Shown: one piece after another, positions 1 to 64,000 of the stretch
Numbering within the stretch: position 1 is the stretch's first letter
Layout of the letters: the number at the start of each line of letters is the position of its first letter
Assembly (NCBI RefSeq): GCF_012932565.1
Contig: NZ_JABBYJ010000002.1
Location: forward strand, 124,001 to 188,000
DNA length: 64,000 nt
Direction of reading: 5' to 3'
Source of the DNA: Sneathiella limimaris
Lineage (GTDB): Bacteria; Pseudomonadota; Alphaproteobacteria; Sneathiellales; Sneathiellaceae
Made by a program: the position numbers and the translations under genes
The notes under the pieces: model-generated
What the model saw: the letters and a program-made list of their open reading frames with translations, nothing else
Told to the model about the DNA's origin: nothing
Database searches by the model: none

Positions 1-2
1 TT

Positions 3-677
3 ATCGCCATTTCAGTCACCGGGCAGTTGCTTTATAGCCTTTCACTTGTGGCAACACTCAAGCGGGGCGACCTCTCCGCCTATTACCCCATCATTCGGGC
101 TTCACCTGTGTTTATTGTGGGCTTTAGCTTTTTCGTTTTAGGCAAAGTTTATGACTGGGAAGTCTTGGTCGGGATCGCTCTTGTTCTTTTTGGTGCGGTT
201 CTTCTGCTATACCGGCGCGGTGTAAATATCTTCGCAGATTGGCGAATTTTTTTGCTAGCAGTTTTAGCCATGTGCGGAACGGGCATCTACTCGCTTTCCG
301 ATGCCCGCCTTATGAAGGAGATCGAACCGGCAGTTCTATTCTTCTGGGTACAAATACTCGTTTGGCCGTTTCTAGCAATTACTTACCGTTTGAACGGATA
401 CACGCTTCCTCAGTATTTTGGGGTAACCCGCATCATAAGAGCCCCAATGCTGCATCTCAAACTGATCTGTTGCCTTTATGGATCCTACTTACTCATTCTG
501 ATGGCTTATGAACAGGGTGGCGATGTCGCAGCGGTCACAACCGTGCGCCAAGCATCAATACCTCTTTCCGTCATTATTGGAGGATACTTTCTAAATGAAG
601 GTGCAATTGCAAGGCGGCTTATTGCCTCTTTTGTCCTCAGCGTTGGGATTATTATCGTCATCTTCACCAGCACCTAA
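3..677 (+). CDS. DMT/EamA-family permease, 3' part
   Basis: This is the C-terminal part of an inner-membrane drug/metabolite transporter. The frame is open to the left edge, so the true start lies outside the window. The visible part is rich in hydrophobic helices, for example around VFIVGFSFFVLGKVY, ILVWPFLAITY and IASFVLSVGIIIVIF. It has the paired-helix layout of EamA domains, including the typical conserved end in which a helix with an (A/T)xR(Q)ASIPLSVIIGGYFLNE-like stretch is followed by a last helix. Family members export metabolites or amino acids, but the substrate cannot be read from sequence. A strong hairpin follows directly after the stop codon. The family call is firm and the substrate is unknown. 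Confidence 0.8.
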   Translation: MAISVTGQLLYSLSLVATLKRGDLSAYYPIIRASPVFIVGFSFFVLGKVYDWEVLVGIALVLFGAVLLLYRRGVNIFADWRIFLLAVLAMCGTGIYSLSDARLMKEIEPAVLFFWVQILVWPFLAITYRLNGYTLPQYFGVTRIIRAPMLHLKLICCLYGSYLLILMAYEQGGDVAAVTTVRQASIPLSVIIGGYFLNEGAIARRLIASFVLSVGIIIVIFTST

Positions 678-679
678 AA

Positions 680-704
680 AAAGGGCCGGCAAAACCGGCC
701 CTTT
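680..704. terminator. Bidirectional intrinsic terminator
   Basis: A 10-bp perfect stem, AAAGGGCCGG / CCGGCCCTTT, encloses a 5-nt loop and has A-rich and T-rich flanks. It sits between the convergent permease and alcohol dehydrogenase genes and can serve both strands. Confidence 0.85.
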
Positions 705-730
705 CAAGTTCATTCAATTATGAACAAATA

Positions 731-1909
731 TTAGTCTAGCTTGCCACTAACAGCATTCAAGAAAACCTCTGTGTATTCTGCTGCTGTCAGCTGGATAGGA
801 TTGCCACCCGATGACGGATCTTCAACAGCCATTTTACCAACCAGTTCCGCTTTTTCATCCGAGATATTCAAAGCACTCAAATCATGAGGAATTCCAAGTT
901 CTTTGCGAAGTTCAAGAATCCAGCCGAGGAAGCCATAAAAACTTGCATCAGCCAGGCCGAGATATGCGGCCAATCGGCTTAAGCGATCAGAAACGGCATC
1001 TTTATTTCGAACCAGAACATATGGCATCAGGATCGCATTCAACATTCCATGATGCGCATCATATAATGCCCCCAAAGGATGCGCGAGTGCGTGCATGCCT
1101 CCCAGTCCCCGTTGGAAAGCTGTTGCGCCCATTGTAGACGCTGCCATCATCTGGCTTCTGGCAACAAGATCAGTTCCATCCTTTGTCGCGGCAGGCAAAT
1201 ATTCCTTCACCAATCGGATACCCTCAATCGCTATCCCTTCCGCCATTGGATGGTAGAAAGGCGAGCAGTATGCCTCAAGATTATGTGAAAGAGCATCCAT
1301 GCCCGTGGCAGCCGTAATATGAGGCGGGAGACCTACGGTTAATCCTGGATCAGCAACCACAATGCTTGGTAGCATCTTGGGATGAAAAATAATCTTCTTC
1401 ACATGGTTTGCCATGTCAGTAATTACCGAAGCTCGGCCCACTTCTGATCCGGTTCCTGAGGTTGTTGGTACCGCAACAATCGGCGCGACACCTTCTGGCT
1501 TCACACGTGTCCAATTATCTCCAACATCCTCAAAATCAAATACAGAGCCATCCTGCCCCACCATCAGCGCAACGGCTTTGGCCGCATCCAGACCAGATCC
1601 ACCGCCAAATGCGATAACGCCATCATGCCCACCGTCATGATAGACCTTTACACCTGCATCCACATTTTCACCAACCGGGTTGGGCTTCACCTCACTAAAG
1701 ACCGCACATTTCAACCCTTCCGCTTCGCAAGATGCAACAGCATCCTGAACCATTGGCAATGAAGCCAATCCTGGATCAGTAATCAAGAGAGGGTTAGTCA
1801 TCCCCAGTTCTTTACAAGCGGCCCCGATTTCTTTGGCGCGCCCAGCACCAAATCGAACCGCAGTTGGGTAGTTCCAGTTTCCGGTCAATTGGTTGATCGT
1901 CTCAGACAT
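731..1909 (-). CDS. Iron-containing alcohol dehydrogenase
   Basis: This is a cytosolic NAD(P)-dependent group III alcohol dehydrogenase of normal length (392 aa). The nucleotide-binding GGGSGLD motif lies at residues 102-108. By alignment to the FucO pattern the Fe ligands would be D205 and H209 (in MDALSH), H273 (GGMHALAHP) and H287 (DAHHG), and all four are present. The gene begins 13 bp downstream of the aldehyde dehydrogenase on the same strand, so the pair forms an operon able to interconvert an alcohol, its aldehyde and the acid. A DeoR regulator is divergent. The substrate is unknown. Given the neighbouring amine genes, an amino alcohol or a hydroxyacid semialdehyde is possible, but that is inference. 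Confidence 0.9.
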   Translation of the reverse strand: MSETINQLTGNWNYPTAVRFGAGRAKEIGAACKELGMTNPLLITDPGLASLPMVQDAVASCEAEGLKCAVFSEVKPNPVGENVDAGVKVYHDGGHDGVIAFGGGSGLDAAKAVALMVGQDGSVFDFEDVGDNWTRVKPEGVAPIVAVPTTSGTGSEVGRASVITDMANHVKKIIFHPKMLPSIVVADPGLTVGLPPHITAATGMDALSHNLEAYCSPFYHPMAEGIAIEGIRLVKEYLPAATKDGTDLVARSQMMAASTMGATAFQRGLGGMHALAHPLGALYDAHHGMLNAILMPYVLVRNKDAVSDRLSRLAAYLGLADASFYGFLGWILELRKELGIPHDLSALNISDEKAELVGKMAVEDPSSGGNPIQLTAAEYTEVFLNAVSGKLD

Positions 1910-1922
1910 ATAATTCAGACCC

Positions 1923-3314
1923 TTAAATAGTGTGTCGTAAGTGATAGGATTTTGGACGTGTCAGGCTTTCATAGCCGACGGAAGACAATGTACAACCTCG
2001 ACCAGAATTTTTAACACCAGTCCATGCTAGTGCTGGATCCAGATAATCACAACGGTTCATAAACCAGGTTCCTGTTTCAATCTGATCTCCAATTTCAACG
2101 GCTTTATCTTCATCCATCGTCCAGATTGAAGCTGTCAGACCAAACTCACTGTCATTCATCAACCGGATTGCTTCCTCGTCGGAGGAAACTTTCATGATGC
2201 CAACAACTGGACCGAAGCTTTCTTCTGTCATAATGCGCATGCTGTGATCAACATCGACGACGACCTGAGGCGCAAGATAAGCTGTACCTTCTTTGTCAGC
2301 CGGGAAATTCGCTGGATCAATTAGCGCTTTCGCACCAGCCGCAACAGCGTCCTTTACCTGGCCACGAACAAAATCGGCTGCTTTTGCATTCACACAAGGC
2401 CCAAGAGTAGTCTCAGGATCCAGGGGAGAGCCAAGCTTGTAGTCATTAACTGTCTTCACTACCGCGTCGACAAAATCATCATACACATCTTCATGAACAT
2501 AAATCCGCTCAATCCCACAGCAGGACTGACCAGAATTGAACATGGCACCATCCACAAGATTTTCGGCTGCAAACACAGGATCAATATCTGCGCGGACATA
2601 TGCCGGATCCTTACCGCCAAGCTCAAGACCCACACCGATGAACTGACCAGAGGCAGCCGCCTCGATGGCTGCGCCACCAGGAACAGATCCTGTGAAGGCA
2701 ACAAAATTGACACCGCCAGATTTAATCAAGTCAGCTGCGAAATCATGTGTTGCAACAACCAACTGGAAAAGATCTGCAGGCAGCCCTGCTTCCACAAACG
2801 CATCGCGCATTGTCTCGCCGCAAAGATGCGTCTGAGTTGCATGCTTTAAGATTACAGCATTTCCAGCCATCAACGCGGGTACAATAGAATTTACAGCAGT
2901 CATATAAGGGAAATTCCATGGGGCAATTGTAAAGACAACACCAAGGGCTTCCCGCTTAATATAACGTGTGAAATTCTCTTTTTCTTCGATCTCAACAGGC
3001 GCCAAAGCCTTTGCAGCAATCTCGATCATATATCGAGCCCGCTCTTCAAAACCGCCGACCTCTCCAGCGCCGTAGCGAATTGGACGACCCATCTGCCAAG
3101 CCAGTTCTTCAGAAATTTTGTCTTTTTTGGACACAAACACGTCGACACATTTGGTCAGGATTGCCGCACGTTCCGCCACTGATTTTTGAACCCATTCTTT
3201 TTGAGCAGCCTTCGCCTTCTGGATTAACTCTGGGATCTCATCTGAAGACATATAAGGTCTTTCCAGATACAGGCTCCCATCAACAGGCGTATAACATTTC
3301 AAACTCTCAGGCAT
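1923..3314 (-). CDS. Aldehyde dehydrogenase family protein
   Basis: This NAD(P)-dependent aldehyde dehydrogenase (463 aa) oxidises an aldehyde to the acid in the cytosol. The visible catalytic set is complete: N134 in APWNFP, the FTGSVPGG cofactor loop near residue 208, general base E231 in LELGGKDP, and nucleophile C265 in GQSCCGIER. It is slightly short compared with 480-500 aa members, in the range of succinate-semialdehyde-type enzymes. It is the first gene of a two-gene operon with the Fe-dependent alcohol dehydrogenase. About 245 bp of AT-rich promoter region separate it from the divergent DeoR gene, the likely regulator. Substrate specificity is not readable. Confidence 0.9.
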   Translation of the reverse strand: MPESLKCYTPVDGSLYLERPYMSSDEIPELIQKAKAAQKEWVQKSVAERAAILTKCVDVFVSKKDKISEELAWQMGRPIRYGAGEVGGFEERARYMIEIAAKALAPVEIEEKENFTRYIKREALGVVFTIAPWNFPYMTAVNSIVPALMAGNAVILKHATQTHLCGETMRDAFVEAGLPADLFQLVVATHDFAADLIKSGGVNFVAFTGSVPGGAAIEAAASGQFIGVGLELGGKDPAYVRADIDPVFAAENLVDGAMFNSGQSCCGIERIYVHEDVYDDFVDAVVKTVNDYKLGSPLDPETTLGPCVNAKAADFVRGQVKDAVAAGAKALIDPANFPADKEGTAYLAPQVVVDVDHSMRIMTEESFGPVVGIMKVSSDEEAIRLMNDSEFGLTASIWTMDEDKAVEIGDQIETGTWFMNRCDYLDPALAWTGVKNSGRGCTLSSVGYESLTRPKSYHLRHTI

Positions 3315-3560
3315 ACGTTCAATCCATCCGTTATCTTTGAGAAAAAAGGAGGAGCTGGGGTCACTCCGTTCAATTGCGGTATTTAGTCACTTTCAGGAGC
3401 CTATCTCAACCATTTTTTCAAACAGGTCCATAAGGAATACATAAAACACAACAGCAATCATCAATTTTCCAACAAAATCAGTGTTCCATTTTTGGAATTC
3501 CACATTTACACTTTCAATTCTCTCATCTCATGGTAGATTGGCTTCAGTCGTCCCCGCAAG

Positions 3561-4334
3561 ATGAGTTGTTTTCCAATGATTAAACAGTCAAAACGCCAGT
3601 TAGAAATCATGAAGTTCCTGCAAGCTCGTAAGTCATGCAGTGTGATCGAACTGGCGGAAGCCTTGGATGTTTCTGACGAAACCATTCGGAGGGATATTCG
3701 CCATTTAGCCGCAACAGGAACTGTCGAGAAAATTCATGGCGGTGTAATGCTACCCCATAATTCTCATGAACCACCATTCATGAGCCGACTGCAGGAACAA
3801 AGAGACGAAAAACAACGAATTGCAAGGCGAGCTGCAACCCTGATCAAAGACGGCGATACCGTTCTTATCGATAATGGCAGCACATCCTGCTATGTCGCTA
3901 AAGAGTTGATCAATTACCGGAACCTCACAATTGTCACGAATTCGACCGAGGTCGCTCGGGAGCTTTGTTCTCGCAACAATAATCGGGTTTTTATGGCTGG
4001 TGGCGAAATACGCTCAGATGACAGCGCGGCTTACGGTCCAACGGCAGTTGAATTTGCTCGTCAGTTCATTGTGCAGAAAGCCATTCTATCCATGGGATCA
4101 GTGCAAGCTAAGCAAGGCTATCTAGACTTCGAATTGGCTGAAGCTGAATTCAAACGCGCAATCCTCCCGCAAGCTGGTCAGGTGATTGTCGTTGCTGATC
4201 ACACAAAATACAATCGCCCCGGCACAGTAAAAGTCGCAGATTTCAATCAAGTGGATATCCTGATCTCAGATCAAGCACCTCCGAAGGATCTGGCGGACCA
4301 ATTAAGTTCAACCGAAGTACTGATTGCTGACTGA
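3561..4334 (+). CDS. DeoR/GlpR-family transcriptional regulator
   Basis: This is a DNA-binding repressor of about 257 aa. An N-terminal winged HTH (residues about 10-60) carries the DeoR signature region, with ELAEALDVSDETIRRDI followed by an E(K)IHGG motif. The C-terminal DeoR sensor domain has the sugar-phosphate-isomerase-like D(N)GSTS motif (LIDNGSTSCYVA) and a NSTEVARELCS stretch. Such sensors usually bind phosphorylated sugars. A second ATG at 3576 gives a more usual N-terminus (MIKQSKRQ), and neither start has a convincing Shine-Dalgarno sequence. The gene is divergent from the aldehyde/alcohol dehydrogenase operon, which it probably controls. It ends 4 bp from the convergent amidotransferase gene. 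Confidence 0.9.
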   Translation: MSCFPMIKQSKRQLEIMKFLQARKSCSVIELAEALDVSDETIRRDIRHLAATGTVEKIHGGVMLPHNSHEPPFMSRLQEQRDEKQRIARRAATLIKDGDTVLIDNGSTSCYVAKELINYRNLTIVTNSTEVARELCSRNNNRVFMAGGEIRSDDSAAYGPTAVEFARQFIVQKAILSMGSVQAKQGYLDFELAEAEFKRAILPQAGQVIVVADHTKYNRPGTVKVADFNQVDILISDQAPPKDLADQLSSTEVLIAD

Positions 4335-4338
4335 GTTA

Positions 4339-5199
4339 TCAGTTCAAGCGGGGATAGACTTTAGCTGCTAGCCAGTTTCGAAGTTCGAGATACCGGATAT
4401 CTGTATTCAGGACGTCGTCATCAATCCCCAGCTGCCAGCGAAGATCTGACCGCTTAGGATCTTCGTGCAGAGCCTGCCATTTCCCAATAAAGCCTTCGGC
4501 CTCTTTGATGGAGGCAAAGTTCCCTTGCTCCGTCAATCCTTGCTTCCGCCAACGGCAGAGACTGGCGACTTCATGCAAATCATATTCAGGGTGATATTGT
4601 ACCGCCCAGAAACTTCCGCCTTTATACGTCACATCAACAGCCTGAATACTGGTGAAGGCATTTGCGGCCAATATGGTTGCACCGCTTGGGACATGCGTAA
4701 TCTCATCCTGATGACTGGTAAATCCATCAAAGACATTTGTCTTTCCGGCATACATGGGATGCCCTCGTCCGGCAGGTGTCAGCTCAATCTTTCGAGCGAT
4801 CCCAAACTCACGGCCATTTGGATTTAAAGCACAATATCCACCTGCTGCTGTCACCGCCATTTGCGCTGCCCAGCAGCTTCCGAACATGGGGACCTTTGCC
4901 TCAAAAGCGGCCTGGGCAAAACGGATCTGACGGACAACGCGCGGATCCTGATCATCATGAATAGTCAGGCTGGAACCGGTCCAGACGATCCCGTCATAAC
5001 CGCTCAATGCCTGACCAATAGGTAGCTCACAGTTTTCATCTGCAGGGTACATGACATGTGTTTCGCAATCCGGCTCACACTCAATCAGCCGGGCTGCATA
5101 TAATTCACCAGCGAGCGTACCCCTATGGGCCGCCAGCTCTACACGGTGGTCTGCCGGATATCCATCCAGAACCAAGATTTTCATTTTCCGGCGCGCCAT
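4339..5199 (-). CDS. Class I glutamine amidotransferase-like protein
   Basis: This protein (286 aa) has a class I (triad) glutamine amidotransferase fold. The visible triad is C109 in the nucleophile elbow GSCWAAQ, plus H203 and E205 in QYHPEYD. It has no synthetase domain, so it is either a stand-alone amidase/gamma-glutamyl hydrolase or the glutaminase partner of another enzyme. It is the last gene of a minus-strand run that starts with a glutamine synthetase-like ligase. In putrescine catabolism the same pairing (PuuA ligase and PuuD hydrolase) makes and then cleaves gamma-glutamyl amides, so a gamma-glutamyl hydrolase role is plausible but inferred. A GGGGGTACAGGG ribosome-binding region precedes the ATG. 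Confidence 0.8.
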   Translation of the reverse strand: MARRKMKILVLDGYPADHRVELAAHRGTLAGELYAARLIECEPDCETHVMYPADENCELPIGQALSGYDGIVWTGSSLTIHDDQDPRVVRQIRFAQAAFEAKVPMFGSCWAAQMAVTAAGGYCALNPNGREFGIARKIELTPAGRGHPMYAGKTNVFDGFTSHQDEITHVPSGATILAANAFTSIQAVDVTYKGGSFWAVQYHPEYDLHEVASLCRWRKQGLTEQGNFASIKEAEGFIGKWQALHEDPKRSDLRWQLGIDDDVLNTDIRYLELRNWLAAKVYPRLN

Positions 5200-5241
5200 C
5201 CCTGTACCCCCAAACTAAACAACAAAAAAACTCGCTACTAG

Positions 5242-6096
5242 TTAGCTTGGACGGACATCACCGCCGATCGTGACCCGACGCATTAGACGCTTATATTGAA
5301 CATAGTCGTTCATCGCATAATGCTGTGTGCAACGGTTATCCCACATGGCAATCGATTTATCTTCCCACCGGAAGCGACAAGCGAATTCAGGCTGTGTGGA
5401 GAAGTCGTATAGATACTTCAGAATTGGGGCACTTTCAGCTTCAGTCATGCCTTTGATCCGGATCGTGAACATTGGGTTCACAAAAATACTTTTCCGGCCA
5501 GAGACATCATGCGTACGGATAAGTGGATGCTCGACTTCTTCCTCGACGGCCTCCGAATACTTATACTTAAGCGAATGACGCCCTTCATATTTTTCTGCTG
5601 TTTTCCGAGGATCAAATGCAACTTTCGCAGAATGAATTGCCACAAGACCATCGAGCAATTCTTTCATACCATCTGACAGATGATCATAGGCTTTTTCCAT
5701 ACTAGCCCACATCGTGTCGCCACCAACAGGTGGAGTTTCAATACCGTATAGCATCGTAATCATGCTCGGCTTTTCAAAGAAAGTATTGTCTGTGTGCCAA
5801 CCTGTCCCGAAGGAAGCGCCTTCGCCGGCCGGTTTTAAAACTTCAATCAATTCTGGATGCTTGTTGGAACCTTCAACAATTGGATGCACTTCCGGAGTTC
5901 CAAACCGACGCGCCACATCCAGCTGATTTTCAGGAGACAATTCCTGGTTGCGGAAGAAAATGACTGAATTTTCGACCAACGCGTCATGTACGTCCTGAAA
6001 TTGTTCATCGGAAAGGGGTTTTGAAAAATCAACACCATGGACATGTGCACCTAGCGCGCTAGCCATTGGTTCCACTTCAATCGTTGTATATCCCAT
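5242..6096 (-). CDS. TauD/TfdA-family Fe(II)/2-oxoglutarate dioxygenase
   Basis: This cytosolic non-heme iron dioxygenase (284 aa, the usual TauD length) couples 2-oxoglutarate decarboxylation to substrate hydroxylation. The metal triad is visible: H101 and D103 in GWHTDNTF, and distal H259 in CTQHYAMND. The 2-oxoglutarate-binding arginine lies in the KRLMRRVTI stretch (R270-R274). The C-terminal WDNRCTQHYA pattern is shared by TauD, TfdA and related enzymes. Substrates in the family include taurine, aryloxyacetates, alkyl sulfates and quaternary ammonium compounds. No taurine transporter genes are present here, so calling it TauD would be too specific. It lies 42 bp upstream of the amidotransferase and probably acts in the same pathway. 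Confidence 0.88.
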   Translation of the reverse strand: MGYTTIEVEPMASALGAHVHGVDFSKPLSDEQFQDVHDALVENSVIFFRNQELSPENQLDVARRFGTPEVHPIVEGSNKHPELIEVLKPAGEGASFGTGWHTDNTFFEKPSMITMLYGIETPPVGGDTMWASMEKAYDHLSDGMKELLDGLVAIHSAKVAFDPRKTAEKYEGRHSLKYKYSEAVEEEVEHPLIRTHDVSGRKSIFVNPMFTIRIKGMTEAESAPILKYLYDFSTQPEFACRFRWEDKSIAMWDNRCTQHYAMNDYVQYKRLMRRVTIGGDVRPS

Positions 6097-6224
6097 TGCA
6101 GACCTCTCTGACTAAATTAATTCTTCCGATGGATCATTCCCGGAACTTTCTTATGCTTACTAGGTAGATGAGAAGCTTTAATAACTATAGGTCCAGTTTC
6201 TGATATTAGCTCATACCAGAATAG

Positions 6225-7679
6225 TCATTTTCTCAACAGAGAGGATAAAATTTGAACTCCTTCCTCAATCCGATCTTCTGAAATTGACGAGAAACCAAGC
6301 CTAAAAAACCGCTCATTACCAACTGGTTCGAGGAAATGATTACTCCCCGGCTCGATCACTATACTTTCCTTTAAGGCACGCTCAGCTAACTCATGTGAGT
6401 TTAATTGTGAGTATCCTTCCAACCAGTAACTCGTCCCCCCAAAAGTTGGACGTTCACTCATCTCAGGAAGATACTGCTCCAGACTTCGGGCCATCACTTT
6501 TGACCGTTTTGCGTAAACCCTGTTCAGTTTACGGACATAAGCATCATGAAACCCCAAAGCGAGAAATAGAGAAGTCGTCCGCTGATTGTTGCTGGGAACA
6601 TGGCGCATCATTAACCGCCGCAACGCCCTCATCTCCCTTATTAACTTGGCATCAGCAACCACATACCCCAAGCGCAAACCCGGGAACATAGACTTTGACA
6701 AGCTACCAAGGTATATCACCCGGCCATCAACATCTTCTGCCTTCAAGGCGGAGACGTCTTCCCCCAGATAATTCATCTCACACTCAAAATCATCCTCAAT
6801 AATGATTTTGTCTTCCCGTGACGCAAGATCCATAAAGGCTCGTCGTCGCTCCATGCTCATACTCACCGTTGTCGGCGCATGGTGAGAGGGTGTTAAAAAG
6901 ATGTAGTCAGACTGATAGGCGGCCTCCCCAAGGATCGCTCCTTGATCATCCAAAGTCGTGGGATAGAGATTGCCCCCATTTATTTGAAAGATATTCCTCG
7001 CATCTGGATATCCAGGTTCTTCAATAGCGACGTTAGCGCCCCCGCCCATCAGCAAGGCTGAGATCAGATATAGGCCGTTCTGGGCTCCGGCAGTAATCAA
7101 GATCTCATCATCTTTTGCAAATATCCCGCGCTTTGGTAAAAGCTTGGTTTTGATCTCGCTAACCAGTTGGGGATCATCTTCAGAAATCGCATCACTAGAC
7201 CAGTTCCGCATGGAAAGCTCGCTCATCGCCTGACGTGAACATTCTCTCCATTGCGCTAGCGGAAAAAGGGCTGGATCTGGTTGCCCGTAAACAAAAGGAT
7301 AGCGATATGATTGCCAGTTTAATGGCTTGGTTATATTCCGCTGTTCACTTGGCCTTAAATAAAATCGACTGGCCCAGTCAAGATTGGTTTTCGGTTTCTC
7401 ACTGTCCGGCTTGAGAGGTGCGCTTGCTGTGATCAAAGGCAATTCGGGGCTTACTCGAAACCCAGAACGATTGGCAGAGACGATAAATCCATCTTCCACC
7501 AGTTTCTCATAGACCAAAACGACAGTCGTTCTGGAGATTTGATGTTTCTTTGCAAGGGATCGTGTGGAGGGCAACAAAGCACCAGCGCGGAGTTGCCCAC
7601 CCAAAATGGAGGAGACAATGGCAGTTCGCAGTTGCTCTTGGATACTGATATTCGAATGCCGATCCAAGTTAAACAGCAT
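6225..7679 (-). CDS. MocR-family (GntR-HTH/aminotransferase) regulator
   Basis: This is a chimeric transcription factor (484 aa). A GntR winged HTH (residues about 10-77, with LLPSTRSLAKKHQISRTT) is joined by a linker to a fold-type I aminotransferase-like domain. The PLP-binding lysine is K329 in YLGSLSKSMFPGLRLGYV, and the EDDFECE motif near residue 296 would contact the PLP pyridine nitrogen. MocR proteins such as GabR and PdxR sense PLP or an amine/amino acid through an aldimine. Its position between the glutamine synthetase-like ligase and the dioxygenase suggests that it controls this cluster in response to an amine or amino acid. A GGGGCAGGG ribosome-binding site precedes the ATG. Confidence 0.9.
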   Translation of the reverse strand: MLFNLDRHSNISIQEQLRTAIVSSILGGQLRAGALLPSTRSLAKKHQISRTTVVLVYEKLVEDGFIVSANRSGFRVSPELPLITASAPLKPDSEKPKTNLDWASRFYLRPSEQRNITKPLNWQSYRYPFVYGQPDPALFPLAQWRECSRQAMSELSMRNWSSDAISEDDPQLVSEIKTKLLPKRGIFAKDDEILITAGAQNGLYLISALLMGGGANVAIEEPGYPDARNIFQINGGNLYPTTLDDQGAILGEAAYQSDYIFLTPSHHAPTTVSMSMERRRAFMDLASREDKIIIEDDFECEMNYLGEDVSALKAEDVDGRVIYLGSLSKSMFPGLRLGYVVADAKLIREMRALRRLMMRHVPSNNQRTTSLFLALGFHDAYVRKLNRVYAKRSKVMARSLEQYLPEMSERPTFGGTSYWLEGYSQLNSHELAERALKESIVIEPGSNHFLEPVGNERFFRLGFSSISEDRIEEGVQILSSLLRK

Positions 7680-7714
7680 GCACTACCCTGCCCCAGTTCC
7701 AGATATTTTTAAAA

Positions 7715-9082
7715 TCAGATAATCTCGAAATACCGCTGTAGCTCCCAATCGGTAATTGCTTTTCGAAATTCCCGCTCTTCCCAATCACGAGTGATGGCGT
7801 AATGATCAACAAATTCATCGCCGAACAGCTCTCTTGCCGCCGCAGAATTTTTGAGCCGCTCAGCCGCTTCGCCCAAAGTTCTTGGCAAGGCAAGCTCTTC
7901 TGGGAATTCCTTATCATAGGCACTGCCCACAATACCTTCTGTCGGCTCAATCTTATTTTCAATTCCCCAAAGGCCAGATCCCAAAGCAGCTGCTACAGCT
8001 AGATAAGGGTTCATATCCGCTGCAGCTATCCGATACTCAACGCGCTGGGATTTTTCATTACCTGGAATAGCGCGCAAGGCACAAGTCCGGTTTTCAACAC
8101 CCCAACTTGCTTCTGTTGGTGCCCAAAAACCTGGAATGAGACGGGTGTAACTATTAATCGTTGGCGAAACCATAGCCAGAAGTTCAGGCATAAGTTTTTG
8201 TTGGCCACCAATGAAATGGCGCATGGCATCGCTCATGTTTTCTGGCTTACCTGCTTCGTAAAACGCACTGGAGCCATCTTCCTTTTGCAGGGACATATGA
8301 ATATGACCACTTTGCCCTGGATAATCCGGGGACCACTTGGCCATAAAGGTCGCCATCAATTCATTCTTTTGCGCCAGAATTTTGGTGAAAGTCTTAAAAA
8401 GTGCGCCTTTGTCAGCAGCTGCCAAAGCTTCATCATAGCCAATTGCTGCTTCCAGGACTCCAGGACCTGTTTCTGTGTGCAGACCTTCCAGTGGCATATC
8501 CATTATCAGGCAAAGTTCCAGAAGCTGCTCATAAAATTCTGACTCTGTTGAAGCCCGGAGCATGGAATAGCCAAAGAAACCAGGCGTGAAATTTTCAAGA
8601 TCCTTGTAGTTCTTTTCACGAACAGATTTCGGTGTTTCATTGAATAGGAAAAATTCAAACTCACAGGCTGCCGTTGCCGCAAAACCCATATCATTGGCTT
8701 TCGCAATCATCCGCTTCAATGTTCCCCGTGGGCAAACTTTCTCTGCACGATCTCCAAATTCCAAAAGGAACAGAAGCATATTATCTTCCATCGGAATTTC
8801 GCGGCAGCTATCGATGACGACTTTTACTGTGGCGTCCGGATAACCGGTTTTCCAACCTGTGTAGCTTTCCCTGTCATAAAGCTGATCTTCTACATCCCAG
8901 CCTAGAACTACGTCACAAAATCCGAACCCTTTTTCAAGAATGCTATAAAATTTGGATTTGCTGAGATATTTGCCGCGCATAACGCCGTCAACATCAAACA
9001 CGCCAACTTTTACGTATTCAAGCCCTCGTTCCTCAACGATAGCTTTTGCGTCTTCGATTGTTCTTACGTCTCTGGGTTCCAT
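7715..9082 (-). CDS. Glutamine synthetase-family ligase (gamma-glutamylamide synthetase-like)
   Basis: This ATP-dependent ligase of the glutamine synthetase superfamily (455 aa) joins glutamate to ammonia or an amine. Conserved elements are the beta-grasp start VKVGVFDVDGVMRGKYL, the metal site ACEFEFFLFNE, GPGVLEAAI, the ATP-site motif GQSGHIHMSL, NSYTRLIPG and RVEYRIAAADMNPYLA. The N-terminal wording and the lack of an adenylylation-site NLYDLPPEE motif match PuuA or gamma-glutamylpolyamine-type paralogues rather than housekeeping GlnA. It heads a minus-strand run with MocR, a dioxygenase and an amidotransferase, which supports an amine-catabolic role. Whether the substrate is putrescine, ethanolamine, methylamine or another amine is open. 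Confidence 0.85.
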   Translation of the reverse strand: MEPRDVRTIEDAKAIVEERGLEYVKVGVFDVDGVMRGKYLSKSKFYSILEKGFGFCDVVLGWDVEDQLYDRESYTGWKTGYPDATVKVVIDSCREIPMEDNMLLFLLEFGDRAEKVCPRGTLKRMIAKANDMGFAATAACEFEFFLFNETPKSVREKNYKDLENFTPGFFGYSMLRASTESEFYEQLLELCLIMDMPLEGLHTETGPGVLEAAIGYDEALAAADKGALFKTFTKILAQKNELMATFMAKWSPDYPGQSGHIHMSLQKEDGSSAFYEAGKPENMSDAMRHFIGGQQKLMPELLAMVSPTINSYTRLIPGFWAPTEASWGVENRTCALRAIPGNEKSQRVEYRIAAADMNPYLAVAAALGSGLWGIENKIEPTEGIVGSAYDKEFPEELALPRTLGEAAERLKNSAAARELFGDEFVDHYAITRDWEEREFRKAITDWELQRYFEII

Positions 9083-9238
9083 ATGCCTCTACCTGTCGAA
9101 AATGGATTATCGAAATTTTATCGACAGAGTATCTGTTTATTTGAAAAGCTCAAGAATACAGTTGCAATTCAAACAAATAATTTGGCATCGGGCCCAATAC
9201 CCACATTTTTTCAACAGAAAAACGTCATTTCTCCAAAA

Positions 9239-11479
9239 TCACATATCGACGGCACGCGGCAGCTCTTTTGTCAGCTCTTCCTGGTCAGAGACGGCTTTAC
9301 ACTGGACAGGCAGGTTGATGATGACTGTCGTTCCCTGATCCAATTCACTTTCAATTTCTATTGTTCCCCCGTGAAGTTCCACAAGAGCACGCGTAATTGC
9401 AAGACCAAGACCCGTTCCTTCAAATCGTTTATTAAAGGCGTTTTCAACCTGTCGGAAGGGCTTATAGATTTCTTTGATCTGATCTTCTGGAATGCCAACA
9501 CCATTATCCACAATCCTCAACGTGAACACGTCACCTGCCGCTTCGATAGTGACATCAATCTTGCAATCCAACTTTGTGAATTTGGCTGCATTTGTCATGA
9601 TATTGAGGATAACCTGTCGAAACGATTTGGGGTCGACCTCGACAATCTTTAAGTCTGGGTCAGGAATAATCGTTACCTCAATCGACTTTCCAGGAAAACG
9701 TCCTTCAACAAGCCGCCTGCAAGTCTGTAATTCGCTGACCAATTCAAGAGGTTCAGGATAAATCCGATAAGTACCGGATTCCGTTTTTGCCACATCCAAA
9801 ATTTCGTTAATCAAACTCAGAAGATGCCGTGCACTAACATTGATATCTTCGACATAGTCCACATATTTTTGCGACCCAACAGGCCCGAAAATGTTTTGCT
9901 TGATGATATCCGAAAAGCCAATTATCGCATTCAAGGGTGTTCGAAGTTCATGGCTCATATTTGCAAGAAATTCTGTCTTCGCAATATTCGCCTTTTCCGC
10001 CATATTCTTGGCCCTGCGGAGCTCCAGCTCAACTTCTTTTTGCGCATGTGTATCAAGGATCAGAGCGATCATATTCACCAGGCTTCGCGCAAACCTTCTT
10101 TTTTCTTCTGACCAATCAAAATCAGGGTTCCAGCTGGCAAAATGAACAAAACCCTCAACGACCCCTCTGCGAAACACAGGAACCAAATGCACAGAAACAG
10201 GATCTGATGATCCCAGCCACAATTCTGCAGCTTTTTTCAATAAAGTGTCTTCTAGAATATTACTGGTAGTATATCCGCGGCGTTCCTCAAAAACAGTTTC
10301 CAATTCTGGGAAATCTGTAAGGGGAATTCCAACTCCTTTTTGTTGCGCGTGCGTAGTCTGCCCATAGACAGACATGCAAACCATCTGGCGTGGCTCCTCA
10401 ATCAATTCCCAGACGCCAACCTGATCAACAAGCAAATTCCTTACGGCACTCCCCGCAATTTGCTCAAAAGCCAGGTCTATCGACATTTCATACAAGGACT
10501 CTCCGCGCCCCAACTCAGAAATTGCACGTTCATATTCGAGCAATGTCTTTCGCTCTGCTTTATACTCATTAATTCCTGAATCGAGTTCCCTGGTTAGTTT
10601 GACAGCCTTGTATCCGATAAAAAGGGTCAGCAACAAAAGACCCACCAAGATTAGAGAAACATTCTTAAATACAGAATTGACGAGCTCTTCCGTGTGCAAA
10701 GTTGGTTTCCACTCAAGCCACCCTAGAATGCGACCATCTGATCCATTTATGGGCAGGTACCCGAATTTTTCTTTCGGCTCTTCCACCTCATTTCTAATTG
10801 TAAGTTCAGGAATATTAAACTGCTCAGATAGTTCTATGAGAAATGGCCCCTTGATAGCCTTCGACAGGATCAGCATATTTTGCAACGCTGTCGCTTTGTC
10901 CCCTTCATCATCTGAAAGGTCTACATAATCACTTTGAAGAACGGCACCGACGACCAGATGAACTGCGCCATCCGCGTCTTTCATGAATACACTACCAACG
11001 CTCTCGGAAACTTCAGGCTGAAAACCAGATTTAACAATATTGAGGAAGGAGCTTATTCCCGGAAATCGATCTTCGATTTGCGTATCGACAGCTTCACCAT
11101 CCTCGGCAGCATAAGTTGTCTTTCCATCGCGATCGACGACATAACTACCGGACAATTCATGATAGTCTGTTAAATAAACACCAGTGTTATCATCTGCCCA
11201 GCTCTTATTTGGTTTTAAGACCAAATTAATGACTGCAGCGTCCCAGTAAGTGTGATCAAACACGATATCCCTGAGATGGTTTTCCTGATTTTTCAGCAAC
11301 GCGCTGACCAAATCGATAGAGGTATCTATCTCGACCCTATCCTGAGTTTCGGCACTCTTAACAATTGCGTAGACAAGAACAGAGCACGCCAAAATTACAA
11401 ATAGGGATACTGGGAAAACAAGTTCTCTAATTCTATTTTTTAGGCGGGATTGAGCAGTAATTAGATAATTTTCAAGCAT
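9239..11479 (-). CDS. CHASE4-GAF sensor histidine kinase, PleC/DivJ-like core
   Basis: This is an inner-membrane sensor kinase (746 aa). TM1 (about residues 20-40) and TM2 (about 274-294) enclose a periplasmic CHASE4-type sensor, recognisable by IVFDHTYWDAAV. A GAF-like domain follows (about 330-480). The HisKA domain has phosphoacceptor H510 in FLANMSHELRTPLNAIIGFS, followed by FGPVG..YVDYVEDI..S..HLLSLINEILD, the pattern typical of the alphaproteobacterial PleC/DivJ class. The HATPase_c domain carries DNGVGIPEDQI and GTGLGLAI. There is no receiver domain and no response regulator gene next to it, so its partner is encoded elsewhere. The start has only a weak ribosome-binding site. Confidence 0.9.
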   Translation of the reverse strand: MLENYLITAQSRLKNRIRELVFPVSLFVILACSVLVYAIVKSAETQDRVEIDTSIDLVSALLKNQENHLRDIVFDHTYWDAAVINLVLKPNKSWADDNTGVYLTDYHELSGSYVVDRDGKTTYAAEDGEAVDTQIEDRFPGISSFLNIVKSGFQPEVSESVGSVFMKDADGAVHLVVGAVLQSDYVDLSDDEGDKATALQNMLILSKAIKGPFLIELSEQFNIPELTIRNEVEEPKEKFGYLPINGSDGRILGWLEWKPTLHTEELVNSVFKNVSLILVGLLLLTLFIGYKAVKLTRELDSGINEYKAERKTLLEYERAISELGRGESLYEMSIDLAFEQIAGSAVRNLLVDQVGVWELIEEPRQMVCMSVYGQTTHAQQKGVGIPLTDFPELETVFEERRGYTTSNILEDTLLKKAAELWLGSSDPVSVHLVPVFRRGVVEGFVHFASWNPDFDWSEEKRRFARSLVNMIALILDTHAQKEVELELRRAKNMAEKANIAKTEFLANMSHELRTPLNAIIGFSDIIKQNIFGPVGSQKYVDYVEDINVSARHLLSLINEILDVAKTESGTYRIYPEPLELVSELQTCRRLVEGRFPGKSIEVTIIPDPDLKIVEVDPKSFRQVILNIMTNAAKFTKLDCKIDVTIEAAGDVFTLRIVDNGVGIPEDQIKEIYKPFRQVENAFNKRFEGTGLGLAITRALVELHGGTIEIESELDQGTTVIINLPVQCKAVSDQEELTKELPRAVDM

Positions 11480-11617
11480 TTACTTATCAATAGTTATTCA
11501 GGCTGCCGAACCAGATTTCTAATACCAAGCCTGATAATAGAAAAGACAACGAGATTTTATGCCAAAAAATATTCACAAACTCTAAAAATATACAGAAACT
11601 TGTTTTTTAACCCTCAA

Positions 11618-12238
11618 TCATAAAGCGTGCATTCTCAGTGATTGCATTTCATTTTTGAGGAGATTATCAACCGTAGCTTGATAAATTTTGACAATACCTG
11701 TTTTGTCAACGGGACCATCGGTCCGGTACCAAACGCCCACACTCGTCATCATTCCAAGGATTAGCTTTGTAGCTATTTTATAGTCTACTGCTTGCCAATA
11801 ATTCTCCTGAGCTCCCCAGATCAGGATATCCTTGAGCTGCTTTTCATATTGATCACGAAACTCAATAGTTCTCCTGTAATTTTCGGGTGTTAAGCTACGA
11901 AGTTCAGTCGTGCTCACAAGAACTTCCTTACGTTTATCGCAATGAAAAATAACATGGCACTCAACGAATGCCATCAACGCTGAATGAGGATCTTTTGCAG
12001 ATTGCAAAGACAACTTCAGCTCATCCAGCAACTCGGTCATCACGAATATCAGGATGCTATATAATAATTCCTGCTTATTCGAGAAATGATTGTATAAAGA
12101 CCCAGCCTGGATCCCTACATCTGCAGCCAACTCGCGTAACGTCATACCGGCGAAACCTTGCTTATATAGGCGGTCGATTCCCGCACGACGTATTGCAGCC
12201 AGCGTCTTCTCGGCGCTGGATCCTGTTTTTCTTGTCAC
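11618..12238 (-). CDS. TetR-family transcriptional regulator
   Basis: This is a TetR-type repressor of 206 aa. The N-terminal HTH (about residues 12-60) contains GMTLRELAADVGIQAGSLYNHFSNKQELLY, split by the usual GSLYNHF recognition-helix end. The C-terminal half matches the TetR_C33-like ligand domains found next to fatty-acid or acyl-CoA genes. Translation starts at a GTG preceded by GGAGG. The start codon lies inside one arm of a 10-bp inverted repeat (see 12232-12290). The gene is downstream of a MaoC hydratase and short-chain dehydrogenase pair on the same strand but is separated from them by a terminator, so it may regulate that acyl-CoA module from its own promoter. Confidence 0.9.
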   Translation of the reverse strand: MTRKTGSSAEKTLAAIRRAGIDRLYKQGFAGMTLRELAADVGIQAGSLYNHFSNKQELLYSILIFVMTELLDELKLSLQSAKDPHSALMAFVECHVIFHCDKRKEVLVSTTELRSLTPENYRRTIEFRDQYEKQLKDILIWGAQENYWQAVDYKIATKLILGMMTSVGVWYRTDGPVDKTGIVKIYQATVDNLLKNEMQSLRMHAL

Positions 12239-12290
12239 CTGTCCTCCCCATTTTTTCTAAATTCTAGCCGCAGGTGGCAGCAGGTGACAA
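12232..12290. promoter_or_regulatory. Inverted repeat over the TetR start codon
   Basis: TTGTCACCTG at 12232-12241 is the exact reverse complement of CAGGTGACAA at 12281-12290, with 39 bp between them. The lower arm contains the GTG start codon of the TetR gene, and a partial copy of the unit (CAGGTGG) lies at 12271-12277. It may be a pair of operator half-sites for autorepression, or an mRNA hairpin that hides the start codon. No binding data can be inferred. Confidence 0.4.
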
Positions 12291-12320
12291 CATATTTTAA
12301 ATAATACTTATGAAACGCAA

Positions 12321-12346
12321 AATGGCCCGCAAATAGACGGGCCATT
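12321..12346 (-). terminator. Intrinsic terminator after the SDR gene
   Basis: A 9-bp stem, AATGGCCCG / CGGGCCATT, encloses an 8-nt loop and is followed on the minus strand by TTGCGTTT. It lies 32 bp beyond the stop codon of the short-chain dehydrogenase gene and separates it from the TetR gene. Confidence 0.75.
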
Positions 12347-12378
12347 CTTGTGAAATTTGGTACCAGATGCCTAAGGTT

Positions 12379-13299
12379 TTAGCTTAGTTTAATACCCAAT
12401 CCGTTTGCAGCTTTCGTCAACATATTCTGCGTCTGATCGTTGCCACTTGTGTATTCCTTTTGGGTTGAAGGATCAGAGATCGTATCCCAATTTTCTGCAA
12501 TTTTTTCCGGTGTCTGATCTTCTTCAGGAAGCCACATGCCACCAGTTTCATAGATGATGGATTTAGCATAAGTGCCTGCGCCTGCAGTAATAATTGTCCT
12601 ATTTGGACCGTCCTCACCGACAAGATAGAGAAGAGCTGGCGTTACAGACTCCGGCTTCAATAGATCCAAGAGATTTTCAGGCATCAAATCCTCTGTCATC
12701 CGAGTGGCGGCACAAGGGGACAGGGCATTCACCCGAATGCCATATTTACCACCCTCTAGAACCAGAGTGTTCATTAGGCCGATGACGCCCATTTTTGCGG
12801 CACCATAGTTGGTTTGCCCGAAGTTACCATAAAGGCCGCTTGAGGATGTCGTCATCACGATCCGGCCATAATTCTGCTCCCGCATAATCGGCCAAACAGC
12901 TTTGGTACAATTTACACTGCCCATCAAATGGACGTTCAGCACAAAATTAAAATCGTCCAGCTCCACATTGTTAAAAGATTTATCGCGGAGCACTCCAGCA
13001 TTATTCACCAAAATATCAACGCTGCCCCATTTGTCCTTGGCGTCCTGCACCATGGCAGCAACCTGATCATAGTTGGTAACGTCAGCGCCATTGGCCATCG
13101 CCTCACCACCAGCAGCTTCGATCTCAGCAACAACTGCCTTAGCAGCATCACTGGAAGCCCCACTTCCATCACGGCTTCCGCCCAGATCATTCACAACAAC
13201 CTTTGCGCCCCGCTTTGCAAGCTCAATCGCGTGGCAACGTCCAAGACCATTACCAGCGCCCGTGACAATGGCAACACGGCCATCAAAACGAATAGACAT
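12379..13299 (-). CDS. Short-chain dehydrogenase, MFE-2-type 3-hydroxyacyl-CoA dehydrogenase-like
   Basis: This NAD(P)-dependent short-chain dehydrogenase/reductase (306 aa) is longer than the classical 250 aa form. The cofactor motif TGAGNGLG is at residues 13-20, NNAG is at 99-102, and the catalytic S152, Y165 and K169 lie in TSSSGLYGNFGQTNYGAAKMG, read in two parts. The VNDLGGSRDG stretch after the second strand is characteristic of peroxisomal multifunctional enzyme type 2 (17-beta-HSD4) dehydrogenase domains, which oxidise (3R)-hydroxyacyl-CoA. The gene directly upstream encodes a MaoC hydratase, the other activity of MFE-2, so the pair likely performs a hydratase/dehydrogenase step of beta-oxidation of an unusual acyl-CoA. 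An AGGAG site precedes the ATG. Confidence 0.87.
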   Translation of the reverse strand: MSIRFDGRVAIVTGAGNGLGRCHAIELAKRGAKVVVNDLGGSRDGSGASSDAAKAVVAEIEAAGGEAMANGADVTNYDQVAAMVQDAKDKWGSVDILVNNAGVLRDKSFNNVELDDFNFVLNVHLMGSVNCTKAVWPIMREQNYGRIVMTTSSSGLYGNFGQTNYGAAKMGVIGLMNTLVLEGGKYGIRVNALSPCAATRMTEDLMPENLLDLLKPESVTPALLYLVGEDGPNRTIITAGAGTYAKSIIYETGGMWLPEEDQTPEKIAENWDTISDPSTQKEYTSGNDQTQNMLTKAANGLGIKLS

Positions 13300-13327
13300 A
13301 AAAACTCCTAATAAAATTTAAGATTAA

Positions 13328-13792
13328 TCACTCACCCAGAAAGGTCATGCCCAGCCACTCAGCAATCAAAGCTGGTGTCTTTTCACCTTTAATCTCAAGC
13401 GTAACTTCGCTTGTGACAAGGATCTGGCCAGGCCGTTTTTCAGTTACATCCAAAACCTTGCTTTTGACCCGAACTTCCTGATCTACCTTAACCGGAGTTA
13501 GAAAGCGCAGCTTGTTCAATCCATAATTCACGCCCATCTGAACGTTTTCTGGTTTTGGTGTAATTTTAGGCGCGAGGTGAGCCAGAAGCGAGAGACTTAA
13601 GAACCCATGCGCAATGGTTGTCCCGAAGGGTGTTTTCTTTGCAGCTTCTGGATCAACGTGGATGAATTGAAAATCCCCAGTTGCTTCTGCAAATTTATTG
13701 ATCCGATCCTGATCGATTAGCATCCATTCCCCTGGACCATATTCAGCACCTGCGGATGCGAGAAATTCTTCTTTGGAAATTGTATTTGTCAT
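13328..13792 (-). CDS. MaoC-family (R)-specific enoyl-CoA hydratase
   Basis: This is a hot-dog-fold hydratase (154 aa, normal for the single-domain family). The hydratase 2 motif is visible as ATGDFQFIHVDPEAA, with catalytic D40 and H45, followed by GTTIAHGFLSLSLL. It hydrates trans-2-enoyl-CoA to the (3R)-hydroxyacyl-CoA in the cytosol. It is the first gene of a two-gene unit with the MFE-2-like dehydrogenase 28 bp downstream. A GGGGGAGG ribosome-binding site lies just before the ATG. The natural acyl chain is unknown. The divergent hydrolase gene shares its 146-bp upstream region. Confidence 0.9.
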   Translation of the reverse strand: MTNTISKEEFLASAGAEYGPGEWMLIDQDRINKFAEATGDFQFIHVDPEAAKKTPFGTTIAHGFLSLSLLAHLAPKITPKPENVQMGVNYGLNKLRFLTPVKVDQEVRVKSKVLDVTEKRPGQILVTSEVTLEIKGEKTPALIAEWLGMTFLGE

Positions 13793-13938
13793 GCCTCCCC
13801 CTTTTCATGGAGTGTTTTGTTTTTTGGAAGACGTCAGGATAAACAAGTTTACCAACAAGCAAAAGATTAAAAAAACGGTTTCATACCCAGTAAATCACGA
13901 TACACTTCCCCCAAATTCCAGGGAGTTAATTTTCAAGA

Positions 13939-14808
13939 ATGACCGTTTACAAATCCTATGACCAGCCAGGGCTGGATGCAGAATATAACAATCAGGCAAA
14001 AGTACATAATTTCAAAAACTTCGTGACGGAATGGAATGCACTCAGCCAAACAGCAAGAGACGAATTCCCTAATCATGTCTCAGTGGTCTATGATCCGTCA
14101 TCAAACCAGTCTCTGGATCTTTTTTATCCTGTGAATGAAGGAACTTCACCGGCTCCAGTCCAAGTTTTCTTTCATGGGGGTTATTGGAAGGCATTCACAA
14201 AGGAGAGTTTTCATTTCGTAGCCCGTGCTTTTGCCCATCATGGAATTGCGACAGCAATTGTCGATTACCAGCTCATCCCAAACATTGATATGGCTGAATT
14301 GATCCGCCAATGCCGCCAATCGCTCGCGTATCTATATGAACAAGCTGAGCAGCTTAAAATAAATGGCAATGAAATTAATATCAGTGGTCATTCAGCTGGT
14401 GGCCATATCGTCGCCATGTGTCTGGCATCCGATTGGGCAAAATTTGGATCCAATCTGCCTAAGGATCTTGTGAAATCCGCTGTTGGCCTCAGTGGTCTGT
14501 ATGATCTGGAACCGATTTCGAAATGTTTCTTGCAGCAGGATCTTAATCTCACGATTTCCGACGTCGAGACTTTAAGCCCTATACATCTGGACACGCCGAA
14601 AAACGGTGTCTTTCTACCTCTTGTAGGGGCGGAAGAAGGCCCGGAATATATTGACCAGAGTGAACGATTGGCTTCTAAGTGGCAGAATTGCTCCAAATCG
14701 GCTGGCATCTTAGCCCCTTACAATCATTTCACTATAATGTCTGCTTTTGCCGAACCCTCTTCAGGTCCCGCCCAGCAGGTTCGCAATCTCATGAAAACCA
14801 GCAGTTAA
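13939..14808 (+). CDS. Alpha/beta hydrolase, kynurenine formamidase-like
   Basis: This is a soluble alpha/beta hydrolase (289 aa). The oxyanion-hole motif HGGYW is at residues 79-83 and the nucleophile elbow GHSAGG, with S152, is near the middle. The acid and histidine probably lie at the C-terminal end, where PYNHFTIMSAFAE supplies the histidine. The HGG(Y/F)W motif and spacing resemble animal-type arylformamidases and the esterases related to them. No tryptophan-degradation genes are nearby, so formamidase activity is not supported by context. The stop codon is 21 bp before the D-2-hydroxyacid dehydrogenase gene, which suggests cotranscription. Confidence 0.82.
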   Translation: MTVYKSYDQPGLDAEYNNQAKVHNFKNFVTEWNALSQTARDEFPNHVSVVYDPSSNQSLDLFYPVNEGTSPAPVQVFFHGGYWKAFTKESFHFVARAFAHHGIATAIVDYQLIPNIDMAELIRQCRQSLAYLYEQAEQLKINGNEINISGHSAGGHIVAMCLASDWAKFGSNLPKDLVKSAVGLSGLYDLEPISKCFLQQDLNLTISDVETLSPIHLDTPKNGVFLPLVGAEEGPEYIDQSERLASKWQNCSKSAGILAPYNHFTIMSAFAEPSSGPAQQVRNLMKTSS

Positions 14809-14829
14809 TTTTTCGGATATCAAACACTT

Positions 14830-15798
14830 ATGTCTGCAAAGCCTACAATCCTCGTCACCCGCCAATTTCCCAAAGCCGTCATGCAACGTCTCCGGGAAAA
14901 TTACACACTTATTGATAATCCAGACGATCATGACCTCAGCCCTGATGAGCTGATCAGCAATGCAACAAAAGCCGAAGCGATTCTATGCGATCCAACTAAC
15001 CACTTCTCTAAGGCTGTGATTGACCAATTACCAAGTAATATTGGCCTTATAACCACCTTTTCAGTCGGTTACGACCATATTGACGCCGCCGCTGCAAACG
15101 AGAAAGGTATTAAACTCGGTAATACACCCGACGTTTTGACGGATGCCACTGCGGATATCGCTCTTTTGTGCATGTTGGGGGCATCCCGTCTTGCCTACAA
15201 GGCAGCGCAAGCCTTGAGAGGTGGAAAATGGGGCCGCTGGTCTTCGACTGATTTCCTCGGATTTCATATGTCCGGTAAAAAACTAGCCATTATTGGAATG
15301 GGTCGAATTGGTCAGGCTGTTGCACGTCGGGCCATCGGGTTTGATATGCAGATCCATTATCATAACAGACGCCCTGTGATGGCAGGTGGCTTGGAAGAAG
15401 CTATCTATCATACGGAACTCGAAAGCCTTCTTCCCAATGCGAGCTATCTCTCACTAAATTGCCCACTCACTCCTCAAACCCATCACCTGATTAATGAGAA
15501 CACGATCAAACTGCTCCCGGAAAACGCAGTGATCGTCAATACGGCTCGGGGCGCTGTGATTGATGATAATGCTCTCATTCCAGCTTTGCAGTCAGGTCGA
15601 GTAGCAGCCGCAGGCCTTGATGTGTTTGAGAATGAGCCCAATTTTGACAAGCGTTATTTGGATCTGGAGAATGTGTTTCTCCTACCTCATATCGGGAGCG
15701 CCACATATGAAACCCGCGATGCAATGGGCTTCAAATGCTGCGACAACCTTGATGCCTATTTTGCCGGTGAGGATATCCCAAACCCGATAACCGCCTAA
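14830..15798 (+). CDS. D-2-hydroxyacid dehydrogenase (glyoxylate/hydroxypyruvate reductase type)
   Basis: This is an NAD(P)-dependent D-isomer-specific 2-hydroxyacid dehydrogenase (322 aa). The Rossmann motif is GMGRIGQAVARRA, and the NRRP sequence after the second strand suggests NADPH preference. The catalytic residues are present: Arg in NTARGAVIDD, Glu in DVFENEP, and His in LLPHIGSATYETR. The family reduces glyoxylate, hydroxypyruvate or other 2-oxoacids. It overlaps the convergent sulfatase gene by 4 bp and probably forms an operon with the hydrolase upstream. The exact substrate is open. Confidence 0.9.
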   Translation: MSAKPTILVTRQFPKAVMQRLRENYTLIDNPDDHDLSPDELISNATKAEAILCDPTNHFSKAVIDQLPSNIGLITTFSVGYDHIDAAAANEKGIKLGNTPDVLTDATADIALLCMLGASRLAYKAAQALRGGKWGRWSSTDFLGFHMSGKKLAIIGMGRIGQAVARRAIGFDMQIHYHNRRPVMAGGLEEAIYHTELESLLPNASYLSLNCPLTPQTHHLINENTIKLLPENAVIVNTARGAVIDDNALIPALQSGRVAAAGLDVFENEPNFDKRYLDLENVFLLPHIGSATYETRDAMGFKCCDNLDAYFAGEDIPNPITA

Positions 15799-17324
15799 TC
15801 GCCATACAGCATCTGCCCATCGTCGGAGACTACATACCGATCCAGCGCGCCAAACTCATTTTTCATGCGCCAGGACAAAAGCTTTTGCGCGTAATCCAGA
15901 ACGACGGCTTGATAATCTGGCTCTTCCGCCAGATTTCGCGTCTCATCCGGATCATTCACAAGATCAAAAAGCAAGGGCGGCAGGCTGGCAAAATGAACGT
16001 ATTTAAAATTCTGGTCTCTATAGACCAACAAATTGCACTCATCATGATCAAGCCCCAACGCAGTTTCTGGATCACCATGCTCGATATCACGAAAATCATA
16101 TAGCCAATGAACTGCATCGCGCCAATTCTCGGGTTTATCTCCCCGCATTAATGGGAGTAGAGAAATCCCATCACATTGTGCTGGCGGCTTAGCGCCAAGA
16201 CACTCAAGAATTGTCGGCATAATATCAATGGACTCAGAGAACTCTTCAATCTCGGACGGGTCAATATTCAAAGATTTAGGAGCCTTAACAATCAATGGAA
16301 TATGAAAGCTCTGATCGTAGAAACCCAGCTTTCCAAACAGGTGGTGATCTCCCAACTGCTCCCCATGATCGGCGGTTACCACAATAAGGGTATTATCCAA
16401 CTCACCCGTTTTTTCCAACATATCCAGCAAACGACCGACGTTACTATCCACTTCACTCACCAAGGCTGAATAAGTAGCACGAATTTGGCGCACTTCAGCC
16501 TCTGTCAGGTCTTTGGTGAGACCCTCTTCAGACATCATAAAGGTCGATTGTTTGATAGTATCCATGGAATACTGAAGAAATGGGTGGCTCTCCGATATTG
16601 TTGTCACATCCCCAAAATGCTTCGGTTCCGCCATATCATCTGGATCATATTTGTCGTGATATTCAGGCGGCGCAATAAACGGGGGGTGCGGCCGAAGGTA
16701 ACTGACATGACAAAAGAAAGGATCCCCAAACTGAGCCTGTAAGAACTCAAGAGCCCGGTTCGTCAACCAAGCGGTCTCACTATCAGCCGCCTTGAAGCGA
16801 GCCGGAGCATAGGACAAATGGCGATCTTCAGGTAGTTCAAAATCTGGGTCTGGATGATAAATATCATAGCCCGCTTTTGGAATATCATATCCCTTGGACT
16901 TCAGATCCGTAAGCCAAGCTTTACTCTGTTCATTGAGGCGTGCACCAACAAAATACCCCTCCATCACGCCTTCATATGTCGCCAGATCAGGATCGCCCCG
17001 ATCCTTATACCTGGGATCCGCCGTTATATCTGTATATCCAAACAAGGTGGGTTCATATCCTTGCTTTCGTGCTTCTTTTGCCAGATTTGTCAGGTTTGCA
17101 TTTAGAGGCGTTCCATTTCTAACAGCCCGGTGATTGCTGGGATACATACCGGTATGGAGTGTCGCCCTTGAAGGACCACAAGGTGCAGAGCAAGTGAAAT
17201 GTTTCTTAAACAAGCTACCTGCCTTCGCCAGCCTATCCAGATTAGGGGTTTCGACTATTTGATTTCCATTTGCCCCAAGCCAGTCGGCTCGCCACTGATC
17301 AATGGTGATAAACAAAACATTCAT
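15795..17324 (-). CDS. Sulfatase / phosphonate monoester hydrolase-family enzyme
   Basis: This alkaline-phosphatase-superfamily hydrolase (509 aa) has the sulfatase signature C49-G-P-S-R, whose cysteine would be oxidised to formylglycine by a maturase. Metal-binding elements are D9 in FITIDQWRAD and the VTADHGEQLGDH motif. No signal peptide is seen, so it is probably cytoplasmic. The CSAPCGPSRATLHTG context resembles phosphonate/phosphate monoester hydrolases and some arylsulfatases, so sulfate-ester specificity is not certain. It starts only 22 bp after pqiC on the same strand with a modest ribosome-binding site, and may therefore be cotranscribed with the pqi lipid-transport genes. Confidence 0.87.
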   Translation of the reverse strand: MNVLFITIDQWRADWLGANGNQIVETPNLDRLAKAGSLFKKHFTCSAPCGPSRATLHTGMYPSNHRAVRNGTPLNANLTNLAKEARKQGYEPTLFGYTDITADPRYKDRGDPDLATYEGVMEGYFVGARLNEQSKAWLTDLKSKGYDIPKAGYDIYHPDPDFELPEDRHLSYAPARFKAADSETAWLTNRALEFLQAQFGDPFFCHVSYLRPHPPFIAPPEYHDKYDPDDMAEPKHFGDVTTISESHPFLQYSMDTIKQSTFMMSEEGLTKDLTEAEVRQIRATYSALVSEVDSNVGRLLDMLEKTGELDNTLIVVTADHGEQLGDHHLFGKLGFYDQSFHIPLIVKAPKSLNIDPSEIEEFSESIDIMPTILECLGAKPPAQCDGISLLPLMRGDKPENWRDAVHWLYDFRDIEHGDPETALGLDHDECNLLVYRDQNFKYVHFASLPPLLFDLVNDPDETRNLAEEPDYQAVVLDYAQKLLSWRMKNEFGALDRYVVSDDGQMLYGD

Positions 17325-17346
17325 ATCGTACTTTTCCCAGAATTGA

Positions 17347-17982
17347 TCAGTTTGTAACTTCTTGAAGGCTTGCCGTTATGTCTAAAGCCAATTGCCCCAA
17401 TAAACCACTCAAGATTTGGCTATAATCGTTTAAATCTGTTGCAGATTTTTGACTGATGTAATTAATCGCCTGCCTTTTCATCAGCCGATTGTTTAGCATT
17501 TTTTTGACATTCCAACTGGCTGCGAGCTGAACTTTTCCGTCTTCAAGTAAGATCATTTCAATGATTTCAATGGCAACCTGATAACTGGATGGTTCTGGGG
17601 TGAAGTTTGCAGGATAGCTAAAAACCTGTGCGCGGCTCAGGATTGAGGAAATATTACTCACCATAACCCGTTCAATGTTTTCGTGAATGGGTTCTGCCCA
17701 GTGATGCAAATCGTCAACGATGAGCTTTCCCCCTTTTCCACTGGAGACAATCTGTGAGCGATCTGCATATCCAGGAATGCTGATCGGCCCAACGCCAACT
17801 TTCAATTCAGAGGAAAGTGCAAGCCCTTTTGCCTGCCCTGAAAGATCAACCGCAGTCAATCTGTAGAACTCCGTTGGTGTCGATGGACCGACAAGTCCTT
17901 CACATCCTGATAACATCAGGAGTGGAAACAATAGCATAGCAAATGCGTATGTTTTCAATGTCGATATCTTCGTCATGATCAT
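17347..17982 (-). CDS. pqiC: PqiC-like outer-membrane lipoprotein of the MCE transport system
   Basis: This lipoprotein (211 aa) has an N-terminal signal and lipobox LSGC, with C27 as the lipidated cysteine. It matches the ABC-type transport auxiliary family: FYRLTA near the N-terminus and GPISIPGYADRSQIV, then HHWAEPIHENIERVM. PqiC anchors the PqiB tunnel to the outer membrane in the intermembrane lipid-transport system. Its ATG overlaps the pqiB stop codon (ATGA), which implies translational coupling. A second ATG lies two codons downstream. Confidence 0.85.
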   Translation of the reverse strand: MIMTKISTLKTYAFAMLLFPLLMLSGCEGLVGPSTPTEFYRLTAVDLSGQAKGLALSSELKVGVGPISIPGYADRSQIVSSGKGGKLIVDDLHHWAEPIHENIERVMVSNISSILSRAQVFSYPANFTPEPSSYQVAIEIIEMILLEDGKVQLAASWNVKKMLNNRLMKRQAINYISQKSATDLNDYSQILSGLLGQLALDITASLQEVTN

Positions 17983-19691
17983 TTCTTTCCACTGATCAGC
18001 GCGTTTGGATTGCGTTCAAGGAACTCCGTCAGGTTTCGGACAGATCGACTCGCGGCTGCAAGCTCGCGAAGCATAACAGACAAGTCATATTTTAGTGGTG
18101 ATCCGTCCGCAATTGTCGAGTTAGCTGTTTCAAACATGGTCGTAGCAGACTGCAAGGCTGTATCAACACGTCGGAGGGCTTTCTGGCCACCTTCGACAGC
18201 TTCGTTAATACGAGGCAAAGTTGTACGGTCAACACTATTGACCACGTTTCCAATTGAGACCGCTACGTTTTGGATCTCTTTGATAGCACTACTTAACTCA
18301 CCGCTTGCAAAAATTTTCTCAAGTCCCTGTGCTGTCGTTACCATTGAATTTGTTAGTGTTTCAATCGGTAACCGCTCAACTTTCTCAACAAGTCTGCTTA
18401 ATGATGTTGTGATTTCCTCAAGCTCCGTTGGAAGGGTCGGCAACTGTTCAAGTTCGGTAATGATTTCAACATATTGACCAGGCCGGTCCGGATATAGATC
18501 CAAATCGACAATCAGTTGGCCTGTCAGGAAATTTGTCGACTTCAAGCGTGCTCTCAATCCCTTTGAAACAAGCGCGGATACGGCTTTATTCCTGAGCTTT
18601 TCACCAATCTTTGTTCTTAGAAGGGCATCACTCCGCCTGTGCACTTTCAGTCTTTGCGGTTCAATATCAATGATTACAGGGATGTAATATTCTCCAGTGT
18701 CTTCATGGATCTCTAAACTGACTTCTCGCACCGAGCCAACTTTAATTCCCTTGAACTCAACCGGAGATCCTACCTCCAGACCGCTAACAGAATTATCGAA
18801 GAAAAGAATATACTTCTTTCTCTCGGTAAATCGGGCATCAGACATCGCCTGTCGGTCCTTGAATAGCTTAAACTCATGCCCAGATTCCGCTATCCGTGAG
18901 TTTTGATCAAATAAGGGAGGAAGGAATTCAATTGCGCCTGACAAAAGAGCCGATAGGCTGTCTGCAGCAACTTCAATCCCCGATGGGGAAATTTGAACGC
19001 CCACTCCCCCAGCATCCCAAAACCGCGTATTTACCTGAATCAGCTCCGTGTAAGGTTCTTCAATAAACGTTACGAGCTCTACAAGCTGCTTGTCCTCCGA
19101 CAAACGGTACCCCAGTATCGTTCCAACTTTCAGACCTTTATAATTTACAGGAGTGCCTCGCTTTACATTGCCAAGCTTCGCCGCTTTTAAAATATACTCC
19201 TTACCGGGTTTTTTAGTTGTCAAAACAGGTGGGGTTGCAAGGCCATTGAAGGAAAACTGTTTTTTTCCTCCCTCACCCGGATCGATCTCCAGGTAAGCAC
19301 CTGATAGCAAAGTTTCTAAACCTGAAATTCCTTCAAGACTAATCGCCGGGGACACGACCCAAAACCGCGCTGTATTCGTCAGATATTTTTCAGCCCATTT
19401 TTGAATCTCGACATAAACGAGAACGCCACGGCGCTCATCAGGGATTTCGATGCGGTCAACCGTACCGATTTTGACATCTCGATACTTCAGCGTTGTGACG
19501 CCAGCCTCAATTCCCTTGGCGTCTGGTAGGAAGATACTGATTTCGGCGCCTTCTTGCAGATAGGACTGTATAATAAGCCAGCCAGCAATACCTATCGCCA
19601 AAAGCGGAATTAACCAAATGCTCAGCAGACCGGCATATCCCGGTTTCACCAATGGCTTTGGCGGCTCGCTCATCTGTGATTGGTCACTCAT
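17979..19691 (-). CDS. pqiB: PqiB, MCE-domain intermembrane transport protein
   Basis: This is a membrane-anchored periplasmic protein of 570 aa (E. coli PqiB is 546 aa). One N-terminal TM helix (about residues 20-43, AGLLSIWLIPLLAIGIAGWL) is followed by three MCE/MlaD domains. Each is recognisable by a GxxVxYxGxxVGxV-type turn: IEAGVTTLKYRDVKIGTVD, VKRGTPVNYKGLKVGTILG and LEVGSPVEFKGIKVGSVRE. A long C-terminal helical region would form the tunnel needle that carries lipids between the membranes. It overlaps pqiA2 by 8 bp and pqiC by 4 bp, so the whole operon is tightly coupled. Confidence 0.92.
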   Translation of the reverse strand: MSDQSQMSEPPKPLVKPGYAGLLSIWLIPLLAIGIAGWLIIQSYLQEGAEISIFLPDAKGIEAGVTTLKYRDVKIGTVDRIEIPDERRGVLVYVEIQKWAEKYLTNTARFWVVSPAISLEGISGLETLLSGAYLEIDPGEGGKKQFSFNGLATPPVLTTKKPGKEYILKAAKLGNVKRGTPVNYKGLKVGTILGYRLSEDKQLVELVTFIEEPYTELIQVNTRFWDAGGVGVQISPSGIEVAADSLSALLSGAIEFLPPLFDQNSRIAESGHEFKLFKDRQAMSDARFTERKKYILFFDNSVSGLEVGSPVEFKGIKVGSVREVSLEIHEDTGEYYIPVIIDIEPQRLKVHRRSDALLRTKIGEKLRNKAVSALVSKGLRARLKSTNFLTGQLIVDLDLYPDRPGQYVEIITELEQLPTLPTELEEITTSLSRLVEKVERLPIETLTNSMVTTAQGLEKIFASGELSSAIKEIQNVAVSIGNVVNSVDRTTLPRINEAVEGGQKALRRVDTALQSATTMFETANSTIADGSPLKYDLSVMLRELAAASRSVRNLTEFLERNPNALISGKK

Positions 19692-20319
19692 GATTAGCTC
19701 TTACCTGTTGGTCCCAGATTAACCTGGGGTCAAATGCATTCGCAGCAAGCATTGTTAAAACGACAACAGCCGCAAACGCCAACGCCCCCGGCCCAACTTC
19801 AATTGTTGCAATCTCGCGAAAGCGGACTAGCGCGATCAATATGGAGATCATGAAAATATCGATCATTGACCACCTGCCAATCCACTCAACGAACCGATAC
19901 AAACGGGTTCTTAGCAACGGAAAATGGTGCGCTCCTTGACGAACACTCAAAGCCAAATATCCAAGTGCAAATATCTTGAATATTGGAACCACAATGCTTG
20001 CGAAGAAAACAACAAATGCAATCCCCCACTGACCCGATAACACTAGCTGATAAACCCCACTCAAGATGGTTTCTTTACTCTCCCGTGCGAAAGAAACCAG
20101 GGTCATTATAGGAAAAATATTAGCCGGTATGTAAAGCAGAAATGCGGCAAGCAAATATGCTCCGCATTTTGCTAAGCTATTGTGTTTACGAAAATAAACC
20201 TCAGCATGACACCTAGGGCAGGCATGATGCCCATGATCAGCATCCACCAGATTGACCACCTGATGGCATACCAAACAGGTCGCCAGCCCTTGTGTAATAC
20301 CCTGTCCAAGCGATCTCAT
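19684..20319 (-). CDS. PqiA-domain membrane protein, second copy
   Basis: This inner-membrane protein (about 211 aa) has one PqiA domain. An N-terminal zinc-ribbon-like segment with two CxxC pairs (CLVCHQVV and CPRCHAEVYFRK) is followed by four hydrophobic helices. E. coli PqiA holds two such domains in one chain of about 417 aa, while here they are two separate genes. I place the start at the ATG whose last bases overlap the stop codon of the upstream PqiA gene (ATGA). An upstream GTG at 20349 would extend it by 10 codons but overlaps the previous gene by 34 bp. Confidence 0.87.
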   Translation of the reverse strand: MRSLGQGITQGLATCLVCHQVVNLVDADHGHHACPRCHAEVYFRKHNSLAKCGAYLLAAFLLYIPANIFPIMTLVSFARESKETILSGVYQLVLSGQWGIAFVVFFASIVVPIFKIFALGYLALSVRQGAHHFPLLRTRLYRFVEWIGRWSMIDIFMISILIALVRFREIATIEVGPGALAFAAVVVLTMLAANAFDPRLIWDQQVRANHE

Positions 20320-20957
20320 GATCGCTCTATTTCTTCTAGGCGTGACCACAGCACCTGAAAATCCAAGTTCGCAAAAGCAAGAACCGTTGCGAGGACCATT
20401 GCCACGATGCCCCCAAGTGAAACCCCAACATCAACTATGGCGAAATCTCCAAGCTTCACATATGCCACCATGATACCGACAATCAGAATTTCGGCCATAG
20501 CCCAAGGCTTTAACAATATTAGACTTCTAACCTGCCAGCGGGCAAACTTCGGAACCAAGCCTATCCTCAATGGCAACAGCAAACTGACCAGAAAGCTTAG
20601 GATTAGAAACGGAGCAACCACACTAACGAACAACACCAACACGCCGAGCGGCCAGTAATCTGTTTGCATGAATCTGATCACGCCATCAATCAGTATATTT
20701 ACCTGCTCATTTCCTTGCATATGGAACCGTAAAATAGGGAAACTATTTGCCACAAAGAAAGAAACTAAGCCGGCTATGGCGAACGCAAGAGAACGATCCA
20801 CATGATACCCCCGCTCCCGATAAAGAACGGCACCACAGCGCGCACAAATAGCCGAATGTTCTCTGTCAATCTTTGACGCTTGATGAATAAGATCGCATTC
20901 AGGGCAAAGGATAAGCTTACTTTTTAGCTCTATAGGCTGAAGTCTCTCTAGGTCCAT
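20316..20957 (-). CDS. pqiA: PqiA-domain membrane protein, first copy
   Basis: This is an inner-membrane PqiA-domain protein of about 213 aa. Zinc-ribbon cysteines lie in LILCPECDLI and ICARCGAVLYR, followed by hydrophobic helices such as LAFAIAGLVSFFVANSFPIL. PqiA is thought to hand lipids to or from the PqiB tunnel. The start is taken at the ATG at 20957 because a strong GGGGGAGG ribosome-binding site sits just upstream. An alternative ATG at 21014 lacks a properly spaced site. It is the first gene of the pqiA-pqiA-pqiB-pqiC operon and is divergent from cysD. Confidence 0.87.
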   Translation of the reverse strand: MDLERLQPIELKSKLILCPECDLIHQASKIDREHSAICARCGAVLYRERGYHVDRSLAFAIAGLVSFFVANSFPILRFHMQGNEQVNILIDGVIRFMQTDYWPLGVLVLFVSVVAPFLILSFLVSLLLPLRIGLVPKFARWQVRSLILLKPWAMAEILIVGIMVAYVKLGDFAIVDVGVSLGGIVAMVLATVLAFANLDFQVLWSRLEEIERS

Positions 20958-21116
20958 ATGCCCTCCCCCGACAGGATGACCAAAATTATATAACGCCCTA
21001 ATCTGAAACATCACCTTACCCCAGACAGATTAGAAGGTCACGATTGTCTTATCTTTCTGGTCTGAGTTTAAAGGAATGTGATAAATATACATTTATTATA
21101 AGTATTACCCAAATTT

Positions 21117-21131
21117 CACAAATATTTTGTG
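21117..21131. promoter_or_regulatory. CACAAA-TAT-TTTGTG palindrome between pqiA and cysD
   Basis: A perfect 6+6 bp inverted repeat with a 3-bp centre lies in the very AT-rich 268-bp region between the divergent pqiA and cysD genes. It has the size of a dimeric regulator operator. The regulator and target gene cannot be assigned. Confidence 0.3.
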
Positions 21132-21225
21132 TTTTATTATATTGATTGTACTTGTTTTCTCTCCTAAATATCTTTAGTCCGAATGATCAAAGTTTTGTAA
21201 TTTAAGTTCTATCGAAGAGATTTTA

Positions 21226-22134
21226 ATGCCTACGGCCACCCTGACACATCTTCGCAAACTCGAAGCAGAGAGCATTCACATCTTCCGTGAAGTCGCTTCC
21301 GAATTTGAAAAGCCAGTGATGCTATATTCCATTGGTAAGGACAGTTCTGTTCTTCTGCATTTGGCGCGCAAAGCATTTTATCCATCACCCATACCTTTTC
21401 CCTTGTTGCACGTAGATACCACTTGGAAATTTCGGGAAATGATCGAATTTCGGGACCGTATGGCCAAAGAGTATGATTTTGATCTGCTTGTTCATATCAA
21501 TCAGGATGGCGTAAAGCAGAACATAGGCCCCTTTTCTCATGGCTCTGCTCTTCATACAGATATCATGAAGACTGAATCTTTGAAGCAGGCTCTTAATCAT
21601 TATAAATTCGATGCCGCGTTTGGCGGCGCTCGTCGGGATGAGGAAGCATCCCGTGCCAAGGAGAGAATTTTCTCATTTAGAACGGAAACCCATCGATGGG
21701 ATCCGAAAAACCAGCGGCCTGAGCTTTGGAACATATACAATTCTCGTGTTCGCTCAGGTGAGAGCATCAGAGCATTTCCTCTCTCTAACTGGACCGAATT
21801 GGATATATGGCAATATATCTACCTTGAGAAAATTCCTATCGTTCCTCTTTACTTTGCCAAGGAACGTCCAGTCGTCGAACGGGATGGTATGTTAATCATG
21901 GTTGATGATGATCGCATGCCACTGGCGGAGAATGAAACTCCGCAGATGAAGTCCGTTCGCTTCAGAACATTGGGATGTTATCCCCTTACAGGTGCCATTG
22001 AATCTACTGCTTCAACCCTCCCCGAAATTATTCAGGAGATGCTAGTCGCCAGAACTTCCGAAAGACAGGGTCGCCTCATTGATAAGGATCAGTCCGGCTC
22101 AATGGAGAAAAAGAAGCAGGAGGGATATTTCTGA
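21226..22134 (+). CDS. cysD: Sulfate adenylyltransferase subunit 2 (CysD)
   Basis: This is the small, catalytic subunit of ATP sulfurylase (302 aa), which forms adenosine 5'-phosphosulfate from ATP and sulfate together with CysN. The PP-loop of the PAPS reductase/CysD family is visible as [33 protein letters not shown] and the C-terminal [16 protein letters not shown] are characteristic of CysD. Its stop overlaps the cysNC start codon (TGATG arrangement), so translation of the two subunits is coupled. A GAAGAGA ribosome-binding site precedes the ATG. Confidence 0.96.
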
Positions 22135-24029
22135 TGAACGAAATTATACAAGCAGACAAAGATATCGCCGCCTACCTGAAAGCACAGGAAGAAAAAGGCA
22201 TGCTTCGCTTCATCACATGCGGCAGCGTTGATGACGGGAAAAGCACACTGATTGGAAGACTGCTATGGGATTCAAAGCTTCTCTTTGAAGATCAACTCGC
22301 CACTTTGGCCAGTGAAAGTAAACGGGTCGGCACTCAAGGCGGCAATCTTGACTACGCCCTTCTTCTTGATGGATTGCAAGCTGAGCGGGAACAAGGCATT
22401 ACAATTGACGTGGCTTATCGATTTTTCGCAACAGATAAGCGCAAATTCATTGTCGCAGACACACCAGGGCATGAGCAATATACGCGGAACATGGTCACGG
22501 GTGCATCTACGGCTGATCTTGCGGTCATACTTATTGACGCCCGTAAAGGCATTTTAACCCAAACCATGCGTCACAGTTTCCTTGTCTCACTTTTGGGAAT
22601 TCGGAACATTATCCTCGCCGTTAACAAGATGGATCTTGTCGACTTTAAAGAGGAGATATTCCTCCAAATCCAACAAGACTATCTCAGCTTTGCTAAAGAC
22701 CTTGGTTTTGAAACCATCACACCAGTTCCTCTCTCTGCTCTGAACGGTGACAATATCATTAAGAGCAGTGAAAACACGCCTTGGTATGAAGGTCCAAGTC
22801 TGCTTGCACACCTTGAAGGCGTTCAGGTCAATGAAGATCTGGCAAGCAAACCATTTCGGATGCCTGTTCAGTGGGTCAACCGGCCCAATCTGGATTTCCG
22901 CGGATTTTCTGGAACGATTGTCAGCGGAACCATTAAAGTTGGTGATGGTATTGTTGAACCCTCCTCCGGCCAAACCAGTACCGTGAAGGAAATTGTTACT
23001 TTTGATGGCAATCTTGACGAGGCTTTCGCTGGTCAGGCAGTTACGATCACACTCAATGATGAAATCGATATTAGCCGTGGTGATGTCCTTTGCGCGCTTC
23101 AGCACCGCCCAGCCACTGCCGACCAGTTTGAAGCCAAGTTGGTTTGGATGAGTGACGAAGCGCTACTCCCAAGCAGGAACTATATTTTAAAGCTTGGGAC
23201 AACAAGCACATCTGCCAGAGTTTCTAATCTCAAGTACAAAATCAACGTAAATACCCTGGAACATACTGCTGCTAAAACTCTCGAGCTCAATGAAATCGGT
23301 GTATGTAACCTCGCATTAGATAAAAGCATCTCATTTGATCCTTACAACGAGAACCGACAGACAGGTTCTTTTATCTTAATTGATCGCTTTACAAATGCGA
23401 CAGTTGGCGCTGGTGTCATAGATTTTGCACTTCGGCGCGCAGAAAATATCCATTGGCAGTCAGTGGATGTTGATAAGAAAGCCCGCTCTGAACAGAAAGG
23501 TCAGAAATCTGCGATCCTGTGGTTTACAGGTCTCTCCGGTTCCGGCAAATCAACGATCGCAAACCAATTGGAAAAGAAACTTCAGGCGTCTGGTAAACAC
23601 ACATATTTGCTGGATGGAGACAATGTCCGTCATGGTCTTAACAAAGATCTCGGTTTTACTGATGCTGACAGGGTGGAAAATATTCGCCGTGTCGGAGAAA
23701 CCGCGAAGCTCTTTGTCGACGCAGGTCTGATCACACTTGTTTCTTTCATTTCACCATTCAGAAGTGAACGGCAAATGGCTCGAGGTCTTGTTGAAACCGA
23801 TGAGTTTATCGAAATCTTTATTGATACGCCTCTCGAGATTTGTGAAGAACGAGATATCAAGGGTCTTTACGCAAAAGCTAGAGCCGGCGAAATCAAGAAT
23901 TTTACAGGAATTGACTCAGCTTATGAGCGCCCAGAAAATGCAGAGATCATAATTGCAGGTGATCAACTCTCCGTGGAAGAAGCTGCAGACCAGATCTTAG
24001 CGTATCTTAAAGAGAACGGATTTATCTAA
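22134..24029 (+). CDS. cysNC: Bifunctional CysN/CysC: ATP sulfurylase GTPase subunit and APS kinase
   Basis: This fusion protein of 631 aa makes PAPS in two steps together with CysD. The N-terminal CysN GTPase part (about residues 1-440) shows the P-loop GSVDDGKS (30-37), DTPGHEQY (from 109) and NKMD (164-167), followed by EF-Tu-like beta-barrel domains. The C-terminal APS kinase (about 455-631) has P-loop GLSGSGKS (466-473), [10 protein letters not shown] and FISPFRSER. The NodQ-like fusion is common in alphaproteobacteria. No cysH, cysG or sulfite reductase is in the window, so the PAPS could feed either cysteine synthesis or sulfation of a metabolite or polysaccharide. A terminator follows. 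Confidence 0.96.
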
Positions 24030-24032
24030 AAT

Positions 24033-24064
24033 AAAAAAGGCGGTGAAAATCACCGCCTTTTTTA
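24033..24064. terminator. Bidirectional intrinsic terminator between cysNC and rmlA
   Basis: A long stem, AAAAGGCGGTGA / TCACCGCCTTTT, has a very short loop, A and T tracts on both sides, and lies between convergent genes. Confidence 0.9.
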
Positions 24065-24931
24065 TTTAATCAGCGAATAAAGATACTCGCCGTAGCCGCT
24101 TTTCATGAGCGGCCTGGCCAGTTCTTCCAACTGATCTTCTGTGATATAACCCTTTTCGTAAGCAATTTCTTCAGGACAGGCAATTTTAAGACCCTGCCGT
24201 TTTTCAATAGTTTGAACATAAGAAGAAGCTTCGAGGAGATGATCGTGTGTGCCAGTATCGAGCCAGGCACTACCTCTACCAAGGAATTCCATATGCAATT
24301 GCCCTTGATCTAGGTAAAGCCTATTTAGATCCGTAATTTCAAGCTCTCCGCGTGCACTCGGCTTCAGGTTTTTTGCCAGATCAACGACCTGATTATCATA
24401 GAAATACAAGCCTGTGATTGCAAAATTGGATTTCGGATGTTGTGGCTTTTCCTCAACCCCGATCACTTTGCCAGCGTCATCAAACTCAGCAACGCCATAG
24501 GCTTCTGGGTTGGAAACATGATAGCCAAAAATCGTCGCCCCTTCAGACCGCTCAGCAGCACTTGCTAAAACACGACTAAACTGAGTTGCATAAAAAATAT
24601 TGTCCCCAAGAATAAGTGCCGAGGGGTCATTCCCAACATGCTTTTCGCCAATAATAAAAGCCTGGGCCAAACCATCCGGGGACGGCTGAACTTCATAGGA
24701 AAGATTAATGCCCCATTGAGAACCATCACCGAGCAATCGTATAAACAGGGACTGCTCTTCTGGGGTCGTGATAATCAAGATATCGCGGATGCCTGCTAAC
24801 ATAAGCGTGGTCAAGGGATAGTAGATCATTGGCTTGTCATAAATCGGCATCAATTGTTTGCTGACCCCGAGTGTCAGTGGATGCAACCGTGAGCCGGTTC
24901 CGCCTGCAAGTATGATACCTTTATGTGTCAT
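24062..24931 (-). CDS. rmlA: Glucose-1-phosphate thymidylyltransferase (RmlA)
   Basis: This cytosolic nucleotidyltransferase (289 aa) forms dTDP-glucose from dTTP and glucose 1-phosphate, the first step of dTDP-L-rhamnose synthesis. The signature loop is [16 protein letters not shown], followed by [17 protein letters not shown], and [10 protein letters not shown] and [20 protein letters not shown] are also present. It stands alone here without rmlB, C or D. A GGAGG site precedes the ATG. The 3' end touches the terminator shared with cysNC. Confidence 0.95.
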
Positions 24932-25036
24932 TGTTTCGCCTCCAAGCCCCCAAGCTTTCTTCGAGTTTAGAAAAATAGAAAAAACTGTTCAAACTCTGTA
25001 TCACCAGAGTACAATCATTATGTTTCTATTTAAAGA

Positions 25037-25060
25037 TAAGTTCTTATCGGTAAGTTCTTA
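25037..25060. repeat. Tandem 10-bp direct repeat upstream of the cyclase gene
   Basis: TAAGTTCTTA occurs at 25037-25046 and again at 25051-25060, 14 bp apart, ending 14 bp before the cyclase ATG. Each unit is itself nearly palindromic. It may be a regulator-binding site, or chance in AT-rich DNA. Confidence 0.35.
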
Positions 25061-25074
25061 ATAAATATAAAAGA

Positions 25075-26235
25075 ATGCAATTTGATCAGATTATCGACTG
25101 GATGATGTTTGAAGGGCGGCTGGAAAAAGACGTTCTAAAATTTATTGACCAGTTCTGCCACAAACTTAATGAAAACCATATCCCGGTCACCCGTCTTCGA
25201 ATTGGCTTTAAAACCATTCATCCTCTTCTGGATATCTGGGCTTACATTTGGAGCAAAGAAGAGGGTAAAACTATTGAATGGGGCGGCCAGCATGGTATTC
25301 GGGAAAGTGCAAGCTACTACGGCAGCCCCGCAGAGTGGGTCCACAAACATCAAAAGCCGTTTCGCCGCAGACTGGACCAGCTGGATCCAGAAAAAGACCA
25401 TAACGTCCTCTTTGAACTCGCCGGTGAAAGCCTCATTGACTATTTGATGTTGCCGATGAAATTCACGGACAGCTCCATTCCCGTGATTACTTTTGTTACA
25501 GATGACAAAGAAGGCTTTTCCGAGGAAGCAGTGATTTTCTTGGAAAAGTTATCTTATTATATCGCGCCTATAATTGAGATACATGCCATTCGAAAAATCG
25601 CGGTAACGCTTCTGGACACCTATCTTGGCCATAGGTCCGGCCAAAGAATTATGGAGGGACAGATCCAGCGTGGCGACGGTGAAAAGATCGAAGCTGCAAT
25701 CTGGTTCTGTGACCTCCGCAACTTTACAGCTCTCAGCAGTAATCTTGAAGAAAATGAAATGCTGCAACTCTTAAACACTTACTTCCAAATCCTTGGAGAC
25801 AGCATCTCGGAGCAAAAAGGAGAGATCCTCAAGTTCATTGGCGACGCGGTCCTTGCTGTTTTTCCAACGACCAAGCGACGCTCTCGTGAAACCGTGTGCA
25901 AGGCGGCGTATAAAGCAGCACAATCTGCCTTACGGAAAATGGAAGAATTACAGATCGAAGACCCTGAAAACCATGAGGCACTCAAATTCGGTATTGGCTT
26001 GCATTTTGGAGAAGCAAAATACGGAAATATCGGTAGTACCAACCGGTTGGATTTTACTATTATCGGAAATGCCGTAAATCTTGCTTCCAGAATTGAGGCT
26101 TTGACCAAAACAGAGGAACAAAACCTGCTCTATTCAGAAGTCTTCGCCAACAGCCTTGATATCCCATCCGAGAAACTAGGCATGTATGAGCTAAAAGGAA
26201 TTAAGAAACCGCAAGCGGTTTACCATCCTCTCTAG
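25075..26235 (+). CDS. Class III adenylate/guanylate cyclase
   Basis: This soluble protein (386 aa) makes a cyclic nucleotide, probably cAMP. The C-terminal cyclase domain (about residues 200-386) has metal-binding D213 in FCDLRNF and D257 in FIGDAVLAVF. K253 and D326 sit at the purine-specifying positions and favour ATP, and N335 and R339 (NAVNLASRIE) are the transition-state residues. All six expected catalytic positions are intact. The N-terminal 190 residues lack TM segments and look like a GAF-like or related sensor module, matching a group of alphaproteobacterial cyclases. The start has no clear ribosome-binding site. The gene overlaps the convergent cyclodeaminase gene by 4 bp. Confidence 0.88.
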   Translation: MQFDQIIDWMMFEGRLEKDVLKFIDQFCHKLNENHIPVTRLRIGFKTIHPLLDIWAYIWSKEEGKTIEWGGQHGIRESASYYGSPAEWVHKHQKPFRRRLDQLDPEKDHNVLFELAGESLIDYLMLPMKFTDSSIPVITFVTDDKEGFSEEAVIFLEKLSYYIAPIIEIHAIRKIAVTLLDTYLGHRSGQRIMEGQIQRGDGEKIEAAIWFCDLRNFTALSSNLEENEMLQLLNTYFQILGDSISEQKGEILKFIGDAVLAVFPTTKRRSRETVCKAAYKAAQSALRKMEELQIEDPENHEALKFGIGLHFGEAKYGNIGSTNRLDFTIIGNAVNLASRIEALTKTEEQNLLYSEVFANSLDIPSEKLGMYELKGIKKPQAVYHPL

Positions 26236-27164
26236 CTAGCCATTTTCTTGACGATCATGGCCCCCGTCATCAAATCCAAATGGGCGCCACCACCGTTCTT
26301 GAATACGGTAATATCCTCATGAGATTGCCGACCGACAACTCCATTACAAAGATCCGAAAAATCTGCAATCACATCACTTTCGGCGATCACGCCTTCGGAC
26401 ATAGGGAGCATCAATTCTCCAATTTCACCGATGGTCGTTTCCCGCGCATCGACAAACAGCTTACACTTCTGCATAAGATCATTATCAGCTTCACGCATGT
26501 CTGGCCGGTATGCACCGATCAGATCCACATGCGTTCCAGGCTGAACCCACTCCCCTTTCAGGATCGGATCTTTTGCCATTGTGGCAGTTGAGATAATATC
26601 TGCGGCCCTGACCGCATCCTCTAGATCCATAGCGACTTCGACCTGAAAGCCTTCACCACTCAATTCCTGGGCTAAAGCGGTTGCTTTCTCAGTTGTTCGG
26701 TTCCAGATCGTAAATTTCTCAAGAGTTGGGAAGATCTCCCGATATGCCTGTAGAAGAGATTTGGCGACAGTGCCCGCCCCGATAACGAGGTAAGACTTAA
26801 CATCAGGGCGTGCAAGTATCCTTGCCCCGAGCACACTATCACCGGCAGTTTTCCACTTTGTCACTAGCGGCCCATCCACAACAGATTTGAGGGCGCCATT
26901 CTCGCTATCAAAAATGAACATAGCGCCTTGCACAGACGGCTCCGGAGGTGATTTAGACGCATTTTCTGGAAACACAGTCACAGACTTTAAGGCGATTCCG
27001 ACGCCATCAATCCAAGCACCACGGGAAAGAAGGCTTTTATCTTCCTTCGTCAGGAGCAAATCACCAATTTCTGCCTTGGCGAGTTTATGGCCCGCTTCAA
27101 GCGCATCGGCTGTTTCCGTCCAAGTTAGTTTTGAATCTGCTTCTTCAAAGGAAATAAACTGCAT
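26232..27164 (-). CDS. Ornithine cyclodeaminase / mu-crystallin family protein
   Basis: This NAD(P)-binding protein (310 aa) belongs to the family that includes ornithine cyclodeaminase, alanine dehydrogenase AlaDH and ketimine reductases. The Rossmann motif is YLVIGAGTVAKSLLQAY, followed by FTIWNRTTEKA and a ISTATMAKDPIL segment. The typical GVVGRQSHEDITVFKNGGGAHLD ending is seen in two parts. The family acts on amino acids or cyclic imines in the cytosol, and the specific reaction cannot be chosen. It lies 69 bp downstream of the YHS gene on the same strand. Confidence 0.85.
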   Translation of the reverse strand: MQFISFEEADSKLTWTETADALEAGHKLAKAEIGDLLLTKEDKSLLSRGAWIDGVGIALKSVTVFPENASKSPPEPSVQGAMFIFDSENGALKSVVDGPLVTKWKTAGDSVLGARILARPDVKSYLVIGAGTVAKSLLQAYREIFPTLEKFTIWNRTTEKATALAQELSGEGFQVEVAMDLEDAVRAADIISTATMAKDPILKGEWVQPGTHVDLIGAYRPDMREADNDLMQKCKLFVDARETTIGEIGELMLPMSEGVIAESDVIADFSDLCNGVVGRQSHEDITVFKNGGGAHLDLMTGAMIVKKMAS

Positions 27165-27233
27165 CTGTCACCCATTCATTCTGATTGCCGGAGAGCCTAA
27201 TCAGATCATAAGGCGAGGGCAAGGTGAACACGG

Positions 27234-27683
27234 CTATTTTTTCGCTAGATAGTCCTGCCAATGCCGATTGGCGTCTTCAATTCGGGCCGCGATGCCAGTA
27301 CGCACCCATCTGTCTTTTCCTTCTTGATGACCGAAGAAATACAGCTTTTTCTCGTGAATGAGCCAGACTCCAGGATCAATATCCGCGATATTCCCCAGAC
27401 TCATCTGATTGGAACAATATCCGCCATACTGAGGAGCATATTGTTCAGGGTTCAGAGCAAAAAGGTCTCGGCTCTCTTTGTCAGCAAAATACCAGTCCGC
27501 ATTTTTGTATCGGAAATGGAAAGCCTCTGCCCCTTCTGTTGATCGGCCAGCTTGAAAATATCCGGTAGCATCATGTCCATGCAGAGCAGTATCGTCGAAA
27601 TACCCAGTGTTTATTTCGTCAAAAGCAAACACAGGGGTCGAAAAGATCATCGCCACAAACAAGATCAACAAACGAAGAGGCAT
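27234..27683 (-). CDS. Exported YHS-domain protein
   Basis: This is a small secreted or periplasmic protein of 149 aa. An N-terminal signal peptide (MPLRLLILFVAMIFSTPVFA) ends at an AFA-type cleavage site. The mature part contains a YHS-like domain, with HDATGYFQAGRSTEGAEAFHF, then YKNADWYFADKESRDLFALNPEQYAPQYGGYCSN read in parts. YHS domains are often metal-associated. Homologues in alphaproteobacteria are annotated only by domain, so I give no function. A GGAG ribosome-binding site precedes the ATG. It is followed by the cyclodeaminase-family gene, and metH is 70 bp upstream on the same strand. Confidence 0.82.
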   Translation of the reverse strand: MPLRLLILFVAMIFSTPVFAFDEINTGYFDDTALHGHDATGYFQAGRSTEGAEAFHFRYKNADWYFADKESRDLFALNPEQYAPQYGGYCSNQMSLGNIADIDPGVWLIHEKKLYFFGHQEGKDRWVRTGIAARIEDANRHWQDYLAKK

Positions 27684-27753
27684 TTTCTATTACTCCTACT
27701 GGTTTAAGAACAGAGTTACAGAAAAATGCCTCAGACGTGAAATCACGTTGTCG

Positions 27754-30700
27754 TCAGCTACGATCATACCCAAGGTTTGAAGCTAGCCAGCGCTCTGCCT
27801 GCTCGACAGTCACATTCTTTCGCTTTGCATAGTCTTCGACCTGATCCTTGGAGATTTTTCCCACACCAAAATACCGGGCTTCAGGATGTGCAAAATAGTA
27901 CCCGGATACTGAAGAAGCCGGAAGCATCGCAAAGCTTTCAGTTAATTGAGCACCAATCCGATTTTCTGCATCCAGAAGATCAAACAAACCAACTTTTTCG
28001 GAATGATCGGGACAGGCTGGATAACCCGGTGCAGGGCGAATGCCGCGGTATTCCTCTTTGATCAGTTGGCTGTTATCAAGCTCTTCTTCAGCCGCATATC
28101 CCCAGAGCTCTTTACGAACCCGCTCATGCATATATTCGGCAGTAGCTTCTGCAAAGCGATCCGCTAGCGCTTTTAAGAGAATGCTGCTGTAATCATCATG
28201 AGTTTTCTCAAACTCCTCAAGCTTTCCTTCAATTCCAAGTCCACCGGTCACAACAAAGCTCCCGAGATAATCAGGGATCTTGGTTTCCTTAGGTGCAACA
28301 AAATCTGCCAAGCTAAAGTTTGCCCGAGAGTTGGAGCGGCTCATTTGTTGGCGCAGGAAGTGATATCTATGCAGCTCTTCAGACCGACTTTCGTCCGTAT
28401 ACAGAACCACGTCATCCCCTTCGCTCGCAGCTGGGAAAAAGCCGACGACAGCTTTAATGGTCAGCCATTTCTCTGAAATGATCTTCTGCAACATCGCCTG
28501 GGCATCATTATAGAGCTCGGTTGCTGTTTCACCGACGACCTCATCTTCAAGGATTTTTGGAAAATGCCCCGCCAGTTCCCAGGTCCGGAAGAAAGGTGAC
28601 CAATCGAAATATTTCAAAATTTCAGCGGGATCTATGTCATCGAACTGACGCACGCCTAGGAAGCTTGGTTTCTTAGCTTCATAACCTGTCCAATCAATAT
28701 TTGCTGCATTCTCACGCGCCTGCTCGAGGCTCGCTTGTGCATCTGGACGCGCCTTCTTGTAGTAATTTTCCCGAACAGTTTCATATTCAGACTGAATGTC
28801 TTCGATAAACTTGTCCCGATGTTCTTTGCTAATGAGGTTGGACGCCACACCAACAGCACGAGAGGCATCAGTCACATAAACTGTTGAACCCTTATAGTTC
28901 GGTGCAATTTTCAAGGCTGTATGCACCTTGGAAGTTGTTGCGCCGCCAATCAGCAAGGGCGTAGTAAACTCGCCGCGCTGCATTTCAGAAGCAACCGTTG
29001 CCATTTCTTCCAGTGACGGTGTAATCAACCCACTAAGCCCAATGATATCTACATTCTCAGCTTTTGCGGTCTCCAGGATCTTGCTGTAGGGAACCATAAC
29101 ACCAAGGTCGATAACCTCGTAGTTGTTACACTGCAAGACAACACCCACGATGTTTTTGCCGATATCGTGGACATCGCCTTTCACGGTCGCAAGAAGGATT
29201 TTACCTTTGCTATCGCTTTCGGCTCCTTCTTCCTTTTCAGCCTCAATATACGGAAGAAGATAGGCCACAGCCTGCTTCATGACGCGGGCACTTTTCACCA
29301 CTTGTGGCAGGAACATCTTACCTGAACCAAAAAGGTCTCCCACAACGTTCATGCCATCCATCAAAGGACCTTCAATCACCTGAATTGGGCGATCAAACTG
29401 CTGACGCGCTTCCTCAGTATCCTGCTCGATAAATTCTGAAATTCCTTTTACAAGCGAGTGGGTAATCCTTTCTCCGACAGGGCCTTCTCGCCAGCTATCA
29501 TCTTGAACTTTGCCAGTTTGTTGTCCAACGGCTTCTTCAGCGATTTCCAGCAGGCGCTCTGTCGCATCTTCCCGTTTATTGAGAACCGCATCCTCAATCC
29601 GCTCACGAATATTGTCCGGAACATCTGAATAGACGGCCAATTGACCAGCATTCACGATCCCCATATCCATTCCGGCATTTACCGCATGATACAGGAATAC
29701 GGCATGCATCGCTTCGCGCATGGCATTGTTACCGCGCAAAGAGAAAGACATGTTGCTAACACCGCCGCTAACTTTCGCATAAGGCAGGTGTTCTTTGATG
29801 TAACGGGTCGCTTCAATAAAATCCTTGGAAAAGTTCCGATGCTCGTCAATACCCGTCGCAATCGGGAATATGTTCGGATCAAAGATGATATCCTGCGGAG
29901 GGAACCCAACCTTTTCAGTCAAAATCTTGTAAGATTTTGTGCAAATTTCGATCATACGATCTTTATTATCGGCCTGACCATCCTCGTCAAAAGCCATGAC
30001 AATCACGGCTGCCCCGTAACGCCGAATTTCTTTTGCATATTTAACAAACTCTTCTTCCCCTTCTTTCAGGGAGATTGAGTTCACAACACACTTGCCTTGA
30101 GTGGTTTTCAGCCCCTCTTCAATGACCGACCATTTAGAGCTATCAATCATGGTCGGAACCCGACATATATCCGGCTCAGACGCTACCAATTTCAAGAAAG
30201 TGGGCATCGCCGTTACCGCATCCAACATGGCATCGTCCATGTTCACATCGATGATCTGCGCACCGTTTTCAACCTGGCTCCTTGCGACTTCAAGGGCAGT
30301 GTCAAACTCACTGTTCATGATCAGCTTTTTGAACCGTGCAGATCCCGCAACGTTCGTACGCTCCCCCACATTCACGAAACCGACGGTCTCATCCAGATAT
30401 AGCGGCTCTAGCCCGCTTAACCGGCAAAGCGTATCTTTAGGTAAAACTTTACGGGGTTTCTTGTCCGCAACAGCCTCAGCAATGGCCTTAATATGCTGTG
30501 GCCGGGTTCCGCAGCACCCGCCAACAATGTTTAAAAGACCACTGGCTGCGAAATCACCGAGAATTTTTGCCATATATTCTGGCGTATCATCATACTCACC
30601 CAGCTCATTTGGAAGGCCTGCATTTGGATGAACACTGACACCCGTATCAGCAATTGCAGCAACTGCCTGCACGTGGGGGCGTAAATCTTCCGCACCCAAA

Positions 30701-31476
30701 GCGCAGTTAAACCCGATTGAAATAGGTTGCACATGGGATATGGAGACCCAGAAAGCTTCAGCCGTTTGACCAGAGAGGGTCCGGCCAGATGCATCGGTAA
30801 TTGTTCCTGAAACCATCACTGGATAGCGAACGCCGGTTTCATCAAAATATTTCAACACCGCATAGATGGCCGCTTTACAGTTAAGCGTATCAAAAACCGT
30901 CTCGATGAGAATAATATCCGCACCGCCATCGATCACGCCCCGAAGGTTCTCGTGATAGGCCTCGACCAACTGATCAAACGTAATATTCCGAAAACCAGGA
31001 TCATTCACGTCTGGTGAAATGGAGGCCGTCCGGTTGGTTGGGCCAAGAACGCCGGCAACAAACCTCGGTTTTTCTGGTGTCTTCGCCGTCCATTTATCTG
31101 CCACTTTTCTGGCAAGTTCTGCACTCGCCTTATTCAACCGATAGACTTCGCTCTCCAGCTTGTAATCTGCCTGCGCGATAGACGTGCCACTAAACGTATT
31201 CGTCTCAAGAATATCCGACCCTGCAGCCAGAAACTGATCATGAATATTTTCAATGACATCCGGCCGTGTCAGACTTAATAGGTCACTATTGCCTTTCAGG
31301 TCGATCGCACTGTCTTTGAAGTCTTCCCCACGATAATCCTGTTCCGTCAGATTGAAGGATTGAATCATCGTTCCCATGGCACCATCAAGAACCAGGATTC
31401 GATCTTTCAGGGCGGCCTCAATTTGGGGATATGTGGCAGATTTTTTCATAACTTCAGCACCAAAATTGGATGTCAT
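27754..31476 (-). CDS. metH: Cobalamin-dependent methionine synthase (MetH)
   Basis: This enzyme (1240 aa; E. coli 1227 aa) transfers a methyl group from 5-methyltetrahydrofolate to homocysteine through methylcobalamin. Domains in order: homocysteine binding (about 20-340, with zinc cysteines in GFNCALG and GGCCGTRP), pterin binding (about 370-640), cobalamin cap and binding (about 660-890, with B12-ligating H770 in GDVHDIGKN), and the C-terminal SAM-dependent reactivation domain (with [15 protein letters not shown]). It is a complete single-chain enzyme, whereas many alphaproteobacteria split it. A second ATG at codon 10 (MKKSATYPQ) is a possible start. It follows metF by 19 bp, in an operon headed by an ArsR-methyltransferase protein. 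I see no cobalamin riboswitch. Confidence 0.97.
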
Positions 31477-31495
31477 TGTTGTTTAAACTAGAGGG

Positions 31496-32422
31496 TTACT
31501 GGCCATTTCCAAGTTTTGGACGAACACCCATGGAATGGCATACCGCATACACCAAATCCGCACGATTTAAAGTGTAAAAATGAAAATCAGTCACACCTGC
31601 TCGCTGCAAGATCCGACATTGCTCTGACGCAACCATGGAGGCAACAAGCTTCCGTGTTGGAGCATCATCTTCAAGACCTTCAAACAAGTGAGTGAGCCAG
31701 GCTGGAACCTGCATTCCGCACTGCGCGCTGAACTTTTTGATATTGGAATAGCTCGTGACCGGTAAAATGCCAGGAATAATCGGAATATCAATCCCATGGG
31801 CTCTCGCTCGCTCCAAAAACCTGAGGTAAGTCTCCGGGTCGAAGAAAAACTGGGTTAGCGCGCGCGTGGCACCCGCATCAACCTTTCGTTTCAAATAGTC
31901 CAGATCTGCAAGGCTGGAAGCTGCTTCTGGGTGAATTTCCGGATAACAGCCCACACTAATTTCAAAATCATGCATCTTCTTCAGATGCTCAATAAGTTCG
32001 ACTGAACCGGCAAACCCATCTGCTCGTGGCGTGAAAGCGCTTTCTCCATCTGGCGGGTCGCCTCGCAAGGCCACAATGTGCTTCACGCCACTTACCCAGT
32101 AAGAGTTGGCAATCTCCTCGATCTCGGCAACAGACGCACCAACGCAAGTTAGGTGAGCCGCTGGCTCAAGGCTTGTTTCTTGACGAATTCTGGAAACGGC
32201 ATCGTGGGTCCGCTCTCTTGTTGTACCGCCGGCACCATAAGTCACAGAAACAAAAGTTGGATCCAGTGGCTCCAAACGTTTTACTGTCTGCCAAAGAGCA
32301 GTTTCCATTTTTTCCGTTTTGGGCGGAAAGAATTCGAAAGACACTCGCAACTTAGACGGACTCCCGATTTCAAGTGAACCGTGGGCGACCCGTTCGTTCA
32401 GCGACTCGGTCGTGGGGGACAT
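31496..32422 (-). CDS. metF: Methylenetetrahydrofolate reductase (MetF)
   Basis: This FAD-dependent TIM-barrel reductase (308 aa) supplies 5-methyltetrahydrofolate to the MetH encoded directly downstream. Conserved parts are VSFEFFPPKTEKME (with the catalytic glutamate), FVSVTYGAGGTTRERTHD, HLTCVGAS, VALRGDPP and ALTQFFFDPETYLRF. GAGGAG lies before the ATG. It is the middle gene of the ArsR-methyltransferase/metF/metH operon, with 24 bp to the upstream gene and 19 bp to metH. Confidence 0.96.
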   Translation of the reverse strand: MSPTTESLNERVAHGSLEIGSPSKLRVSFEFFPPKTEKMETALWQTVKRLEPLDPTFVSVTYGAGGTTRERTHDAVSRIRQETSLEPAAHLTCVGASVAEIEEIANSYWVSGVKHIVALRGDPPDGESAFTPRADGFAGSVELIEHLKKMHDFEISVGCYPEIHPEAASSLADLDYLKRKVDAGATRALTQFFFDPETYLRFLERARAHGIDIPIIPGILPVTSYSNIKKFSAQCGMQVPAWLTHLFEGLEDDAPTRKLVASMVASEQCRILQRAGVTDFHFYTLNRADLVYAVCHSMGVRPKLGNGQ

Positions 32423-32446
32423 AGTGAACTCCTCAAATTCGGATAT

Positions 32447-33427
32447 TTAGGTGGCTTCAGCCGACCAGATATTTACGGTCAATGGATTCCCGCTCAGGGT
32501 TTCCGTAGAAATGATTGAAAAACCAAGTTCGCTACACATTCGTTCAATATCTTTTGCAGCAAATCCCATTTGTTGATGAGCATGCTCTTCCTGTAATGAT
32601 TTGACGTTATGGGGACCAAAATCAACAATCACCAACAACGCACCTGGACGCATAACTCGGCGGGCCTCCTGGAGAACTTCCTTGGGACGATCCGCATAGT
32701 GAAGCACTTGGTGAATGACCACCAGATCTTGGCTATTGTTTCCAAAGGGCAGCGTATACATGTCCCCTTGCCGAACCTGGCAATTCCGAAGGCCTTTATC
32801 CTCAATGGCTGCCCGCGCATACCCAAGCATTTCTCGACTATTATCAACACCAACAGCATATTCAGCTTCAGAGCTCAGTAATTCCAAGATTCGCCCTGTT
32901 CCGGTTCCAATATCCAGAAAATCGACAATTTGCGCGCCTTTTTTAGCTTTGTGGTCTTTTATAACTTTTAGGAGCCGAGCCTCGACTTCACCCTCATCTA
33001 CATGCAATGAGCGAATTTCGTTCCATCGCGACGCATTCTTCTTGAAGTAAGCAAATGCGACGTCCTGGCGGGCTTTTCGAACGGCTGCGAGGCGCTCAAG
33101 GTCCATCGCCACTACAGGGTCATTCTCTTCGGTCAAATCAACCAAATACCTTGCAAGAAGTGCATTCTCACCTTTTGAAGCCAACCGATAGAAAACCCAG
33201 CTTCCCTCTTGAAAACGATCCAACAATCCCGCTTCACAAAGGAGTTTTAAATGGCGAGAGACACGCGGCTGACTTTGGCCAAGGATCTGAATGATCTCGC
33301 TAACGGTTAGTTCCGCATGGCCACACAGAACCAGAAGACGCAATCGCGTCTCCTCACCCGCTGCCCGCAACCCTTGAAGTAGCTGTTCCATATCGCTCAT
33401 AAATCTGTAACCATTTTGCGAAATCAT
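32447..33427 (-). CDS. ArsR-family HTH fused to SAM-dependent methyltransferase
   Basis: This is a two-domain protein of up to 326 aa. The ArsR winged HTH (about residues 12-90, with ELTVSEIIQILGQSQPRVSRHLKLL) is joined to a class I methyltransferase-type domain with the SAM motif VDFLDIGTGTGRILELL and GVDNSREMLGYARAA. The same fusion upstream of metF/metH is common in alphaproteobacteria. SahR-type ArsR regulators are known to control methionine-cycle genes in response to S-adenosylhomocysteine, so a role as a SAM/SAH sensor for this operon is likely but inferred. The furthest-upstream start overlaps a palindrome. A start at MSDMEQ (33400) would leave the palindrome in the 5' region. Neither has a clear ribosome-binding site. 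Confidence 0.87.
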   Translation of the reverse strand: MISQNGYRFMSDMEQLLQGLRAAGEETRLRLLVLCGHAELTVSEIIQILGQSQPRVSRHLKLLCEAGLLDRFQEGSWVFYRLASKGENALLARYLVDLTEENDPVVAMDLERLAAVRKARQDVAFAYFKKNASRWNEIRSLHVDEGEVEARLLKVIKDHKAKKGAQIVDFLDIGTGTGRILELLSSEAEYAVGVDNSREMLGYARAAIEDKGLRNCQVRQGDMYTLPFGNNSQDLVVIHQVLHYADRPKEVLQEARRVMRPGALLVIVDFGPHNVKSLQEEHAHQQMGFAAKDIERMCSELGFSIISTETLSGNPLTVNIWSAEAT

Positions 33428-33445
33428 ATAAACATATATTTATAT
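33426..33445. promoter_or_regulatory. Near-perfect 20-bp palindrome at the start of the met operon
   Basis: ATATAAACAT and ATATTTATAT form a 20-bp palindrome with one mismatched pair (positions 8 and 13). It overlaps the first possible ATG of the ArsR-methyltransferase gene. ArsR-family dimers bind such AT-rich palindromes in or near their own promoters, so this is the best candidate operator for the metF-metH operon. Confidence 0.5.
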
Positions 33446-33689
33446 CTTTGTACAGATCTATTTCGCGACTTTTTGGCAACACACACCCTGAAAGCATATC
33501 TGACAAATTTCTGTTACTAGTCACGTTTTAACGGCTATGGTATGAATTTCCGGATATCTAGTGCGTTGAGTCACACGGATCAAAGTATAAGTGCGTGTAG
33601 TTTTTTGGCACAATATAAAGACTTCGGTAAGATTACTGTGTAAAAGTACAGTTTGTTCGAGCGGGTCAGAGAAGAGCTTGGTTGTTGAT

Positions 33690-34550
33690 ATGATTTCTAA
33701 ATTGTTTCAGTCGAAATTGATGAATGGTTGTGTAGCGATTGCTATGGTTGGCTTTTTGGGCGCCTGTGCAACTCCTCCGGCTGAAGGTGATAAAACTGCC
33801 CGCGTGATGAACGCAGAAGTTAGTGATCCAATTGAGCCCCTCAACAGATACTTTCACGATGTAAACAAAGCGCTTGATGAGCTTGCTTTAAAACCAGTTG
33901 CTCATATCTACCGCGATGCCCTTCCGGACAAAGTGCAGGAAAGCGTTGGAAACTTCCTGACAAACTTGTCTCAGCCGATCTACTTCCTCAACAATGTCGC
34001 TCAGGGCGATTTTGATGGCGCCGGCGATAACATGGGCGCGTTCTTCACCAATACGTTCCTTGGTTTTGGCGGCTTGTTCGATGTTGCCCAAATCGATACG
34101 GATGAGGAAGATCTTGGTCAAACATTCGCTGTTTGGGGCTTTGGAGAAGGACCATATCTGGTTCTGCCAATCCTCGGACCTAACACGACACGGGAAGCTG
34201 TTGGTATGGTGGGTGAACACTTCATTGATCCAGCCAACCTAGTTGCCCGAAATCACGACATTGATAATTTCGAACTTTATCGTGGCGGCGCAACGGCTGT
34301 CCATTTCCGCGCTCAGTCGATGAAGGAACTGGACGAGATTGAAAAGAACTCTATCGATTTTTATGCAGCCATCCGCAGCCTTTATCGGCAAAATCGTCAG
34401 AATCTGATTCTCGATGGTGAAGCTCCGGTTACTCCACTTCCGGATATTTCCTTCGAGTTTGAAGATGATAAACCAACAGTAGATCGTGTTTCTCTTCTTT
34501 TCGAAGACGACGATTCTGCTGAAAACAAATCAGCAACCAAAACTAATTAA
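33690..34550 (+). CDS. mlaA: MlaA (VacJ) family lipoprotein
   Basis: This is an outer-membrane lipoprotein (286 aa from the ATG chosen here) that removes mislocalised phospholipids from the outer leaflet. The start at 33690 gives a proper lipoprotein signal ending in the lipobox LGAC (C26). Upstream in-frame codons would bury it. The MlaA core is clear: DPIEPLNRYFHDVNKALDEL, NFLTNLSQPIYFLNNV, GAFFTNTFLGFGGLFDVA, EDLGQTFAVWGFGEGPYLVLP and LGPNTTREAVG. A C-terminal acidic tail follows. It is 19 bp before mlaC. The remaining mla genes (mlaFEDB) are not in the window. Confidence 0.93.
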   Translation: MISKLFQSKLMNGCVAIAMVGFLGACATPPAEGDKTARVMNAEVSDPIEPLNRYFHDVNKALDELALKPVAHIYRDALPDKVQESVGNFLTNLSQPIYFLNNVAQGDFDGAGDNMGAFFTNTFLGFGGLFDVAQIDTDEEDLGQTFAVWGFGEGPYLVLPILGPNTTREAVGMVGEHFIDPANLVARNHDIDNFELYRGGATAVHFRAQSMKELDEIEKNSIDFYAAIRSLYRQNRQNLILDGEAPVTPLPDISFEFEDDKPTVDRVSLLFEDDDSAENKSATKTN

Positions 34551-34569
34551 TCAAACAGGAGTGCAGCAG

Positions 34570-35211
34570 ATGTTGTCCCGGACTTTGATGGCTATTGTAG
34601 TTGGTGGATCGTTTTTAGTTGCTGCTCCGATTGTATCTCCTCAGGTTTCATATGCTTATGCAGACAGCAAAATGGAAACTGCTGCAATTGATCTTGTCGA
34701 AAAGCTAGGATCTGAGGCTGTTTCCATTCTCTCTGACAAGACGCTGTCTAATACAGAGAAACAGGATAAGTTCGCGTATTTAGTTGAGCGCGATTTTGAC
34801 ATGAATGTCATCAGCCGGTTTGTTTTGGGTAAAAACTGGCGAAAAGCTTCTGATGATGAAAAAGCTGAATATCAGGATCTGTTTCAGACCTATATCATCA
34901 AGACCTACCAAAAGCGTATTGGAGAATATTCAGGCGAAAACCTGAAAATCATTAAATCCAAACCGCTGAACAAAAAAGAATACTTGGTCAATTCTGAAAT
35001 CATTCGACCCAAAGGTCCAAAAATCAACCTGGATTGGCGCGTACGCGAAAGCAAAAGCGGCGAGCTTAAAATCATTGATATAATGGTTGAGAATGTAAGC
35101 ATGGCCCTCACCCATCGGGATGAGTTTACAAGCGTCATTAGCCAAAACGGTGGTAAGGTCGCAGCCCTAATTGAAAAGCTTCGCTCACACATCGCAGAAG
35201 CTTCCAACTAA
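34570..35211 (+). CDS. mlaC: MlaC/Ttg2D-family periplasmic phospholipid-binding protein
   Basis: This is a periplasmic shuttle protein (213 aa) that carries phospholipid between outer-membrane MlaA and the inner-membrane MlaFEDB transporter. It has a signal peptide (cleavage after SYAYA) and the Tol_Tol_Ttg2 domain: FAYLVERDFDMNVISRFVLG, KNWRKASDDEKAEYQDLFQTY read in parts, and VNSEIIRPKGPKINLDWRV. The start at 34570 is supported by AGGAG 8 bp upstream. It forms a two-gene operon with mlaA and ends at the terminator shared with phoB. Confidence 0.92.
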   Translation: MLSRTLMAIVVGGSFLVAAPIVSPQVSYAYADSKMETAAIDLVEKLGSEAVSILSDKTLSNTEKQDKFAYLVERDFDMNVISRFVLGKNWRKASDDEKAEYQDLFQTYIIKTYQKRIGEYSGENLKIIKSKPLNKKEYLVNSEIIRPKGPKINLDWRVRESKSGELKIIDIMVENVSMALTHRDEFTSVISQNGGKVAALIEKLRSHIAEASN

Positions 35212-35236
35212 TTCCGATTATTTTTGGGTAAAACAG

Positions 35237-35256
35237 AAAAGGGCCTCAGCCCTTTT
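35237..35256. terminator. Bidirectional terminator overlapping the phoB stop codon
   Basis: An 8-bp stem, AAAAGGGC / GCCCTTTT, has a CCTCA-type 4-nt loop. The minus-strand phoB stop codon (35246-35248) lies inside the hairpin. It separates mlaC from phoB. Confidence 0.75.
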
Positions 35257-35926
35257 CAAAGCAATATCCTACGGCTCTGACCGTGCGGATTAAATCCACT
35301 TCTTCATTGTCATTCAGCGCTTTTCTCAAGCGACGGATGTGAACATCAACTGTTCTGTCCTCGACATAAACCCCCTGCCCCCAGACACCATCCAGCAGCT
35401 GTTCTCTCGTTAAGACACGGCCAGCCCGCTCCATAAAGAATTTGAGAAGCTTAAATTCTGTTGGACCAAGATGCAGATCCCGGCCACCGCGGCTGACTTT
35501 GTAGGCCACCAGATCCAGAGTTACATCAGCGACGGTAATCGTATCCTGCCCCAGATTTGGATTATGGCGCCGAAGCACAGCCCTAATCCGCGCCAGCAAC
35601 TCAGCTGGAGAAAACGGTTTGGAGACATAATCATCCGCCCCAACATCCAATCCACGAATACGGTCAGTTTCTTCAGCCCGCGCTGTAATCATAATAATGG
35701 GCAGGTTTCGAAATTCCTGATCCCGACGGAGCCGACGGCAAATTTCAATGCCAGATAATTTGGGCAACATCCAGTCCAACAACACCAAATCTGGTTTCTG
35801 TTCTTCGATGCTGAGGATAGCCTCTTCACCATCTGAAGCAGAGGTTACTTCAAACCCTTCACTCTCCAGATTGTATCTGAGGAGTTCCACCATCGACGGT
35901 TCATCTTCAACGATAAGTACGTTCAT
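35246..35926 (-). CDS. phoB: Phosphate regulon response regulator PhoB
   Basis: This is an OmpR-family response regulator of 226 aa. The receiver domain has the acidic pocket E7/D8, phosphoacceptor D51 in LVLLDWMLP, and K in DYVSKPFS. The C-terminal winged HTH has LGPTEFKLLKFFMERAGRV and VYVEDRTVDVHIRRLRKAL. Phosphorylated by PhoR under phosphate starvation, it activates Pho-box promoters, probably including the one upstream of pstS here. Its ATG overlaps the phoU stop codon (ATGA). It is the last gene of the locus. Confidence 0.96.
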   Translation of the reverse strand: MNVLIVEDEPSMVELLRYNLESEGFEVTSASDGEEAILSIEEQKPDLVLLDWMLPKLSGIEICRRLRRDQEFRNLPIIMITARAEETDRIRGLDVGADDYVSKPFSPAELLARIRAVLRRHNPNLGQDTITVADVTLDLVAYKVSRGGRDLHLGPTEFKLLKFFMERAGRVLTREQLLDGVWGQGVYVEDRTVDVHIRRLRKALNDNEEVDLIRTVRAVGYCFEKG

Positions 35927-36669
35927 TCTTTGGACGCCTCATTTCCAGACAATAATTCGTCACTGTCCAACATGGTCATGCTGGTCTTATCTCCTTTTGG
36001 TCGAGGCTCCGTTGGTGCCTCGCCTTCAACCTCATACATGATGATTTCCGCAATATTGGTCATGTGATCTCCCATACGCTCAATATTTTTGGCCATGAAA
36101 ATCAGATGCGTGCAGCCAGTAATGCTTCGCGGATCTTCCATCATATAGGTCAATAACTCTCGGAACATGCTGTTATAAAGTTGGTCGACCTCCTGATCGC
36201 GATGCCAGACCTCTCGCGCTAGAATCGCGTCGGCCTGTGCGTAGGCGGTCAAAGTGTCATGGATCATCCGCCGGACCATCTCACTCATCCGAGGAACAGT
36301 TGAGACTGGTCCGAGCTGCGGTCCCTGATTAAGAGCAATAACGCGTTTCGCCATGTTGGCTGAGTAATCTGCCACACGCTCCAGAATAGAAGCAATCTTC
36401 AAGCCCGAAATCACCAGACGCAGATCGTCTGCAACCGGATTGCGCAACGCCAGAAGGCGAACCACCATGTTATCAATGGCTACCTCCAACTGATCTATTT
36501 CCTTGTCACCATCAATGACAGTCTGTGCCAGTTCAGAGTTGCGCTCGACGAGCGCTTTCGTTGCCAATTCCAACTGTGACTCCGCAAGACCGCCCATCTG
36601 CACAATAGTATTTCGGACTTCCTGAAGTTCTTCGTCAAAGGATCTGACGATATGTCCTGCACCACTCAT
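35923..36669 (-). CDS. phoU: Phosphate signalling regulator PhoU
   Basis: This is a cytoplasmic all-helical protein of 248 aa made of two PhoU repeats. The first contains VIDGDKEIDQLEVAIDNMVVRLLA (in parts) and LRLVISGLKIASILERVADYSANMAKR. The second contains DQEVDQLYNSMFRELLTYM and HLIFMAKNIERMGDHMTNIAE. The E/D-x3-D metal-binding pattern ERVADY and ERMGDH occurs once in each repeat. PhoU relays the state of the Pst transporter to PhoR. It lies 27 bp after pstB and overlaps phoB by 4 bp. A C-terminal tail of about 30 residues is of low complexity. Confidence 0.95.
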   Translation of the reverse strand: MSGAGHIVRSFDEELQEVRNTIVQMGGLAESQLELATKALVERNSELAQTVIDGDKEIDQLEVAIDNMVVRLLALRNPVADDLRLVISGLKIASILERVADYSANMAKRVIALNQGPQLGPVSTVPRMSEMVRRMIHDTLTAYAQADAILAREVWHRDQEVDQLYNSMFRELLTYMMEDPRSITGCTHLIFMAKNIERMGDHMTNIAEIIMYEVEGEAPTEPRPKGDKTSMTMLDSDELLSGNEASKE

Positions 36670-36696
36670 TTCTATGTCCTCTATAAATGGTCGCGG

Positions 36697-37497
36697 TTAA
36701 CCGAAACGGCCTGTAATATACCCTTGTGTCCGCTCATCGCTCGGGCTTGTGAATAGTTTCTCCGTGTCGCCAACCTCGACAATTTCACCGAGGTGGAAAA
36801 ACGCAGTTTTCTGAGAAATACGGGCAGCCTGCTGCATAGAATGCGTAACAATAACAATCGTATAATTCTGGCGAAGTTCCTCGATTAGCTCTTCAACCTT
36901 TGCGGTTGCGATCGGGTCTAGTGCGGAACAAGGCTCATCCATCAGGATAATTTCAGGCTGAACCGCTAAAGCACGGGCGATACAAAGCCGCTGTTGCTGT
37001 CCACCGGAAAGGCCCGTACCAGTGGCATGTAAGCGATCACGAACCTCACCCAACAACCCGGCTTTTTCCAAACTTGAAAGAACTATATCGTCCAACTCAT
37101 CCTTATTCCGTGCCAAGCCATGAATACGCGGTCCATAAGCCACATTGTCGTAGATTGATTTTGGAAATGGGTTTGGCTTCTGAAAAACCATCCCAATTCG
37201 TGCCCTCAATAAGACTTCATCCACATTCGGTGCATAAATATCCTGACAATCCAAAGTGATGGTCCCCTCTACCCGACATCCTTCGACAGTATCATTCATG
37301 CGGTTCAAGCACCGCAGGAACGTAGATTTACCGCAACCTGAAGGTCCGATCAGCGATGTAATCTGATTTTCTAAAATATCCAGATTAACACCGTTTAGTG
37401 CTTTCTTCTCTCCGTAGTAGACGCTGACGTCACGGGCAGAGATAATCGCTTTTGTGTCTGTGACATCTGGTGCTTCAACTTCAGCCAGCATTTGCAT
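36697..37497 (-). CDS. pstB: Phosphate ABC transporter ATP-binding protein PstB
   Basis: This cytoplasmic ATPase (266 aa) of the high-affinity PstSCAB importer has Walker [10 protein letters not shown], signature [15 protein letters not shown], Walker B IILMDEP and switch histidine in [33 protein letters not shown] is PstB-specific. The gene follows pstA by 18 bp. Confidence 0.97.
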
Positions 37498-37515
37498 TTC
37501 CCTAAATCCTCAAGA

Positions 37516-38826
37516 CTACCAACGACGTTCGAACTTCTTACGAAGAACAACCGCCATTGCATTCATAATAACCAGGAACCCTAGAAGAACCAAAATAGCC
37601 CCTGAGGTCTTCTCAACGAACGCCCTCTCAGGGCTATCAGCCCACAAAAAGACCTGAACCGGCAGAACAGTAGCCGGATCGTTAAATCCACCTGGAATAT
37701 CAACGATAAATGCCACCATCCCAATCATCAAAAGTGGCGCTGTCTCACCCAGAGCCTGAGAGAGACCAATGATTGTACCGGTCATAATACCGGGCATTGA
37801 AAGGGGTAACACATGATGAAAAACCATCTGCTGCTTTGAAGCCCCCAACCCCAGCGCTGCATTGCGGATACTATCGGGAACCGCCCTAATGGAAGCACGT
37901 GCTGCAATAATAATGGTTGGTAGCGTCATCAAAGCCAGTGTCAAACCACCTACGACTGGCGCCGATCTTGGCAAATGCGCAACATTTAGAAACAGTGCAA
38001 GCCCGAGCAAACCAAATACAATCGAAGGAACCGCAGCCAGGTTATTAATATTCACTTCAATGATGTCAGTGAATTTATTCTTCGGCGCAAACTCCTCCAG
38101 ATAAATGGCGGACATGACACCAACCGGAAAAGAAATCAGGAATGTTGTTAGCAACGTATAGAACGAGCCAACCATAGCTCCCCAGATACCAGCTAGTTCT
38201 GGCTCCCGGCTATCACCACTTGTAAAGAAGCGGCTATTAAATTTCAGCTCAATGCCGCCGGCTTGATCCAGTTGATCGAACCAGGCAATTTCCTGATCTT
38301 TTATACGGCGATCTGCTTCGGCCACATCGCGCTTGATAAAGCCTTTGTTGAACATATCCAGATCATCATTTGCCGTAATTTCAACAGTCACCGTTTGACC
38401 AATCAGATCCGGATTATCGAGAACCATATCCCGAAGCTCAAGCGCGGCACCCTTACTTGGAAGAGAAAATAACTTTCGTAGATCAGAGCGAGAGCTGACA
38501 TCCGGAAACTCTTTGCGCAAGGCATCCCTAAGGATTGACCCGTAAGAGGCGCCTCTAAGCGCTGCTTCTTCCCGTGTGCCTTTTGGGTCGATCACTTGCT
38601 CACTGAACGTCACAGAAAGCTTCATGCTTGTATAGGCAAACGCAGAATAACCCTTTGAAACAATGCTGTAGAACAGTATTGCCAGCAATGCCAACGCAAT
38701 AATAATTGCGGTGAGACCCAACGCTTTGAAGCGTTTTTCCGCTTTTCGTCGTTTCGCCAGCAGGGGTGTTTCCTGCTCTCCGCGAACCAGTGATCTTGAA
38801 TGTGATGATTGTGCTGTATCAGTCAT
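37516..38826 (-). CDS. pstA: Phosphate ABC transporter permease PstA
   Basis: This inner-membrane permease (436 aa from the ATG used here) is about 140 aa longer than E. coli PstA. The extra length is an extended region between the first TM helix (about residues 36-60) and the permease core, with a largely hydrophilic stretch typical of alphaproteobacterial PstA. The core contains GVMSAIYLEEFAPKNKF, NLAAVPSIVFGLLGLALFL and the coupling EAA-like loop SIRNAALGLGASKQQMVFHHVLP, in parts. The ATG at 38826 overlaps the pstC stop by 8 bp. A GTG at 38835 is an alternative start. Confidence 0.94.
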   Translation of the reverse strand: MTDTAQSSHSRSLVRGEQETPLLAKRRKAEKRFKALGLTAIIIALALLAILFYSIVSKGYSAFAYTSMKLSVTFSEQVIDPKGTREEAALRGASYGSILRDALRKEFPDVSSRSDLRKLFSLPSKGAALELRDMVLDNPDLIGQTVTVEITANDDLDMFNKGFIKRDVAEADRRIKDQEIAWFDQLDQAGGIELKFNSRFFTSGDSREPELAGIWGAMVGSFYTLLTTFLISFPVGVMSAIYLEEFAPKNKFTDIIEVNINNLAAVPSIVFGLLGLALFLNVAHLPRSAPVVGGLTLALMTLPTIIIAARASIRAVPDSIRNAALGLGASKQQMVFHHVLPLSMPGIMTGTIIGLSQALGETAPLLMIGMVAFIVDIPGGFNDPATVLPVQVFLWADSPERAFVEKTSGAILVLLGFLVIMNAMAVVLRKKFERRW

Positions 38827-40057
38827 ATTTTTCACGATATTTGCGAACCACCACCAAAGCGATGACGTTCAAGGACAAGGTGATAATGAAAAGAACCATG
38901 GCCAGCGCAAATGCAGCCAAAGTTTTTGCGCTGTCAAATTCCTGATCACCAACAAGCAGGCCAACAATCTGAACAGTCACAGTTGTTACGGATTCGAGCG
39001 GGTTAAGGGTCAGGTTGGCACCAAAGCCTGCCGCCATCACCACAATCATGGTTTCACCAATTGCCCGGCTAACCGCGAGTAGGATTGCGCCAACGATCCC
39101 AGGAAGAGCTGCTGGCAGGATCACTTTTCGAACTGTCTCAGATTTTGTTGCACCTAGCCCATAAGACGCATCCCGCAAGCTTTGGGGCACAGCCATAATA
39201 ATGTCATCACTGAGAGATGAAATGAACGGAATGATCATCATTCCCATCACTACGCCAGCAGCCAGAGCACTTTCAGAAACAATATCAATGCCAATCGCAT
39301 CACCAAGATCGCGGAAGAAAATGCCAACAGTCAAAGCGGCAAAGAAGCCATAAACAACTGTCGGGATACCCGCCAGAATTTCAAGGATTGGCTTGACCGT
39401 AGCTCTGAACCTGTCACTCGCATATTCCGTCATGTAGATTGCGCTCATCAAGCCAAGGGGGATGGCAACGAACATAGCGATCAGAGTGATCAGCAATGTG
39501 CCAACGAACAGAGGAACAGCACCAAAGGCGCCAGATGATCCAACCTGATCAGCGCGCAACGCAGTCTGTGGGCTCCAGTTCAGGCCAGTCAAAAATTCCA
39601 GAACAGGAACCTTGTCAAAAAAGTTTACTGTCTCGAAGAGGAGTGAGAAGACGATGCCAATGGTCGTAAAAATGGAAATTGTTGAGGCCAAAATCAGAAC
39701 TGCAAGGACAATCCGCTCCAGCGTTTTCCGAGTTCTGAGTTCTGGGGAAATTTTTCGAATAGAAAGATAAAGTCCGAGAGTTGCACTCAATAATATGAGA
39801 GCAGGAAATACCACCTGATTGACTTGCTGGGAAATGGCACCTTCCGCGTCCATGGGAAGTACCGAAACAGCTGCCCAAAGAACAGCAAGGGCAAGCGGGG
39901 GAAGTAATCCCCAAGCGGCGACATACATGCCAAACTGATGGGGTCGTCCCATAGCCTGGCCACTTGCAGCGGATACTTGTAAAGCTTTTTTGGAGCCAAA
40001 CCAATATCCTACAGAGCAGAGTGCCAGCAGGAAGATGATCAGTGGGAGAGTACTCAT
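38819..40057 (-). CDS. pstC: Phosphate ABC transporter permease PstC
   Basis: This inner-membrane permease of 412 aa has multiple TM helices. The core motifs are GLMSAIYMTEYASDRFR, ILAGIPTVVYGFFAALTVG and the cytoplasmic coupling loop DASYGLGATKSETVRKVILP. It is longer than E. coli PstC because of an N-terminal region with extra hydrophobic segments, as in other alphaproteobacteria. I start it at the ATG at 40057 (MSTLPLIIFLL). A GTG at 40105 would place the start codon inside the pstS-pstC hairpin and adds residues that are merely read-through of the T-rich tract. It overlaps pstA by 8 bp. Confidence 0.93.
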   Translation of the reverse strand: MSTLPLIIFLLALCSVGYWFGSKKALQVSAASGQAMGRPHQFGMYVAAWGLLPPLALAVLWAAVSVLPMDAEGAISQQVNQVVFPALILLSATLGLYLSIRKISPELRTRKTLERIVLAVLILASTISIFTTIGIVFSLLFETVNFFDKVPVLEFLTGLNWSPQTALRADQVGSSGAFGAVPLFVGTLLITLIAMFVAIPLGLMSAIYMTEYASDRFRATVKPILEILAGIPTVVYGFFAALTVGIFFRDLGDAIGIDIVSESALAAGVVMGMMIIPFISSLSDDIIMAVPQSLRDASYGLGATKSETVRKVILPAALPGIVGAILLAVSRAIGETMIVVMAAGFGANLTLNPLESVTTVTVQIVGLLVGDQEFDSAKTLAAFALAMVLFIITLSLNVIALVVVRKYREKYD

Positions 40058-40085
40058 ATTAATGCCCAGTGCCCAAGAAAAAAAT

Positions 40086-40107
40086 GGGTGGAGGAAACCC
40101 TCCACCC
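40086..40107 (-). terminator. Terminator-like hairpin between pstS and pstC
   Basis: A 9-bp perfect stem, GGGTGGAGG / CCTCCACCC, has a 4-nt loop and is followed on the minus strand by ATTTTTTTC. It begins 11 bp past the pstS stop codon and precedes the true pstC start. It fits a partial terminator or 3'-end protector that keeps pstS mRNA in excess over the permease genes. Confidence 0.7.
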
Positions 40108-40117
40108 TGATGGTGAC

Positions 40118-41149
40118 TTACATCATTTTCAGGTTCGTCAAAGACGTCGCTTCCTGGCGAACTTTTGCACGTTCTTCTTCAGAAAGTGGGATCAAACCTT
40201 TTTCTGTCAGATATCCAAATTCACCAAACGCATCTTCGCTTGTGAATTCAGCGATAAATTCTTTGATACCTGGAACCTTACCAACGTGAGCGTTTTTCAC
40301 GTAGAAGTACAGAGAGCGGGAGATACCATAATCTCCTTTTGAGATATTTTCGAATGTTGGGGCCACGCCACCAACAACCGCACCCTGAAGCTGATCAGCA
40401 TTCTGATCCAGGAAGCTGAAGCCGAATACGCCAACTGCATCTGGTTCAGCAACCAGCTTTTGAACGATCAAGTTGTCGTTTTCACCGCTTTCAACATATG
40501 CACCGTCTTCACGAACAGAGTGAGCGATTGCTTTAAAAGCTTTTTTGTCTGATTTACGCAGAGCTTTCAGGCTTGGGAATGCTTTTGCACCACCTTCCAG
40601 AGCCAACTCGGAAAAAGCATCACGCGTACCAGAGGTTGGAGGCGGACCAAAAACCTTAATGGCGACATTTGGCAATGACGGATCAACATCGCTCCAAGTT
40701 TTGTTTGGGTTGTCGACCATCTTGCCATCAACTGGGATCTGTTTCGCCAGAGCCAGGAAGATCTGCTTTTTAGTCAAGTTAAGTGGCTTAACTGCTTTAG
40801 AATTTGCAACAACGATACCGTCGAAGCCAACCTTAACTTCTGTGATATCTGTAATGCCAGCTTTGGCGCATTTTTCAACTTCAGACTTTTTAATGCGACG
40901 CGAAGCATTTGTAATGTCTGGGTGCTCTTCACCGATACCGGCACAGAACAACTTCAGGCCACCGCCCGATCCAGTGCTTTCAACAACAGGCGTTTTGAAA
41001 CCGCCCTTGTTACCGAAAGTTTCAGCAACAGTTGTAGAGAAAGGAAATACAGTTGAGGATCCCACGATTCTGATCTGATCACGAGCAACTGCCTGAGAAG
41101 CAATGGCTACCGTTGCAACGACAGCCAGTCCGAGAGTCTTTTTAAACAC
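40118..41149 (-). CDS. pstS: Periplasmic phosphate-binding protein PstS
   Basis: This is a periplasmic substrate-binding protein of 343 aa. The signal peptide MFKKTLGLAVVATVAIASQAVA is cut after AVA (given here as two stretches: MFKKTLGLAV and VATVAIASQAVA). The mature protein starts near RDQIRIVGSSTVFPFSTTVAE. The phosphate-binding residues lie in GSSTVFPF, ESTGSGGG and PTSGTRDAF. Downstream are pstC, pstA, pstB, phoU and phoB. A Pho box lies 88 bp upstream, and a hairpin after the stop codon probably raises its level relative to the rest of the operon. Confidence 0.96.
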   Translation of the reverse strand: MFKKTLGLAVVATVAIASQAVARDQIRIVGSSTVFPFSTTVAETFGNKGGFKTPVVESTGSGGGLKLFCAGIGEEHPDITNASRRIKKSEVEKCAKAGITDITEVKVGFDGIVVANSKAVKPLNLTKKQIFLALAKQIPVDGKMVDNPNKTWSDVDPSLPNVAIKVFGPPPTSGTRDAFSELALEGGAKAFPSLKALRKSDKKAFKAIAHSVREDGAYVESGENDNLIVQKLVAEPDAVGVFGFSFLDQNADQLQGAVVGGVAPTFENISKGDYGISRSLYFYVKNAHVGKVPGIKEFIAEFTSEDAFGEFGYLTEKGLIPLSEEERAKVRQEATSLTNLKMM

Positions 41150-41236
41150 GTCAATTTCTCCGTAATATCTTACGGCAGCAATGCCTGCCGGTGAGCGGAC
41201 AGTGCCCCTTACGAGTGACGCTAGTACTACACTTAT

Positions 41237-41254
41237 ATGACAGTATTGTTACAG
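41237..41254 (-). promoter_or_regulatory. Pho box (PhoB operator) upstream of pstS
   Basis: Read on the minus strand the site is CTGTAAC-AATA-CTGTCAT: two 7-bp PhoB half-sites separated by 4 bp. This fits the consensus CTGTCAT-N4-CTGTCAT with only two differences in the first half. It overlaps the phoR stop codon (41249-41251) and ends 88 bp from the pstS ATG. It should drive pstSCAB-phoU-phoB separately from phoR. Confidence 0.75.
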
Positions 41255-42670
41255 CGATAAAACCTTATTAAAACCGGCACTTTCCGCTGTTTGGCTGGGA
41301 AGTTTAACGGTAAAGACAGATCCTTTTCCGAGCACTGAGTCGATCTCCAGCTGTCCTCTATGACGACTCACAATATGTTTTACAATCGCAAGGCCTAAGC
41401 CAGTACCACCCATTTCCCGGCTTCGATCACTATCAACCCTGTAAAATCTCTCTGTCAGGCGCGGCAAATGTTCCGAGGGAATCCCCTCCCCTTGATCAAT
41501 CACCGATATCCGGGCTTGATTGTTTACTTCACGCAACCGAACAGTAATCGTTGATTCTGGATGACTATATTTGAGCGCGTTGTCCACAAGATTAGTAAAC
41601 ACTTGGGATAACTGCTCTTTTTCGCCTATAACAATGACGGGTTTGTCGGGCACGTCCAAATCTATGGTTTTGTTTAATGACAAAGACTTGCCAGACAGCA
41701 AATGTACAACCGATTTCAGAACCTCGATAATATCCAATGGATCAGAAGGACGGCTGTGCTCATTCATTTCGATATGAGAAAGTGACAGCAAATCATTGAT
41801 CAATTGTGACATTCGATTGGACTGCGCCTCCATAATAGACAGGAAGCGTTTTTGTGCAGCCGGATCATTTGCCGCAGGTCCAAGCAGAGTTTCAATGGCA
41901 CCGATAAGAATGGCTAGTGGTGTTCTCAGTTCATGGCTCGCATTGGCAATAAAATCAACGCGCATTTGCTCGGTTTTCCGGATAGCTGTCAGATCATGAA
42001 GCGTGACAACAACCCGAAGCCCACCCTTTTTTTCTCCATCGAACACAACAATGTTCGCGGCAATGTAACGGGATACATCACCCACCATTGCAAACTCAAC
42101 CCGTTTACCCTGCATCTCGCCCGCAAGCGTTGCATCCACAGCCTTGATCAGTGACGGATGGCGCAAGTAAGACACGAGATCACCGCTAATGTCTGAGCGG
42201 CCAAAAAACTCTGCAGCTGCAAGATTGTGCTGAACAATCCGTCGCCGGTCATCCAAAACCAACACAGCGTTTGGTAAGATATCAAAAAGCTGGGCAGTAT
42301 CGCTTTGTCGCAGCTTGGTCTCTTCGAGCAGATTGGACAGCACCCGCTGATACTGTTGCATGGTCAACAGGAAATCATTTATCGGCAACAACCCAGCACG
42401 ATCCGTTTCATCAGAACGAACCTCTTCCATCGGCTCAGCGATGGCATGCCCCATGCGCCGCGTCAAAGATGAAATTTCCCGGATCAACTTGTTAAAAACA
42501 AGGACTGCAGGTCCAACGGGTGTGAGTGTCAGAAGAATTCCATATTCAAGGCTCAATACATCTTGGCTAACCATCCAAAACGCAACCACAGCTACTGGTA
42601 CTGTAATAACCAGGACAAATATGCATAGCTTTGTCAAAAAGCCTTGGATATTGCTCATTCCCAAACCCAT
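41249..42670 (-). CDS. phoR: Phosphate regulon sensor histidine kinase PhoR
   Basis: This inner-membrane kinase has 473 aa. Two N-terminal hydrophobic segments (about residues 13-34 and 42-59) are followed by a PAS domain (about 125-235, with PNAVLVLDDRRRIVQHN), HisKA with H246 in FIANASHELRTPLAILIGA, and HATPase_c with DNALKYSHPE, DQGEGIPSEHL and GGTGLGLAIVKHIVSRH. It phosphorylates PhoB when the Pst transporter signals phosphate shortage. It heads the locus, and pstS follows after 99 bp with its own Pho box. A second ATG at 42658 (MSNIQGF) has a GGGA just upstream and may be the true start. Confidence 0.94.
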   Translation of the reverse strand: MGLGMSNIQGFLTKLCIFVLVITVPVAVVAFWMVSQDVLSLEYGILLTLTPVGPAVLVFNKLIREISSLTRRMGHAIAEPMEEVRSDETDRAGLLPINDFLLTMQQYQRVLSNLLEETKLRQSDTAQLFDILPNAVLVLDDRRRIVQHNLAAAEFFGRSDISGDLVSYLRHPSLIKAVDATLAGEMQGKRVEFAMVGDVSRYIAANIVVFDGEKKGGLRVVVTLHDLTAIRKTEQMRVDFIANASHELRTPLAILIGAIETLLGPAANDPAAQKRFLSIMEAQSNRMSQLINDLLSLSHIEMNEHSRPSDPLDIIEVLKSVVHLLSGKSLSLNKTIDLDVPDKPVIVIGEKEQLSQVFTNLVDNALKYSHPESTITVRLREVNNQARISVIDQGEGIPSEHLPRLTERFYRVDSDRSREMGGTGLGLAIVKHIVSRHRGQLEIDSVLGKGSVFTVKLPSQTAESAGFNKVLSL

Positions 42671-42724
42671 TTATTGCAGAAAAATGACAAAATTAGTCAA
42701 GTATGACACTATCACCCTTCTGCC

Positions 42725-43468
42725 TTACAATTTTGTGACAAGATCGAGAGTTTCTCCGATTTCTTTATTGAGAACTAATGTCGCAATTGGGTCCACCTGT
42801 GTTGGTTCTCTATTGATTATAATTAGCTTAGCGCCATGCTGGGCTGCAATAACCGGGATATCAGCGGCAGGGTAGACAACGAGTGAAGATCCTATCGCCA
42901 GAAAAAGATCGCTTTCAATGGCCTCCATTTCAGCCCGCTGCATTTCTCGTATTGGCATCGGTTGGCCAAAGGAAATTGTCGCTGTTTTGACAATGCCACC
43001 ACATTTTTGGCAAATGGGTAATGTCTCTTCTGGCTGGAATATCTCCCGCACCTCATCCAAACTCATTCGCTCATGACAATCCAAGCATTTTGCATATGTG
43101 GTGTTGCCATGCAGTTCGATGACATCCTCTTCGGGAATTCCGGATTGCTGATGTAAACCATCTATATTTTGAGTGATAACGCAGTTGAGCTTTCCAAGTT
43201 CATAAAGCCTGGCAATCGCCTCATGCCCTTTATTCGGCTTTGCATTGCCCATCACCTCGTCCATGGCAAACTTTCGGCGCCAGGCTTCCCGGCGGGCGTC
43301 TTCAGATGCCATATATTCAGAGAAGTCAATTGGTCGGTTTTTCTCCCATAGTCCCCCTGGACTCCTAAAATCCGGAATACCCGACTCAGTGCTGATCCCT
43401 GCTCCAGTAAACACAACGATCTGATTGCTCCTTTCAATTAGCTTTGCCAATTGCTCCAGATCATCCAT
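42725..43468 (-). CDS. cobB: Sir2-family NAD-dependent protein deacylase
   Basis: This is a cytosolic sirtuin of 247 aa. The NAD-binding GAGIS motif (22-26) continues into GIPDFRSPGGLW. TQNIDGLH (99-106) and catalytic H120 in ELHGN are present. The zinc ribbon has C128, C131, C153 and C156. It removes acetyl or other acyl groups from lysines, consuming NAD. The position that holds the YxxR desuccinylase pair in E. coli CobB reads AWRRK here, so the preferred acyl group may differ; that is inference. The gene starts close to the divergent hypothetical protein. Confidence 0.92.
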   Translation of the reverse strand: MDDLEQLAKLIERSNQIVVFTGAGISTESGIPDFRSPGGLWEKNRPIDFSEYMASEDARREAWRRKFAMDEVMGNAKPNKGHEAIARLYELGKLNCVITQNIDGLHQQSGIPEEDVIELHGNTTYAKCLDCHERMSLDEVREIFQPEETLPICQKCGGIVKTATISFGQPMPIREMQRAEMEAIESDLFLAIGSSLVVYPAADIPVIAAQHGAKLIIINREPTQVDPIATLVLNKEIGETLDLVTKL

Positions 43469-43597
43469 CCCGATCTCCGTTCCTGCTTATTTCCTTTTGA
43501 AATACTTTTTATCATGAAAAGCATCCGTCGTCACAAACTCCGCGGCCATACGTCCTCCAACCAGACTAAACAGGTTTACACATCAAAGGATCACGAC

Positions 43598-44011
43598 ATG
43601 ACCCCTGATCAAGCAAATCGAACTGTTGCGGATGCCATTTCCAGTGCAATGGCTCACTGTAAGTCCAAGTCCGTTGATGAGCAAACATTGCGAACTGGAT
43701 TATTGACCATCACGATCGCTAATTTTGTTAACGGAATTGGTCGGCAGAATGCAATCGAACTATTTTCAGCCATTCCCGCCCAAATACAGGCCGGAACTTT
43801 TGATCGATATGTTAATGAAGCTGTGGAGAAAAGGGCTGCTCCACCAGCACCAGTGAACAGAGGTGGCCCTGTGCCCAGTCATTTCATTCCACCCCAAAGC
43901 AGTCCGGTTCAGCACCCAAACCCGCCTCATACAGGGCCATCTGAGGATGTCTTGCCCCCATCTTCCGCAAGTTCAAACAACAGCATCCCAAAAAGGCGAA
44001 TGAATATATAA
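43598..44011 (+). CDS. Hypothetical protein with Pro-rich tail
   Basis: I do not recognise this protein (137 aa). It starts at an ATG preceded by AAAGGA at a 7-bp distance. The frame is open further upstream but without a ribosome-binding site. Residues 1-75 look globular and helical (ADAISSAMAHCKSKSVDEQ, then GLLTITIANFVNGIGRQNAI), with an FSAIPAQIQAGTFDRYVN segment. From about residue 80 the chain is rich in Pro, Ser, His and Asn and is probably disordered, ending in a basic KRRMNI. It has no signal peptide or TM helix. It lies between the sirtuin and the TadD-like gene and ends 117 bp before the latter. Confidence 0.65.
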   Translation: MTPDQANRTVADAISSAMAHCKSKSVDEQTLRTGLLTITIANFVNGIGRQNAIELFSAIPAQIQAGTFDRYVNEAVEKRAAPPAPVNRGGPVPSHFIPPQSSPVQHPNPPHTGPSEDVLPPSSASSNNSIPKRRMNI

Positions 44012-44128
44012 ACTTACCCGTATTTTGATAAAAATTTTATTTTAATTCAAATCTAGTTCTTAACTGTTTTTAAGGATGAATGGGATACGGTCAGTCCAAA
44101 CGTTCTAGAACAGAGAGGGAGACCGACC

Positions 44129-46108
44129 GTGCTCCAAATTGATCAGATCATAAAAGCAAACCGTAAGATGCTGCTTCTCAGCACCAGCTTGATCGTAGCT
44201 GGCTGCGGAACAGCAATGCAGGAAGACAACTCTGCGACTGCGCCAATCCAAGTGGCAAAAGAAACCGACCAAATGGATAATACGTTTAATGCTGAACGGA
44301 TTATGCGGATGGCGGATCGGGCTTGGCAACGCGGGGATGCAAAAACGGCAATTCGCTTCTATTCAATGGCTAGCGACAAAGATCCAAAGAATCCAAAACC
44401 AGTTCTGGAAATCGCAGAAATTCTTCGGAAAACCAAGAAGATTGAAGCGGCAAAAGAACTCTACACGCAACTTGTCGCCAAATTCCCGGATGAAGCGGAA
44501 GTTCATAATGGAATTGGATATCTTCACCTGTCTCAGGACAAGCCTTATCTCGCAACCAAGTCCTTTGAAATGGCTTTGACCCTTGAAGAAAACAATTCAA
44601 AGGCTTTAGGTGGCATTGCTCTCGCCATGGATACAGCTGGTGAACATGACAAAGCTCATGACCACTATCGCAAGGCGATCAAATCTGACCCGAATAACCT
44701 GACATATCAGAACAACCTGGCTCTCTCACTTGCGCTTGTCGGTCGGCTGGAGCAGGCAATTGCCATGTTGGAGATTATTACAGCCCATCCCAAAGCAACG
44801 GCACAACATCGTCAGAACCTGGCATTAGTCTATGGAATGGCCGGTAAATCTGCGGAAGCCATGAAATATTCTCGGATGGATCTTAGCGAACGGGATGCTC
44901 GTAACAATGCCCTTTATTTCCAGGCGTTGAACGAAACCCCGAATGATGTCGCGACTGCGAAAATCAACGGCCTAGCGGAAACCTCTGCGAAATCCGCTGA
45001 AAATATCGCCAGACGCGATCCTGCAACAAGTCGCCAACCTTACACACCAATCGTTGCGCGTGAGGAAACAACCGACATCAGCACGAATCCTGTGCCGGCA
45101 GCTGCCGAGCCGACCGCGCTGGCTTCTGCCGCCGAAATGGCCAATCTTGAACGAGGCATGCAATCAACTTCAGAGCCAACAACTCTTGTTGCAGCGAAAA
45201 GCGCTACTCAGGAGTTGAGCACTACTGCTGCAGCTAAGTCCGAGAAAAAGAAAACGCCTTTGGCAGAGCTAGCTGAATTGATTAATTCCCAGCGTGAGCC
45301 TGCCTACCACTCAGCTATGGCAGATGCTGGAGAGATTAAAACTTCCGAGCCAAAAGAAGACACCAATGTTGTCGCTGAAGCCAAGCCGGAAACAACTCCA
45401 GAGGTTGCAAAGGTAGCTGCTGAGCCAGTGGTTGTGGAAATCGAAGAACCGACGGTTTTGGCCAAAGCTGAACCACAAATGCCTGAAACTGGTGCGGATA
45501 CAACTGCCCAGCAGGAAGTAATGCCGGCTGCGTCAGCAGAGCCGACCCCTCATGAGCCGGTAACCACCACATATACTCAACTTCCAATTCAAACAGCTGC
45601 TATTACTTCGGAAGATGCAACAACAGCAGTGGAAAGCTCTGAGCCAGCTTCTCAGTTCAAGTTTGAAAATGTCCGGCTTCAGCATCTTTCCGATGTCGAT
45701 CAGCCTCTTTACTACATCCAACTTGCCTCCTTCCAGACATTGGATAAGGCACGGCAAGCCTGGGATGAGCTGACGACTGCGCATAAAGATCTCCTCAAGT
45801 CCTTCAAGCCTGTTTATACAATTGCGGACCTGGGTGAGGAAAAAGGGACATACTATCGCGTAAGAATTGGTGGTTTTGCAGAAAAAGCAGCGCCAGCTGA
45901 ACTCTGCACTACACTCAAAAGCAGGAATACCGACTGTTTCCTTCCTCTGGTTACAGAGCAAGTTGAAATTGACGGTGAAGCGATCGCGACAGGAAGCCCT
46001 TCAGAAAAGCGTGCGGATGTTCCTTCGCCAAAGGAGCCGGCATCAGTCGCAACAGCGACTGATACTGCAAGCGCAGAAGTTTATGCCTCCGGGTATGTGG
46101 CCTATTAA
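44129..46108 (+). CDS. TPR lipoprotein with C-terminal SPOR domain, TadD-like
   Basis: This is an envelope lipoprotein of 659 aa. The GTG start has a GAGGGAGA ribosome-binding site. The signal ends in a VAGC lipobox (C26). Residues about 55-270 hold roughly five to six TPR units (for example AWQRGDAKTAIRFYSMASD and EAEVHNGIGYLHLSQDKPY), as in TadD, the pilotin-like protein of Flp/Tad pilus systems. Residues about 290-520 are Ala/Glu/Pro/Thr-rich and probably disordered. Residues about 525-605 form a SPOR domain (PLYYIQLASFQTLDKA, then YYRVRIGGFAEKAAPAE), which binds denuded peptidoglycan at septa. The fusion suggests septal or polar targeting of pilus assembly. An ATG at codon 14 is an alternative start. 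Confidence 0.82.
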   Translation: MLQIDQIIKANRKMLLLSTSLIVAGCGTAMQEDNSATAPIQVAKETDQMDNTFNAERIMRMADRAWQRGDAKTAIRFYSMASDKDPKNPKPVLEIAEILRKTKKIEAAKELYTQLVAKFPDEAEVHNGIGYLHLSQDKPYLATKSFEMALTLEENNSKALGGIALAMDTAGEHDKAHDHYRKAIKSDPNNLTYQNNLALSLALVGRLEQAIAMLEIITAHPKATAQHRQNLALVYGMAGKSAEAMKYSRMDLSERDARNNALYFQALNETPNDVATAKINGLAETSAKSAENIARRDPATSRQPYTPIVAREETTDISTNPVPAAAEPTALASAAEMANLERGMQSTSEPTTLVAAKSATQELSTTAAAKSEKKKTPLAELAELINSQREPAYHSAMADAGEIKTSEPKEDTNVVAEAKPETTPEVAKVAAEPVVVEIEEPTVLAKAEPQMPETGADTTAQQEVMPAASAEPTPHEPVTTTYTQLPIQTAAITSEDATTAVESSEPASQFKFENVRLQHLSDVDQPLYYIQLASFQTLDKARQAWDELTTAHKDLLKSFKPVYTIADLGEEKGTYYRVRIGGFAEKAAPAELCTTLKSRNTDCFLPLVTEQVEIDGEAIATGSPSEKRADVPSPKEPASVATATDTASAEVYASGYVAY

Positions 46109-46130
46109 TCTCAAGGACCAAATTCCCAAT

Positions 46131-46162
46131 AAAAAAGCAGGCGATAATCGCCTGCTTTTTTG
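46131..46162. terminator. Bidirectional terminator between the TPR-SPOR and Hpt genes
   Basis: A 13-bp stem (AAAAAGCAGGCGA / TCGCCTGCTTTTT) has a 3-nt loop, A and T tracts, and lies between convergent genes. Confidence 0.9.
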
Positions 46163-46178
46163 TTTCCTGTTAATCAGG

Positions 46179-46535
46179 TTAAGGTCGTTTAGACTGCCAC
46201 CAATCCATAGTGGACTGACCGGCGGCCTCAAATTCATCAAAGTTCTCTTTAACCTGTTCAATCTCATTGCAATTTTGCTCTATTGCAGCAGCCATCTCGC
46301 TGAACCGCAAAGAGCATAACGAACTCGTGGATCCTTTTAGGGAATGGGCGACTTCACGTAGCATTGTACTATCGCCCGCATCCAGCGCCTCTTTAACCTT
46401 CTGCAGCCCGGTCTCCATGTTAGTCTGGGCCATATCCACTAGCGTTACCAGGACTTCGTCACCAAGCTCGTTCTTCAGTCCCGCAAGCTGGTCATCATCT
46501 CCAATTTTTTCAGAAACGGACGCAAATAATCCCAT
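46179..46535 (-). CDS. Stand-alone Hpt phosphotransfer protein
   Basis: This is a small cytosolic four-helix phosphotransfer protein (118 aa). The phosphorylatable histidine is H64 in EVAHSLKGSTSSL, the standard Hpt motif, followed by a helix with LRFSEMAAAIEQNC. Such proteins carry phosphate between a hybrid kinase and a response regulator. No hybrid kinase lies next to it. It follows tadC by 107 bp on the same strand and may be cotranscribed with the pilus operon, so it could tie pilus expression or assembly to a phosphorelay. That link is inferred from position only. Confidence 0.85.
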   Translation of the reverse strand: MGLFASVSEKIGDDDQLAGLKNELGDEVLVTLVDMAQTNMETGLQKVKEALDAGDSTMLREVAHSLKGSTSSLCSLRFSEMAAAIEQNCNEIEQVKENFDEFEAAGQSTMDWWQSKRP

Positions 46536-46642
46536 AATCCATGCCTTTTTGGTTTTATTTTATCTAGCAACCAACTTAATGAATGAAGTTAAGAAGTAAA
46601 CTTAAATAAATAAATTTATTTTCTACTTAGAGCTGCCTAATA

Positions 46643-47614
46643 TTAACTGAAGGCGTCCAGCGCCTTGAGAACAGCAGGACCGATCAAGACAATAAACAAA
46701 GCCGGCAGGATAAACACAATCATTGGTACGGTCATAATAGCAGGCAATCGAGCAGCCTTTTCTTCGGCTTTCATCAAACGCTCATCCCGCATCTCTGCGG
46801 ATAAAACACGTAATGCGACAGCAAGCGGAGTACCGTATTTTTCTGTCTGCAACAGTGTATTGACCAGCGTGTTCATCGAAAGGAAGTCAACGCGTGCAGC
46901 CAAGTTCATCAATGCTTCTTTCCGCTCTGGCAGGAAGCCAAGTTCAATAGAGGTCAACGCAAACTCATCTGCCAGTTCAGGGGAAGAGTTTGTAATCTCC
47001 TTACAGACCCGATCAAGACCACTATCCAGATTAAGTCCCGCTTCCGTACAAATAACCAGAAGGTCCAACGCATCCGGTAAGGATTTCCGCATCGCAGTGT
47101 AACGTTTGCTGATCTGGTTTTTCAGGATAATCCTTGGCAGCATGTACCCCACGAAAGCGGCACCTGCTGACGCCAGAAAACCTGCCATCAAGGGCCAATC
47201 AAACGGATTTTTAACCATGAAATATAGCATTCCAAGACCGCCGAACAAGATCGGCAATGAAATCCGGGCGAACAGATAGGTTGCCAACGCCTCTTTAGAC
47301 CGCCAACCGCCTTGTGCCAGGTGTGCGGAAATGCCCTTGGCACGTTCGCCCTTCATCAACTGCAGCTTCTTGACCGTCCGGTGCATGAAGCTTTCTTTCT
47401 TGACCAAGTTGCTTCGCTGAGGATTTTTCTTGGTAATCTCGTCTCGCAATTCCTTGCGGCGGTTATCCAGTCCCTTAATACGCTCTGGCAATGTATCTTT
47501 GACAAGCAGCGCATTCCAGATCAACAGAAAAGAAACAAACGCAGCACCGCCAGCAATAAGAGCCAGAATATCCTCTGATTTCATCCAGGCGGGGAGTAAG
47601 GTTGTAATATCCAT
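46643..47614 (-). CDS. tadC: TadC, Flp/Tad pilus inner-membrane platform protein
   Basis: This inner-membrane protein (323 aa) belongs to the T2SS GspF family. Hydrophobic segments occur near the N-terminus (IAGGAAFVSFLLIWNALL), in the middle (LPILFGGLGMLYFMV and MAGFLASAGAAFVGYMLP) and at the C-terminus (TVPMIVFILPALFIVLIG). The GspF domain includes MRKSLPDALDLLVICTEAGL and ELGFLPERKEALMNLAARVD. With TadB it forms the membrane platform on which the TadA/CpaF motor acts. It follows tadB by 9 bp. Confidence 0.92.
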   Translation of the reverse strand: MDITTLLPAWMKSEDILALIAGGAAFVSFLLIWNALLVKDTLPERIKGLDNRRKELRDEITKKNPQRSNLVKKESFMHRTVKKLQLMKGERAKGISAHLAQGGWRSKEALATYLFARISLPILFGGLGMLYFMVKNPFDWPLMAGFLASAGAAFVGYMLPRIILKNQISKRYTAMRKSLPDALDLLVICTEAGLNLDSGLDRVCKEITNSSPELADEFALTSIELGFLPERKEALMNLAARVDFLSMNTLVNTLLQTEKYGTPLAVALRVLSAEMRDERLMKAEEKAARLPAIMTVPMIVFILPALFIVLIGPAVLKALDAFS

Positions 47615-47623
47615 GTCGCCCTC

Positions 47624-48625
47624 CTAAATCTCGAACCGGACCATTTTGGCCATAACGCCGACACCACTCGCAATCATCGTCAGGCCTGCGCCTATCAGAT
47701 AGATACCGCGGGGGTCATTAATCAATGTCATCACATATTCATCGTTCGCCAACCACAGCAGGAAGAACATGATGAAAGGCAGTGATCCGATGATCCAGGC
47801 ACTGGCCCGGGCCTCGGACGACATAGCTTTAATTTTCAGCTTAATCTGACGCCGCTTGCGCAGCATGTTGGCAAGTCCCGCCAGTGTTTCTGCCAGGTTA
47901 CCACCCGTTTCACGCTGAATGGAGATGGCAATAATCAGGAATTTGAAGTCAGGCAGGTCAATTCTTTTGGCAACCTTCCAAAGACCATCCTCTACGGATT
48001 TACCCAGCTTTACAGTATCTGAAACCCGCTTAAATTCTGTGGCAATTGGCTCAGGAGCATCGTTAGCAACTGTTGCAATGGCTTCACTGATCGGAATGCC
48101 TGCCCTCAGGCTTCGAACCATTAGTTCAATAGCTTCAGGGAAATGCTTCATGAACTTGTTCACTCGGCGTGCGCCCATAAATCCAACTGTCCAATGGGGC
48201 AAAATAAGTCCACTTGTTAGACCTACAGGAATAGACAGCAGCCAGGTAAGATCATAAACAAAGCGCATCACGACAATTACAACGGCCATTGTCACCAAGC
48301 AGATCAAGGCATATTCGGCAGTCGTCAATTTTTTACCGGTTTTTTCAAGCCGCGCCTTCAATTCAGCGGGTTTTGGGATCAATTTCCGCGCCAAAGTATC
48401 CAGCACCTTGATGCTGCTCTGGCGGTCATCAATCCGGGCACTATTCCGCTGACCGGCTTTTGGAGCAACAGGGGCATGTCCGTGGGACAAGTTTGCCAAT
48501 CGACGTTTGGTATTTGCAGACGCGTTATCGCCGCCAACCAGCGCGAAACCCAGAACTAAGGTAACGAACAAGGTTCCACCGCCAACAATTAACATCAGCA
48601 TCAACTGGTCTTCACCTGCAAACAT
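47624..48625 (-). CDS. tadB: TadB, Flp/Tad pilus inner-membrane platform protein
   Basis: This is a GspF-family inner-membrane protein of 333 aa. It has an N-terminal TM helix (LMLMLIVGGGTLFVTLVLGF), paired central helices, the cytoplasmic GspF domain (FPEAIELMVRSLRAGIPISEA and IAISIQRETGGNLAETLAGLA in parts) and a C-terminal hydrophobic pair. The ATG shares a base with the cpaF stop codon (TGATG), and GGAG lies upstream. A GTG one codon earlier is an alternative start. It is part of the cpa/tad operon. Confidence 0.92.
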   Translation of the reverse strand: MFAGEDQLMLMLIVGGGTLFVTLVLGFALVGGDNASANTKRRLANLSHGHAPVAPKAGQRNSARIDDRQSSIKVLDTLARKLIPKPAELKARLEKTGKKLTTAEYALICLVTMAVVIVVMRFVYDLTWLLSIPVGLTSGLILPHWTVGFMGARRVNKFMKHFPEAIELMVRSLRAGIPISEAIATVANDAPEPIATEFKRVSDTVKLGKSVEDGLWKVAKRIDLPDFKFLIIAISIQRETGGNLAETLAGLANMLRKRRQIKLKIKAMSSEARASAWIIGSLPFIMFFLLWLANDEYVMTLINDPRGIYLIGAGLTMIASGVGVMAKMVRFEI

Positions 48626-50541
48626 CACATTGCTCCTATTAGCATTTTATCCAGGCCGAAATAGGCGGCTCTCGGGGCAAAGTGGGGACGCAGACCTGAT
48701 GACTTGAAGTCACCGATCAGGCGGCCACCTTTGTCTTCACCTTTATATTCGTACCAAAAGAGGTCCTGCATGGTGATGACATCTTCTTCCATACCAACAA
48801 CTTCTGAAATATACGTTACCCTCCGCACGCCATCGCGCATTCGGCTAACCTGTACAATCAGATCAATCGCAGAAGCAATCTGTGTTCGAACCGCTTTTGC
48901 GGGTAGATTAACTCCGGACATCCCCACCATATTTTCCAGACGGGTCAAGGCTTCCCTTGGTCTGTTGGCGTGAATTGTTGACAAGGATCCATCATGGCCG
49001 GTATTCATTGCCTGAAGCATATCAATGGCTTCACCGCCCCTGATCTCACCCAGGATAATTCGATCAGGTCGCATACGCAGGGAGTTTTTAAGCAAATCCC
49101 GCATGGAGATTTCCCCTGCCCCTTCAAGGTTGGCAGAGCGGGTTTCCAGGCGGACAACATGAGGCTGTTGCATTTGCAGTTCCGCCGCATCCTCAATTGT
49201 GACAATCCGCTCACCCGGGTCGATCAGCTGAGAAATCGCATTCAGCATGGTGGTTTTACCAGAGCCCGTACCACCTGAAATCAAGATATTGAGACGGCAA
49301 CGACCTGCAACCCGCAAAACGGTTGCGGCTGATGGAGAAAGGTTGCCCTGACGCTCCATCGTATCCAAGGTGATTTTCTGCTTGGCAAATTTACGGATAG
49401 AGATACTGGGCCCATCAATGGCCAACGGCGGAATAATAATATTCACACGGCTACCATCAGCAAGACGCGCATCCACCAACGGATTTGTTTCATCAACACG
49501 CCGGCCAACATGGCTCACGATCCGGCCCGCAATGCTCAAGACATGGGCATTATCCCTGAATTGACAGTCAGATAAAACGAGTTTGCCCTTTTGCTCCACA
49601 TAGACCTGTTTTGGTCCATTGACCATGATGTCAGTGATACTTTCATCAGCAAGCAAAGGCTCTAACGGTCCAAGGCCCAGCATATCATGCATAAGCCTTT
49701 CAATTAGTTCGCGTTGCTCGCGTTGGTTCAGCTGAATTCGCTCTTCCACCAAAATATCTGCAACGATATCTGATATGTCGCGTGCCAGATCCAAGCGATC
49801 CATGGCGACAGCAGCACTGATGTCAATCCGCTCCAGCAATAGTGGCTGGACCCTCTCCTTAATAATTTCTATTTGAGAGGCTGCCCTGGGAGCCTGAGCT
49901 TCTGTGACCGCTTCCAACTTAAAGATCTCAGCTTCAGCTGGTTCTTCGACTTCTGGAATGGTTGGTTCAGATGGTTCCGGTGTAGCTTCCGGAATAGACT
50001 GTGCCAGAGGAACATTAGGTTCTGTATATTCTTGCTCAAACTCTGGTTCAGCAAAAGACTCTGTGGCTTCGCTTGGAACTGGCCTGTCAAACTGAGCATT
50101 CACTTCAACAGGCGCATCAGAATCCACTCCGAAAACAGTAATCCCCTCTTCCAAAATTTGGGTTGCTTTTGGGAGTTCACCCTCTCCAAAGCCACCTGAT
50201 GGTGACGATAAATCTGGATTGGTAACTATTGAGGGCTCCGGCGCTTTGAAATTGGCCTCGAACTCTGTCCATAGGCGATCCGAAAGCGCGGCGACGAGAT
50301 TACGTTGCTCGAGAACATTTAGCTCAATGCGATCTGCTTCGAGTTTCTGGCGAACATAACTTTTAACGGAAGCCGAAAAATCAGCCCGTTTAATAGTTGG
50401 CTCTAAAGTCAGGATCAACTCTTCGGACGCAGCTGCAAAGTAACGCTCGACCAATTCCAAACCACCTACGGATTTAGAACCAGACGCTGCCGCCTGACTT
50501 TCTTTCTTTGAGTTCCCTGAAGAGGACCGCCACAAACTCAC
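48625..50541 (-). CDS. cpaF: CpaF/TadA secretion ATPase with duplicated N-terminal module
   Basis: This is the hexameric motor ATPase of the Flp/Tad pilus. At 638 aa it is well above the usual 430-500. The core (about residues 220-638) contains the N-terminal helical domain, Walker A GGTGSGKT (423-430), MLQAMNTGHDGSLSTIHANR and the Walker B region PDRIILGEIRGGEA. Unusually, residues about 40-95 resemble the helical module at about 236-292. Over positions 67-86 against 264-283, 10 of 20 residues are identical (shared pattern L...RI.LN..EQR.L...L). The two copies are separated by about 140 residues rich in Glu, Pro, Ser and Thr. It overlaps tadB by one base. Confidence 0.92.
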   Translation of the reverse strand: MSLWRSSSGNSKKESQAAASGSKSVGGLELVERYFAAASEELILTLEPTIKRADFSASVKSYVRQKLEADRIELNVLEQRNLVAALSDRLWTEFEANFKAPEPSIVTNPDLSSPSGGFGEGELPKATQILEEGITVFGVDSDAPVEVNAQFDRPVPSEATESFAEPEFEQEYTEPNVPLAQSIPEATPEPSEPTIPEVEEPAEAEIFKLEAVTEAQAPRAASQIEIIKERVQPLLLERIDISAAVAMDRLDLARDISDIVADILVEERIQLNQREQRELIERLMHDMLGLGPLEPLLADESITDIMVNGPKQVYVEQKGKLVLSDCQFRDNAHVLSIAGRIVSHVGRRVDETNPLVDARLADGSRVNIIIPPLAIDGPSISIRKFAKQKITLDTMERQGNLSPSAATVLRVAGRCRLNILISGGTGSGKTTMLNAISQLIDPGERIVTIEDAAELQMQQPHVVRLETRSANLEGAGEISMRDLLKNSLRMRPDRIILGEIRGGEAIDMLQAMNTGHDGSLSTIHANRPREALTRLENMVGMSGVNLPAKAVRTQIASAIDLIVQVSRMRDGVRRVTYISEVVGMEEDVITMQDLFWYEYKGEDKGGRLIGDFKSSGLRPHFAPRAAYFGLDKMLIGAM

Positions 50542-50546
50542 GCTAC

Positions 50547-51788
50547 TTAACCTTTAGCTTTCTTTGATTTCTTTGGTTTCTTAGATCCAAGACCAAAGAG
50601 GCCTTTTTTCTTAGGCTCTTCATAATCAGACAGATCCGCAGCCATTTCCCGCAGGACCTTCGTAATTGGTGCCTTCATATTAACTTCTGAAACCGCTTTA
50701 CCCGCGTTTGCACAAACCGAAACAGTTTTTCCATCCTCGGGAACGAAATATTGTGCAGGCTCCTCTAACGCTTTCTGGAAGTCAGCTTTCGCAACCTGTG
50801 CTACCCGCTCAGATCCAACACGGCTGATCACACGAACAATTCGGCCTTTGGTCGATAATGACGTCATGGCTTGGGTAATTCGGTTCATATCACGAATACC
50901 GGCCAATGTTTGGTCAGACACCAGAACAACCGTGTCTGCAGAAGCCAGCAACGCTCCCTGAGTCGGCAGAAGGTGACGAGGAAGATCCACTATTACCTGG
51001 CTGTAATCCTGACTAATTTCGCCAATCAGCGTATCAATGCTATCAGGGTTTACATCCACAAATTCTTCAATTGGCTCTTCTGTACCTAGAACTGCGAGGC
51101 GATCACCGGCTTTGGTAATGGCGCTATCCAGAAAGAGTTTATCAAGACGGTGTGGGTTCTCGAGCGCTTCGCGAAAACCGCCCCCGGATTCTACATCCAG
51201 CGAAAGTGTGCTTGTCCCAAAATGCAGATCCAGATCCAGAAGTGCGGTAGTCATCCGTTCTTCATTGGCCATAATCCATGCCAGATTGGTCGCAATGGTT
51301 GAAGCGCCAGTTCCACCCCGAACGCCAATAATGACGGTGAGTTTTCCACTTTGCGCCGTGTTTGCTGCTGCTCCTGCTTTATCCACATGATCAACAGCAT
51401 CCACGAAATCTTCTGCCGTTAGTGGTTTCACAAGATAATCCTGAGCACCGAGGGCTATCATTTTTCGGAAAACCTTCACATCGTTGGAGGTTCCGATAAT
51501 GATCAAATGATTAGTCGGCCCCATTTTCCGAACTAGTCTTGTGACGTCAGCTTCCGGATCAAGGCTTCGGCTTATATCAGCTACCACCTTTTTGGGAGAG
51601 TGACCGGGCTCAATTCGATTGAGCGCTTCCACAATTCCGCCATCCTGTATTGCATCTGTTGACGCGCCAAGATCTGATGCTGCCGCACGGCAAACACCCA
51701 GAGAATGCTCATCATCGACAAAGACCATCAAGTCTTCATTTACCTGATTGCCGAATAGTGTACTCAAATTTGCTGCTGTACTTGCCAT
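50547..51788 (-). CDS. cpaE: CpaE/TadZ, pilus-localising ParA/MinD-like protein
   Basis: This cytosolic protein of 413 aa places the Tad apparatus at its site in the cell. An N-terminal receiver-like domain (about 15-135, with DYLVKPLTAEDFVDAVDHV) is followed by a MinD-like ATPase domain with a degenerate Walker A, GVRGGTGAST, lacking the usual first lysine, then LLDLDLHFGTSTLSLD and VIVDLPRHLLP. Loss of canonical ATPase residues is common in TadZ. The C-terminus is strongly basic (KKPKKSKKAKG). It lies 5 bp upstream of cpaF. Confidence 0.9.
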   Translation of the reverse strand: MASTAANLSTLFGNQVNEDLMVFVDDEHSLGVCRAAASDLGASTDAIQDGGIVEALNRIEPGHSPKKVVADISRSLDPEADVTRLVRKMGPTNHLIIIGTSNDVKVFRKMIALGAQDYLVKPLTAEDFVDAVDHVDKAGAAANTAQSGKLTVIIGVRGGTGASTIATNLAWIMANEERMTTALLDLDLHFGTSTLSLDVESGGGFREALENPHRLDKLFLDSAITKAGDRLAVLGTEEPIEEFVDVNPDSIDTLIGEISQDYSQVIVDLPRHLLPTQGALLASADTVVLVSDQTLAGIRDMNRITQAMTSLSTKGRIVRVISRVGSERVAQVAKADFQKALEEPAQYFVPEDGKTVSVCANAGKAVSEVNMKAPITKVLREMAADLSDYEEPKKKGLFGLGSKKPKKSKKAKG

Positions 51789-51821
51789 CTGTATTACCCA
51801 ATCTGCTAATTCAGGACAAAA

Positions 51822-52559
51822 TCACTTTTTATCGCCACCGGAGCTATCGCCGGAACCACCGCCAGAGCCACCACCGGAACCACCACCTTCGGAGCTCCCT
51901 GCTTTGCCGCCAGATCCTGCTTTGTATTTTGCAATTGACCGGGCTGCCCGCTCACCGTCATACCCGCCAATTTCCCTTGGAGAGACGAGATCTTTCGGAT
52001 TGGAAACCATTTGCGCCAATGCTGAAGCTGTAGCGCACCCCATATGTGGCAGATTAAGGTTTTCATAGTCAGTCCCAGGTGGGCGCTGCCAACCTTTGTT
52101 ACAGACCGGATCAACCGTTGCGACGTATTTGGAATAATAAACACGCAAATTTCCAGCGCTTGTATCGGGCAAGATTTTTGGAACTACCGTTGCGCCTAAG
52201 CCTTCCAGGAAACTGCCAACAGCACCAAAACGACGCTCGTTCATGCCGTCCACATCATTAAACGGCGGCAACTCAAGATGCAGGGTTTCCCCAAATTTAA
52301 CTTTTTGGGCTTCCAAAAACCCGATCAAGCGACCTTTTTCAAGATCTGTCAAATCCCGCCCCGATCCACCGAAACGCACGATATGAACTGGTTTTAATTC
52401 CTGAACATTAATTTGCTTCGTCATAGATGCGGTTTCAGGAGATGCTCGCATGGCTGCTGGACGTCCAGTTTCTGGATCCATTGGGGCACATGCGGCCAGA
52501 CTGATTCCTGCCAGAGCAGCAAATAGCGAAGTTTTTTTGGAAATATTCAAAATCGTCAT
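51822..52559 (-). CDS. cpaD: CpaD, pilus assembly lipoprotein with Gly/Ser-rich tail
   Basis: This is an outer-membrane lipoprotein of 245 aa. The start at 52559 has GGAG 8 bp upstream and gives a signal with lipobox LAAC (C24). The CpaD family region contains HIVRFGGSGRDLTDLEKGRL and VDPVCNKGWQRPPGTDYENL, followed by GCATASALAQMVSNPKDLV. CpaD helps assemble the CpaC secretin. The last 30 residues are almost only Gly and Ser with some charged residues, encoded by a short repetitive tract at about 51835-51900. The gene begins 4 bp after cpaC. Confidence 0.88.
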   Translation of the reverse strand: MTILNISKKTSLFAALAGISLAACAPMDPETGRPAAMRASPETASMTKQINVQELKPVHIVRFGGSGRDLTDLEKGRLIGFLEAQKVKFGETLHLELPPFNDVDGMNERRFGAVGSFLEGLGATVVPKILPDTSAGNLRVYYSKYVATVDPVCNKGWQRPPGTDYENLNLPHMGCATASALAQMVSNPKDLVSPREIGGYDGERAARSIAKYKAGSGGKAGSSEGGGSGGGSGGGSGDSSGGDKK

Positions 52560-52563
52560 TTGT

Positions 52564-53970
52564 TTACTCCATGATAAAGCCGGCAGGACCAACAAGCTTC
52601 ACGCTTTCAGAAGCTGTTTCAGAGCCATCGGATTTCTTGTTCTGAGCGCCTTCACTGGTTGGCTTGAACAGCAAACCGTCTTTGTAGAGCTCTTTTTTGT
52701 TTGGTGGAATGTAACCATCTGTTGGCAGCGCAATCCGTGAATTAGCTGGCTCAACAAGGTATGGGGTCACAATAATAACCAGTTCCGTTTCATTCTTCTG
52801 GAAAGAAGTAGATTTAAACAAAGCTCCAATAATTGGCAGCTCCCCAAGTAGTGGGGTTTTAGAAACGTTGTTGTTAGTATCACTATTCAGCAGCCCACCC
52901 AGAACAAAGCTCTGACCACTTCCGAGCTCAACTGTGGTTTCCGCCCGCCGAGTGATAATTGATTGAATGAAAATATTGTTCACATTGATCGCTGACTGGG
53001 AAGACAGCTGACTGACTTCCGGGCGAACTTTCAAGTTGATCCGATTTTCACCAACTACATTTGGGGTAAATCGTAAGGAAACACCAAAGTCCTTATAATC
53101 AACCGTAATGATACCGTCTTCCTGCGGTACTGGTATTGGGAATTCACCACCTGCCAGGAATTCAGCGCTTTCACCAGATAGTGCTGTCAGATTTGGCTCA
53201 GCCAACAACGTGACCAGTCCTTCATCTTCCAACGCGTCAATCAAGCCCTGAATGGACGTCGTTCCATCATTAAAACCGGCATAAACACTGCTCAAGCTAC
53301 CATTTCTGAGAATAGAAGAACTTGAGCTGACCACATCACGGCCAATTCCAGTTCCAAAGGCGAATTTGCCAATATTGCTGAACTGTTCCCAGTTAATCCC
53401 AAGTTGCTTGCTGACAGATCTGGCAACTTCCGCCACCTGAACGCGAATATTAACTTGCTGGGCGCTTTCAACCGTAATTCTGTTCACGATCTTTCCACCC
53501 GGTGCGTAAAGGGCGGCCAACCGATGAGCTTCATGCGCTATGTTATCTGTCAGAGCACGGCCTGTGAGAACGAGCCCATCCTGTACTGAAGCCGCCTTGA
53601 TAAATCCTCTTGGATCAACCTCTCTTAACGCTGTTTCCAATGAAGCCAGGTCATGGCTGATCTGCACTGGGGAGTTCAGCAGAACTTTACCCTGCTTATT
53701 CAACGCAAACAGGTTTGTCTTGCCGGGCTTCTTGGCGAAAATATAAATGATTTTTGGCGATTGAACCTGCACATCAGCCAGCTCTGGGTTGCCAACGAAA
53801 ACAGACGCGGCACCGTTATCCAGCTGGATCAATTTACCTGAATTCAAAGTCAGTTCAATCGGATCACCGATATCATTGATAACCTTTGCGGCCTGAACCG
53901 ATGTCACAATTCCTGCCAATCCAAGGAATGCAATTGCGGTCAATGTATAAATGAATTTTTTCACAATCAT
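52564..53970 (-). CDS. cpaC: CpaC/RcpA, outer-membrane secretin of the Tad pilus
   Basis: This secretin (468 aa) forms the outer-membrane pore for the pilus. The N-terminal signal peptide ends near SVQA. The first domain is the pilus-and-secretin N-terminal type (VFVGNPELADVQVQSPKII, then IYIFAKKPGKTNLFALNKQG), followed by a BON-like segment and the secretin domain: RVQVAEVARSVSKQLGINWE, LVTLLAEPNLTALSGESAEF, LAGGEFPIPVPQ and FVLGGLLN. It ends in a short acidic/serine-rich tail. It follows cpaB by 5 bp. Confidence 0.94.
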   Translation of the reverse strand: MIVKKFIYTLTAIAFLGLAGIVTSVQAAKVINDIGDPIELTLNSGKLIQLDNGAASVFVGNPELADVQVQSPKIIYIFAKKPGKTNLFALNKQGKVLLNSPVQISHDLASLETALREVDPRGFIKAASVQDGLVLTGRALTDNIAHEAHRLAALYAPGGKIVNRITVESAQQVNIRVQVAEVARSVSKQLGINWEQFSNIGKFAFGTGIGRDVVSSSSSILRNGSLSSVYAGFNDGTTSIQGLIDALEDEGLVTLLAEPNLTALSGESAEFLAGGEFPIPVPQEDGIITVDYKDFGVSLRFTPNVVGENRINLKVRPEVSQLSSQSAINVNNIFIQSIITRRAETTVELGSGQSFVLGGLLNSDTNNNVSKTPLLGELPIIGALFKSTSFQKNETELVIIVTPYLVEPANSRIALPTDGYIPPNKKELYKDGLLFKPTSEGAQNKKSDGSETASESVKLVGPAGFIME

Positions 53971-53975
53971 TCCCC

Positions 53976-54863
53976 TTAATCGAAGGCTTTTTGTTTAGCT
54001 TCGCCGGCGCGAATTATGATGACAGTTTCAGGTGCACGGCCCGCATTTTTAGGTGCACGGATAAGGGCACTCGCTTCACTGTCCAGTGTGAACCCTTTGC
54101 CCCGCTCTGGTTTCATCGCAACCGCATTATCCAGTGGATTTTCTGTATCTTCGACACGGGCGATACTGCGTAGAGACAGAGACAAACGTCCCAGTTCCCG
54201 TGCAACTGAAACAACCTCTACCTGTTTTGGTGTCACTTCCAGAGTTGCAATGCTTCGAACCGTTGCCTGTTGGGTCTGATCATCAGTTGTTTGGTCCATG
54301 GCGACCACCCGAACATCAGTTAAAATTGTTTCGCTGGCATGTTGAGGAATTTGGCTCTCCCCTTCCCGATTTACAGTCAGGGTCAGAACAACATCGACTT
54401 TGTCACCAGGAAATACAAAGCCTGCAATACCTGCTGTTGCATCTACATTAATAGAGACAGCACGCATACCAGGTTCAAGAACAGCAGCGAGGAAACCTTG
54501 CTGACCAGGCCGAACCATACGGCTTTCAGAAATTGGCTCTCCAACAGCAATTCCTTTGCGAACGACTGTGCCAAAAAACTCATTGGCAGTCCGCACATTT
54601 TCAACAATGTATTTCTCTTCGAGACCGTCCGAATCTGGCCATTCCTGCCAGGTAAGATGTTCTTCTCTTACCAAGGTTCCTGCTGGAAGATCATTCGCCG
54701 CCACCAAAATTTTCTTTTCCGGTTCTTTTGGTGCGACAACTGTTTCTGTAACAGTTTGAACCACAGGGGTTGACGTTTGATTACCCGCCCAGTTCCGAAC
54801 GAACATGACGGTTGCACCTGCAATAACAAGAGCAAAAACAACCAAGATTAGTTTACGTGCCAT
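53976..54863 (-). CDS. cpaB: CpaB/RcpC, Flp pilus assembly protein
   Basis: This membrane-anchored periplasmic protein has 295 aa. One N-terminal TM helix (about 4-24) is followed by a SAF domain (KKILVAANDLPAGTLVREE, GEPISESRMVRPG) and the RcpC domain (VLEPGMRAVSINVDATAGIA, GFVFPGDKVDVVLT). It supports secretin function in Tad pilus assembly. It follows cpaA after a 77-bp gap, which is larger than the other gaps in the operon. Confidence 0.92.
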   Translation of the reverse strand: MARKLILVVFALVIAGATVMFVRNWAGNQTSTPVVQTVTETVVAPKEPEKKILVAANDLPAGTLVREEHLTWQEWPDSDGLEEKYIVENVRTANEFFGTVVRKGIAVGEPISESRMVRPGQQGFLAAVLEPGMRAVSINVDATAGIAGFVFPGDKVDVVLTLTVNREGESQIPQHASETILTDVRVVAMDQTTDDQTQQATVRSIATLEVTPKQVEVVSVARELGRLSLSLRSIARVEDTENPLDNAVAMKPERGKGFTLDSEASALIRAPKNAGRAPETVIIIRAGEAKQKAFD

Positions 54864-54940
54864 GAGACTAATTCCACTAGATTCGATATTACTCTTTTGT
54901 AATGGGGAGAGTTTAACTTCACGTTAAAAAACGCGTAAAA

Positions 54941-55459
54941 TTAACCAGCAAAGCCGCTGTTTTTTATATAAAAATAGAAAATAGGCAGACTGCCAATTGC
55001 AATCGCAACACCGTAGGGTACAGGTGTTTTGGAGCGAAGCGCCGAGCGGACACCAGCATTAAAGGAAAGATCTTCCGCTTTTGTTTTTCGAAGAGCTTCA
55101 CGAATAATGACAACAAAAACGAGGAGGCCCCCACTCAAAACAGTGACAATTAAAAAGGGGATGATATATGCGAGCCCACTCCAAAGAGAAAGTGCCGCAA
55201 TCAACTTGACATCCCCACCGCCAAAAACGCCGAGGGCAAAAAGCAGAAAACCGACAATAAAAACCACGCCAAATGTGGCAAGTGATATAATCCAGTCAAT
55301 CTCTTGTGGGGCTGTTAAAACCGCGATTGGAAAAAGTACTACCAAAACAATGCTAATGGCATTGGGAATGGTGAAGGCTTTCCAGTCAGAGTAAGCTGCA
55401 TAGAGTGCAGCAGATAAAGCAGCGAAGACTGAGATTAAGTAGATGGCGTCTAGTAACAT
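54941..55459 (-). CDS. cpaA: CpaA/TadV, Flp prepilin peptidase
   Basis: This inner-membrane aspartyl prepilin peptidase (172 aa) is the short form without the cytoplasmic methyltransferase domain. Catalytic aspartates are in AAYSDWKAFTIPN and FGGGDVKLIAALSLW (the GxGD motif), with several TM helices around them. It processes the two Flp pilins encoded just upstream, and probably the TadE-like pseudopilins. The start codon has only a weak ribosome-binding site. Confidence 0.93.
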   Translation of the reverse strand: MLLDAIYLISVFAALSAALYAAYSDWKAFTIPNAISIVLVVLFPIAVLTAPQEIDWIISLATFGVVFIVGFLLFALGVFGGGDVKLIAALSLWSGLAYIIPFLIVTVLSGGLLVFVVIIREALRKTKAEDLSFNAGVRSALRSKTPVPYGVAIAIGSLPIFYFYIKNSGFAG

Positions 55460-55480
55460 TGCTGCTTTTGATTATTCTTT

Positions 55481-55702
55481 TTAGCTAAAACTACAGCTAT
55501 CTTCACCTGTATCTGACAGTGTGAATTCGCCACCGACAACTTCGCACACATCTTTAGCGATCTCAGCAAAGCTTGAGGATATTGTACCGCCGGTTGTCGT
55601 AAAAGCGACGATACCCGCAACGGCAACTAATGAGGCAATTAGCCCATATTCAATGGCAGTAGCTCCAGATTCATTTTGTACAAACTTTAATAAACTTGAC
55701 AT
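55481..55702 (-). CDS. Flp-type pilin, second copy
   Basis: This is a Flp/Fap pilin of 73 aa. The start at 55702 has AAGGAGAG upstream. The prepilin site is NESGATAIEYGLIAS: cleavage is expected after the Gly, leaving the ATAIEYGLIA hydrophobic helix. The C-terminus has two cysteines (VCEVVGG and DSCSFS) that match the pair in the neighbouring pilin and could form a disulfide loop. It lies downstream of a strong terminator that separates it from the first pilin gene, and 21 bp upstream of cpaA. Confidence 0.93.
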   Translation of the reverse strand: MSSLLKFVQNESGATAIEYGLIASLVAVAGIVAFTTTGGTISSSFAEIAKDVCEVVGGEFTLSDTGEDSCSFS

Positions 55703-55731
55703 GCTACTCTCCTTCAAGGGCTGAAATGAAA

Positions 55732-55755
55732 AAGGAGCTGCCGAAGCAGCTCCTT
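55732..55755 (-). terminator. UUCG-loop terminator between the two pilin genes
   Basis: The minus strand reads AAGGAGCTGC-TTCG-GCAGCTCCTT followed by TTTCATTTC: a perfect 10-bp stem with a UUCG tetraloop and a T tract. It lies 14 bp after the stop codon of the first flp gene. It should end most transcripts after the first pilin. Confidence 0.85.
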
Positions 55756-55769
55756 ACATAATCCTAGAA

Positions 55770-55997
55770 TTATGAGAATGTGCAGGAACCAGCTGTGCCG
55801 TCTGCTGAATCTGTGTAAGTACCACCAGCACTTGTACACAGTGTGTCTGCAAGTTCATCGAAAGATTCGAAGATTGTGTTACCGAGGGCGGTGAAAGCAA
55901 CAACGCCTACCAGGGCAACCAAGGCGGCAATCAGACCATATTCAATAGCTGTTGCACCAGATTCGTCTTTTGCAAATGCGCGGAACATTTTAATCAT
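55770..55997 (-). CDS. flp: Flp-type pilin, first copy (probable major pilin)
   Basis: This is a Flp/Fap pilin of 75 aa. The short leader MIKMFRAFAKDESG ends at the prepilin cleavage site, followed by ATAIEYGLIAALVALVGVVA as the polymerisation helix with the conserved Glu-Tyr pair. The C-terminal half has two cysteines (LCTSAGG and GSCTFS), as in the second pilin. It has a strong AGGAG ribosome-binding site and its own terminator directly after the gene, consistent with a highly expressed major pilin on a short transcript. It heads the cpa/tad operon. Confidence 0.94.
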   Translation of the reverse strand: MIKMFRAFAKDESGATAIEYGLIAALVALVGVVAFTALGNTIFESFDELADTLCTSAGGTYTDSADGTAGSCTFS

Positions 55998-56494
55998 CTT
56001 AACATCTCCTAATTAAGCTACAGGACTTTGTCCCGAAGGTAATCTTTAATCCTGAGAGCTGACCTCTCAATCTACTGACTACTAGAACTCTTTACTGTTT
56101 AAAGCTCCTAGAAGCCTTTAGTTTCGAAGCCTGGCTCCAGAACCCTTTTGCCTTGCTCCTGGGATGTAATTTGCCCCAAAATAATTAATCAATAGTTAAA
56201 CGATGTAATTTTTTCTGAAAAACGCAATTTTTTATTGTATAAAATTTTATTCAATTTAATAAATAAAGTATTCGCAATTAATTATTTGTATTTTTATTTA
56301 ATAGTTACTTAAAATTCAATTAACTTAAAGATCTGCATAATATATAATGTGTATTAGCTCAGAAGTTACGTTTCTTTACTTAAGCACCCTCATATAGAGA
56401 GTTTTTTACGCATAATTAATCGAAATTGGCGCTTTATCTTTAATCTAGTTTAAGACTTCTCTGCGATGCTCCACGCTTCAGTTTTTCTCGATAA
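55998..56494. other. AT-rich divergent promoter region between flp and tadG
   Basis: This non-coding stretch of 497 bp contains no convincing ORF. The part next to flp (55998-56170) holds its leader, including a short GGAC-TTT-GTCC hairpin at about 56023-56033. The part from about 56180 to 56400 is extremely AT-rich. Promoters for flp (minus) and tadG (plus) must lie here, but I cannot fix -35/-10 boxes with confidence. Confidence 0.5.
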
Positions 56495-58174
56495 ATGCGG
56501 GGTCACCCAATGTGCATCACCTCAATTGTCAGTAAATTTATAAAATCACTCACCCAACTTGGGCGAGACAATAATGGCGCCAGTGCGGTCCTTTTCGCAT
56601 TTCTGGCAATCCCTATCATGGGCGCCATTGGCCTATCTGTTGACTTGGGCCGTGCCTATGTCTTGAAGTCAAAGCTATCCACAGCACTTGATGCTGCGGG
56701 ACTGGCTGCAGGACGGGTGATTTTTAAAGAAGATGCAGTTGTTCTCGCGGACGCTCAGAAGTTCTTCGATGCAAACTTTACCTCTGGATATATGGGTGCA
56801 GATGTTAGTGCATTGGAAATCTCATGGGATGCAAATCGTGAAAATATCGAACTGAAAGTCAATGCGGACTTGAACACAACATTCATGAGTATTCTTGGAA
56901 AAGAAGAAGTGAGTGTGGGGGCCAGAACTGTTGTTAATCGTGTGAACCGGGGGTTAGAACTCATCATGGTTCTGGATAACACGGGCTCAATGGCCCGAAA
57001 CTCTGACACCAACGGATATAGCGGAACTGATGAGAACCGTCGCATTAACTCCCTTAGAAGAGCGGCTCACGACCTCGTTGATATTCTTTATGGTGAGAAA
57101 GAGATTCAAAAGAATCTATGGGTCGGTATCGTTCCTTATGTCACTCAGGTGAATGTTGGGTACCAAAACATTGGGTTCCTCGACAGAAGTGAACAAATTA
57201 ATATTGTGACTAATTCAGGACCTAATCAGAGCGAATTCTTCAAAGACACCGATTTTCACCTTCCACTTGGTTATGATGTCGATCGCGATGGCAGCAATGA
57301 CACTAACTATGGCTGGAAAGGCTGCGTTGAAATGCGCGGTCACCTCGATGGTGGTACGATTGATACAACGGATGATCCTCCTAACGAGGATTTTTTGCCT
57401 TATGTTTATTTTGACGGTCATAGAGATCTGGACCATCGCTGGCGGGATAACGACAACGATTGGAACGATTCTTCACCCGGTGATGTGGTTCATATTGCCG
57501 AAGAAGACGTCAAACTCTGGAATAGTTTCGACAATTCAGTTGGTCGCGGTCCCAACGCGGGCTGCCCAACACCAATCCTTCCCCTAACTGCTGAGAAAAC
57601 GACAGTGAAGGCAGCCATTGAAGCAATGCGCCCCTGGTACAGCGGCGGAACGATGGGTAACGTCGGAATGGTCTGGGGCTGGCGGGCAATTTCACCCCGT
57701 TGGCGCGGTTTATGGGCAGGATCTCCTCCAGATCTGCCAACTGATTATAATGAGCCGCTTATTGATAAGGCTGTAATCATGATGACTGATGGTGAAAACC
57801 TGGTCTTTAGTCATGGCGGCAAGCCGACATTTGATTACAACGCATACTCTCGTCATCAGAAAAACGCGTGGAGCAGACACGCAAGTTCAGCTGGATCGAT
57901 TGACACCTATACGGATCCGGATGGCCGCTTGCGTTATACCAACCCAACCTACTACCGCAATCGAATAGACGCGAAGTTTACGGAGACCTGCAATGCAATG
58001 AAAGCCGCAGGCATTATTGTCTACACGATTAAATTCAAAAGCGGCAACGATGCTCTCTATCGCAATTGTGCGACGTCACCGGCTCACTATTTTCATTCAC
58101 CGAATGAGAAAACGTTGCGTGAAGCTTTCCGCTCTATCGGTCAGGAACTGAGTAACTTGAGAATTTCTGAATAA
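56495..58174 (+). CDS. TadG-like protein with vWA domain
   Basis: This is a membrane-anchored pilus-associated protein of 559 aa. The N-terminal TadE/G-type segment (GASAVLFAFLAIPIMGAIGL, about residues 28-47) is followed by a von Willebrand factor A domain with the MIDAS-type motif D161-N-T-G-S-M. VIMMTDGENL lies near residue 430. Between them are Asp/Asn-rich loops such as DVDRDGSND (261-269) and DNDNDWND (318-325), which look like Ca-binding loops. It ends with the usual ASPAHYFHSPNEKTLREAF. TadG-like proteins act in Flp pilus anchoring. A second ATG at 56510 is possible. A terminator follows. Confidence 0.88.
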   Translation: MRGHPMCITSIVSKFIKSLTQLGRDNNGASAVLFAFLAIPIMGAIGLSVDLGRAYVLKSKLSTALDAAGLAAGRVIFKEDAVVLADAQKFFDANFTSGYMGADVSALEISWDANRENIELKVNADLNTTFMSILGKEEVSVGARTVVNRVNRGLELIMVLDNTGSMARNSDTNGYSGTDENRRINSLRRAAHDLVDILYGEKEIQKNLWVGIVPYVTQVNVGYQNIGFLDRSEQINIVTNSGPNQSEFFKDTDFHLPLGYDVDRDGSNDTNYGWKGCVEMRGHLDGGTIDTTDDPPNEDFLPYVYFDGHRDLDHRWRDNDNDWNDSSPGDVVHIAEEDVKLWNSFDNSVGRGPNAGCPTPILPLTAEKTTVKAAIEAMRPWYSGGTMGNVGMVWGWRAISPRWRGLWAGSPPDLPTDYNEPLIDKAVIMMTDGENLVFSHGGKPTFDYNAYSRHQKNAWSRHASSAGSIDTYTDPDGRLRYTNPTYYRNRIDAKFTETCNAMKAAGIIVYTIKFKSGNDALYRNCATSPAHYFHSPNEKTLREAFRSIGQELSNLRISE

Positions 58175-58194
58175 ATCTCTCAGAATCTCTAAAA

Positions 58195-58224
58195 TAAAAA
58201 GGCGCTAATTCGGCGCCTTTTTTG
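58195..58224. terminator. Bidirectional terminator after tadG
   Basis: The stem AAAAAGGCGC / GCGCCTTTTT has a short loop and a T tract, and lies between the convergent tadG and ArsR genes. Confidence 0.85.
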
Positions 58225-58262
58225 TTGCTAAAACTTCCTATAGAAGCGGCTGAGTTCAGCGA

Positions 58263-58595
58263 TCATTCGTCCACATAGCGTTTCAACCGATCAAGATTCT
58301 CATCCCACTGACGAGAGACCTCGATGAAATACTCCTGGGCTTCAGTGAATTTGTCTCTCATTAAGTGGAAATGCTGCTCTCTTCCCAACTTTAATGACTT
58401 CACTAATTTCGCAAGTTCCAGTGCCTGAAGATGTTTGCGAACGGCCTGGCGGGACATCTTAAATCCTTCCACCAGCTCCGTGATTGAATGTCCTTGCCCA
58501 TCTGACAATTTATCAACCAGGTGTATCCGAACTGGATCTCCGAGCGCTGCAAACAAAAGAACCAGACTTTGGTGATTAACAGTCGTCTTATGCAC
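58263..58595 (-). CDS. ArsR-family HTH regulator
   Basis: This is a small winged-HTH protein of about 111 aa. TTVNHQSLVLLFAALGDPVR begins the fold, and GHSITELVEGFKMSRQAVRKH contains the recognition helix. This subgroup is regularly paired with an SRPBCC/AHSA1-type protein gene. I start it at a GTG (58595) preceded by GAGG, because homologous proteins begin at about this TVNHQS segment. A TTG at 58610 is also in frame. The GTG overlaps the stop codon of the decayed SRPBCC gene. No metal-binding cysteine pair is visible, so it is not an arsenic sensor. Confidence 0.82.
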   Translation of the reverse strand: MHKTTVNHQSLVLLFAALGDPVRIHLVDKLSDGQGHSITELVEGFKMSRQAVRKHLQALELAKLVKSLKLGREQHFHLMRDKFTEAQEYFIEVSRQWDENLDRLKRYVDE

Positions 58596-58962
58596 TGAGA
58601 TATACCTCAATATTTCGAAGCTGATACGTCCAACCTTCCTTGATCTGCTTCAGAATCTTCAGGGCCTCTTTATCACTGAATGCCGAAAACCCGGATTGTC
58701 TAACTGTCAGAATACAGTCGGATCCATCTCTTTTATGGTGAAAACTCACTTGGTCCTCAGCCCTTCCGGTTCGCTTGAGTTGATCTCAACATCCAGAGGA
58801 TACCAGGAAAAAGCAAAATGATGCTCTGGCTCAATGATATCAATCCAGGCATGCCATAATTCTGACCCTTCTCATCCAATAATCCGTCAGCGCTTTACAA
58901 TGCCGTGATACTGGCACTGAAAACTTAACAGTCTACTCAATTTCATCAGGGAAACTTGTCAT
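58588..58962 (-). pseudogene. Decayed SRPBCC/AHSA1-family gene
   Basis: Translating the minus strand in separate frames recovers an SRPBCC (activator of Hsp90 ATPase-like) protein in pieces. The start MTSFPDEIE is followed by a TAG at codon 10 (58933-58935), then TVKFSVPVSRHCKALTDY. After a missing internal stretch another frame gives GSELWHAWIDIIEPEHHFAF and SWYPLDVEINSSEPEGLRTK. A frame change near 58748 then returns to VSFHHKRDGSDCILTV, RQSGFSAFSDKEALKILKQ and a stop at 58588. A single lost base in AAG(G)TGAG explains the last shift. At least three lesions make it a pseudogene. It overlaps the start of the ArsR gene it would normally work with. Confidence 0.85.
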
Positions 58963-59093
58963 TTTAGCTCTCGCTTAATCTGCAATTTTCTGGTTGCATA
59001 AATAGTCCACACAAAAAAACGCAACCAAACAGTTTCGTTTCTAGATTAAGGATTGAGGGCTAAATTTTAGAATTCGGCAATCAAGAACGTGAA

Positions 59094-59723
59094 TTATTCG
59101 AAAGTTGTCCGTTCAGAAAAACGCGGACGGAAAAAAGACTGTCGGTAGATATCAATACCTGACAGGAAATCGTCAGCGATATAGCTGCCCCCTGCGCCAG
59201 CAAAGAACGGAGAAAACTTGTAAAAGACTTCTGTGACGATTAGCCCTTCGTCATTCTCAAGCGTCTGACCATCTTGGTCAGTAAAAACAGCTGGTAGTTT
59301 CGCGGTTCCACCATTGGATCCAATCAAACTGCTTTTATCTGCCAGGCTGCCTTTACTTTTCTGACCAATGATGAGGGGGTCTTTGCCATCACGTCCCACA
59401 ACTGAAGTCACCACGACCATTCCTAAGCCATCAAACTCGAACGGGGAGGCTAAATGCTCAATGGAATCAAGAAGGTTGTCCATTTCTGCCGCGGTCAAAG
59501 CTTCATCGCGAGCGACAAGATCGGCTACAGTTGCTGAAATCCTGTCCATCTTTTGCGTCATCAGGGCGTAACGGCTGACCTCAAAACTGCCAACCGCAAT
59601 TAGGAAAATGAGCGGCAACAGCATGGCAAATTCCGTCATGGCAACGCCGGAGCAGTTTGCAATGAACCCTTTTGCAAAGGATCCAACCTGTGTCGCACCT
59701 ATTTTCTGAATGAGCTTCTTCAT
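59094..59723 (-). CDS. TadE/TadF-like pseudopilin, second copy
   Basis: This pilus-associated protein has 209 aa from the ATG at 59723, which has GGAAAA upstream. The N-terminal part has the TadE-like hydrophobic segment SGVAMTEFAMLLPLIFLIAV with the conserved Glu after the hydrophobic start. The following helix (EVSRYALMTQKMDRISATVA) and DLVARDEALTAAEMDNLLDS match the TadF-type group. These minor pseudopilins are processed by the CpaA peptidase and needed for Flp pilus formation. It lies 10 bp after the first TadE gene. Confidence 0.85.
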   Translation of the reverse strand: MKKLIQKIGATQVGSFAKGFIANCSGVAMTEFAMLLPLIFLIAVGSFEVSRYALMTQKMDRISATVADLVARDEALTAAEMDNLLDSIEHLASPFEFDGLGMVVVTSVVGRDGKDPLIIGQKSKGSLADKSSLIGSNGGTAKLPAVFTDQDGQTLENDEGLIVTEVFYKFSPFFAGAGGSYIADDFLSGIDIYRQSFFRPRFSERTTFE

Positions 59724-59733
59724 GCCATTTTCC

Positions 59734-60330
59734 TTAAAAAGGCTCGTTCCGAACAACCATGGAGGCTGTCATAGGAATACTCCCCCCCATAAAAGGGACA
59801 ATCTGACCACTAAGGAAATTCCAGTTGTAACGAATTGTATAAAGGACAATTTCACCGGGACCACCTAGACCAGCAGCACCCATATCATCTTCCCAAGACC
59901 CACTACCGTTAATATCCTGATAGGGCTCACCATTGGGATAATCAACGCCGCCTACAGTAATCGCAGTCGCCGTATATTGACCATTACCATCCAGGTCTTC
60001 ATAAGGTTCAGGCATCCCGATATCCCCAAAGCTGGGATAAATAAGCGCTGAAATATCGCCTGATGTCAGATTGACGAGACCGAGGGACGCTTCATTAACA
60101 ATATTCGCGATCTGCTGGTCCCGACTGACGCCATCGGTTTGCATACCGGTCAAGCCGACACGGGACGCATCGCGAAGCCCGCCTTCAACCACGGTATTCA
60201 CGAACATAGCAACACCCAATTCGATCAGACCAAACAGAATAATCGTCAAAACAGGTGCGATCAGTGCCAATTCAAGCGCAGTCGTTCCTTGTTTATCACG
60301 AATAAATTTGCGAATGATCTTCTTCAACAT
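59734..60330 (-). CDS. tadE: TadE-like pseudopilin with Ca-binding-like loops
   Basis: This is a minor pseudopilin of 198 aa. The TadE segment is KQGTTALELALIAPVLTIIL, then FGLIELGVAMF. The extracytoplasmic part contains two similar units, EPYEDLDGNGQY (108-119) and EPYQDINGSGSW (135-146), with the D-x-D/N-G-x-G spacing of dockerin- or EF-hand-like calcium loops. It is probably processed by CpaA and acts in the Tad pilus. It is the first gene of a two-gene unit about 2 kb away from tadG and on the other strand. Confidence 0.87.
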   Translation of the reverse strand: MLKKIIRKFIRDKQGTTALELALIAPVLTIILFGLIELGVAMFVNTVVEGGLRDASRVGLTGMQTDGVSRDQQIANIVNEASLGLVNLTSGDISALIYPSFGDIGMPEPYEDLDGNGQYTATAITVGGVDYPNGEPYQDINGSGSWEDDMGAAGLGGPGEIVLYTIRYNWNFLSGQIVPFMGGSIPMTASMVVRNEPF

Positions 60331-60438
60331 CAGTTCAAGAGGTCCGGTATCTGCTATCCCAAGTTTCAGATAGTTTACCGAGAACCTGTTAAACCGAAGT
60401 TAAATCCAGGGGTGTAATTTACCTAAATTTTTAGAGAC

Positions 60439-62136
60439 CTAAGCTGCGTCGGAGCCGCCAAATTTTTCTTCCCATGCAGCGACTTCATCATCTGAAATCT
60501 TGCGGAAAAGAACATCAGGAACGCTGAAAGCATGGCCTGCCGACAATGTCACCAGTTCTTCAGCCATTGGCTTTTCAAGCCACTCAGTGCCTGAAAGATC
60601 TAGTCCAAGTGCATCGGAAAGTTTTCGGCTAGCATCCGGAATAACTGGCGCGCTTAAGATCGCAAAGATACGGATCAGGTTAATGGCATAACGCAGGCTA
60701 ACCGCTGCCGCTTCTGGATCAGTTTTAAACGCTGTCCACGGAGCAACCTCTGTCAGATACTCATTGCCCATCACCCAGATCGCTCTCAACTCCTGCATGG
60801 CTTTGCGGATCTGCAATTCATCCATGTAAGTGTTATAGGCATCAACCCGGCCTTGAAGATCTGCCGCCAGTTTTGCTTCTCGCTCTCCGGCTTCACCGCC
60901 TGAGGGCAACTCTGTACCAAATTTGGAGCTACAGAATTTCAGGATACGGTTCACAAAGTTCCCAAGGGTATCAGCAAGGTCCTTGTTTACAGTTCCGGAG
61001 AACCCATCCCAGGTAAAGCTGCTGTCGGAATTTTCTGGGGCATTTGCCAGAAGATAATAGCGCCAATAATCAGCCGGCAGCATCTCAATCGCATCGCTCA
61101 TGAAAATACCGCGCTGCTGACTGGTAGAAAACTTACCGCCGTAATAGGTCAGCCAGTTGAAGCCCTTGATGTAATCCACCATTTTCCAGGGCTCTCGACT
61201 GCCGATCTGGGTTCCTGGGAAAGTCACCGTATGAAATGGGATATTGTCTTTCGCCATAAATTCGGTGTAGCGCACATCATCGGCTTCATACCACCAGGAC
61301 TTCCAGTCCCGGTTATCCGGATCTTCGTCAGCCCATTCCTTGGTGGCCGCGATATATTCAATTGGCGCATCAAACCAGACGTAATAAACCTTGTCTTCCA
61401 TGCCTTCCCGGCCAACCGGAACGCCCCATTTCAGGTCCCGTGTAATCCCGCGGTCATGCAGACCTTCATCCAACCATTTCATCGCAATAGAGGAGACCAG
61501 AACCGGCCAGTCGCTGTGCTTGTTCACCCAAGTGCGGATTTCATCTGACAGCTTGGATTGCAGCAGGAATAGATGTTTACTTTCACGCACTTCCAGATTT
61601 GTACTACCGGACACCGCAGAGCGAGGATCCACAAGGTCCGTTGGATCCAACAGACGCGTACAGCTTTCACACTGATCACCACGCGCCTTGTCATATCCGC
61701 AATGAGGGCAAGTTCCCTCCACATACCGATCCGGCAGGAAACGCTCATCATCAATAGAGTAAACCTGTTTGGTGACCCGCTCTTCAATAAACCCGTTTTC
61801 AAGAAGCTTGTTCCCAAAATGCTGGGTCAGCTCATGGTTCTGCGGAGAGGAAGAGCGCCCGAAATAATCGAACGACAATCCAAAGGCCTCACCCAGTCTT
61901 GCCTGAACTTCATGTTGCTCTTTACAAAACTCAGCAACATCCAGGTTAGCAGCACGTGCTGCCAATTCAGCTGGAGTTCCATGCTCATCAGTCGCACAAA
62001 TGAACAGAACTTCCTCGCCTCTTGCCCGCAAATATCTCGCATACAGGTCTGATGGCAACATGGACCCGATCAGATTACCCAAATGCTTGACGCCATTGAT
62101 ATATGGTAATGCTGATGTAATGAGGTGACGTGTCAT
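60439..62136 (-). CDS. metG: Methionyl-tRNA synthetase
   Basis: This class I aminoacyl-tRNA synthetase of about 565 aa charges tRNA-Met. The HIGH-type motif is HLGN at residues 18-21 and the KMSKS-type motif is K335-F-S-T-S. A zinc site is formed by C143, C146, C156 and C159 ([17 protein letters not shown]). The anticodon-binding domain follows, and the C-terminal tRNA-binding EMAP-like dimer domain is absent, as in the short MetG type. The start at [12 protein letters not shown] is preferred. An in-frame codon at 62151 adds five residues. It is unrelated to the pilus genes next to it. Confidence 0.95.
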
Positions 62137-62258
62137 CAAACTTTCCTGCAAATTAAGACTAGAATTAAGGTCCCGCCCTTTTACAGGAATAGGTCAGACA
62201 CTGCAAAAGGAAGTTTTATCTATTGGTGGGCTTGAGTTTTGTAACCCTTTCAAACATG

Positions 62259-62287
62259 AAAAAACGGCCGCTTAAGAAAACGGCCGT
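62259..62287 (-). terminator. Intrinsic terminator after the VPLPA-CTERM gene
   Basis: The stem ACGGCCG / CGGCCGT has a loop of about 10 nt and is followed on the minus strand by TTTTT. It lies 30 bp past the stop codon of the VPLPA-CTERM gene. Confidence 0.8.
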
Positions 62288-62316
62288 CTTTCAGAAATCT
62301 TGTATTGATCGGGGAA

Positions 62317-62859
62317 TTAAGCCGCCCGTTTTTTCCGCCATCCCATGAAGCCGATAAGCGCCATGCCAGCTGCATAAAGTGGCAAGGCTGCTGGAAGAGG
62401 AACAGCTGAGATAGAGACGTCGTAAAGTGCCTGACGTCTGTTCGGGGACTCGATGCCGAATGTGTATGTTCCGGCAGCCAGGTTTGAATACAGAAGGTAG
62501 TCAGACTGCGGTGTAGACAGCTCAACATCTGCTTGCCCAGTCATCTTGAACGTGTAGATCGCGTCTGCAGTGTTGTCCTTAACGAAGTTGTCAATCGTCA
62601 AGTTGAACGCTTTATCCATTGTGAAGGTAAAGAAGTCAGAATAGCCGTTTCCAAGGAAGCCAAGAACCTGAAAGCCCTCTCCACCATTGTCGATCACATC
62701 ATTTGCTGAAGGCTGGCCCAATTCAATTCCGGAAGGTCCACCGCGCGCTGTCTCAGTCAGAATATCACCAACTGGATAGTAGGTTGCGCTGTTCGCTGTG
62801 CCGCTAAGGGCAAAAGCTGCAGTGACAGAAAGAATAATACCCGCAATCAACTTTTTCAT
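62317..62859 (-). CDS. Exported VPLPA-CTERM sorting-domain protein
   Basis: This is a secreted protein of 180 aa. A signal peptide (MKKLIAGIILSVTAAFALSG, then TANS) is followed by a beta-rich domain and a C-terminal sorting tripartite tail: VPLPAALPLYAAGMALIGFM and a basic WRKKR end. This is the VPLPA-CTERM form of the PEP-CTERM signals recognised by exosortase-type peptidases. No exosortase gene is in the window. The start at 62859 has TTGGAG upstream. The body (TFTMDKAFNLTIDNFVKDN) resembles small extracellular matrix or surface proteins, but I cannot name a function. Confidence 0.85.
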   Translation of the reverse strand: MKKLIAGIILSVTAAFALSGTANSATYYPVGDILTETARGGPSGIELGQPSANDVIDNGGEGFQVLGFLGNGYSDFFTFTMDKAFNLTIDNFVKDNTADAIYTFKMTGQADVELSTPQSDYLLYSNLAAGTYTFGIESPNRRQALYDVSISAVPLPAALPLYAAGMALIGFMGWRKKRAA

Positions 62860-63042
62860 ATTCAACTCCAATTGTTACGCTACCCATTTACGCGCCGCAA
62901 ACCGACAAGGCAGAAAGCTAAAATTCAGTTGTTCCTAACATAAAGATTTGCTCGCGCAAAGCATTTAGTTAAAATTTTATTAATTTTTTCAATCTGTTAA
63001 CCATAAAATTAATCAGACAGGAAAAATCCCTATTTCCTGGAA

Positions 63043-63978
63043 CTAAAAATCAGGCAAACTTCGCCTCACAGCCGAGGGTAAATCGGTATGTGGCTCCTGC
63101 CCCAGAAAAGCAACAAGCTTCGAGTTATCCAGCTTCAATGGCACCTCCCAGAGATATTTCATTTCCTTAATTTCTCGGAACAAAGGCACAAAGAATGAGA
63201 GCAAGCCGATTAAACGCCAAGGGGCCTTTTTAATCTTAAAGTCACGGCCAAGTTGTTTCTGAATTTCAGTTGCCATGGATTGACCCGGCTCAAGATAATG
63301 GCCACCGAAATTAAACACATCATGCCGTTGCAGATCATTCTCTTTATTGACCAATTCCAGAATGGTTTTCGCCAGGTCGGGTAAGTAAGCCCAAGCATGC
63401 CCTACCCCTTCAAATTCAGGAGAAGTTACCGCTTTTGATTTGGAGCCAGATGGGATCATGACCGTCTGAAACCAGGACGCCGGCGCAAATGAGCCAAAGA
63501 AATCCCCAGCCCGCACAATCAGCGTGGGACAAACGGCCCGCTGCACCAATTCTTCCATCTCACACCGCACCTGCCCTTTTTTCGATATCGGGTTTTGAGC
63601 GGTCTCTTCTGTAATGAGGCTGTTTGTTCTCGGATCATAGTTATAGACATTTCCTGGAAAGATAAGCCGCGCAGAATGGGCATGGGCAGCGGCAATACTG
63701 TTCTTCAACATAGGTAACGCCAACTCACGCCAGTTTCTGTATCTGGGTGGGTTCACCCCATGAAAAATATGTGAGCAATCGTTGGCAGCTTCGATCACAT
63801 CTTTTTCCACCAAGGCATCGCCCTTGATCCATTTTATCGGTGCCGCTGGATCAAACCGCTTTCTTGCTTCAGCTGGATTTCGGTGCAGGGCAACGATCTG
63901 CCATCCCTCTTCCAAAAACGCTTTGGCAACTTCACCGCCCAGACCACCCGAAATTCCAAGAACCAGTATTTGTTTCAT
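63043..63978 (-). CDS. NAD-dependent epimerase/dehydratase-like protein
   Basis: This is an extended SDR-type NAD(P)-binding protein of 311 aa. The Rossmann motif is VLGISGGLGGEVAKAFLEEG. Sequence around FPGNVYNYDP may correspond to the family's central Y-containing site, but the usual YxxxK pair is not evident. CPTLIVRAGDFFG and GHAWAYLPDLAKTI follow the pattern of NAD-dependent epimerase-like proteins that serve as nucleotide-sugar or flavonoid-type reductases or as NmrA-like sensors. Function is not assignable. It ends 171 bp before the VPLPA-CTERM gene start on the same strand. Confidence 0.82.
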   Translation of the reverse strand: MKQILVLGISGGLGGEVAKAFLEEGWQIVALHRNPAEARKRFDPAAPIKWIKGDALVEKDVIEAANDCSHIFHGVNPPRYRNWRELALPMLKNSIAAAHAHSARLIFPGNVYNYDPRTNSLITEETAQNPISKKGQVRCEMEELVQRAVCPTLIVRAGDFFGSFAPASWFQTVMIPSGSKSKAVTSPEFEGVGHAWAYLPDLAKTILELVNKENDLQRHDVFNFGGHYLEPGQSMATEIQKQLGRDFKIKKAPWRLIGLLSFFVPLFREIKEMKYLWEVPLKLDNSKLVAFLGQEPHTDLPSAVRRSLPDF

Positions 63979-64000
63979 TTCAAACTCCTTTCACTTGTTC

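Follow-up and report, generated by a model that had tools for sequence, protein, structure and literature searches.

Taurine and ethanolamine are abundant sources of nitrogen and carbon in the sea. In the Puu pathway of Escherichia coli a ligase, an aldehyde dehydrogenase and a hydrolase of the glutamine amidotransferase (GATase) fold act via gamma-glutamyl intermediates, and the hydroxylase of the isopropylamine (Ipu) route is of the P450 type. The closest described relative of the locus reported here is the gamma-glutamylation pathway for ethanolamine, known from Streptomyces coelicolor, in its GlnA4 cluster (PMC6529630), and from an operon of Phaeobacter sp. MED193, whose genes are described as close relatives of the C. 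salexigens and A. tumefaciens ones (PMC10132767). Taurine genes can be governed by TauR, which has the consensus box CTGGACYTAA in direct repeats; for two Ralstonia species the dioxygenase TauD is named among its targets (PMC5320631). In TauD, D94, N95 and S158 position the amine of taurine, and H70 and R270 also bind the substrate (PMC9304159).

The locus occupies positions 731 to 9,082 of the window, that is, of the whole 64,000-nucleotide stretch of DNA from the marine bacterium Sneathiella limimaris that was analysed, and comprises the following features.

731..1909, minus strand: iron-containing alcohol dehydrogenase (Fe-ADH; Fe-ADH Pfam domain), predicted gamma-glutamylethanolamide dehydrogenase
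1923..3314, minus strand: aldehyde dehydrogenase (ALDH; Aldedh Pfam domain), predicted gamma-glutamyl-aminoacetaldehyde dehydrogenase
3561..4334, plus strand: DeoR/GlpR-type regulator (HTH_DeoR and DeoRC Pfam domains), predicted to control ALDH and Fe-ADH
4339..5199, minus strand: stand-alone class-I GATase (GATase and Peptidase_C26 Pfam domains), predicted gamma-glutamyl(glycine) hydrolase
5242..6096, minus strand: TauD-family Fe(II)/2-oxoglutarate dioxygenase (TauD Pfam domain)
6188..6219, minus strand: predicted TauR-type operator, direct repeats CTGGTATGAG and CTGGACCTAT
6225..7679, minus strand: MocR-type regulator, predicted TauR (GntR and aminotransferase domains)
7715..9082, minus strand: glutamine synthetase (GS)-like gamma-glutamyl ligase (Gln-synt_C domain), predicted gamma-glutamylethanolamide synthetase

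All seven genes score above the cut-off for their expected Pfam domain, and coordinates and domains agree with the preliminary description, which had noted ligase, MocR, TauD and GATase lying colinearly beside DeoR, ALDH and Fe-ADH. Our tentative reading, to which we assign a probability of about 0.45, is that the locus breaks down 2-aminoethyl compounds through gamma-glutamyl intermediates, with an ethanolamine core and a taurine add-on; we infer every substrate from gene order, co-occurrence, the operator, residue changes and a predicted fold.

The order GS-MocR-TauD-GATase-DeoR-ALDH-FeADH recurs in congeners, and the concern that the first four genes might never co-occur in relatives is thus dispelled within the genus. 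Among the loci compared, no complete GS-MocR-TauD-GATase set was seen outside Sneathiella, where the partial groupings unite either GS, ALDH, Fe-ADH and GATase or TauD and GATase. GS, ALDH and Fe-ADH form the stable core of the locus and MocR, TauD and GATase a separable insert, since 20 of the 24 Sneathiella genomes sampled carry GS, as against 14 with TauD. GATase accompanies TauD in all 14 (a broken copy in G008), and GS does so in 13, the exception being G016, which is 56% complete. Four genomes (G001, G010, G014 and G023) keep GS-DeoR-ALDH-FeADH without MocR-TauD-GATase; G020 and G022 keep these genes together with MocR and lack TauD-GATase. TauD-GATase is also missing from G009 (65% complete), where the contig stops at MocR. 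In the fetched stretches ADH and ALDH are both found in 18 of the 20 GS-bearing congeners, three times on a contig separate from GS (G006, G007 and G019); the contigs of G002 and G009 stop before they could appear. DeoR adjoins ALDH-FeADH in congeners of both kinds, those that have TauD-GATase and those that lack it.

The core most likely matches the published ethanolamine route, because its plasmid-borne counterparts in Photobacterium sp. GJ3 (GS 64%, ALDH 61% and Fe-ADH 63% identical) lie behind an ethanolamine permease (TIGR00908, 552.8 bits against a cut-off of 381.75), Legionella lytica has the same gene order, and the kinds of enzyme are those of the published pathway. The ligase is 63–64% identical to the Photobacterium and Legionella copies, both in GS-ALDH-FeADH-GATase operons whose GATase is only 24–28% identical to that of Sneathiella. 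Among 41 matched plasmid loci, seven were opened: ALDH copies (49–61% identical) immediately follow GS in all seven, Fe-ADH copies (52–63%) follow GS-ALDH in three, and a gamma-glutamyl-type hydrolase of varying subfamily lies near GS in every one. Fe-ADH copies 54–71% identical also occur within 9 kb of GATase in 15 of 73 named non-Sneathiella loci. A GATase ortholog is found in 13 of the 20 GS-bearing congeners; its absence from the other seven weighs against our reading, for their ethanolamine branch would need another hydrolase.

The ligase reaches none of three NCBIfam cut-offs, those of GlnA, of type III GS and of gamma-glutamylputrescine synthetase (PuuA-type model NF045547, 185.7 bits against 650), and its closest solved structures are 11zs and 5dm3. 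Its flap reads PGFWAP, which places, by motif, a Trp at the position of Glu327 in the ammonia enzyme (for the roles of flap residues in GS-like ligases see PMC6529630). The residues C109, H203 and E205 of the GATase are invariant in 27 homologs, and the seven best PDB matches of its AlphaFold model (mean pLDDT 94.9) are all Arabidopsis gamma-glutamyl peptidase 1, hence a predicted gamma-glutamyl hydrolase. This fold and the flap Trp bear out the gamma-glutamyl logic of the preliminary description, and its remark that no transporter is present holds for positions 731 to 9,082. Its possible 'new route' does not stand for the backbone, which matches the ethanolamine gamma-glutamylation already described (PMC6529630, PMC10132767). 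Nor are ALDH and Fe-ADH mere neighbours of the ligase set: they do adjoin it, but with the ligase they make up the core.

The insert is tentatively assigned to taurine on the grounds of TauR-like repeats in the MocR-TauD gap and of an exchange between Tpa/Xsc and TauD-GATase; the TauD-GATase pair thus appears, from sequence, to be controlled by taurine through a TauR-type MocR. The repeats start 23 bp apart and end some 90 bp upstream of where TauD begins. The gap matches the TauR consensus at 14 of 20 positions in G000 and 19 of 20 in G016; a score of 14 was reached by 12 of 3400 mononucleotide shuffles and exceeded by none. Boxes scoring 14–19 occur in seven of the 14 MocR-TauD gaps and in all three Tpa/Xsc gaps. 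Two points count against the operator: a looser pattern was matched in 9 of 100 shuffled windows, and the other seven MocR-TauD gaps, from a second Sneathiella subgroup, score 11–13, within chance; by eye these gaps carry a CTGGTA variant. Xsc exceeds its cut-off in two of the 24 genomes, G020 and G022, the same two that have a Tpa-like gene, and both keep MocR without TauD and GATase orthologs. Here MocR faces the Tpa-like gene, which we take to be Tpa from resemblance and context (it has no NCBIfam Tpa match), and the same boxes precede Tpa in both genomes and Xsc in G022. TauA exceeded its cut-off in none of the 24 genomes, the two with Tpa/Xsc included, which we count against our reading because it leaves the uptake of taurine unaccounted for. 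MocR itself is claimed by the NCBIfam PdxR model NF052282 (350.4 bits, cut-off 320), a point against our reading; no pyridoxine gene was recognised beside it, and the name PdxR was not adopted.

TauD is about 39% identical to E. coli TauD, retains the metal and 2-oxoglutarate positions and scores 278.5 bits against the taurine dioxygenase model NF007104, under the cut-off of 313. It keeps H70 and R270, which presumably lie at the sulfonate end of taurine, and carries Y73V, D94F, N95G and S158A. In an alignment of 18 GATase-linked TauDs, eight unlinked paralogs and three references, all 18 linked proteins combine H70 and R270 with V or A73, F94, G95 and A158, and both taurine dioxygenases have Y73, D94, N95 and S158. 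This loss of the amine contacts with retention of H70 and R270 points to an N-capped substrate. The V/A-F-G-A set with H70 is found in none of the paralogs or references; the argument is nevertheless not specific, since V73-F94-G95 recurs in three of the eight paralogs read (the genus yielded 40 such matches) and RdpA likewise lacks the amine contacts. H70 and R270 are also compatible with other anions. G000 has a second TauD-family gene nearer to E. coli TauD (43% vs 39%), and a free-taurine enzyme may therefore exist elsewhere in that genome.

In the route we propose, GS would couple L-glutamate to ethanolamine, Fe-ADH and ALDH would oxidise gamma-glutamylethanolamide via gamma-glutamyl-aminoacetaldehyde to gamma-glutamylglycine, and the GATase-fold hydrolase would split the latter into glutamate and glycine. 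MocR would sense taurine, its probable ligand, and turn on TauD-GATase. Taurine would be capped with glutamate by GS, which perhaps accepts taurine as well, or by another gamma-glutamyl donor, GS presumably acting before TauD. Hydroxylation of gamma-glutamyl-taurine by TauD at the carbon next to the sulfonate would then yield sulfite and gamma-glutamyl-aminoacetaldehyde, the aldehyde common to the ethanolamine route, for ALDH and GATase to complete to glycine. TauD would thus be a gamma-glutamyl-taurine dioxygenase and capped taurine desulfonated to glycine without free aminoacetaldehyde or sulfoacetaldehyde, a step we hold slightly more doubtful than the route as a whole. The oxidising steps fall to Fe-ADH and ALDH, and TauD, which can be separated from the core and follows a TauR-type operator, does not replace an oxidase as had been suggested. 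The earlier substrate guesses of an amino alcohol and a sulfonate gain support; for a methylated amine there is the indirect hint of sox genes adjoining GS in one Sneathiella subgroup.

TauD might instead use free taurine as in E. coli, releasing sulfite and free aminoacetaldehyde, which GS would glutamylate or Fe-ADH reduce to ethanolamine for the gamma-glutamyl route. We consider this rather unlikely. The operator and the Tpa/Xsc exchange indicate taurine generally and not its capped form, TauR controls TauD in the two Ralstonia species (PMC5320631), and the tree places the linked TauDs, both taurine dioxygenases and three paralogs in one 23-row group apart from RdpA, with support of 94/95, just under the starred level. 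The amine contacts are, however, missing from all 18 linked TauDs and present in both taurine dioxygenases, and this reading gives no special reason for the tight tie of TauD to GATase within the genus, seen in their joint presence in 14 of 14 genomes. Less likely still is another N-acylated or N-alkylated anionic substrate (an N-methyltaurine derivative, a sulfate ester or a carboxylate), taurine being merely a related inducer: the sox genes, the low taurine dioxygenase score and the partly shared pocket of unlinked paralogs would fit, as would the DMGDH-like genes that adjoin TauD-GATase in L155, L162 and G033, but within Sneathiella it is taurine to which the boxes and the Tpa/Xsc exchange specifically point.

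Chance proximity of an ethanolamine core to a dioxygenase that scavenges sulfur and to an unrelated hydrolase is very improbable. The core does survive without the insert in four genomes; against this, GS is present in all but one of the TauD genomes of the genus, and G033 and G062 (the genome of L162) hold both modules, TauD-GATase at one site and a GS-ALDH-FeADH operon at another. More improbable again is that TauD makes 1-hydroxy-2-aminoethylphosphonate for PbfA of the neighbouring aminoethylphosphonate (AEP) cluster, whose phnS2, PhnU2, PbfA and PhnW genes lie just beyond the window, for in the stretches read TauD occurs without an adjoining AEP cluster in G003, G017 and G021 and the cluster, by eye, without TauD in G014 and G023. 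Outside the genus, none of the six TauD-GATase pairs showed a TauR-type site next to it, three of the six adjoin DMGDH-like and XRE-cupin genes, G042 has the pair with only a partial, 34% identical, GlnA-type GS match, and in G060 and G063 a GS-like gene adjoins, by eye, a PuuD-like gene; all these observations are counted against the ethanolamine-taurine reading.

To our knowledge, no TauD-family enzyme has previously been tied to a gamma-glutamyl carrier. If the proposal is true, surveys that count Xsc would overlook taurine use in genomes without it, and capped taurine would add a breakdown route to Tpa/TauXY-Xsc and free-taurine TauD. The idea is directly testable, because the pocket combination marks the linked TauDs and none of the eight unlinked paralogs read.

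Like the Puu pathway, with which the preliminary description had compared it, the locus joins a ligase, an ALDH and a GATase-fold hydrolase in gamma-glutamyl logic; its ligase, however, is far below the PuuA-type cut-off and Fe-ADH stands in place of a PuuB-type oxidase. It shares an amine-capping GS-like ligase with the Ipu route (Paenarthrobacter aurescens IpuC is 38% identical), but the Ipu hydroxylase is absent from the locus genes. Its TauD belongs to the same family as that of E. coli and shares with it the metal and 2-oxoglutarate positions as well as H70 and R270; it differs in all of Y73, D94, N95 and S158 and in its coupling to a predicted gamma-glutamyl hydrolase. As in the TauR regulons of Suvorova and Rodionov (2016; PMC5320631), MocR adjoins its target and CTGGACYTAA direct repeats are present, whereas the alphaproteobacterial regulons described there consist of transporters, tauXY, tpa, xsc, pta/ackA and exporters, and 'glutamine amidotransferase' and 'glutamine synthetase' do not occur in the main text. 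Unlike the ethanolamine pathway, the locus has DeoR in place of RpiR or EpuRI, adds a TauR-type MocR and TauD, with a GATase that not all GS congeners carry, and lacks an EtoVWX TRAP transporter or permease; a transporter is common in such clusters but does not define them, and the S. coelicolor cluster likewise has none (PMC6529630). With that pathway it shares the GS-like ligase, the alcohol dehydrogenase step, the aldehyde dehydrogenase and the gamma-glutamylglycine hydrolase, and in both an aromatic residue stands at the flap position of Glu327: Phe in GlnA4, Trp in the Sneathiella ligase and PauA7.

All seven genes of the cluster at 731-9082 of the window were found at the positions and on the strands claimed for them, with the expected domains, within a genome of 3.66 Mb (G000). 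Amongst their products the MocR regulator is the sole one over a listed NCBIfam cut-off (PdxR, 350.4 against 320 bits); TauD scores below that for taurine dioxygenase (278.5 against 313), and the glutamine synthetase (GS)-like ligase is under those for GlnA, type III and gamma-glutamylputrescine synthetase. The preliminary description had likened the gene set to the logic of putrescine (Puu) catabolism; a Puu assignment is rejected on these NCBIfam cut-offs. Unannotated genes were named by eye first; soxB, HisN, phnS2, PhnU2, PbfA, PhnW, AgcS, Xsc and the ethanolamine permease were confirmed by NCBIfam, and Tpa, Na/Pi symporter, GDPD, DMGDH-like, choline-kinase-like, XRE-cupin, UspA-like and PuuD-like are names by eye only.

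Gene order was compared over 34 stretches (of at most 20 kb) taken from 30 genomes, of which 22 belong to the genus; the window proteins were mapped onto these stretches by tblastn. The order GS, MocR, TauD, GATase (the class I amidotransferase), DeoR (on the opposite strand), ALDH and Fe-ADH recurs in the genus amongst the fetched stretches. GS orthologs (at least 76% identity, one split) are present in 20 of the 24 genomes of the genus, those of MocR in 16 (plus a contig-end fragment in G016), of GATase in 15 (at least 65%, broken in G008) and of TauD in 14 (at least 77%, one split). Every TauD genome has GATase (14/14) and all except G016, which is 56% complete, have GS (13/14); the sole GATase genome without TauD is G015, where the contig ends beside GATase. 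Four genomes (G001, G010, G014 and G023) possess GS-DeoR-ALDH-FeADH and are devoid of MocR, TauD and GATase, and in G013 (98% complete) the orthologs of all four (GS, MocR, TauD, GATase) are missing, nor does any Xsc pass the cut-off. Because of this pattern of presence and absence, the supposed four-gene unit resolves into a core (GS, ALDH, FeADH, DeoR) and an insert (MocR, TauD, GATase).

Variations on this arrangement were also seen. In G008 the cluster is otherwise complete and GATase and Fe-ADH each lie in two frames (L062:12170-13023 and 15438-16609), through decay or assembly error. A CHASE4-GAF sensor kinase adjoins GS in the window (9239-11479) and keeps this position in five congeners, in which it is only 36-44% identical, the neighbouring GS being 82-89% identical. 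In G009 (L074) a UspA-like gene and an AgcS symporter gene, the latter confirmed by TIGR00835, come between GS and the MocR that follows.

The core enzyme set is that proposed for ethanolamine in Streptomyces coelicolor (PMC6529630) and Phaeobacter (PMC10132767). In S. coelicolor GlnA4 makes gamma-glutamylethanolamide, the later pathway steps being predicted (PMC6529630), and in Phaeobacter the operon proteins are up on phosphorylethanolamine and the binding protein binds ethanolamine (PMC10132767). The window GS carries Trp at the flap position occupied by Glu327 in ammonia-using GS; this residue is Phe in GlnA4 (PMC6529630) and Trp in PauA7. Amongst plasmid relatives of GS (41 records matched, 7 opened) ALDH lies directly 3' of GS in all seven opened loci (49-61% identity), Fe-ADH is present in three (52-63%) and five have a class-I GATase match (24-39%); nearby in the other two lies a gene annotated to the gamma-glutamyl-GABA hydrolase family or an N-formylglutamate amidohydrolase. 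The Photobacterium sp. GJ3 operon stands behind a gene passing the ethanolamine permease model (552.8 against 381.75 bits). We consider it highly probable that the core encodes a gamma-glutamyl ethanolamine route. In one Sneathiella subgroup (L071:9549-17048, L077:2297-9757 and similar) GS ends a row of sox genes, with soxB confirmed by NCBIfam, and a HisN-type phosphatase gene, and formate-THF ligase-like and GlxA-type genes lie close by; this gene neighbourhood would link the core to sarcosine/C1 metabolism.

In two genomes without TauD-GATase, G020 and G022, the MocR ortholog and a class-III aminotransferase gene are divergently oriented. Matches to this aminotransferase (E 1e-130 or better) are confined to these 2 of the 24 genomes, the same two that hold Xsc over the cut-off. 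We take it to be Tpa, by resemblance and context; no NCBIfam Tpa model matched, the best being PRK07678, just under cut-off. Three genomes have MocR and no TauD (G009, G020 and G022), and the chance of both Xsc genomes falling amongst them at random, worked by hand with relatedness ignored, is 3/276 or about 0.01. Both retain other TauD-family genes, the nearest, in G022, being 49% identical. No TauABC transporter was found over cut-off in the 24 genomes. The Xsc of G020 (C10:46000-65999, L185) shares a cluster with TRAP genes and a GMC-type oxidoreductase, which by eye looks like isethionate use.

Published TauR boxes are direct repeats of CTGGACYTAA, and two Ralstonia species have TauD among their listed TauR targets (PMC5320631); the box letters are absent from the searched text of the S. 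meliloti TauR paper (PMC4254191). The gap between MocR and TauD contains a comparable pair:

6188-6219, minus strand: candidate TauR-type operator, CTGGTATGAG and CTGGACCTAT, 23 bp apart, within the 128-bp MocR-TauD gap of the window

A looser box pattern has a single match in the window, and at least one in 9 of 100 shuffled windows (mean 0.09). We scored 17 gaps against the CTGGACYTAA repeats at fixed spacing (maximum 20), the consensus having been taken from PMC5320631 beforehand and the 23-bp spacing from the very gaps scored. G016 reached 19/20, G004 18 (its stretch extended into the MocR end to include the first box), L097 17, and G008, G011 and G018 16; the gaps before the presumed Tpa of G020 and G022 both scored 15, and G000 and the gap before Xsc of G022, which has TauR-type boxes, 14. 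In 3400 single-base shuffles with the same spacing a score of 14 was reached by 12 and exceeded by none. The gaps of subgroup B (G002, G003, G007, G012, G017, G019 and G021), at 11-13/20 against these shuffles, do not stand out by the TauR consensus; by eye they hold CTGGTA and CTGGTACTA or TTGGTACTA at the same spacing. A whole-genome search allowing one mismatch gave two matches in G000, one in G016, three in G020 (one of them at C25:170972), two in G022 and none in G001, G010 or G021; the reversed control pattern gave two in these seven genomes, both in G020. No taurine gene was recognised alongside the matches at G000 C1:748268 and G020 C8:134443, and the locus L121 has one match. MocR-TauD-GATase is very probably a taurine-responsive unit.

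The GATase residues C109, H203 and E205 are invariant in 27 homologs. The seven best PDB matches of its AlphaFold model (mean pLDDT 94.9) are Arabidopsis gamma-glutamyl peptidase 1 (TM 0.63-0.67 by query length, 16-18% identity), followed by GMP synthase domains and others. We inspected the neighbourhoods of the best 80 of 537 relatives (loci L096-L175); of the seven that are Sneathiella-type, six (L096, L098-L102) lie on contigs of genomes already counted above. Amongst these 80, TauD is immediately 5' of GATase in ten, seven of them Sneathiella-type, and is present at L149 as well; a HAD-type gene takes this place in 50, and by eye 15 loci hold genes resembling DMGDH and 10 hold choline-kinase-like ones. 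Of the 73 non-Sneathiella loci, many of which end at contig boundaries, 15 have an Fe-ADH (54-71% identity) no more than 9 kb away, 10 an ALDH of at least 60% and 3 a GS of 66-67%. One HAD copy was searched and matched no NCBIfam model at 1e-30. The HAD-GATase loci may represent a widespread second gamma-glutamyl system.

The TauD copies beside GATase, 12 from Sneathiella and six distant (G033, G042, L149, L155, L162 and L166), keep H70, H99, D101, H255, R266 and R270 of E. coli TauD, of which H70 and R270 hydrogen-bond taurine (PMC9304159). At the amine end they carry V (A in L166), F, G and A at the positions that in the E. coli and P. putida enzymes are Y73, D94, N95 and S158; the last three form the amine network of taurine and their mutants are slowed (PMC9304159). 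Loss of these contacts would be explained by a capped amine. Eight unlinked paralogs that we chose from 40 matches include three with V-F-G at 73/94/95 and five lacking H70, and RdpA is likewise without the amine contacts; amongst these paralogs and the reference enzymes compared, H70 with V/A-F-G-A is confined to the linked copies. Judged from residues, the linked TauD is probably not a canonical free-taurine enzyme and would fit a capped anion; which anion the residues do not prove, because paralogs and RdpA share part of the change. The TauD tree joins the linked copies with the taurine dioxygenases and three of the paralogs in a group from which RdpA is separate (94/95).

A phosphonate substrate was considered in view of the adjacent genes:

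G000 contig C2, about 114-123 kb (L094:2237-10599), immediately left of the window: aminoethylphosphonate cluster of phnS2, ABC ATPase, PhnU2, PbfA, PhnW and Na/Pi symporter-like genes

The EamA part at 27-677 of the window matches TIGR03340 below cut-off. Aminoethylphosphonate is an improbable TauD substrate; TauD and this cluster vary independently in the stretches read. That TauD acts on the capped form, gamma-glutamyl-taurine, is conceivable and a little short of an even chance. Two points weigh against it and against the best explanation overall: V73-F94-G95 is found in unlinked paralogs too, and there is a precedent for control of TauD by TauR. The best explanation overall, in which a TauR-type MocR would switch on TauD-GATase and TauD would desulfonate gamma-glutamyl-taurine, we put at a probability of roughly 0.45.

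Outside the genus, a GS-like gene of 33-35% identity is present in five of six distant TauD-GATase genomes. It heads a GS-ALDH-FeADH operon in G033 and G062 (ALDH 63 and 57%, FeADH 56 and 54%), forms a GS-ALDH pair before the contig end in G061, and adjoins a gene that is PuuD-like by eye in G060 and G063. The 1.7-Mb genome G042 keeps TauD-GATase (L086:6096-7790) and has only a partial GS match (34%, GlnA type). In G033, L155 and L162 TauD-GATase is accompanied by DMGDH-like and XRE-cupin genes (named by eye). None of the six distant pairs has a TauR-type site, so the case for taurine is made for Sneathiella alone. Genes that are CysD/CysNC-like by eye lie at about 21226-24029 of the window, 12 kb past GS, and in G033 (L084:531-3343) about 6 kb from TauD-GATase, possibly by coincidence.

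Gamma-glutamyltaurine is named as a natural compound, and no more, in PMC6529630, and amongst the papers listed in searches of the PMC library, which lacks most subscription papers, none concerns a bacterial gamma-glutamyl-taurine dioxygenase. Compared with described systems, TauR control of TauD is the known part, and the combination of TauD with a gamma-glutamyl hydrolase within an ethanolamine gamma-glutamyl cluster is, judged by these searches, new.
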